A DNA stretch of 23,499 bases from a virus, in the IMG/VR virus record IMGVR_UViG_3300043464_001719, positions 1 through 23,499 of that record. The stretch is one strand, 5' to 3'. Shown piece by piece: positions 1 through 23,499 of this stretch (the first letter of the stretch is position 1; every line of letters starts with the position of its first letter). The notes beneath the pieces are model-generated. The model was not told where the DNA came from, did no database searches, and worked only from the letters and a program-made list of their open reading frames with translations. The position numbers and the translations under genes were made by a program.

Positions 1-2
1 CC

Positions 3-1205
3 GCGCCGCTGAACGCGGGTACAATCAACCCCACTGGATATATTGTTTCAGCCACCGCACCTGGGACAACGTCCGAGGTGCGGCGGTGCTACGCGACCAA
101 CTTACGGCTCGGCGTTATTCAGCAGATTCTTTCCTCACCCGTTTTCGCCATCTATGATGTCTGGGGCGATGGTACTACACCGCAAACCATAGCGACGGCA
201 AACGCCATTTCACGCGGCGGTCGCTGGACCAACCAGCGCGTAGGGCAGGCCGGCAACGCGGGCTCGCACTGGGACGACGCCTATAACTCGACCACAACGG
301 GCCGAATTACCATTTCGGCCAACGAGCCAACGCTGGCATCAGCAGCGCAGTGTTCGGCTACGCTGGGCTTGGGGTCCGGGTTTAACGGCTCAGGCTCGAT
401 TGTTATCTCGCGCCTGGATGACGCGGTGAACTGGACAACCCCACTCAAAATGTATGGCCACACCGCTTTCGCAGGTGGGTGCGCTGTTACAGGAACGGAC
501 TGCCAAAACCTGATTTTTGAATACAAGATTAATACGGGTTCGGGATACGGCGCTTCCTGGGAGTTCCTCGCCAATACCGTGCGCCGTTCAGCAGGCGGGG
601 CCAGCGGGACCAATACGGTCACGGTCAACACGGCAGATCGCACCGCGCTCACGCGCCAGCCCCAGGTGGGCGATTTTGTGCAGTCCAGCCTGTTCAGGCT
701 GCCGGCGGATACGACCATCGCCAATATCGCGGGCGATGTTATTACCTGCTCAAACAACTTCACGGCCAACCTTACGGCAACGGAGTTTGTCACCTTCTCC
801 CCTGTGAACGTGGCGGTGACAGCAGCAAATGGGTATCTACTACAAGTACGCACATACCCGATAATAGCGGCAACAACCCTGTTAACTGCTCTGTCTATGT
901 CTATTCAAACCGATGCAACATCCCAACAGATTCAACATCCTTTACCGGGATCTTTAGTTAACATAACTAATCTTATACCACAAACTCGGGTAAAAGTAAC
1001 ACGAGCAGATACTGGCGGTCTGTTACAACAGGCATCTTGTGGTGGTGGTACGACCCTAAACTTTGATTTTCAATACACCGGGTCTGTAAAAATTGAGGCC
1101 AGAAATGCGAGCAGTATTCCTGCATATAAGCCCTGGATAACCCAAGTATCCATTTCTCCAACTGCAACGACAAACGTTGTCGCCCTACAAGAATCCGATC
1201 AGTAA
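3..1205 (+). CDS. Putative virion structural protein (5' partial)
   Basis: The reading frame is open from the first complete codon at base 3, so the gene starts upstream of the window; a GTG at 78 is only the first in-frame candidate start inside the window. The product is rich in Gly, Ser, Thr, Ala and Asn with no Walker or nuclease motifs, as in beta-rich phage tail, baseplate or fibre proteins. The C-terminal part (PGSLVNITNL, YKPWITQVSI) looks like a small beta-domain ending close to a stop. Two similar-looking structural genes follow 12 and 3 bases apart, so they probably form one late transcription unit. The odd feature is base composition: up to about base 840 codons are GC-rich (gcg, cgc, ggc), afterwards AT-rich, with the frame unbroken. 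I do not recognise the family; 'structural' rests on composition and neighbours. Confidence 0.6.
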   Translation, partial: APLNAGTINPTGYIVSATAPGTTSEVRRCYATNLRLGVIQQILSSPVFAIYDVWGDGTTPQTIATANAISRGGRWTNQRVGQAGNAGSHWDDAYNSTTTGRITISANEPTLASAAQCSATLGLGSGFNGSGSIVISRLDDAVNWTTPLKMYGHTAFAGGCAVTGTDCQNLIFEYKINTGSGYGASWEFLANTVRRSAGGASGTNTVTVNTADRTALTRQPQVGDFVQSSLFRLPADTTIANIAGDVITCSNNFTANLTATEFVTFSPVNVAVTAANGYLLQVRTYPIIAATTLLTALSMSIQTDATSQQIQHPLPGSLVNITNLIPQTRVKVTRADTGGLLQQASCGGGTTLNFDFQYTGSVKIEARNASSIPAYKPWITQVSISPTATTNVVALQESDQ

Positions 1206-1217
1206 AAGAGAACCGCT

Positions 1218-2660
1218 ATGCCTATCGCAACAGACTTTACAATTTCGGCCACTGGCGATATTCGCCGCCAAGCTGGAGCCAGTACGGAGGTTTATACGGT
1301 ACTAGCTCTACATGAGTGGCTACAAGATTTAGCCGATGATGCAGCAGCATCCGGTAATGATTTACTGGACATTTTAGCACCTAACCCATCTAAACTGGAT
1401 GGTCCGCGTGATGGAGCCGTAGCCTCGAGGCTTAACCTATTGACCGATGGTTCGGTGGCATTTAACCTTGATGACACTGCAGCCCAATTTATAAACTTTG
1501 GTTCTATCAAACAGCAGAGTGCTGCTGTACAGTATTCTGGTCTAAAAACCATCGGTGGTATTGTTGCCGCATCTCCAGTTTATGTTGTGCAGAGCGGTTC
1601 TAAACTCACCACATTTTGGTCTAATGGTCACATTCAGATTTTAGTAAAGGTTCGCACAGGTGGTTCTCTAATCGATTCGGGTAACGTTACAGCCTTTTCC
1701 CGAAAATGGGGTCAGTCTTATTCACACTTTGACGTAAACCTTGCGGCTGGTGGTGAATCCAATGCCGCTCTTTCTACGGCACTTGACTCTAACATTGTGC
1801 TATCAGAAGCCAATGCTGCATTACTGTCTAGTAAGGTTACCGTGACATTTGGCGATACAAACCAAGATTTGGGAAATGGAAACGGTTCCAAATTATACAA
1901 AGGTACTATTGCCTTATCTAATTCTTGCACACTACAAGAGGCTTATCAATATTTACAGTATATCACGCGAGAAAATAGCACCGCAACGCTTAACAGTATT
2001 CCAGGATGGCGTTATAGAGTTTTAAACTCTGCCTACACAGAAATTCCATCTGCTCCATTTGGTACTTTCGCAGGGGGAACATTCTTCGTTGCTCAAGGTT
2101 GGTGGTTAACAGGTGTATTGCCAGCAGAAGCCACAAAATATCAGCTAATAGCACATGACGGAACCAGTCAAGTTCCACCTACTATAATCGGAATCACATT
2201 AGGGAATCTTGTAGCCGGAGACCGAGTGTTAGCTGCAAGAGAGAATGGCTCAGGGGGTATCCTCAAGGATGAATATACTCCTGTAGCAGCATCTAGTGGT
2301 GCAACTTCAATTCAAGTAGTTGAATCAATTAAGACTGACACTCCATCTTCCGGAGTAATTCGCATTAAAAATCTACGATACACTTACACATCGTTTAATG
2401 CAGGAACCAAGACCTTCTCTGGCTTATCTCCGGGTCTTGCATCAAACATTGTAACTGCAGATGATGTTTTCGTTCCTTATATTGACAAGGTTTCATCTGG
2501 AACCAGTGAGAGTGTGACTTTCATTTATTCCACAAATTTCACAGTGAGAGTGGATGTGAGAAATGGCTCCGGTGCGACTCCAATTATACCATTCAATACT
2601 CTGCTCTCGGTAACGGCAGCAGGGGGTAGCGTCAATGCCAGCCGTAATAGTGATGTATAA
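1218..2660 (+). CDS. Putative virion structural protein, 480 aa
   Basis: A 480-residue protein beginning MPIATDFTIS, with an AGAGA purine run about 8 bases before the ATG. An N-terminal stretch rich in short helices (HEWLQDLADDAAAS) is followed by a long Gly/Ser/Thr-rich, probably beta-structured body. No signal peptide, membrane segment or catalytic motif is visible. It lies 12 bases after the preceding gene and 3 bases before the next, all on the + strand and just upstream of the capsid assembly genes, which suggests a late virion protein such as a fibre, baseplate or decoration component. Composition is intermediate, less GC-rich than the first 840 bases and less AT-rich than the gp21 intein. 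I cannot assign a family; the structural role is inferred from position and composition. Confidence 0.6.
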   Translation: MPIATDFTISATGDIRRQAGASTEVYTVLALHEWLQDLADDAAASGNDLLDILAPNPSKLDGPRDGAVASRLNLLTDGSVAFNLDDTAAQFINFGSIKQQSAAVQYSGLKTIGGIVAASPVYVVQSGSKLTTFWSNGHIQILVKVRTGGSLIDSGNVTAFSRKWGQSYSHFDVNLAAGGESNAALSTALDSNIVLSEANAALLSSKVTVTFGDTNQDLGNGNGSKLYKGTIALSNSCTLQEAYQYLQYITRENSTATLNSIPGWRYRVLNSAYTEIPSAPFGTFAGGTFFVAQGWWLTGVLPAEATKYQLIAHDGTSQVPPTIIGITLGNLVAGDRVLAARENGSGGILKDEYTPVAASSGATSIQVVESIKTDTPSSGVIRIKNLRYTYTSFNAGTKTFSGLSPGLASNIVTADDVFVPYIDKVSSGTSESVTFIYSTNFTVRVDVRNGSGATPIIPFNTLLSVTAAGGSVNASRNSDV

Positions 2661-2663
2661 GAA

Positions 2664-3188
2664 ATGCCTTTTTATTCGGCCCCGTTTACATTTGATTTTC
2701 AAAATTCGCTTATCAACGTAGATAGCGGCGTCAACGATGTTGACTGCACAACACTTTACACTGCAATAAAATTAGCTCAAGCAAGCGAGGAGGGAATTAT
2801 CTATGAAGGAATCGCAGCAGGAACAGGACTCGTTGAACTCGGGCCAGGGGTTCAAGTCGGTCTCACCGTCGAATTATTGGGGATTTGGCAACTTCGCTTC
2901 ACAACAGGAAACTATATTGCCAGAGTCGCCGGAGGAAACCTCGTTGGAGGACCAGCAGGAGACCCGATCGCTTATAGCCCCGGAGTCCAAGTTCTGCTCA
3001 TTCAATCCGCCGCAAGCACCGTCGTCAATTCCTCTGGTGGCGGAAACGGAGATTGGACAGCCGGAGAAAAATCAGCCATCCGTACAGTCCTCGGAATCCC
3101 CACAAGTGGATCCACACCTTTAACACCATCAGAAGGGGCATTATCAAAAATAAAACAGGACACTTCTTTAATTGTTGGATTACTATAA
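2664..3188 (+). CDS. Putative small virion structural protein, 174 aa
   Basis: The ATG lies 3 bases after the preceding stop, consistent with translational coupling. The N-terminal two thirds (FTFDFQNSLINVDSGVNDVD, then LYTAIKLAQASEEG) resemble a compact domain often seen next to tail or fibre genes in large phages: short beta strands, one helix and a conserved LELGPGVQVGLTVEL/SPGVQVLLIQS-like core. The last ~50 residues are Gly/Ser-rich and end in a short hydrophobic tail (LIVGLL). Its stop codon sits in the loop of a 10-bp inverted repeat that separates this unit from gp21. Role as receptor-binding or baseplate-associated protein is possible but unproven; the call as virion protein comes from gene context. 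Confidence 0.55.
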   Translation: MPFYSAPFTFDFQNSLINVDSGVNDVDCTTLYTAIKLAQASEEGIIYEGIAAGTGLVELGPGVQVGLTVELLGIWQLRFTTGNYIARVAGGNLVGGPAGDPIAYSPGVQVLLIQSAASTVVNSSGGGNGDWTAGEKSAIRTVLGIPTSGSTPLTPSEGALSKIKQDTSLIVGLL

Positions 3189-3200
3189 TCAATCCAACAA
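3172..3200 (+). other. Hairpin between the structural unit and gp21
   Basis: A perfect 10-bp inverted repeat (TTGTTGGATT and AATCCAACAA) with a 9-base loop that contains the stop codon of the preceding gene. No T-run follows, so it is not a classical intrinsic terminator. It could be an RNA processing or stability hairpin, or a weak terminator. A late-promoter-like CTAAATA begins at the very next base. Confidence 0.5.
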
Positions 3201-3207
3201 CTAAATA
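3201..3207 (+). promoter_or_regulatory. Late-promoter-like box CTAAATA before gp21
   Basis: CTAAATA starts 30 bases before the gp21 ATG. T4 late promoters are a single -10-like TATAAATA box read by the phage sigma factor gp55. Near-identical boxes at similar distances precede gp22, the glycosyltransferase and gp3 in this window, which is what makes this one credible. There is no TTGACA at -35. Confidence 0.5.
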
Positions 3208-3230
3208 ATTTATAGTATTAAGCAATTTTA

Positions 3231-4988
3231 ATGAAACTCATTACCGAAGAAGCTCAAGATGTGAAAATGCTTACTGAAAGCGTAAATGGTAAGAAGAAAT
3301 TGTATATTGAAGGAGTTTTCTGTCAGGCCGAAACTAAAAATAGAAATGGAAGAGTTTATCCGATCCAGACTCTTAATAATGCCGTAAATTATTATATTGA
3401 GAACTTTGTTAAGCAAAATAGGGCCGTAGGAGAACTTGGCCATCCCTGTCTAAGCGGTGATGCAAAACTTCTATCGGTTAGTGATGGTTGGAAGCATATT
3501 AAAGATTGTAACAAAAGTGAACGGGTTTATACTCTTAATCCAGAAACAAAGGAAGTAGAAATTCATCCCATTGATGAAGTTGTGATAACACATCATAAGG
3601 GTGTTATGTATAACTTAAAAAATAGAGGAATTAATACAAAAATTACCCCAGACCATCGTTTTCTAATTTACAACTCAAGAAATAAAATTCAATATAAATT
3701 TGTAACAGCTCAAGAAATTTTTGATGACCTAAATGGTGATAACTCATTAGCTAAATGGTTTATTCCTAAGGCTTCTTTGGGAGTAACTAATACTATTTCT
3801 CCAGATGAATATATTATCCCAAACTCTAAAACTATTAAAGTAATAAACGATAAAACCAAAAAATATCTAGATGATTTATCTATTGAATTTAAAACTTTTT
3901 CGGCTTTTATGGGAATTTACTTATCTGAGGGTTGGTGTAAAAAACAAGTAAATGAATCTTACAGTATTGGTGTATGTCAAAATTGTGGCCACAAAGCTGA
4001 TAAAATTTCAGAAATTCTCTATTCTATGACTGGATTAGAATGGCATGAATCAACTTACGATGGTAAAACTATTTGGAACTGCTTTGACAGAAGACTGGGT
4101 GAATATTTATTACAATTTGGTAATTGTTATAATAAATTTATTCCTCGAGATTTTATTTCCTCACTTGATTCCGAAACTGCCAGAATTTTTATTGAATATT
4201 TTGTGTTGGGAGATGGAAGAGGAAAACTTCAAGAGTCTTATAGTAAATGTGATGCCTTCAGCACATCTAAACGACTTATAGATGACATTGCACAAGTGGC
4301 AATTATTGCTGGATTCGGTGTGAGTCTTTACGAAGAGATTTGTAAAGAAGATTATATCTTTGCAGGAAGAATTATTAAAGCAGAAAATAAATCGCCTCTT
4401 TATTTCTGCACATTTTTAACCACACAAGGAGTCTATTTGGATAAAAGATTTATGCAAATGGTGCAAGAAGAGTGGGATGATTCTGTGTATTGCATCCAAG
4501 TGAAAAATACTAATTTTATGGTTGAGCAAAATGGATACAATTATTGGACAGGAAACTGTTCACCGCCCATTAACTATGATAGGGTATCCCATAAGATTAC
4601 ATCTCTCCAAAGAGAAGGTAATAATTTTATAGGAAAGGCTGTAATTGTTAATACCCCAATGGGAAACATCGTAAAAAACCTCCACGAAGAAGGTGTTGTT
4701 TTCGGTGTTTCCTCAAGAGCAGTTGGTTCTTTAAGATCCACAAATGAAGGAGTAAACATCGTAGGCGATGACCTAATGTTCTCAACTGTCGCAGATATTG
4801 TTCACGATCCTTCCTGTACTACTGCATTTGTTAATGGAATTATGGAAGGCAAAGAATGGTACTTTGATGTTACAAAGAAAGAATGGTTACTTGAGAATAC
4901 CAAAAAGACTATCAACAAGTTAGTTCAATCTCGCCAATTAGAAGAAAAGAAATTAGACCTATTCAATCATTTCTTAAATAACATCTGA
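3231..4988 (+). CDS. 21: Prohead core protease gp21, interrupted by an intein
   Basis: This is the T4-type prohead maturation protease, which cleaves scaffold and capsid proteins inside the assembled prohead. The 585-residue precursor is two extein parts around a 370-residue intein. Extein 1 (residues 1-72) ends in AVGELGHP, with the catalytic His71. Extein 2 (443-585) starts CSPPINYDRVSH and carries GVSSRAVG, the catalytic Ser region at 494-495, and an Asp-rich stretch (VADIVHDP) that may hold the third residue. Removing the intein gives 215 residues, close to the 212 of T4 gp21, and restores a continuous ELGHPCSPP...DRVSHKIT reading typical of the family. It is followed by gp22 and gp23 in T4 order. 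The protease should be inactive until splicing, because the insertion separates His from Ser. The call is firm; splicing efficiency is unknown. Confidence 0.93.
   Translation: MKLITEEAQDVKMLTESVNGKKKLYIEGVFCQAETKNRNGRVYPIQTLNNAVNYYIENFVKQNRAVGELGHPCLSGDAKLLSVSDGWKHIKDCNKSERVYTLNPETKEVEIHPIDEVVITHHKGVMYNLKNRGINTKITPDHRFLIYNSRNKIQYKFVTAQEIFDDLNGDNSLAKWFIPKASLGVTNTISPDEYIIPNSKTIKVINDKTKKYLDDLSIEFKTFSAFMGIYLSEGWCKKQVNESYSIGVCQNCGHKADKISEILYSMTGLEWHESTYDGKTIWNCFDRRLGEYLLQFGNCYNKFIPRDFISSLDSETARIFIEYFVLGDGRGKLQESYSKCDAFSTSKRLIDDIAQVAIIAGFGVSLYEEICKEDYIFAGRIIKAENKSPLYFCTFLTTQGVYLDKRFMQMVQEEWDDSVYCIQVKNTNFMVEQNGYNYWTGNCSPPINYDRVSHKITSLQREGNNFIGKAVIVNTPMGNIVKNLHEEGVVFGVSSRAVGSLRSTNEGVNIVGDDLMFSTVADIVHDPSCTTAFVNGIMEGKEWYFDVTKKEWLLENTKKTINKLVQSRQLEEKKLDLFNHFLNNI
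3447..4556 (+). mobile_element. Intein with LAGLIDADG homing endonuclease in gp21
   Basis: The 370-residue insert starts at Cys (precursor residue 73) and ends TGN before Cys443. Intein landmarks, numbered within the insert: Cys1 with CLSGDAKLLS (block A), TPDH at 67-70 (block B, TxxH), two LAGLIDADG-type helices FMGIYLSEG at 154-162 and FIEYFVLGDG at 248-257, VYCIQVKNTNFMV at about 347-359 (block F), and the terminal Asn370 followed by Cys+1 (block G). The endonuclease would cut intein-less gp21 alleles and drive spread of the element. The penultimate residue is Gly rather than the usual His, which normally assists Asn cyclisation; inteins lacking this His are known and some splice. The insert is markedly more AT-rich than the structural genes upstream. 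Confidence 0.92.
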
Positions 4989-5002
4989 AAACAATTACTT
5001 TA

Positions 5003-5009
5003 CTAAATA
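5003..5009 (+). promoter_or_regulatory. Late-promoter-like box CTAAATA before gp22
   Basis: The same CTAAATA as before gp21, within the matching context ACTAAATAA, 37 bases upstream of the gp22 ATG and in the short gap after gp21. It fits a T4 late-type promoter giving extra expression of the abundant scaffold protein. Confidence 0.5.
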
Positions 5010-5039
5010 AACATAGATTACCAATAAAAAGATTTCAAT

Positions 5040-6149
5040 ATGGATGCCAAGAATTCTCAATCAAAAACTGCAGTGAATAGCGGTGCTAAGCCCGCTGAAC
5101 CAATGCAAAAGTTGTCTGGCAATATTCCTCCTGGTCAAACTGTAGGTTGGGAAGACTTGGGCGGTCCCACTCCTGAAAACTATAAGAATGATGATGATTC
5201 TGCAAAGCTTAAGGATCCATCCGCTCGCCTTTCTGCAGTAAAAGATGTAGTCAACCGCAAGGCAAAGTCTGCCGAACCCATGCCCAAGCTGGCATCCGGT
5301 GCAGTTAAAGAATCTCTAGATGATGAAGACGAAGAAGTTCTAGAAGATGAGGAACTAGAGGATGAAGAGCTAGAAAATGAAGATGAAGAAGTAGAAGATG
5401 AGCTAGAAGAAGAAATCTATGTTGAAGACTTCAATGTAGATGAGGATGTAAATGCTCTTATGGAAGGTGAAGAACTTTCTGAAGAGTTCCAAGAAAAGGC
5501 TCGCACCATTTTTGAGGCTGCTCTTAAGACTAGAGCAAATCAACTCAAAGAAGCTCTTGAAGTCAAGTATGAAATCGCTCTTAAGGAAGAAGTAAAAGCA
5601 ATCAAAGAAGAACTTGAAGAAAGAGTAGATGCTTATCTGGATTATGTGTCAGAAGAATGGCTGGAGGAAAACCGTCTTCAAGTGGAGACCGGTATCAAGG
5701 TTAAAGTAACCGAATCTTTCTTAGAAGGTCTTAAGGGACTTTGTGAACAACATTATGTGGAAATGCCTGAAGAAAAGTATGACGTTCTGGAAGGAATGGT
5801 AGAAAAACTAGATGAAATGGAAGAAAAACTCAACGAGCAAATTGAAAAGAATGTTCGTCTAAACCAAAGACTCTCTGAGTCGGTTGCAGATAGAATTCTT
5901 GATGATGTTTCTGAAGGATTAGCCGTCACTCAGAAGGAGAAGCTCGCCACACTTGCTGAAAGTGTTGAGTTTGAAGGTGAACAAACTTATAGGAATAAGT
6001 TGGAAACTCTTAGGGAATCTTATTTCCCAACTCATAGAGCAACCAGGAGCACAGTAACCGATCTGTCAGAAGCCTACGAATATCAAGAGCCAGTCTCTAA
6101 TTCTATGGAAGGCTATCTTAAGGTGGCTAATATGTTCTCCAAAATCTGA
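5040..6149 (+). CDS. 22: Prohead scaffolding core protein gp22
   Basis: A 369-residue, extremely acidic and helical protein between gp21 and gp23, the position of the T4 internal scaffold gp22. It forms the core around which the capsid assembles and is degraded by gp21. The N-terminal ~95 residues are Pro/Ser/Lys-rich and contain a repeated phrase (KPAEPMQKLSG near 17-27, KSAEPMPKLASG near 76-87). Residues ~90-130 are almost entirely Glu/Asp. From ~145 to ~300 there is long heptad-like helix (EEKLNEQIEKN). The C-terminus ends in the short conserved tail LKVANMFSKI. Many potential gp21 sites of the (L/I)-x-E type are present. The N-terminal acidic part may do the work of separate T4 small core proteins (67, 68), which are not seen here; that is inference. 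Confidence 0.85.
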   Translation: MDAKNSQSKTAVNSGAKPAEPMQKLSGNIPPGQTVGWEDLGGPTPENYKNDDDSAKLKDPSARLSAVKDVVNRKAKSAEPMPKLASGAVKESLDDEDEEVLEDEELEDEELENEDEEVEDELEEEIYVEDFNVDEDVNALMEGEELSEEFQEKARTIFEAALKTRANQLKEALEVKYEIALKEEVKAIKEELEERVDAYLDYVSEEWLEENRLQVETGIKVKVTESFLEGLKGLCEQHYVEMPEEKYDVLEGMVEKLDEMEEKLNEQIEKNVRLNQRLSESVADRILDDVSEGLAVTQKEKLATLAESVEFEGEQTYRNKLETLRESYFPTHRATRSTVTDLSEAYEYQEPVSNSMEGYLKVANMFSKI

Positions 6150-6194
6150 TTTTAATATTACTCAAATTCAAAACTACAAAAAGGTAAAAATCAA

Positions 6195-7604
6195 ATGCAA
6201 ATGTTGAATCAAGAACAATTGCTAGAAAAGTGGGCTCCTCTGCTTAACTATGACGGTCTAGATCCTATCAAGGATTCTCACCGCAAAAAGGTTACTGCTC
6301 AACTTCTAGAAAATCAAGAAATTTCTCTCCGCGAAGATCAAAGCTTTTCAAATGGTACTCTATTTGAAACAACCTACGGTAATGCCGCTGGTGCTACTGG
6401 TGGTTTTAGTGGTAGTGCTAATGCAGCCGGCCCTGTTGCCGGTTTTGACCCTGTACTTATCTCACTGATTCGTCGGTCAATGCCTAATCTGGTCGCATAT
6501 GATCTAGCTGGCGTTCAACCGATGACCGGTCCTACCGGCCTAATCTTTGCAATGCGCTCACGCTATAAGGATCAATTCGGCACCGAAACATTCTACAACG
6601 AAGTAGATACCACTTTCTCTGGCCAAGATAGCGGCTTCAATGTTAATGCCGGGTTTACCAATGCTGCAGTTGGTATGGGTACAACCAATAGCAACAATGC
6701 TGGCTTTAACCCTGGCCTGTTGAATCCCGTTGGTACTGCATCTTCTACCGCCTATCAAGTCGGTCAAGGTATGCGTACTGGTGATGCAGAAGCCCTTGGT
6801 TATGCTGCTGGCGACCAATTCAACGAAATGAGCTTCTCCATTGAGAAGGTTCTTGTTGAGGCCAAGAGCCGTGCCCTGAAGGCCGAATATACTCTTGAAC
6901 TTGCTCAAGATCTTAAGGCCATTCACGGTGCTAGTGCCGAAGCTGAACTTGCCAACATTCTCTCTACTGAAATTCTAACTGAAATCAACCGCGAAGTTAT
7001 TCGTACAATCTATAAGGTTGCCGAACAGGGTGCTGCCGTAAATGTTGCTACTCCTGGTATCTTTGACCTTGATGTTGATTCCAATGGTCGTTGGTCTGTT
7101 GAGAAGTTCAAAGGTCTTCTGTTCCAAATTGAGCGCGATGCCAATGCTATTGATCAACGTACTCGTCGCGGAAAGGGTAATGTTATCATGTGCTCTGCCG
7201 ACGTAGCCTCTGCGCTTACTATGGCTGGTGTACTTGACTATACTCCCGCTCTTAATGCTAACCTTAATGTTGATGATACCGGTAATACCTTTGCTGGTGT
7301 TCTTATGGGTAAATGGCGTGTTTATATTGATCCCTATTCTGCTAACGTTAGCGCCGATCAATATTATGTGGTAGGTTATAAGGGATCCAGTCCATTTGAC
7401 GCTGGCTTGTTCTATGCGCCATATGTGCCTCTACAAATGGTTCGTGCCGTAGGTCAGGACACATTTACTCCTCGTATCGGGTTTAAGACTCGCTACGGTT
7501 TGGTTGCTAATCCCTTCGCTGAAGGTACTGAACAAGGTCTAGGTAGACTACAGATTAACTCCAATCGTTACTACCGCCGCGTCCGCGTGGCCAACTTAAT
7601 GTGA
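6195..7604 (+). CDS. 23: Major capsid protein gp23
   Basis: The 469-residue major head protein (521 in T4). Conserved signatures include WAPLLNYDGLDPIKDS near the N-terminus, LLENQE, FDPVLISLIRRSMPNLVAYD, GVQPMTGPTGLIFAMRSRY and the C-terminal FTPRIGFKTRYGLVANPFAEG, all typical of the T4/cyanophage gp23 family. The N-terminal ~55 residues are the expected propeptide; LFETT near residue 56 matches the gp21 cleavage pattern and a Gly/Ala-rich linker follows. A purine-rich AAAAAGG lies about 10 bases before the ATG. Codon use is less AT-rich than its neighbours, as often seen for very highly expressed capsid genes. A strong terminator closes the unit. Spacing to gp22 is 45 bases, without a clear late box of the kind seen before gp21. 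Confidence 0.96.
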   Translation: MQMLNQEQLLEKWAPLLNYDGLDPIKDSHRKKVTAQLLENQEISLREDQSFSNGTLFETTYGNAAGATGGFSGSANAAGPVAGFDPVLISLIRRSMPNLVAYDLAGVQPMTGPTGLIFAMRSRYKDQFGTETFYNEVDTTFSGQDSGFNVNAGFTNAAVGMGTTNSNNAGFNPGLLNPVGTASSTAYQVGQGMRTGDAEALGYAAGDQFNEMSFSIEKVLVEAKSRALKAEYTLELAQDLKAIHGASAEAELANILSTEILTEINREVIRTIYKVAEQGAAVNVATPGIFDLDVDSNGRWSVEKFKGLLFQIERDANAIDQRTRRGKGNVIMCSADVASALTMAGVLDYTPALNANLNVDDTGNTFAGVLMGKWRVYIDPYSANVSADQYYVVGYKGSSPFDAGLFYAPYVPLQMVRAVGQDTFTPRIGFKTRYGLVANPFAEGTEQGLGRLQINSNRYYRRVRVANLM

Positions 7605-7625
7605 GCAAACGCTGACATTTATCCT

Positions 7626-7652
7626 AAGAGGGTCATCAGGACCCTCTTTTTT
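7626..7652 (+). terminator. Intrinsic terminator after gp23
   Basis: A 9-bp perfect stem (AAGAGGGTC / GACCCTCTT) with a 5-base loop ATCAG, followed by a run of six T (7647-7652), 22 bases after the gp23 stop. It ends the head transcription unit. The T-run overlaps the end of the oppositely oriented endonuclease gene, whose restored stop codon is at 7651-7653. Confidence 0.9.
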
Positions 7653-8435
7653 ATTGGCTATCAGCTTTTCTACATTTATACTTCTTATGGTGTTTCCTGT
7701 TACCAGAAGCAACCGAATACATCTTACTTCTACTTAATCCATTTTCTAAACAATAATCAGATAAATTTACAACAAACTCTTCAACACCATCGGGATTTAT
7801 AACAATCCATTCTTTTTGTTTTGATTCAATATTTCTTTTTAATACATCTTCTCTTAAATTATACTCTCTAAGTTTCTGTTTAGTTTCTTCTTTTGGTATT
7901 CGCCCTCTTGATTTATCTCCTATTTTTCTTTTATGTCCATCTGATTTTGGTTACCCTTATGTGCCTCACTTATTTTACGTTTTACTGTATCATTATGCTT
8001 TCTGCCAGTACCAAGCATTCTTAAAAGTGCTTTTGTTTCGTCACTATGAGTTTTACCATAAAATCCATTATCACTTCCAATTCTTTTCTCTGGCCTATTG
8101 GCAATAAAAATATTCATAAGAATGCCACATTCATCAAATCCTTTGCGGCCATATTTAAGAATTTCTTGCTCTTCTAAAATATAAGCAGCTTCTTCATTCA
8201 TTCCCTCACGTATCTTAATAACAACGGGCTCAATTCCAGCAGCTCTAAGATTCCTAATATATCCACCAAGCCTCTTATTGTGCGAATAATTGTTCCTGGC
8301 GCTAAGATGTTGATAGCACCTCCATTTTTTACCCTTTCCAATATAAAAAGGAGACCCACTTAATGGATTAATAAGATGGTAGACGTAATAGTCAGATCTA
8401 ACATCATAAACACGTTCATCATTTTTCTGAAACAT
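7651..8435 (-). pseudogene. GIY-YIG homing endonuclease, frameshifted
   Basis: Reading from 8435 leftward, the first 171 codons encode a GIY-YIG nuclease domain (YYVYHLINP near 16-24, SPFYIGKG near 28-35, a Glu-rich helix EEAAYILEEQEILKYG near 81-96 with the likely metal-binding Glu). NUMOD3-type DNA-binding repeats follow (GSDNGFYGKTHSDETK, GTGRKHNDTVKRKISEAH) until a stop at 7920. In another frame the NUMOD3 pattern continues at once (GDKSRGRIPKEETKQKL) and ends in a DNA-binding module of the Seg type (WIVINPDG, NLSDYCLENGLS, YKCRKADSQ) with a stop at 7651. Adding one base at the A5 run (T5 at 7923-7927 on +) would restore 261 residues. It could be real decay, an assembly error, or -1 slippage. 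It overlaps the upstream endonuclease gene by 17 bases. Confidence 0.8.
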
Positions 8436-9933
8436 AATTCAACCCAAAACACAAACTACCACAATCAAATATCTTATTAAAGCCCATCTCTCGGGCTTTT
8501 TCATACTCGGTACAATCATAAGCGCCAATAAGTTTATTCTGGAACTTCATGCGATTATGACGAACCAAATAATTCTTATCAACGTAATAATACCCAGGTT
8601 TATTAACACGTTTCAACTCAAACCCGTTCTTAAAATAAACATTCCCGTTAGAGTACCGCCTGTCAGCATAAGAAACAATAGATCCCGAATACTCATGCCT
8701 AAAATAAGACAGCAATTTACTAAAACCACCAACAACATTAAGACCACCAGTATTACAGAATCTCACTAATTCCCACTCATAATTCTTATTAAATCTAGAC
8801 TTATTGAAGGTCATTAAACATACTAAATTGCCATCATATTCTAGGTCAAGTTTAATTCCAGACTTATCTTCGCCTTGAATGTGATTATCATTCAGAAACT
8901 TATTCTTACTATCAATATCCACATCAACAACATTACATTTACGGGCATAAATTCTTTCGTTAATACCTAACTTACTTTTAAGAATTGACTTAACAATATT
9001 CTGCCTATAGTTCCATTCATCGCTAAAAACATGAATCAATTGAATGTCCTGTTTTTCGCAATCAAGAGTTTTTGATAGGTGATAGTTTGGGCCTTTAATT
9101 AAACTTTCACTTTCAGCCCAAGGTTTATAAGAATGACTATAAAGCCCATTGTATTCAATGGCCAGATTATGTTTCGGCAAATAAATATCAAGTTCTCGTC
9201 CATTAAGAACCGAACGATTAGAAGTCAAAATCTCATCAGAGTATATTTCTTCAATAAAATCAACAATTTCCTGCTCTTCACCACTGACTTTATTAATGGT
9301 TCTTTCATAAGAGTTTGGCGCTCTTCTTTCAATACCGTGATACACAAGCCATCTTGAAACATATCCCTTTGAAGTATTAAGACTCTCGGCAATAGCCCCG
9401 CAAGTCAGTCCAGAGTTGTATAGATTCTCAAGTTTTTCTTTATCATTAAAGATTTCGGTAGCAGCCGCATTTCTTCTTCTTGCATCAACCAGATTATCAA
9501 TATTATGAATCTTGAGCCACTTTTTAACAGGAACATGTGACACACCCAATTCTTCACCAATAGTCTCAATGGCTTTTTTAAAAACTATTCTCTGCTCAAA
9601 TAACCATTCTCTATCGGAAAGTTTCGCCAGAGCATCATCCGAAATCTTGGATGCTCTTCTATGACATTCCTCATTAAAATAATCACTAAACCCTTTTTCT
9701 GCCAATCTATTAATACTAGCTCTTTTACCACACCCGCATTTACAATAAGGCAGTTGCCCTTCTGATAGATCATTCAACAAAACATAAGCTCTCTGCTTTA
9801 GTTTTAGACATTCATAATAAGAATCTAAAAAAGAAGTCTTATCTTCAATCTCCTTTCTGTAATCTTTATTGGAGGCAATTTTCATAAATGCCCGTCCTTC
9901 CCAATTGTTCTGTATTAATTGTCTAAGATTCAT
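8419..9933 (-). CDS. Free-standing homing endonuclease, PD-(D/E)xK/Vsr-like
   Basis: A 504-residue DNA-binding nuclease. The N-terminal part has a Cys cluster (YCKCGCG at 63-69, EECHR near 89-93) suggesting a zinc finger. Two helix-turn-helix-like segments follow (AIETIGEELGVSHVPVKKWL near 121-140, TCGAIAESLNTSKGYVSRWL near 177-196). The nuclease core then reads RELDIYLPKHNLAIEYNG (near 246-263), with Glu247, Asp249 and Glu260, and later YHLSKTLDC and LIHVFSDEW (near 284-307), giving a His and an Asp. This order fits the Vsr-like EDxHD group of phage homing endonucleases. It is oriented against its neighbours between gp23 and the glycosyltransferase, the usual placement of a free-standing homing gene. 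Its target, probably a nearby conserved gene of rival phages, cannot be read from the sequence. Confidence 0.8.
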   Translation of the reverse strand: MNLRQLIQNNWEGRAFMKIASNKDYRKEIEDKTSFLDSYYECLKLKQRAYVLLNDLSEGQLPYCKCGCGKRASINRLAEKGFSDYFNEECHRRASKISDDALAKLSDREWLFEQRIVFKKAIETIGEELGVSHVPVKKWLKIHNIDNLVDARRRNAAATEIFNDKEKLENLYNSGLTCGAIAESLNTSKGYVSRWLVYHGIERRAPNSYERTINKVSGEEQEIVDFIEEIYSDEILTSNRSVLNGRELDIYLPKHNLAIEYNGLYSHSYKPWAESESLIKGPNYHLSKTLDCEKQDIQLIHVFSDEWNYRQNIVKSILKSKLGINERIYARKCNVVDVDIDSKNKFLNDNHIQGEDKSGIKLDLEYDGNLVCLMTFNKSRFNKNYEWELVRFCNTGGLNVVGGFSKLLSYFRHEYSGSIVSYADRRYSNGNVYFKNGFELKRVNKPGYYYVDKNYLVRHNRMKFQNKLIGAYDCTEYEKAREMGFNKIFDCGSLCFGLNYVSEK

Positions 9934-9938
9934 AAATA
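9931..9938 (+). promoter_or_regulatory. Late-promoter-like box CATAAATA before the glycosyltransferase
   Basis: CATAAATA starts 34 bases before the ATG at 9965, similar in position to the boxes before gp21, gp22 and gp3. Its first three bases are the complement of the start codon of the oppositely oriented homing endonuclease, so a regulatory site and a start codon share bases. Confidence 0.5.
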
Positions 9939-9964
9939 ATTTTGTAGGACTGAATAATAATAAA

Positions 9965-10765
9965 ATGAAATTAGAAGCAGTTATAGTTTGCGTAAACTAT
10001 TCAGATTTTTTAGCTCATACTTTACCTAGCACCAGAAATCAGTTTGACAAATTGGTTGTTGTAACCGATTTTGAAGACCTAGAGACTAAAAGGCTATGTG
10101 AATACTATAACGTAATGTGTATTCAGACCAATGCCTTTTATGAGAATGGAGATACATTCAATAAGGGTAGAGGAATCAACGAAGGTCTCAGACATTTAGA
10201 TCAAAACGGTTGGGTGCTACATCTAGATGCCGATATTTATCTACCACCACAAACTCGATCCATTTTAGAAAATCTTCCTCTTGATTCTTCTAAGATTTAC
10301 GGAGCAGATAGATTAATGTGTCCAAGTTTTGAAGAATGGCAAGAGTTTCAAAATTCACCGAAACCTATACAAGATGCCTGGGTATTTGTACATTTGACCC
10401 AATTTCCGGTTGGTGTAAGACTGTGTGAGTATAAGACACACCACGGCGGGTATGAGCCTATTGGATACTTTCAACTATGGAATCCTCTAAAATCAAACGT
10501 ATTCACATATCCAAATAAACATGGTTTTGCCGACAGGACCGATGTTATTCATTGCAAAAAATGGCCCAGACAAAAAAGAGAATTACTACCGGAAATAGTA
10601 GTAATTCATCTTGAAAGCGAGCCAGGTATTGGATTAAATTGGAAAGGTAGAACCACCGAGAAGTTTTCTTCTAAGAAGTCCACAACCGAGAACAAGCATT
10701 CTAACCATATTCTTAAGAGATTGAGTCTTTTTCTGAATAGGTATAGATGTAGTTGGTTTTCATAA
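9965..10765 (+). CDS. Glycosyltransferase, family 2-like
   Basis: A 266-residue protein of GT-A type. It starts MKLEAVIVCVNYSDFLAHTL, a strand-loop-helix for nucleotide-sugar binding, and has VVVTDFED near 31-38 and HLDADIYLP near 87-94, where Asp88-x-Asp90 is the metal- and sugar-nucleotide-binding DxD. The segment GRGINEGLRHL before it is also usual in phage members of this family. An ATG at 9869 extends the frame 32 codons but places the start inside the opposite endonuclease gene; the ATG at 9965 sits at the conserved N-terminus and behind a late-type box. It could glycosylate phage DNA, a virion protein or a host surface component; the acceptor is unknown. It runs with the + strand head genes and is probably late. 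Confidence 0.8.
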   Translation: MKLEAVIVCVNYSDFLAHTLPSTRNQFDKLVVVTDFEDLETKRLCEYYNVMCIQTNAFYENGDTFNKGRGINEGLRHLDQNGWVLHLDADIYLPPQTRSILENLPLDSSKIYGADRLMCPSFEEWQEFQNSPKPIQDAWVFVHLTQFPVGVRLCEYKTHHGGYEPIGYFQLWNPLKSNVFTYPNKHGFADRTDVIHCKKWPRQKRELLPEIVVIHLESEPGIGLNWKGRTTEKFSSKKSTTENKHSNHILKRLSLFLNRYRCSWFS

Positions 10766-10803
10766 ACATCGGTTCATAAATTCATCTCAATTGTTGAGTA
10801 GCT

Positions 10804-10953
10804 TTATTCTTCAAGTTCATTTTCTTTCCTATAAGGTTTAGTAGGCTTTCCATTTTCATCAATAAATCCAGCTTCACACAGAAATTTTCTTGCTTTCTCT
10901 TGAGTATTATACTCTTCTAAGAAGTTATCAATATCTTGTTTAGTTAGGCGCAA
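10804..10953 (-). CDS. Small hypothetical protein, 49 aa, TTG start
   Basis: An overlooked short frame between the convergent glycosyltransferase and the 160-residue gene. It would begin at TTG (10951-10953); an in-frame stop lies four codons upstream and no ATG exists. The product reads RLTKQDIDNFLEEYNTQEKA and continues with KFLCEAGFIDENGKPTKPYR, a helix-turn pattern that looks protein-like, with charged C-terminus NELEE. No clear Shine-Dalgarno sequence is present, but such sites are weak throughout this window. It would be the last gene of the - strand block. The function is unknown; confidence is limited by the TTG start. Confidence 0.45.
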   Translation of the reverse strand: MRLTKQDIDNFLEEYNTQEKARKFLCEAGFIDENGKPTKPYRKENELEE

Positions 10954-10983
10954 TTTGTTGTTTTACTACTAAGATTAATTTTA

Positions 10984-11466
10984 TCAAACTTTAATATAGC
11001 CAAGGTTAATATCCCGAACTATGGCAGCTGCTGCCGCCATATGATTTCCTCCATGATATAACTCGTTCTCAATACAAGCTGCAATACGCTCTTCAGCATT
11101 AAGGCTTTCTGGATAATACAGTAAACCACTGCCTCTATGTTCTGTGCTTTTAAGGTTTTCGCTTGACTCCAATCTCCAATTACTTCTATAAGTATCACAG
11201 ACATAAACGCCAGGCTCAAACTTTCCAACACGTAAAACAATTTGCAGTGCAGTTTCGGTTTGCTGGTGTAACTCATCATAATCAACATCACTATCTGGCG
11301 ACAGGTCTTCTCCAGTTAAGATCTTATGAATGTCACCATTAACATCACTGTTACCATAAGGTCGTTTGGGATCAATTTCGGGAGCACCCGTTTCACTATA
11401 ACCCCACCCAACCCACATGTGTCTTAGTAGTTTAATGTGGTCTGCAGTTAGTCTAAATTTTTTCAT
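10984..11466 (-). CDS. Hypothetical phage protein, 160 aa
   Basis: A soluble 160-residue protein starting MKKFRLTADHIKLLRHMWVG, with a segment GAPEIDPKRPYGNSDVNGDI near 27-46 and ETALQIVLRVGKFEPGVY near 71-88. This pattern (helix, GAP-ID-KRPYGNS, ALQIVL) recurs in uncharacterised proteins of large phages, so the N-terminal ~100 residues are probably a conserved domain. The C-terminal part (ENELYHGGNHMAAAAAIVRD) is helical. No enzymatic motif is recognisable. The start overlaps the stop of the preceding gene by 4 bases (ATGA), indicating coupled translation within the - strand block. The function is unknown. Confidence 0.65.
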   Translation of the reverse strand: MKKFRLTADHIKLLRHMWVGWGYSETGAPEIDPKRPYGNSDVNGDIHKILTGEDLSPDSDVDYDELHQQTETALQIVLRVGKFEPGVYVCDTYRSNWRLESSENLKSTEHRGSGLLYYPESLNAEERIAACIENELYHGGNHMAAAAAIVRDINLGYIKV

Positions 11467-12050
11467 TCAATAACTCTTCCATTTTGATCGGCCCATACTT
11501 GTTTAGGTAAAGGTAGACTACACAATTGTTTAATATGTGCGACTCCACGTTCAGTTGTTCTATGTGTGCTCAAATTTGTAGTGTCAACTCCATGTTCATA
11601 AACTTGCGGTTCAATAAGGAGACACATCTCCAAATTGGCTAAACCCGATTTTACACATGGACTATCAATTCTTGGATGTATTTCGGGGGAGGTGTAGCAG
11701 TGTAATAAAATCTCAATTTCTGCTGGTGAAAATTTAGTCATATTTATTTGGGTAGTGGTTGAAAGTGGTTCATAAAGGCCGCCAAAAGAGTATGTGTAAC
11801 GGTTCAGGGGTGCCCAGGGTTGTCTAGGAACAACCTGATACCATGGACATAGAGCATTTCCATTGCTAGAGTATCCCCTGGGAAGACGTTCGTGGGTAAT
11901 GTGAGAGCAATGAATCTGGACAAGATCTTTACACGATTCTGGATAGTTTGTATTACTAAATCCGTTTAATGCATCTTCAGCCGTTGGTAAGCGATCTACA
12001 GTCCAACTCTCAGCCGATGCATGACTCTCCCAATTTAAGTTGAGATTCAT
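11463..12050 (-). CDS. Hypothetical protein with C-terminal winged-helix-like domain
   Basis: 195 residues. The N-terminal half is rich in Trp, Pro, Asn and Ser and unrecognised. The C-terminal ~85 residues (KFSPAEIEILLHCYTSPEIH, LEMCLLIEP, TERGVAHIKQLCSLPLPKQV) match a pattern common in phage hypotheticals: helix, short-chain helix, then 'T-x-x-G-x-x-x-I-x-x-L-x-x-x-P-L-P', as in winged-helix proteins. Whether it binds DNA is not shown. It overlaps the next gene by 4 bases and is separated from the ATP-grasp gene upstream by 61 bases, the longest gap in this part of the block. Confidence 0.6.
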   Translation of the reverse strand: MNLNLNWESHASAESWTVDRLPTAEDALNGFSNTNYPESCKDLVQIHCSHITHERLPRGYSSNGNALCPWYQVVPRQPWAPLNRYTYSFGGLYEPLSTTTQINMTKFSPAEIEILLHCYTSPEIHPRIDSPCVKSGLANLEMCLLIEPQVYEHGVDTTNLSTHRTTERGVAHIKQLCSLPLPKQVWADQNGRVIE

Positions 12051-12111
12051 TATATGTTACACTCCATCATCAAAAAAGTAAAGTAAAGAAAGCGGTAAAA
12101 TAATTAACATA

Positions 12112-12873
12112 TTACACTAAATTAGAAAATAGGATTTGACTCCAACGAGAAACTAACATATCGGCATATTCCTGCCTTGACGGAGGATTTGATTGATGAT
12201 CATTATTCTCGTAAAATCCTAGTGACCAGGCATCATTAAGTTCCACAAGACAATACTGATTCAGATCAGGTCTCCATCCAATATCAATCGTGTATGCACC
12301 AGGAGCCCCGATTGCTTCCAAATCTTTCATAATGTTAATAACCAATTCAGAATCCGGTAGAGGATTTATTACTTGTTTGTCATCATATCTCGACCATCCC
12401 AGAATTTTGCCGCCACCAATTGAGTCTCGTATATAAAAGCGAAATTCAGCCTCAAAGGGTACAGGCTCAGAAATCCAAACTGGTGTGTCATCAGAAATTA
12501 GACCGGGCATCTCCAACTCGATTTGCTCCTTTATATTACCAGTGAACAACTTTATGAAAATTGGCTTTACAAATTCTTCAGTAGATGCCTCACCGTAAGT
12601 TCCGAGTCTGATAGATCTCATAAGATATTTGTCTAAATTACCACCATATCCATATGAAAAGTCTTCTGGTAACACCAAATTGACATGTTGGCTATATGCC
12701 TGAGCAAACTCTACCGAACCAACAGGAACAAACTGTGATATGGATGTTTTCTGGTCTAACTGTGAAATATCACCGAAAGAGCAGTACCTAATAGGATAAT
12801 TCGAAAAGCTACATGCAACTTTTTCGGTTTGTAGTGTGCCTCCAGATTGTAGAAGAAAAATGGGATCTTTCAT
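12112..12873 (-). CDS. ATP-grasp domain protein (R2K-like clade)
   Basis: A 253-residue ATP-grasp-fold protein, a family that uses ATP to join a carboxylate to an amine or thiol. Visible elements: FVKPIFIKLFTG near 101-112 with the lysines expected to contact ATP; VWISEPVPFEAEFRFYI near 132-148 with Glu136, Glu143 and Arg145; GAYTIDIGW near 192-200 with Asp197; and LVELNDAWSLGFY near 209-221, where Glu211, Asn213 and Asp214 should bind Mg. This order (E-P-V-x-F-x-x-E-x-R, then D-x-G, then V-E-x-N-D-x-x-S-L-G) is that of the R2K clade found in phages and bacteria. Its N-terminal part varies and may select the substrate. A role in peptide tagging or protein modification is proposed for relatives; the substrate here is unknown. 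Confidence 0.75.
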   Translation of the reverse strand: MKDPIFLLQSGGTLQTEKVACSFSNYPIRYCSFGDISQLDQKTSISQFVPVGSVEFAQAYSQHVNLVLPEDFSYGYGGNLDKYLMRSIRLGTYGEASTEEFVKPIFIKLFTGNIKEQIELEMPGLISDDTPVWISEPVPFEAEFRFYIRDSIGGGKILGWSRYDDKQVINPLPDSELVINIMKDLEAIGAPGAYTIDIGWRPDLNQYCLVELNDAWSLGFYENNDHQSNPPSRQEYADMLVSRWSQILFSNLV

Positions 12874-12883
12874 TGTTGGGGTA

Positions 12884-13153
12884 TTAACCTAGAACCGAAT
12901 GACGGTGATTATAATTGGTCAATTTAGTTAGCGGTGGAACATATCCACCCATTAACCAGCCAACCCATTCATTTCTTGTCCAAATAAATGTGGAATAACC
13001 TGGAGCTTCACCGATAGCTGTTTCACGAAAATTATTTTTATCAATTTGTTCAGCTCTAAAAGTGGCCTGATTTTCCCAATAAAACCGACCAATATTACCA
13101 CCGTTGGGGCCAATTTTTATTATGTCTTCTGGTATAAAAATTGTTTCATTCAT
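12884..13153 (-). CDS. Small hypothetical protein, 89 aa
   Basis: I place the start at 13153 (MNETIFIPEDIIKIG) rather than 13177. It gives an 8-base overlap with the upstream gene like the other junctions in this cluster, and a GGAAAAAA stretch lies just before it. The 89-residue product is Trp- and aromatic-rich (RFYWENQ, FIWTRNEWVGWLMGGY) with no transmembrane-length hydrophobic run. It is not an obvious relative of the three small paralogues upstream. It lies 10 bases upstream of the ATP-grasp gene, so the two are probably co-translated. The function is unknown. Confidence 0.6.
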   Translation of the reverse strand: MNETIFIPEDIIKIGPNGGNIGRFYWENQATFRAEQIDKNNFRETAIGEAPGYSTFIWTRNEWVGWLMGGYVPPLTKLTNYNHRHSVLG

Positions 13154-13394
13154 GGATTTTTTCCAATTCGTCTGCAATAGATAAAACTAAAAACTTTGGA
13201 TCTCCAGATTGCCAGTCAACCTCAAGAGCTAGAGTACGAAGCACGGATGTAATAGACCAATCCGTTTTCATTATTTTCTGAGCAACCCGGCTTAATTTAT
13301 TATCATCTGTCGGTAAAAAGAGTTTGCTGAGATCATTTTCGGCTCTTAATCTTAGAGCGGCTTCTAGCAGTGGTGGAATGTTAAGATTATTCAT
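13146..13394 (-). CDS. Small helical paralogue A, 82 aa
   Basis: One of three consecutive small genes that look like tandem duplicates. The product is all-helical: LLEAALRLRAENDLS at the start, ITSVLRTLALEVDW in the middle and a closing LSIADELEKIHE. The middle 'A/V-L-R-A-L' and final 'ADEL-x-x-x-H-E' segments recur in the next gene upstream, and the middle one also in the third. I prefer the ATG at 13394 (MNNLNIPP) over 13403, because it gives an 8-base ATGAATAA overlap with the upstream stop, matching the neighbouring junctions. No known domain is recognised. It may be a small anti-host or regulatory protein of the early block, but that is guesswork. Confidence 0.6.
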   Translation of the reverse strand: MNNLNIPPLLEAALRLRAENDLSKLFLPTDDNKLSRVAQKIMKTDWSITSVLRTLALEVDWQSGDPKFLVLSIADELEKIHE

Positions 13395-13632
13395 GGTATT
13401 CATCTAATTCGTCTGCAATGTCTTTGAGCTGCTCAGCCGTGAGTAGCATAGTATTAAAATCTCCCCAGGCATAGTGCTTTGCATTGGCACGAATGGCATT
13501 GGCAAGACATTTTAGATCTTGATTAAGGGGTTCATCGGGAAAGTTTAACCTAAATGCCTCCACTACCGCTTTGATTTTTGGACTCGGGGTGTTATGTTGG
13601 CCCTGATAATAACCTTGACTAGGACTACACAT
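13387..13632 (-). CDS. Small helical paralogue B, 81 aa
   Basis: The middle member of the small tandem family. After a Ser/Gln-rich N-terminus (MCSPSQGYYQGQHN) it reads KIKAVVEAFRLNFPDE, then LKCLANAIRANAKHYAWGDF and finally LLTAEQLKDIADELDEYHE. The last segment matches paralogue A (SIADELEKIHE) residue for residue in its ADEL and HE positions, and the middle helix matches in position. Its start overlaps paralogue C by 8 bases (ATGTGTAG) and its stop overlaps paralogue A by 8 bases (ATGAATAA). The function is unknown. Confidence 0.6.
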   Translation of the reverse strand: MCSPSQGYYQGQHNTPSPKIKAVVEAFRLNFPDEPLNQDLKCLANAIRANAKHYAWGDFNTMLLTAEQLKDIADELDEYHE

Positions 13633-13843
13633 CGTTTAATTCTTCAATGATTTTTAATACTTCATCAACTCTCACCGCATTTACCTTTCCATCGTTGGCG
13701 TCATAAACATTTTCTGATTTATGTTTGATTAATGCCCGAAGAACAGCCGCGATTTGTAGAGCTGGTCCATCACCATCATACCAACGGCTATTATTCTGAT
13801 TTATGCTATAGTAGGCATTTAAGAGTATATCTTTATCGTTCAT
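13625..13843 (-). CDS. Small helical paralogue C, 72 aa
   Basis: The first member of the small tandem family in transcription order. It starts MNDKDILLNAYYSINQNNSR, then GPALQIAAVLRALIKHKSEN and a final VDEVLKIIEELNDV. The 'I-A-x-V-L-R-A-L' helix and 'L-x-x-I-x-E/D-E-L' end correspond to the shared segments of paralogues A and B, but the C-terminal HE is missing, so it is the most diverged. It overlaps the upstream gene by 4 bases (ATGA). No catalytic motif is seen. The function is unknown. Confidence 0.6.
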   Translation of the reverse strand: MNDKDILLNAYYSINQNNSRWYDGDGPALQIAAVLRALIKHKSENVYDANDGKVNAVRVDEVLKIIEELNDV

Positions 13844-14061
13844 ACTAAATACCTGATTATGAGCATACCATCTGCATTAAACCGAACTCTTTTATTTTCA
13901 CAATCTAACTCAGTCAGATCTTGAGGGCACATTTTTAGAATGAGTTTCCAAATCTGTTTACTACACCATCTCCAGCCAGATTCATCACTTGGACTACGCT
14001 CAATCAACTTGAGAATATTCTTCTGATCGGGTGTCAATTTCTGTTGTTGAGAATCTGCCAT
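13840..14061 (-). CDS. Small hypothetical protein, 73 aa
   Basis: 73 residues, MADSQQQKLTPDQKNILKLI, then GWRWCSKQIWKLI and a C-terminal ELDCENKRVRFNADGMLIIR. The helix-rich start and a short beta-hairpin-like end suggest a winged-helix or small regulatory fold, but this is only a shape guess. It is the first gene after a 69-base gap that carries a plausible sigma70-type promoter (14085-14113), so it probably leads the small-gene cluster through to the ATP-grasp gene. The function is unknown. Confidence 0.6.
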   Translation of the reverse strand: MADSQQQKLTPDQKNILKLIERSPSDESGWRWCSKQIWKLILKMCPQDLTELDCENKRVRFNADGMLIIRYLV

Positions 14062-14084
14062 TGGATTAAAAGCGATTTGAAATG

Positions 14085-14113
14085 ATCATACACTGTTTTG
14101 ATTTGGTTGTCCT
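14085..14113 (-). promoter_or_regulatory. Candidate internal sigma70-type promoter
   Basis: On the - strand AGGACA, 17 bases, TATGAT, about 24 bases upstream of the ATG at 14061. The -10 is identical to that of the main - strand promoter at 19974; the -35 matches TTGACA in four of six positions. It lies in one of the few intergenic gaps of the block. Confidence 0.45.
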
Positions 14114-14130
14114 GATTTATGTGACAGTTA

Positions 14131-14325
14131 TCAGAATGTCACAAGACGAGCGGCAGGAAATTGTGGTTTTAGTAATGGTTTATTAAGAGCTTTACACATT
14201 TTATAATAAGTTACTTGACTTATAGTATCTGTGTCTAATTCCATGTCGCTAGCATAAGATAAGAACAACATATATTCATCTCTATCTAAATCTTTTGACG
14301 GGATCATATTATTAAACTTCACCAT
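14131..14325 (-). CDS. Small hypothetical protein, 64 aa
   Basis: 64 residues beginning MVKFNNMIPSKDLDRDEYML, mostly polar with helical stretches (YKMCKALNKPLLK), ending PAARLVTF. The ATG at 14325 overlaps the upstream gene by 14 bases; the in-frame ATG at codon 7 (14307) would abolish the overlap, so the exact start is uncertain. It is followed by the 69-base gap with the candidate promoter, so it may close the preceding transcription group. No family is recognised. Confidence 0.5.
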   Translation of the reverse strand: MVKFNNMIPSKDLDRDEYMLFLSYASDMELDTDTISQVTYYKMCKALNKPLLKPQFPAARLVTF

Positions 14326-14677
14326 ACTTTTTCTTTAGCTCTTCCAGTAACTTGCGTTCTTTTTGTTCAAGTTCAATTTTATCTTGTGCTCTTCTTATTT
14401 TAGTCTTTTTTAGATTTTCTCTATAAATTTCATAAAGCCTAACCCGTTCATTATACTCATCATCAGTTTCTTCTCTATCACAATATAGCCTGACATATGG
14501 CACAAAATCTTTAAGATCATAATAATCAGGATCATATTCACCCAACGTTATTCCATACCAACCTTCCGCGATTAACTTTTCAATTAAGACTATAAGATTC
14601 TTAAGGTCATAATAATTAGTGGTTAGAGTATAGAACTGAGACTTCTGTACTTTGATTTTTTCTTTAGGTTTTTTCAT
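14312..14677 (-). CDS. Hypothetical coiled-coil protein, 121 aa
   Basis: 121 residues, strongly charged. The first half contains YYDLKNLIVLIEKLIAEGWY and an acidic aromatic stretch (YDPDYYDLKDF). The second half (about 73-121) is a long Lys/Glu-rich helix (ELEQKERKLLEELKKKYGEV) with heptad-like leucines, probably a coiled coil. It sits 5 bases after the repeat-protein gene and overlaps the next by 14 bases. The function is unknown. Confidence 0.6.
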   Translation of the reverse strand: MKKPKEKIKVQKSQFYTLTTNYYDLKNLIVLIEKLIAEGWYGITLGEYDPDYYDLKDFVPYVRLYCDREETDDEYNERVRLYEIYRENLKKTKIRRAQDKIELEQKERKLLEELKKKYGEV

Positions 14678-14682
14678 TGCAA

Positions 14683-15165
14683 TTATTTCGTACTATTATA
14701 AAACTCATAGGCTCTTACAGTTTGAATGACTTCTCGGGTAGCGTTTGAGTTTTTTGCAACACAATAGCGAACACTCGCATCCTTATCTCGGGCAAGAACT
14801 GTTAGAGCTTCTGGTGAAGTGTTGGGGTTGTATGCAACTTCCCAGCGAACATTAAAGCACTCATCTCTAGCAAGAAGTGTTAGAGTTTCCGGAGGAGTGT
14901 TGGGGTTGTCTGCAACTCTCCAGCGAACACCCCATTCCTCATCTCGGGCAAGAATTGTTAGAGTTTCTGGTGGTGTGTTGAGGTTTTTTGCAACATAACA
15001 GCGAACACTAGAATTCTTATCTCGGGCAAGGAGTGTTAGAGTTTCTGGTGAAGTGTTGGGATTGGATGCAACCCCCCTGCGAACAGTAAAATACTCATCT
15101 CGGGCAAGAAGTGTTAGGATTTCTGTTGGTGTGTTGTGTTCTGAGGCGAGTTCAAATTTGTTCAT
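14683..15165 (-). CDS. Alpha-solenoid protein of 26-residue repeats (LRV/HEAT-like)
   Basis: 160 residues made almost entirely of a tandem repeat of exactly 26 residues. One unit is NTPPETLTLLARDE followed by a variable pair, VRW-x-VA and two to three residues ending N-P. Five units are clear, plus a degenerate start (MNKFELASEHNTPTEILTLL) and cap. The pattern of Pro, Leu and 'V-R-x-x-V-A-x-N-P' is that of leucine-rich-repeat-variant/HEAT-type superhelical proteins, which act as binding scaffolds. No enzymatic domain is attached. A second member starts at 23294 on the other strand. Variation concentrates at the two positions after 'RD' and around 'VR', likely the exposed binding face. The partner is unknown. 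Confidence 0.8.
   Translation of the reverse strand: MNKFELASEHNTPTEILTLLARDEYFTVRRGVASNPNTSPETLTLLARDKNSSVRCYVAKNLNTPPETLTILARDEEWGVRWRVADNPNTPPETLTLLARDECFNVRWEVAYNPNTSPEALTVLARDKDASVRYCVAKNSNATREVIQTVRAYEFYNSTK
14720..15125 (-). repeat. 78-bp tandem DNA repeats in the solenoid gene
   Basis: The segment gttagag recurs at 14801, 14879, 14957, 15035 and, slightly changed, 15113, always 78 bases apart. The coding repeats are well conserved at DNA level, so unit number could change by recombination. One 45-base stretch (14936-14980) is identical, inverted, to 23362-23406. Confidence 0.9.
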
Positions 15166-15219
15166 ATATGAGGATTATGTACCAACATATGGTAACACAC
15201 GTTCAAGATATTCTAGAAT

Positions 15220-16305
15220 CTATGTGCCACTTTTTAGATCGGCTGCTAAAAAGTTAAATAGCCTATCTGATAGATGCTCAAATAGCATTAGTTTCTTTTC
15301 ATTTTCAGTATTGTAGCGTCTACCAAGAAGATTCGTAAGAAAATCAATATCTTCTTGTTTAATGGACATTTTTATTTCAACGGTTGGTGTAAGATCAATT
15401 AAAATCTTTTTTGCCACAATATTGATTGATTTATCGCCAATATCTTTGATTTTTTGATGAACCCTACACTCTTCTTCAAACTTATCAAAAAGGTCACTTT
15501 GTCTTTTATGTTCAAACTGTAAATTCCAGGCAATTAAACCGATATTACTAATATAAGATTCTTTAAGACTCGTAGCCGGGTCATTAAACATCGGCATATC
15601 CGTATATTTTACAGTTGTCTTTGTAAACCTAGGATCACTTTCAAAAATCTCATCAAATTTATTCTTTTCTTCTCTAATTGTTGATGAAATATTAATTTTA
15701 CTTAACTTACTTGCAGCTAAACAAGGATATACAACATTAAAAAAGTCATCTACTACATTCTTTGGCATATATGCCATTTCATCTAGAAATACTGCATCAA
15801 GAGAAATTCCATGGAGAGAATTATGAGTTACTGCCCCAGCTCTGGAACCATTCTTAAAGCTTATAGTATAGCTGTTATTTATGACATCTCCGGGTTTTAG
15901 AAAGTCTGGTACACTATCATAGAGCGATTTAAACCTTTCCAATAGCGCGAGCGTGCTACTATTATTAGACGACTTCACTACAACGGTTTTCCCGCTGTTA
16001 AAAATTACAAAATGTAAAAGTTGTAGAAGCCCGCATAGTGTTTTTGAAGAATGTCTGGGGGCTTTGATAATATTGAATCGGTTGTTATAAAAATTATTGA
16101 TAATGGCTTCCTGATAGTCATATAATTTAAAATTAACGGGGGTTGCCTCAGACGGTGTGAAAATTTTTACATAGTTATTAATAAAATATACCGGGTCTGT
16201 TGCACACTTTTCAATTTCTTCTAGTTGTTTTTGTGGCTCAATTTGTGCAATTTGAGTCTTAAGTTCTTGTAGCTCTTTATATGTTAAGTTGTCTAGATTA
16301 ATCAT
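15220..16305 (-). CDS. Terminase large subunit-like ATPase without nuclease domain
   Basis: 361 residues resembling the N-terminal ATPase half of T4-type terminase gp17, which powers DNA packaging. Signs: DPVYFINNYVKI, the adenine-binding-type LYDYQEAII, a Walker A-like APRHSSKT, KTVVVKSSNN, SVPDFLKPGDVI, ISFKNGSRAGAV, Walker B LDAVFLDEMAYMP, then INISSTIRE, the usual motif III position, and IAWNLQFE. T4 gp17 has ~610 residues with a C-terminal nuclease; here the homology ends near the domain boundary and about 75 unrelated residues follow. In Walker A the usual Gly before Lys is Ser (SSKT for GKT). The gene lies in the - strand block of small and DNA-metabolism genes, not beside head genes. 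It may be a duplicated, repurposed or decaying packaging ATPase. The true gp17 is not in the window. Confidence 0.75.
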   Translation of the reverse strand: MINLDNLTYKELQELKTQIAQIEPQKQLEEIEKCATDPVYFINNYVKIFTPSEATPVNFKLYDYQEAIINNFYNNRFNIIKAPRHSSKTLCGLLQLLHFVIFNSGKTVVVKSSNNSSTLALLERFKSLYDSVPDFLKPGDVINNSYTISFKNGSRAGAVTHNSLHGISLDAVFLDEMAYMPKNVVDDFFNVVYPCLAASKLSKINISSTIREEKNKFDEIFESDPRFTKTTVKYTDMPMFNDPATSLKESYISNIGLIAWNLQFEHKRQSDLFDKFEEECRVHQKIKDIGDKSINIVAKKILIDLTPTVEIKMSIKQEDIDFLTNLLGRRYNTENEKKLMLFEHLSDRLFNFLAADLKSGT

Positions 16306-16358
16306 TTGTTTGTTTCTTCAAATCTTTCTTTGTGCTTTAAATATTTCGCGTAGACATT

Positions 16359-16502
16359 TCAGTGAATTTTTACTATCTTATAAGTTTTTATATTACATGT
16401 AACATATCCATCACTTTCACTTGTTAGTGCTTTTCTCAACTGAACTTTTGCATTTGGGTCTCGAATTAATCTTTCTAATTCTCGGCTTATTCTACCTTTC
16501 AT
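16359..16502 (-). CDS. Small hypothetical protein, 47 aa
   Basis: A short frame filling most of the gap between the terminase-like gene and the 106-residue gene. It begins ATG at 16500-16502 and reads MKGRISRELERLIRDPNAKV, then LRKALTSESDGYVTCNIKTY, ending KIVKIH. The basic N-terminal helix and short beta-like end look protein-like, and the orientation matches the block. No good ribosome binding site is visible. The function is unknown. Confidence 0.45.
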   Translation of the reverse strand: MKGRISRELERLIRDPNAKVQLRKALTSESDGYVTCNIKTYKIVKIH

Positions 16503-16524
16503 TGACAATGGGGTTCAAGAATTT

Positions 16525-16845
16525 TTATTTGATCATGTGACTTTGTAATCTCCTTATTGCTACATCATTTAGAGAAAAAGTCCAAGATTGACCTTGAATG
16601 GATTCATTTCCATACTTCCAGATTGTATCTTCAGATAAATGTTGAGTTAGATTGTAACTTTTGTTATTGATGTGACCATTAATATGACGCAATGCCTGTT
16701 CAATATTAACAAACCAACCTTGATAATTACAGTCATCATAAAGGTGGCATCTTTTATCTTCCGATTCGTATAAAAATAATTTATAGTTTACTCTCACAAA
16801 GAGATCTTCAAGAGTTTTAATTTGTTCGGCTGTTGGGTTATTCAT
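16525..16845 (-). CDS. Hypothetical protein, 106 aa
   Basis: 106 residues, MNNPTAEQIKTLEDLFVRVN, then an aromatic and acidic middle (HLYDDCNYQGWFVNIEQALRHI) and a C-terminal WTFSLNDVAIRRLQSHM. It is soluble, with no membrane segment and no recognisable catalytic motif. It is placed 16 bases after the DNA ligase gene in the same transcription direction. I do not recognise a family. Confidence 0.6.
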   Translation of the reverse strand: MNNPTAEQIKTLEDLFVRVNYKLFLYESEDKRCHLYDDCNYQGWFVNIEQALRHINGHINNKSYNLTQHLSEDTIWKYGNESIQGQSWTFSLNDVAIRRLQSHMIK

Positions 16846-16861
16846 TTATGTTCTCAATTAA

Positions 16862-17734
16862 TTATACATCATCCTCGTCGCGAAAGCCAAGAAAAACAGG
16901 ATGTCTCGGCAAATCCTTAACACCTTGGGGGAAGTATTTATATTTGACAAGTTTCCCAAGGTATTCATTCTTATTGCTCCAAATCTCATTCCGCATTAAA
17001 TCATTTAGACCAGAACCGACTCCAAATACCTGACCTTCTTTATTTTTAACGATTAGCGTGCCTGCAGTATTTGCTCCAACTAATCCAGAAATTGAGGATG
17101 ATCTTTTGGTTCTACCAAAGGCATCTTTTTGGACCTCATTCTCATTGTGCATCTTTTCTTCAATATCAATAAGAATTGCCTCATCATCTAAAAATCTCTT
17201 TACCTTAAGAAGAATATTATCTCTTACTGTGGATCGTCCAAACTTATATGTCCCGAATGGATCTCTTAACATTACTCCTTCATATCCACCTTCAAGGCAA
17301 ATTATTTCATATGAATCAAGTTCTTCTTGATTATTAACAGTTACTCCAGTTAACAGTTTATATTGACAGGTATTTGGAAAAGTTGGAAAGTTAAGAATTC
17401 TTAAGTAATACGGAAGAATGTCTTCTTGATCGGGATCAACATAATCAAAAAGCCATACCTTAAAATCGGGTTCACCCTCAATACTCATTACTCCGCTGCT
17501 AGATGATTGAAATGTATCACCAACTGTAATTTCTCCATCTACACCATCGGTTAGAGTTTCACTTAAAACTCGTTGAATGTAATTGTTTCTAATGGGTTTA
17601 AATGTGCGAGATACTACAACACCATTAACCATAAGAAATCTAATTCCGTCAATCTTTGGAGATGCAATATATGGAAATTTGGCTTTAGTTTCGTCAAAAT
17701 TTCCAGCGAGTAATGGCTTTTTAATTTGTGGCAT
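16862..17734 (-). CDS. ATP-dependent DNA ligase
   Basis: A 290-residue small ligase that seals nicks in DNA. Nucleotidyltransferase motifs: SPKIDGIRF at 25-33 with the adenylated Lys27 (motif I, KxDGxR), VSRTFKP near 41-47, DGVDGEITVG near 63-72 with the motif III-type Glu68, EGVMLRD at 152-158 (motif IV) and LLKVKRF near 175-181 (motif V). After ~184 comes an OB-fold-sized C-terminal domain with LVKYKYFPQGVKDLPRHPVF near the end (motif VI-like basic region). It lacks the extra N-terminal DNA-binding domain of T4 gp30 (487 residues), so it belongs to the minimal phage/bacterial type. The start overlaps the preceding gene by 14 bases. It probably acts in phage replication and repair with the nearby UvsY/UvsW system. 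Confidence 0.92.
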   Translation of the reverse strand: MPQIKKPLLAGNFDETKAKFPYIASPKIDGIRFLMVNGVVVSRTFKPIRNNYIQRVLSETLTDGVDGEITVGDTFQSSSSGVMSIEGEPDFKVWLFDYVDPDQEDILPYYLRILNFPTFPNTCQYKLLTGVTVNNQEELDSYEIICLEGGYEGVMLRDPFGTYKFGRSTVRDNILLKVKRFLDDEAILIDIEEKMHNENEVQKDAFGRTKRSSSISGLVGANTAGTLIVKNKEGQVFGVGSGLNDLMRNEIWSNKNEYLGKLVKYKYFPQGVKDLPRHPVFLGFRDEDDV

Positions 17735-18095
17735 TTAAATATAGTTCTCTTAATTTTTTAGCTGTTTCAGATATTTTTCTCTTACCGAAGCCTTTTGGCA
17801 ATGGGAAAATTATTTTATTCTTAACGTTGGCACTAAACTTATCACCATAAGGAGCCCATCCATCACCACAATGGATTTCAACGAAAACGACTTTACATTC
17901 ACCTTCCAAAGTAAATTGAGAAAGATTCAATAAGTAATGAATGGCATCATGTTCAGACCAGGCTTTTAAATAATCTTCATATGATACTGAATAGATTCCT
18001 CGGTCTCCATGCCACCGTACACTATTATTAAAATGATTTAAAGTTTGTACTTTATTGGGACATACTTCATAATAAAATTCTTCAAGCGTCAACAT
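17721..18095 (-). CDS. Hypothetical protein, 124 aa
   Basis: The frame is open from an ATG at 18140, but that start would lie deep in the upstream gene. The ATG at 18095 (MLTLEEFYYEVCPNKVQTL) gives a 14-base overlap like that at the other end of this gene, and I prefer it. The product has RWHGDRGIYSVSYEDYLKAW and a beta-rich VVFVEIHCGDGWAPYGDKF, and ends with a helix (AKKLRELYLN). No known domain is recognised. It lies directly upstream of the ligase and is probably co-translated with it. Confidence 0.6.
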   Translation of the reverse strand: MLTLEEFYYEVCPNKVQTLNHFNNSVRWHGDRGIYSVSYEDYLKAWSEHDAIHYLLNLSQFTLEGECKVVFVEIHCGDGWAPYGDKFSANVKNKIIFPLPKGFGKRKISETAKKLRELYLNATN

Positions 18096-18867
18096 AATGG
18101 AAACTAAATACACAATGATTTCGCCAATATTTTTTATCAACCAGATTTCCTCCTATTAAAAGAGCATTTAATTCTGGGTTATTGTCCGAGAGATTATTTT
18201 TAATTACTTGTAGTATATCTCCAGATTCTTGAAGACTGTCTAATGATAATATGCTTTTATAACTCCGATTCCATTCTCTTGTGCTAATAAATTTTCCATC
18301 AACTTGTGGAAAAAATTTCACATTATCAGAAAAAGTGATTTTCAAAGTTCTCATTCTAGGCGCTTCAATATAAATTTCATAATGAATATCGGTCTCATTT
18401 AAGATTCTATTTTCATGTGCGACCACAATATCCGAAGGCTGGTCTAAAACATTTTCATCAACGGCTTTATTTTTTAAGAAAAGTCCAATATATTCATTTA
18501 GACTCATTTTCTTTGCTGAGGGGTTTGTTTCATACATTTTAATTTGATCATTAACCGCTTGAGCATTCTTTATAATTTCCTTTGAATATAAAAACTTTCT
18601 CTGCAAAGAAATGGCATATTTTTTGGCAATCTGTTCATCAGTAAAAACTAGAAAATCACTACCAAATATGTTAAAACCTTGCTGTATTGGCCAACCATCA
18701 CAGGAACTATTAGAAAAAACTGGAACAAATCCACAAAAAGTATGAGATTTGCCGAATATCTCAACGATTTGGATTTTTTTTGTTAAGTGCCAATCTACAT
18801 AACCTTTTAAATCTATTAATTCTCTTTCGGTTGTTGGGAATTTTAAGTCAGGATAAAATTTATTCAT
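18082..18867 (-). CDS. Hypothetical protein, 261 aa
   Basis: 261 residues, MNKFYPDLKFPTTERELIDL. It has an early beta-rich part (KIQIVEIFGKSHTFCGFVPV), a central helical region around ALSLQRKFLYSKEIIKNAQ-like sequence, and a C-terminal mixed part with LRTLKITFSDNV-like strands. It has no membrane segment, Walker motif or nuclease motif. The start overlaps the preceding stop by 8 bases (ATGAATAA). I do not recognise a family; it belongs to the same co-transcribed block as the ligase. Confidence 0.6.
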   Translation of the reverse strand: MNKFYPDLKFPTTERELIDLKGYVDWHLTKKIQIVEIFGKSHTFCGFVPVFSNSSCDGWPIQQGFNIFGSDFLVFTDEQIAKKYAISLQRKFLYSKEIIKNAQAVNDQIKMYETNPSAKKMSLNEYIGLFLKNKAVDENVLDQPSDIVVAHENRILNETDIHYEIYIEAPRMRTLKITFSDNVKFFPQVDGKFISTREWNRSYKSILSLDSLQESGDILQVIKNNLSDNNPELNALLIGGNLVDKKYWRNHCVFSFHYVDA

Positions 18868-19588
18868 AATACCGATCTCTTTTCATATAGTTGAAAGCTT
18901 CTTCAAGTGTAGCGAATTCGTCGCTATTACTGTAGCGGCCCCGTCCAATTTTTACTTTCTTTGTTTTAGGATGAATCAGTAAACTACAACTGTTTCCATG
19001 TTCAGAAAGATAATGATCAAAAATTGGAAAAATTAAATATCCTTCGTCATCTTTATAAGTTACACTATTCATTACTTTACTCAATTCAGACTCAAACACC
19101 GAAAACTCCCCATCTTTTGATGTTCTAATTTGAAATGTAATGTATGTTTCAGAATAATCATTACTATTATGATAAACATTTACTCCAAAAAGATGTTTAG
19201 AAATACTGTAAAGTTCTGGCCAAGTTTTATAATGCTCATACTTGATTTCTCTATCATTATGTTTTTGATAAATCCACCAATCAATAACTTCATCAAGAGA
19301 TTCGCCATTATATGGTCTTGATACTGTGGTGTTAATACACTTACGAGTCCCCCTAACTGTACCGGATTCTACCCATTTGTCATATTCTTCAATAGCGGTT
19401 GCTGCATCAACAATTTTAGAATATTTGGCCACTGAAGAATAAGTATCAATAAATTCTTGAGCTTTTTCTCTTGTTTCAAATTGGGTTGCAAATTTTGGGC
19501 TATACAGTTCCTCAAATTTCTCCGAATCAACTAGTCTTGCATAATAGGGAATGGGTTGGTCAAAATCGTGCTTGATGATGTAGCTCAT
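18860..19588 (-). CDS. Hypothetical protein, 242 aa
   Basis: 242 residues, MSYIIKHDFDQPIPYYARLV. It contains a helix KFATQFETREKAQEFIDTYS and ends in a short element, SDEFATLEEAFNYMKRDRYY, that mirrors it: both read 'F-A-T ... E-x-A-x-x-F'. This suggests two copies of a small domain of the kind that records position-dependent variables in phage hypotheticals. The middle is rich in aromatic and acidic residues. It is the second gene from the - strand promoter, 36 bases after the first. The function is unknown. Confidence 0.6.
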   Translation of the reverse strand: MSYIIKHDFDQPIPYYARLVDSEKFEELYSPKFATQFETREKAQEFIDTYSSVAKYSKIVDAATAIEEYDKWVESGTVRGTRKCINTTVSRPYNGESLDEVIDWWIYQKHNDREIKYEHYKTWPELYSISKHLFGVNVYHNSNDYSETYITFQIRTSKDGEFSVFESELSKVMNSVTYKDDEGYLIFPIFDHYLSEHGNSCSLLIHPKTKKVKIGRGRYSNSDEFATLEEAFNYMKRDRYYE

Positions 19589-19624
19589 ATGTTTAGGTAA
19601 TAATAATGTTGGGCCTATTCAGTA

Positions 19625-19921
19625 TCACAAAAACCTCCAACGATTAACATATGGTTTAGATGTGTTTCCGTCGGACAGTAATACCATTGGACCCACAGCC
19701 CAGATAGTAGGAAATCTATAAGCGAATAATGTTCCTTCAGGTAAACTGTTTACTTTATATGAAATGGTTTGAGCACATTCTCCATCATCATCTTGTATTA
19801 AAACAACTCGTCCACCTGTTAAGCGTGCTATCAACCTTAAGTAAAGGCTCTTATGGTGATGCTTATAAAAGAGTGCATCATAGAGAATTTGCTGGTAGTC
19901 TTCTTTTCGTAGGTTGACCAT
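19625..19921 (-). CDS. Hypothetical protein, 98 aa, first gene of the - strand block
   Basis: 98 residues, MVNLRKEDYQQILYDALFYK, followed by a basic His-rich helix (HHHKSLYLRLIARLTGG) and beta-like segments (RVVLIQDDDGE, GTLFAYRFPTIWAVGPMVLL). It has no full transmembrane helix and no known motif. It starts about 46 bases downstream of the predicted start point of the strong - strand promoter, so it should be among the earliest and most abundant products of this block. First genes of early phage operons often take over host functions, but nothing in the sequence proves that here. Confidence 0.6.
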   Translation of the reverse strand: MVNLRKEDYQQILYDALFYKHHHKSLYLRLIARLTGGRVVLIQDDDGECAQTISYKVNSLPEGTLFAYRFPTIWAVGPMVLLSDGNTSKPYVNRWRFL

Positions 19922-19973
19922 CTTTGTTCAAATGATAAAGTGGAGGAAGTGCCTTTCATCCGACACGCTCAAG

Positions 19974-20002
19974 ATCATAACACACCCTCTTCCATTTGTC
20001 AA
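19974..20002 (-). promoter_or_regulatory. Strong sigma70-type promoter for the - strand block
   Basis: On the - strand TTGACA (20002-19997), 17 bases, TATGAT (19979-19974): a perfect -35, ideal spacing and a 5/6 -10. Transcription would begin near 19967 and enter the 98-residue gene at 19921. This is the expected form of a phage early promoter read by the unmodified host polymerase. Confidence 0.85.
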
Positions 20003-20049
20003 GCCCCCTCTTGAAATATCCGGATACCATGACGTAGTATTAATGCCTA

Positions 20050-20078
20050 TTGACAAACTCTTATGTTCCTGTTATGCT
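20050..20078 (+). promoter_or_regulatory. Strong sigma70-type promoter for the gp3-uvsY-uvsW cassette
   Basis: On the + strand TTGACA (20050-20055), 17 bases, TATGCT (20073-20078). It points away from the - strand promoter, with 47 bases between the two -35 boxes. The transcript would run through the small membrane protein gene at 20133 into gp3, uvsY and uvsW. Confidence 0.8.
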
Positions 20079-20132
20079 ACGCTTTGTCAAAAGTGATGCC
20101 ACCCCCTTTATTAACTATTATTTAATAATATT

Positions 20133-20267
20133 ATGACACCTGAAGAGATTGAAAAATTAATTGACGATAAGATTGCAAAACATGAATATAGAGTTGGAAT
20201 CGTAAGTGGTATCATAGGAACACTAATACTATTAGGAATCTTTCATGCAATTTGTTTTGTACGTTGA
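20133..20267 (+). CDS. Small membrane protein, 44 aa
   Basis: A short gene with ATG at 20133. The product begins with an acidic/basic helix, MTPEEIEKLIDDKIAKHEYR, then a hydrophobic segment of about 23 residues (VGIVSGIIGTLILLGIFHAI and CFV) ending in a single Arg. It is therefore a one-pass membrane protein with a short cytoplasmic or periplasmic head. It is the first gene after the + strand promoter at 20050, about 48 bases downstream of the likely transcript start. Small membrane proteins of this kind are frequent early phage products, but no function can be given. A late-type box for gp3 overlaps its stop codon. Confidence 0.65.
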   Translation: MTPEEIEKLIDDKIAKHEYRVGIVSGIIGTLILLGIFHAICFVR

Positions 20268-20273
20268 TAAATA
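20266..20273 (+). promoter_or_regulatory. Late-promoter-like box GATAAATA before gp3
   Basis: GATAAATA starts 31 bases before the gp3 ATG, like the boxes upstream of gp21 and gp22. It would allow late expression of the virion protein gp3 independently of the early promoter at 20050, from which uvsY and uvsW could be read earlier. Confidence 0.5.
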
Positions 20274-20296
20274 ATTGATATAAGAACACAAATGTA

Positions 20297-20851
20297 ATGT
20301 CAGGTAATTGTTCACCTATTGAAAATAGGAACTTTTTATCACCAAATCAGTTCAAATTTACATTAAAACGTGCTCCAAAGGCAGCATTTTTTTCCAATAG
20401 TGGTAACATTCCTGCACTAAGATTAGGAACAGCTAATCAACCAACATATCTTAAGATGATTGATCAACCTGGTGATATGATCACCTTTGAAGATTTCACC
20501 TTTAAGTTTATGGTGGATGAAGATTTAACCAACTATACTGAGATACAAAATTGGATAAGAGGACTAGGATTTCCTTATTCATTACAGCAAATCATAGATT
20601 TACAAAAAACTAGGCCAGACTTAAAGTCAAACATAACCAATCAACTGAACATTGTATCGGATGGTACACTTTTTATACTATCCAGCAACAATAAGACGAA
20701 TGTTCAGGTAAGATTTTATGATATGTGGCCATATGATCTAACATCATTGCTTTTTGATGCAAACAATAGTGATTCACAATACCTCACAGCGGAGGTAAAA
20801 ATGAAATATACATACTATGACATCAGAAATGCAAAAGGTGAGCTTTTATGA
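20297..20851 (+). CDS. 3: Tail completion and sheath stabiliser protein gp3
   Basis: 184 residues (T4 gp3: 176). T4 gp3 caps the tail tube and stabilises the contracted sheath attachment before joining to the head. Matching points against T4 gp3 in order: an N-terminal 'F-x-x-x-x-x-x-A-P' strand with NIPALRLG; a DQPGDMITFEDFTFKFMVDE segment parallel to T4's 'V-x-F-E-Y-x-x-x-x-x-R-F-I-V-D-E-E-L', followed by NWIRGLGFP; then GTLFILSSNNKTNVQV and RFYDMWPYDLTSLLFD, parallel to T4's 'T-L-Y-I-L-x-x-S-K-T' and 'F-Y-x-x-W-x-x-D-L'; and the end MKYTYYDIRNAKGELL, parallel to T4's 'Y-T-Y-F-x-V-x-K-D-G'. The position before uvsY-uvsW is as in cyanophage genomes. The stop overlaps uvsY by 4 bases. Confidence 0.85.
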   Translation: MSGNCSPIENRNFLSPNQFKFTLKRAPKAAFFSNSGNIPALRLGTANQPTYLKMIDQPGDMITFEDFTFKFMVDEDLTNYTEIQNWIRGLGFPYSLQQIIDLQKTRPDLKSNITNQLNIVSDGTLFILSSNNKTNVQVRFYDMWPYDLTSLLFDANNSDSQYLTAEVKMKYTYYDIRNAKGELL

Positions 20852-21285
20852 AAATTTTGGATATTAATGCTATTCAAGAGATGTGGAGAGAAGATGCAAA
20901 AATTGATCCAGACGACTTACACAACGAATCGCTAAAAATTCCAGAGCTACATGCAAAGTATTATGAGATTTTTACAAATCTACTATTACTAAAAAAGAAT
21001 TGCGAAGAAAATAAGAAAAGAATCAGACACGAAAAATACGAGTATTATACTGGCAAAGCAGAAGCAGAGACTTATATTCAAAATCCTCTAGATAAAAGGG
21101 TAAGAGACAAAGAGCATCTTCAAAGTTGTCTTAATGCTGATGCTGACATTTCAAAAATAAATATTAAGATTGAAATATATGATGTGAGTCTTGCATTTCT
21201 TCAGGACATCATTAAGATGCTTCATAATCGTTGTTTTCAAATTAAAAACAGCCTGGATGCTCAAAAATATATCAGTGGTCTATAA
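20848..21285 (+). CDS. uvsY: Recombination mediator UvsY
   Basis: 145 residues (T4 UvsY: 137). UvsY loads the UvsX recombinase onto single-stranded DNA covered by gp32 and is needed for recombination-dependent replication. The product is helical and charged. The N-terminal part has DDLHNESLKIPELHAKYYEI, the middle carries the family's basic helix and HEKYEYYTGKAEAE (T4: 'A-R-L-D-Y-Y-S-G-R-G-D-G-D-E'), then LNADADISKINIKIE (T4: 'L-S-A-D-K-D-V-L-K-V') and a C-terminal LHNRCFQIKNSLDAQKYISG (T4: 'R-G-F-A-I-K-x-I-x-D-x-x-x-F'). It is coupled to gp3 by ATGA and to uvsW by a one-base TAATG junction. uvsX itself is not in the window. Confidence 0.9.
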   Translation: MKILDINAIQEMWREDAKIDPDDLHNESLKIPELHAKYYEIFTNLLLLKKNCEENKKRIRHEKYEYYTGKAEAETYIQNPLDKRVRDKEHLQSCLNADADISKINIKIEIYDVSLAFLQDIIKMLHNRCFQIKNSLDAQKYISGL

Positions 21286-22757
21286 TGTCAGACGTAATAA
21301 TCTCAAAGAAGAATGAAGTCTTTCTTAAGCTAAAATGTGAGCCGCACATTCTTTATGAACTGCATCCTTACTTCACCTTTGAGGTAAATAATGCAAAGTA
21401 CATGAAGCGTTATAATAAAGGGTGGAACGGTCAGGTCACATTACTGAGCACGACTACCGGTGAAATATATGTTGGTCTTTTGGATAGAGTTATTGCCAAA
21501 CTTAAAGTTCTAGGATACTCTTATGAATTTGAGTACAATAAGTTTTATGGAAGTCCTTTTGAGGTAAATGAGGAGATTACCCATGCGGGTACTGAAGGCT
21601 TCCTGAGAGCCGTCTGTAAGGCCCTACAACCCTATGATTATCAGGTTAGTGCAGTGTATGAGTGTCTGAGGTATAATAGGAAAACTATCGTCTCGGCAAC
21701 GGCATCTGGTAAGAGTTATGTGATATATGGAATCATCAGATACCATGTTGCAAAGAACCATAAATGTCTAATTGTATTTCCCACTACCAGTCTTGTAAGA
21801 CAGATGTTTACAGATTGGCAGTCTTATGGCTGGAATCCTGAAGATCATTGTCATATGATCTATGATGGAGCAATTAAGAGTAATGATTCTGAAGTAACAC
21901 TCTCAACCTGGCAATCTTTGATTAATTGTCCCAAATCATTCTTTGAAGATTTTGATTGTGTTATTGTTGATGAATGTCATGGTTGTAAGGCAAATAGCCT
22001 GGTTTCAATTATGAAAAATTGTCATCAGGCAAAATATAGATATGGCTTTACTGGCACTTTAACAAACGGTGGAGAAGATTCAAAGACCCACGAATGGGTT
22101 ATTTCAGGTTTGTTTGGGCCACCTTATAAGGCCGTTGGCACTAAAGAGTTAATTGAAAAAGGCAGAGCCTCAAAGCTTGATATTCAATGTATAGTGCTCA
22201 AGCATACTCCGAAATTCTTTGAAACATATGAAGACGAGATAAAGTACATAATCTCTCAAGAGAAGCGAAACAACTTTATTAAAAACCTTGCTCTAAGTCT
22301 TAAGGGTAATACTCTTATACTTTTTTCCAGAGTAGAAACTCATGGTCAGTTACTTTTTGATGCCATAAATAATGGTACAAGCCAACACAAAGTTTTCTTT
22401 GTTCATGGTGGAGTTGATACCGACGAAAGAGAAGAAATCCGAAACATCAGCGAAAGAGAAGACAATGCAATCATTGTTGCATCTTATGGAGTCTTCAGTA
22501 CGGGTATTTCAATTAAGAATCTTCATAATCTTATTTTTGCCTCTCCGTTTAAATCGCGCATTCGCAATATGCAAAGCATCGGACGGCTATTGAGATTGAA
22601 TCATAATAAAAAGGTTGCAAAAGTTTACGATATTGCTGACGATATTACGATTAATAACAGATCAAATTATACCTTGAAACACTTTATGGAAAGAGTTAAA
22701 AACTATAATGAAGAAGAATTTGAATATGACATCAAAACAATCAAACTAGGAGACTAA
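21285..22757 (+). CDS. uvsW: DNA/RNA helicase UvsW
   Basis: 490 residues (T4 UvsW ~500), a superfamily 2 helicase that unwinds R-loops, branch-migrates recombination intermediates and regresses forks, helping the switch from origin- to recombination-driven replication. After an N-terminal DNA-binding domain (about 1-110), the helicase core shows Q-motif-like LQPYDYQVSAV, Walker A ATASGKS at 138-144, VFPTTSLVRQM (motif Ia), LSTWQSL, the DECH box at 229-232, GFTGTL (motif III) near 254-259, ILFSRVETHGQLL (motif IV), ASYGVFSTGISIK (motif V) and QSIGRLLR at 430-437 (motif VI). All residues needed for ATP hydrolysis are present. It abuts the next gene without a gap. Confidence 0.95.
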   Translation: MSDVIISKKNEVFLKLKCEPHILYELHPYFTFEVNNAKYMKRYNKGWNGQVTLLSTTTGEIYVGLLDRVIAKLKVLGYSYEFEYNKFYGSPFEVNEEITHAGTEGFLRAVCKALQPYDYQVSAVYECLRYNRKTIVSATASGKSYVIYGIIRYHVAKNHKCLIVFPTTSLVRQMFTDWQSYGWNPEDHCHMIYDGAIKSNDSEVTLSTWQSLINCPKSFFEDFDCVIVDECHGCKANSLVSIMKNCHQAKYRYGFTGTLTNGGEDSKTHEWVISGLFGPPYKAVGTKELIEKGRASKLDIQCIVLKHTPKFFETYEDEIKYIISQEKRNNFIKNLALSLKGNTLILFSRVETHGQLLFDAINNGTSQHKVFFVHGGVDTDEREEIRNISEREDNAIIVASYGVFSTGISIKNLHNLIFASPFKSRIRNMQSIGRLLRLNHNKKVAKVYDIADDITINNRSNYTLKHFMERVKNYNEEEFEYDIKTIKLGD

Positions 22758-23111
22758 ATGGAAGAGGAATTTTATTCAGTTGTAAAATTAAAGAATGGTG
22801 AAGAACTGTTCTCTCAAGTATGTCCAACAGTTGAAGAGAATGTAGATCTTCTACTTTTATATTATCCAATAACAATTACTAGAGTTAGGACCAAAGAAGG
22901 TCTGGCATATTCAGTTGAACCTTGGATTAAAATAGGTAATGAAAGTATTTTTCCTATTCGTAGAGAAGATATACTTACTATGTCCGAAATTGAAGATGAA
23001 CATCTTATTGAATTACACAATAGATATGTTTCAACACGGGAAGATGATACTGGAAATATTAGCTTTAACGATGCTATACAGAAACTTGAACGTATTTATA
23101 ACGGCTCCTGA
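22758..23111 (+). CDS. Hypothetical protein after uvsW, 117 aa
   Basis: 117 residues with ATG directly after the uvsW stop, so it is translationally coupled to it. The first ~80 residues read as alternating strands: FYSVVKLKNGEELFSQVCPT, then LLLLYYPITITRV and YSVEPWIKIGNESIFPIRRE. The 'K-L-x-x-G-E-E-L' followed by 'Y-P-I-x-I' and 'x-P-W' resembles the small Sm-like proteins that are common among cyanophage hypotheticals, though I would not claim RNA binding. A helical tail follows (SFNDAIQKLERIYNGS). It is the last gene of the cassette. No terminator hairpin is visible after it. Confidence 0.65.
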   Translation: MEEEFYSVVKLKNGEELFSQVCPTVEENVDLLLLYYPITITRVRTKEGLAYSVEPWIKIGNESIFPIRREDILTMSEIEDEHLIELHNRYVSTREDDTGNISFNDAIQKLERIYNGS

Positions 23112-23168
23112 TCTTTACTGTATTAAATAATAGTTAATAAAGGAGTGTCATCACTTTTGACAAAGCGG

Positions 23169-23197
23169 AGCATAGCAGGATACTTAGAGTTTGTCAA
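23169..23197 (-). promoter_or_regulatory. Sigma70-type promoter directed antisense into the uvsW cassette
   Basis: On the - strand TTGACA (23197-23192), 17 bases, TATGCT (23174-23169). It is the counterpart of the 20050 promoter, but here it points left, toward the 3' end of the 117-residue gene and uvsW, with no - strand gene to serve for several kilobases. Confidence 0.7.
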
Positions 23198-23244
23198 TAG
23201 GTAATAATACTAAGTCACGGTATCCTGATATTTCAAGAAGGGGC

Positions 23245-23273
23245 TTGACAAATGGAAACGGGTGTGTTATGCT
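23245..23273 (+). promoter_or_regulatory. Strong sigma70-type promoter for the second repeat protein
   Basis: On the + strand TTGACA (23245-23250), 17 bases, TATGCT (23268-23273). The transcript would start near 23280, at or just before an ATG at 23281 that opens a 12-codon frame, and 13 bases before the ATG of the repeat protein. Confidence 0.85.
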
Positions 23274-23293
23274 GTTCAAGATGAAACAAACAG

Positions 23294-23499
23294 ATGACAA
23301 CCGAAACAAACCCTCTTAGTAATCTTTCGTTGCAAGAACGGAAAGACCTTGCGGAAAACTCCAACACACCACCAGAAACTCTAACAATTCTTGCCCGAGA
23401 TGAGGATAGGGATGTTCGCCGTAATGTTGCAAACAACCCCAACACACCACCAGAAGCCCTAACAATTCTTGCCCAAGATGAGGATTTGAATGTTCGCTG
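23294..23499 (+). CDS. Second 26-residue-repeat solenoid protein (3' partial)
   Basis: The frame starts at ATG 23294 and runs off the window after 68 codons. After a short N-terminal helix (TNPLSNLSLQERKDLAE) it enters the same 26-residue repeat as the gene at 14683-15165: NTPPETLTILARDED, VRRNVANNPNTPPEALTIL and so on. The DNA repeat step is again 78 bases. A 45-base stretch (23362-23406) is identical to part of the other gene. It is led by its own strong promoter; the leader is only about 13 bases and has no clear Shine-Dalgarno site. The full length and number of repeats are not visible. Confidence 0.8.
   Translation, partial: MTTETNPLSNLSLQERKDLAENSNTPPETLTILARDEDRDVRRNVANNPNTPPEALTILAQDEDLNVR

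Follow-up and report, generated by a model that had tools for sequence, protein, structure and literature searches.

A gp17-type ATPase domain without a nuclease

Phages normally carry one copy of the large terminase, a machine of two domains. The locus described here raises the question of what a gene encoding only the ATPase domain of this machine contributes to a phage, and whether such a gene might still be the packaging terminase. It is located on a linear virus contig from IMG/VR (23.5 kb), and this whole stretch of analyzed DNA is called the window below. A sequence-only reading of the window had proposed that the protein carries a gp17-type ATPase domain and ends where the nuclease should begin, that its gene lies outside the head module on the opposite strand, and that it may be a duplicated packaging motor rather than the packaging terminase itself. 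The relevant features are as follows.

3231 to 7604, plus strand: head module with gp21 (with intein), gp22, and gp23 (Pfam, PHROG)
15220 to 16305, minus strand: ATPase-only gp17 paralog, 361 amino acids, ATG to stop (PHROG, Pfam, Foldseek, VIA-align)
15223 to 15492, minus strand: C-terminal tail, residues 272 to 361, low-confidence model, found only in the window clade
15517 to 15567, minus strand: final ATPase-domain helices, residues 247 to 263, aligned to T4 335 to 351 near the hinge
15670 to 15687, minus strand: motif III region SSTIRE, residues 207 to 212, without the Pro-x-Gly of gp17
15778 to 15795, minus strand: Walker B, residues 171 to 176, with Asp175/Glu176 equivalent to T4 255/256
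16039 to 16059, minus strand: Walker A PRHSSKT, residues 83 to 89, T4 161 to 167
16525 to 16845, minus strand: small ORF between ligase and paralog, no Pfam match, PHROG matches all at E >0.06
16862 to 17734, minus strand: DNA ligase upstream of the paralog, a linkage seen in two clades

The protein matches PHROG 5989 (“terminase large subunit”) at E 5e-41 and Pfam Terminase_6N at E 7e-4, the latter with 19.7 bits, which is 2.3 bits under the curated cut-off of 22. Matches to it occur in 2,184 of 50,697 phage records, and among the matches listed, the best are mostly annotated gp17 genes with ~29 to 35% identity across window residues ~15 to 265. The AlphaFold2 model has a mean pLDDT of 77, and its ATPase part is mostly above 90. 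The top Foldseek match of this model is the ATPase domain of T4 gp17 (E 1.2e-19), and VIA-align places model residues 22 to 271 on T4 gp17 residues 101 to 360 with a Z score of 26.8 and an rmsd of 2.2 over 245 residues (25% identity). The window protein is a complete gp17-type ATPase domain without the nuclease, and the fold assignment made from the letters is borne out by both profile and structure comparisons.

The T4 domain (PDB 2o0h, 2o0j, and 3cpe) has the same fold over residues 101 to 360, and its ATP-site residues are kept in the window protein. In contrast, the first ~100 residues, the hinge, and the nuclease of T4 gp17 have no counterpart. Other differences are the replacement of Gly165 by Ser, Gln163 by His, and both Pro288 and Gly290, and the addition of a 90-amino-acid tail. 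Cyanophage gp17 proteins (S-PM2, P-TIM68, and others, including L186 of contig G015) share ~32 to 35% identity with window residues ~15 to 265, but they are ~550 amino acids long, possess the nuclease half, and fall on the opposite side of the tree described below. No match to Terminase_6C, the C-terminal RNase H-like nuclease, was found anywhere in the window. The protein has the gp17 ATPase fold, yet it is not a gp17 terminase, because the nuclease domain and two tested sequence features ([ST]PxG and the Walker A glycine) are absent.

The claim that the protein stops where the nuclease should begin is correct for the ATPase domain, which ends near residue 271, and in the protein an unrelated tail of ~90 amino acids follows this domain. 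From ~residue 272 onward, the pLDDT is 31 to 57 in blocks of ten, and a search with the tail against 50,697 phage records returned no match at E 1. A split intein in the tail was considered and rejected, as local alignments to four intein N-parts are no better than those of shuffles (63, 968, 774, and 169 of 1,000 as good, or 6 to 97%). Kinship with the L440 protein, which is primase-like by inspection and 38% identical over part of the tail, was likewise set aside. This match had been fetched through a short exact pattern, and we treated it as chance because 284 and 162 of 1,000 shuffles do as well once the shared 9-mer is masked.

A full-length gp17 exists alongside the paralog

Contig G015 is nearly identical to the window (96.4% nucleotide identity over 6,234 bases, 95.9% over 919, and 90.3% over a further 3,294). 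It carries one full gp17, a 567-amino-acid frame with Terminase_6C, which is located upstream of head genes, unlike the window paralog. G015 ends before the ATPase-only locus, and contig G005 joins that locus to gp23. Furthermore, a full gp17 and an ATPase-only gene are both present in contigs G007, G009, G010, and G011. Judged from these contigs, the window gene is not the packaging terminase, because the near-identical contig has an intact gp17 and four others hold both genes. The sequence-only reading had reached the same view and had named two findings that would overturn it, namely the lack of any other terminase and a frameshift or intron leading to a nuclease domain. The first is answered by the gp17 of G015; as for the second, no intein and no nuclease part were found for the window gene. 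That both genes occur in the window species is read from overlapping close relatives on separate contigs rather than from one molecule.

When the 16 contigs with ATPase-only genes were searched for Terminase_6C, four matched, once each. The missing nuclease match in the remaining contigs says little because these are mostly short fragments. Additional “terminase” matches to phrog_2 in G001, G010, and G022 are, by inspection, PhoH-like proteins and UvsW-type helicases and were rejected as paralogs.

Another explanation is that the packaging gp17 is itself split or interrupted by an intron, such that the window gene supplies its N-terminal part and the remainder is provided in trans. Five loci from the same searches have a gp17 with a split-intein cut at the same ATPase/nuclease junction (L220 4932 to 7579, L236 4929 to 7574, L303 4947 to 8151, L383 3110 to 5766, and L436 4414 to 7086). 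In these loci, an N-half with a short intein part precedes a C-half ORF, and four of the five have between the two an ORF that is endonuclease-like by inspection. A tail-sheath-like ORF comes after the C-half in L220, L383, and L436. These halves, which we take to be of the AceL-TerL type, resemble the window gene in that the N-half ORF ends at the domain junction. However, in all five the N-half retains [ST]PxG and terminates in an intein N-part, and the nuclease half comes after it; the window protein has none of these traits. Its tail resembles their intein N-parts no more than shuffles do, there is no nuclease half in the window, and a close relative carries an intact gp17. By these comparisons, the split-gene explanation is already contradicted, and we give it almost no credence.

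Other interruptions and endonuclease-like genes were observed as well. The gp17 of L436 is cut additionally near the P-loop. The full gp17 frames of G009, G010, and G011 (704 amino acids) and of phage B23 (W01:152228-153934, a 900-amino-acid frame) have an insertion in the Walker A region that is probably an intein in the P-loop. In the window, the gp21 prohead protease (3231 to 4988) is interrupted by an intein (Intein_splicing, E 2e-7), and two homing-endonuclease-like genes are located directly after gp23 (7920 to 9933, minus strand).

ATPase-only proteins form an old family

We collected 15 distinct closed ATPase-only proteins, consisting of three from the window clade, seven from a 249-aa clade, and five psbA-linked members. 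The window protein belongs among them by its closed frame and non-nuclease tail. Their contigs are largely cyanophage-like, as indicated by psbA genes and the nearest named matches. An unrooted tree of ATPase domains, which the sequence-only reading had suggested, was built from 60 rows and 236 columns after full gp17 proteins had been thinned at ~75% identity and the partial L004 and L043 had been left out. All 15 ATPase-only proteins, with the window protein among them, lie on one side of a branch with support of 95/96 that is present in 96% of bootstrap trees, and all 45 gp17 rows (39 distinct) lie on the opposite side. The branches of two ATPase-only clades are long (1.4 and 1.6 changes per column), such that some mutual attraction is possible. 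The shared loss of Pro-x-Gly supports the grouping, although those columns were included in the tree.

A recent duplication of the resident gp17 was rejected for each of two clades. Constraining the window clade to join the gp17 of the G015 type lowers the likelihood by 32.2 log units (p-AU 0.010), and constraining the 249-aa clade to join a resident gp17 lowers it by 32.8 (p-AU 0.003). The description of the gene as a duplicated packaging motor is therefore right in that it is a paralog distinct from the terminase and wrong if taken to mean a recent copy of the resident gene. We are nearly certain, from sequence and tree evidence, that the window gene is a member of an ATPase-only family of gp17 paralogs on T4-like phage contigs, and that this family is old and arose once.

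What is new here is this ATPase-only lineage of gp17. A literature search of open-licence papers returned no description of an ATPase-only gp17 paralog, and no named phage was found to have a close ATPase-only relative. Specifically, the listed best matches of four members are gp17 genes, except for mislabelled or unannotated rows. Of the 13 loci recovered in a scan of GTDB genomes, none contains an intact ATPase-only frame that belongs to this family. A comparison of three family members with PADLOC models of anti-phage defense proteins gave no match at E 0.1. The shortened forms gp17'A, gp17'B, and gp17'' of T4, for which no function is assigned in AF158101, bear some likeness to the paralog. 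However, they are the opposite of it, as they lack the N-terminus, keep the C-terminal part, and are products of the gp17 gene itself.

ATP-site residues are kept and coupling residues are lost

In T4 numbering, the window protein keeps the adenine-contacting Gln143 along with Arg162, Lys166, Thr167, Asp255, and Glu256, and also the Ser/Thr of motif III. Its Walker A motif reads PRHSSKT compared to SRQLGKT in T4, such that His replaces Gln163 and Ser replaces Gly165. Both the serine in place of the Walker A glycine and the intact Walker B had been noticed in the sequence-only reading, and both are present. The three orthologs that cover Walker A (L002, L003, and L004) read PRQSSKT. The Gly-to-Ser change is, by this comparison, a trait of the window clade only, and the Gln-to-His change is the window's alone. 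The serine is not a family trait, given that 3 of the 15 ATPase-only proteins have Ser at position 165 and the other 12 have Gly, as do 38 of 39 gp17 proteins.

Across the family, Gln143, Arg162, Lys166, and Asp255 are present in all 15 members and Glu256 in 14, with Asp in the remaining one. These counts and those that follow use the 39 distinct gp17 proteins, as six of the 45 tree rows duplicate named phages. Downstream of motif III, Pro288 is found in no ATPase-only protein compared to 38 of 39 gp17 proteins, and Gly290 in none compared to 39 of 39. Lys192 is kept in one member and Arg245 in two, and each is at least 95% conserved in gp17, with no exception for Arg245. Among the 208 closed frames from all loci, [ST]PxG is present in 185 of the 187 that are at least 480 amino acids long. 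Of the 21 shorter frames, 5 have the motif, namely those of the split-intein loci described above, and 16 do not; by our count, 15 of these 16 are the ATPase-only proteins and 1 is a fragment from L436.

The gene is under selection and has an accessory distribution

Orthologs in L002 (91%) and in L003/L201 (77%) are full-length, with a gene order as in the window. The dN/dS values of the window gene are 0.041/0.270 (0.15) relative to L002 and 0.150/0.501 (0.30) relative to L201, in frames that take in four codons ahead of the ATG. The values for the tail are 0.040/0.198 and 0.166/0.820 (0.20 in both comparisons). The ratio relative to L201 is somewhat above that of the neighboring ligase (0.112/0.523) and above the ratios of both controls, tail tube and uvsY. 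These values indicate purifying selection on both the ATPase part and the tail.

This result bears on whether the gene is what remains of a former gp17 gene in decay, as the missing nuclease, the altered Walker A, and the patchy distribution could suggest. Ratios of 0.15 to 0.30, with intact frames in three full-length orthologs, contradict this explanation already, and the derived traits are common to the family across old branches. We therefore regard decay as very improbable.

The distribution was also examined through gp23. Of 14 contigs with gp23 relatives, 12 have a terminase-profile match and none has an ATPase-only gene. Two extra terminase-profile matches in G022, which belongs to this set, are other ATPases. 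The closest cultured phages to the one in the window have cyanobacterial hosts; of these, Synechococcus phage B23, the nearest by gp23 (82%), has one gp17 and no ATPase-only gene. By this pattern, the ATPase-only gene is accessory and patchily distributed rather than core.

Genomic setting and a possible role in DNA metabolism

As the sequence-only reading had stated, the gene lies outside the head module and on the opposite strand, where it is accompanied by the DNA ligase and small ORFs, whereas gp21, gp22, and gp23 are at 3231 to 7604 on the plus strand. In the window clade, a same-strand ligase gene is found upstream in four of four loci at 1.2 to 1.5 kb, centre to centre. The same arrangement is seen in five of seven loci of the 249-aa clade at 1.1 to 6.5 kb, one of which has only a 51-amino-acid ligase piece. 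In all five psbA-type loci, a psbA-family gene is located within 2.1 kb on the same strand. L210 and L194, which represent different clades, have a block of four further genes in common, and a small downstream gene is common to L190 and five of the seven loci of the 249-aa clade.

These neighborhoods are relevant to the possibility that the gp17 fold serves as an ATP-driven switch that acts with neighboring ligase or recombination genes and has no role in packaging. The recurrent ligase linkage in two clades speaks for such a role in DNA metabolism, as do the operon-like overlaps of a few bases between the ATPase-only gene and its neighbors in several loci, the RNase-T-type exonuclease near the paralog, and the retention of ATP-site residues together with the loss of the gp17-specific Arg245, Lys192, Pro288, and Gly290. 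However, no ligase accompanies the psbA-linked members in the stretches covered, an additional DNA-binding domain was not recognized, and the linkage may reflect merely a shared gene block. We consider this possible, if doubtful, and nearly as likely as the packaging-partner role discussed below.

Early expression of the paralog is assumed from its neighbors because the promoter scan of the window is uninformative (32 sites compared to 25.4 in shuffles, standard deviation 5.0). One site that matches 11 of 12 positions and has an extended -10 is located at 20002 to 19974 on the minus strand, ahead of the minus-strand block.

Several other observations were made at these loci. In L004 (247 to 6739), the tube-uvsY-uvsW and ligase-paralog blocks share a strand, whereas they are on opposite strands in the window, L002, and L003; this difference reflects an inversion or rearrangement. 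In L218 (3057 to 6319), the ATPase-only gene is flanked by two psbA/psbD-family genes, of which the nearest is a weak match (24%, probably psbD) and the other is a psbA ORF on the other side. The window regions 14683 to 15165, right after the paralog, and 23294 to 23497, on the other strand, carry the same leucine-rich-variant repeat NTPPETLTxLARDE. An ATP-grasp protein of the R2K clade is encoded at 12112 to 12873 (Pfam E 1.9e-22).

A candidate partner of the packaging motor

Our preferred reading, which we hold tentatively, is that the protein binds ATP and acts as a partner of the packaging motor or portal. It would contact the packaging apparatus, at either the gp17 ring or the portal, via the final helices of the ATPase domain, which it retains. 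It would be unable to translocate DNA because it has no hinge, no nuclease/translocation domain, and no motif III Pro-x-Gly. The protein might then be a regulatory or interfering partner that slows or times packaging by its own phage or spoils that of a co-infecting relative. In the window clade, the altered Walker A suggests an ATP-binding form in which hydrolysis is weak or absent.

Several properties of T4 gp17 are consistent with this proposal. In the available excerpts of one study (PMC8589836), the Q163A variant, altered at the position occupied by His in the window protein, has impaired ATP hydrolysis, yet it attaches to heads as the wild type does and joins the pentamer, and packaging is impaired when it is mixed in. 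Excerpts of another study (PMC9958956) describe an isolated ATPase domain that retains its own activity and loses translocation. They also indicate that portal-contacting residues appear within a helix-loop-helix associated with the hinge and that a peptide of that sequence inhibits packaging. In both models of family members, two helices located at the place of this helix-loop-helix form the end of the ATPase domain. The portal-site argument draws on T4 biochemistry at ~25% identity and should be weighed as such.

Three considerations qualify the packaging-partner proposal. First, by the residue counts above, a dead-subunit role cannot be the general role of the family because the Walker A glycine is present in 12 of the 15 proteins. 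Second, the loss of Arg245 in 13 of 15 members raises the possibility that contacts within the ring have also been lost, which counts against such a partner. Third, the neighbors are ligase or psbA genes and small ORFs rather than head genes, which also counts against it, and the ligase synteny fits DNA metabolism equally. Taken as one statement, the identity of the protein, its family, and the packaging-partner mechanism together fall somewhat short of an even chance.

Avs-type bacterial immune sensors recognize the large terminase of phages. The protein might instead be a decoy, a terminase-like ATPase that occupies such a sensor. Two points speak for a decoy: the model aligns to the terminase of phage PhiV-1 in its complex with Avs3 (chain 8dgc_E, Z score of 19.9 over 239 residues), and the gene is accessory rather than core. 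However, large terminases in general have this fold, and a terminase mimic could just as well trigger the sensor. We consider a decoy role improbable. A broader and rather speculative view, which we think unlikely, is that T4-like cyanophages have a dedicated family of translocation-dead terminase ATPases, with genes located away from the head genes, that insert into their own or a competitor's motors or occupy terminase-sensing immune receptors, and would thereby serve in co-infection as a protein-level means of control or a weapon.

Implications

For genome annotation, a match to the ATPase domain alone is an unsafe marker for a terminase, as it can come from short genes such as this one, which are located elsewhere in the genome and are distinct from the packaging gene. 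A conserved lineage that has only the engine, maintained beside the full motor, amounts to a natural experiment on the lone ATPase domain. The lineage offers a concrete candidate for a factor that regulates the motor, interferes with packaging, or acts in counter-defense in cyanophages. The selection retained on such an old ATPase-only copy points to a second job for a packaging-motor domain.

Follow-up and report, generated by a model that had tools for sequence, protein, structure and literature searches.

A putative bidirectional promoter module, repeated at three fixed sites in large T4-like cyanophage genomes, evolves in concert within each genome

The window analysed here, a 23.5-kb piece of one virus record, encodes a prohead protease, a scaffold protein, the major capsid protein, gp3, uvsY, uvsW and a conserved protein of 117 amino acids, in that order. 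The last four lie together on the plus strand: gp3, of the tail completion / tail tube family (20297-20851; phrog_45), the gene of the recombination mediator UvsY (20848-21285; phrog_231), that of the UvsW helicase (21285-22757; phrog_16), and the gene of the 117-residue protein, which is named 'methylamine utilization' in phrog_471 (22758-23111). Upstream of gp3 the sequence contains a short ORF of 44 amino acids (20134-20268, plus strand), the site of which is taken in other clades by a different gene of 63-71 amino acids, and a predicted late promoter, GATAAATA (NATAAATA), at 20266-20273 (plus strand), assigned from the consensus in PMC2984593; ATAAATA precedes gp3 both in the window and in all 12 relatives inspected. 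The order gp23-gp3-uvsY-uvsW-gp55-gp47-gp46 and the cyanophage type of the proteins are those of a T4-like, Kyanoviridae-like cyanophage, and by gene content and order the window virus is classified as one, the closest isolate being Synechococcus phage B23, whose gp3 is 57% identical. Within the prohead protease gene gp21 (3231-4988, plus strand) there is an intein, seen as an Intein_splicing match flanked by Peptidase_S77.

The four-gene cassette is bracketed by a pair of modules that the first-pass annotation had described as two inverted, non-coding segments of about 154 bases, about 88% identical, each with two back-to-back promoters. This description holds in all its parts. The left copy (L, 19976-20127, plus strand) and the right copy (R, 23121-23271, minus strand) lie about 3 kb apart and are inverted relative to each other with about 89% identity (blastn, 19976-20127 against 23271-23121), and their local alignment reaches a score of 220, where 500 shuffles gave at most 31; the evidence also supports a nature that is neither coding nor IS-derived. 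Each copy contains two divergent sigma70-like promoters composed of TTGACA, a 17-base spacer and TATG(A/C)T, the -10 being preceded by a TG extension, and all four score 10-11 of 12 in a promoter scan of the window. We call the outward promoter of each module P1 and the inward one P2. P1L (19974-20002, minus strand; TTGACA-17-TATGAT; 11/12) faces an accessory island on the counter strand, and P2L (20050-20078, plus strand; TTGACA-17-TATGCT) faces gp3-uvsY-uvsW. With the same TTGACA-17-TATGCT arrangement, P2R (23169-23197, minus strand) is antisense to the 117-aa gene and uvsW, and P1R (23245-23273, plus strand) faces gp55-gp47-gp46 in the relatives, in some cases with one or a few small genes in between, whereas in the window a leucine-rich-repeat-variant (LRV) gene comes first. 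Immediately behind the -10 of P2L is a conserved element, ACGCTTTGTCAAAAGTGAT, at 20079-20097 (plus strand; about -6 to +13), with CCGCTTTGTCAAAAGTGAT as its counterpart behind the -10 of P2R (23150-23168, minus strand), and the left module ends in an AT-rich tail of clade-specific sequence (20098-20127, plus strand). An antisense late promoter, TATAAATA, at 23100 (minus strand) was discarded as a chance occurrence in coding sequence, since apart from the window it is confined to the nearest relative.

In six isolate cyanophages gp23, gp3, uvsY, uvsW, gp55, gp47 and gp46 form a tight group on a single strand, in most cases joined by the 117-aa gene. The module-bearing clade has an island between gp23 and gp3 which starts at P1L, and apart from this island nearly all genes lie on one strand. 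In the window it spans 10984-19921 (minus strand; gene calls with Pfam and PHROGs, and the same island in relatives) and encodes a DNA ligase, an LRV protein, the N-terminal half of a terminase, an R2K ATP-grasp protein and hypothetical proteins; in G002, one of the two largest relatives, it reaches about 22 kb and 33 genes. Several of the genes in and around the island deserve record for themselves. LRV genes with 78-base repeat units flank the cassette (14683-15165, minus strand, and 23294-23499, plus strand, the latter starting behind P1R and running off the window) and are inverted relative to each other, with about 83% identity over 151 bases. A paralogue resembling the N-terminal half of the large terminase lies at 15220-16305 (minus strand), and G002 has a second terminase match (192232-192795) besides the full-length one. 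The R2K-type ATP-grasp gene lies at 12112-12873 (minus strand), and a gene that begins in a similar way lies behind the third module copy of G002. Between gp23 and the island, at 7920-9933 (minus strand), a GIY-YIG/NUMOD3-type homing endonuclease-like gene adjoins a 504-aa ORF without a Pfam match.

For comparison, 18 relatives were fetched with gp3 as the query and more with uvsW, the 117-aa protein and the pattern of the P2 start region. By profile search the module is found at the left, the right or both ends of the cassette in contigs of five clades covering them, the left copy being matched in every relative that covers its site, and with two odd joins excepted the orientation is the same in every relative covering a cassette end. 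The more distant relatives L098-L104, whose uvsW is about 58% identical, were not matched by the profile. The two largest relatives, G001 (243 kb) and G002 (248 kb), each contain exactly three copies at the same three sites; the third copy follows a structural gene of about 2040 codons, and its P2 faces a cluster of small genes of unknown function. In G002, L016, L017 and L018, which represent two clades, the inner module edge downstream of P2 has tandem CTTAAG/CTTAAA-type motifs about every 9-10 bases, and elsewhere in G001 (227441-227644, minus strand) a psbA-like first stretch of about 62 residues ends in an abrupt stop and is possibly intron-interrupted, or a remnant. Outside this group blastn found no homologous module in isolate phages, and a profile search of six isolate cyanophage genomes gave only weak partial matches. 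The best of these, at 23 bits and E 1e-5, is a diverged pair of back-to-back promoters in B23 with neighbour genes unrelated to those of the third copy, and it was not accepted as a counterpart. No module was found in plasmids, and none of four pattern matches in bacterial genomes contained one by profile; the pattern matches L021, L022, L026 and L129 were likewise dropped, the full module being absent. Repeats do get misjoined in short-read assemblies, and one contig discussed below, L024, has such a signature, but both copies occur with distinct outer and inner flanks in all five clades, in separate samples and at 74-94% mutual identity, and many independent contigs have the two together; these contigs refute the notion that one copy is a misjoined duplicate, an explanation of negligible probability.

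Conservation was computed over 30 distinct module copies. The -35 boxes of P1 and P2 are both 100% conserved and the -10 of P2 95%, against 68% for the P2 spacer, while the -10 of P1 reaches only 72% beside a spacer of 73% and has decayed to TGCGAC in the third copy of G001. The earlier statement that the hexamers are more conserved than the spacers is confirmed, the P1 -10 being the less conserved exception. A 19-base element right after the P2 -10, (C/A)CGCTTTGTCAAAAGTGAT, is 97% conserved; its core, GCTTTGTCAAA, occurs in the 243-kb G001 only at the three module copies. An occurrence of GCTTTGTCAAA at 223054 (minus strand) in G002 was rejected as a further module, the promoter context being absent. 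The most conserved part of the module is its P2 half including the start region, and P2R is conserved as strongly as P2L. Each module contains the motif TTTGTCAA/TTGACAAA three times, once in each -35 region and once in the start region of P2; a third promoter built on TTTGTCAA after P2 was rejected because a conserved -10 partner is absent, and that the motif in the start region serves as an operator is no more than a reasonable guess. Promoters of the P1 type, TTGACAAA-17-TGCTA, are found at several further places in G001. The module alignment contained no conserved RNA structure, with neither compensatory changes nor stem covariation.

The strong conservation of the P2 half with its start region would also suit R-loop origins of the kind of T4 oriF and oriG, in which P2 and the AT-rich tail would act as promoter and unwinding element and the promoter role would be secondary. 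The T4 origins need about 100 bp in which a promoter is followed by an AT-rich unwinding element, and T4 oriE apparently relies on an early promoter (PMC3016281). UvsW, encoded nearby, could remove R-loops, and in duplex stability the left copies fall within the lowest 2-4% of intergenic stretches. The duplex stability of other copies is ordinary, however (rank 0.60 for the third copy of G001 and 0.28 for the right copy of G002), and the sequence of the AT tail is not conserved between clades. GC skew follows the gene strand and makes no origin-like turn at the third copy, and as a means of locating an origin it proved uninformative. We consider an origin function for the modules quite unlikely.

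Copies within one genome share 74-94% of their bases, with full identity (100%) confined to L024, a doubtful contig, whereas mean copy identity between clades is 61-79%, and between clades two copies are not more similar for occupying the same position. In the weakly constrained columns, that is the spacers, the inter-promoter stretch and the tail, identity is 0.76 within genomes and 0.51 between clades, whether at the same or at different positions, and in the AT tail alone it is 0.88 against 0.51. A tree groups the copies by phage clade with 4 changes, the minimum, as compared to 9 by position, and forcing all left copies into one clade costs 166 lnL units and is rejected. Single genomes provide examples: the left and right copies of L007 have in common a TTCC variant that the window lacks, and L028, a third copy, is a mosaic of left-type and right-type stretches. 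The left copies of clade III do cluster with one another, which shows that exchange is not continuous. These patterns indicate that the copies within each genome undergo concerted evolution, of which gene conversion among the copies is the simplest cause, and the T4-type recombination pathway, UvsY and UvsW included, would be the natural candidate to carry out the exchange. An old duplication without exchange, kept alike by plain functional constraint because the same promoters are needed everywhere, is in accord with hexamers and a start element that are near invariant in all copies, but the likeness within genomes extends to spacers and AT tail that are free to differ between clades, a position signal between clades is absent and a single clade of left copies is rejected, which makes this explanation very improbable. 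The earlier view of the segments as a duplicated regulatory cassette gains from the concerted evolution, as it does from the conservation in five clades and the third copy elsewhere. Concerted evolution of a dispersed promoter module would mean that phage recombination keeps distant regulatory DNA in step.

The first-pass annotation had further suggested that recombination between the inverted repeats could invert the cassette, perhaps aided by UvsY and UvsW. Exchange between the copies makes such an event possible, and what is known of T4 makes help from these two proteins plausible, but the joins of cassette to flank are canonical save in L018 and in L024, the latter with an assembly signature. 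If the two modules do recombine and invert gp3-uvsY-uvsW in nature, the inward P2 promoters would leave gp3 with an early promoter ahead of it in either orientation, and this would keep P2R intact, which is conserved like P2L despite having no sense gene. In L024 a module of purely left type connects the end of uvsW with the left flank; bases 1-77 of this contig recur exactly, as the reverse complement, at its own 3071-3147, the signature of an assembly-graph overlap or of a break or misjoin at a collapsed repeat, and L024 may be either a real inversion or a misjoin. Its copies are apparently identical over at least 77 bases, compared with 89% in the window, which speaks for recent exchange. 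In L018 (3400-3662) a module joins the outer flank genes of the third copy to gp3, the small gene usually in between being missing; this single contig may represent either a rearranged genome or a misjoin. With all other contigs that join cassette and flank in a single orientation, we hold inversion in nature to be possible but doubtful. The bolder idea of the cassette as a recombinase-free unit that inverts naturally, in which gene-converted modules let gp3-uvsY-uvsW flip and be transcribed both ways, is unlikely.

The reading we prefer, at a probability of roughly 0.7, is that of a bidirectional early-promoter cassette of about 150 bp, located at three fixed sites in a T4-like cyanophage and homogenised by gene conversion. 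It builds on the observed anatomy, conservation, copy number, gene context and concerted evolution of the module, which from the sequences appears to be a real, conserved and repeated bidirectional promoter module of an uncultured clade of large cyanophages. We infer that its promoters fire, that they do so early and that the copies exchange sequence through the phage recombination pathway. P1 would belong with the promoters of its type dispersed elsewhere in the phage genome, and P2 would be a separate kind, marked by the conserved element in its start region. P1L would drive leftward transcription of the counter-strand island and P2L early transcription of gp3-uvsY-uvsW, a reading supported by the divergent gene layout, since the island runs on the counter strand from module L. 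P1R would transcribe gp55-gp47-gp46, and P2 at the third site the cluster of small genes. Cyanomyoviruses, in which homologues of motA and asiA are absent, presumably rely on sigma70-like promoters of the host type early and on NATAAATA promoters late (PMC2984593); P2L and the ATAAATA before gp3 match this published scheme, and gp3 would be transcribed early from P2L and also from its own late NATAAATA promoter. P2R would give an antisense transcript into the cassette, across the 117-aa gene and uvsW. Since no gene follows it on the sense side, a role as promoter only fails to explain its conservation unless gene conversion alone maintains it. The poor overall conservation of the P1 -10 and its decay in the third copy of G001 likewise count against the reading. 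The conserved antisense P2R and the symmetry of the inward pair provide a direct way of testing whether repeated promoters also shape the order of T4-like genomes.

Several known systems share features with this module. The G segment of Mu and the C segment of P1 are phage segments inverted by a recombinase, and the likeness lies in inverted repeats around a gene cassette; the repeats here are long and imperfect, however, the alternative orientation is not secured, and scans with Pfam and PHROGs found no site-specific invertase among the window genes. The sigma70-like early promoters of S-PM2 and Syn9 (PMC2984593) are likewise host-type with NATAAATA late promoters nearby, but here the promoters are paired back to back, repeated and homogenised, and such an arrangement is absent from the six isolate genomes tested. 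T4 oriF, or ori(uvsY), and oriG resemble the module in having a promoter and an AT-rich downstream stretch within about 100 bp, one of them next to uvsY, but they use MotA middle promoters, motA being reported absent from cyanomyoviruses (PMC3016281, PMC2984593), and share little homology (PMC3016281), in contrast to the near-identical copies of the module. The combination of promoter and AT-rich unwinding element is strong in the left copies and weak in the third copy of G001 and the right copy of G002. The PeSLs are reportedly the subject of studies by Arbiol in 2010 and Comeau in 2014. They are mobile promoter-early-stem-loop cassettes of T4-type phages and, as described in PMC4503421, resemble the module as short intergenic cassettes with sigma70-like early promoters that are repeated within one T4-type genome and linked to recombination. 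An intergenic cassette with a sigma70-like promoter, predicted from its sequence to be early, is what the module presents, and no stem-loop or terminator was found at either module. The module also differs in its two divergent promoters and long conserved start-region element, and in its three copies at fixed sites across clades in place of many-copy shuffling. Without a stem-loop and without shuffling between sites, it is a variant that resembles the PeSLs rather than a member of them.
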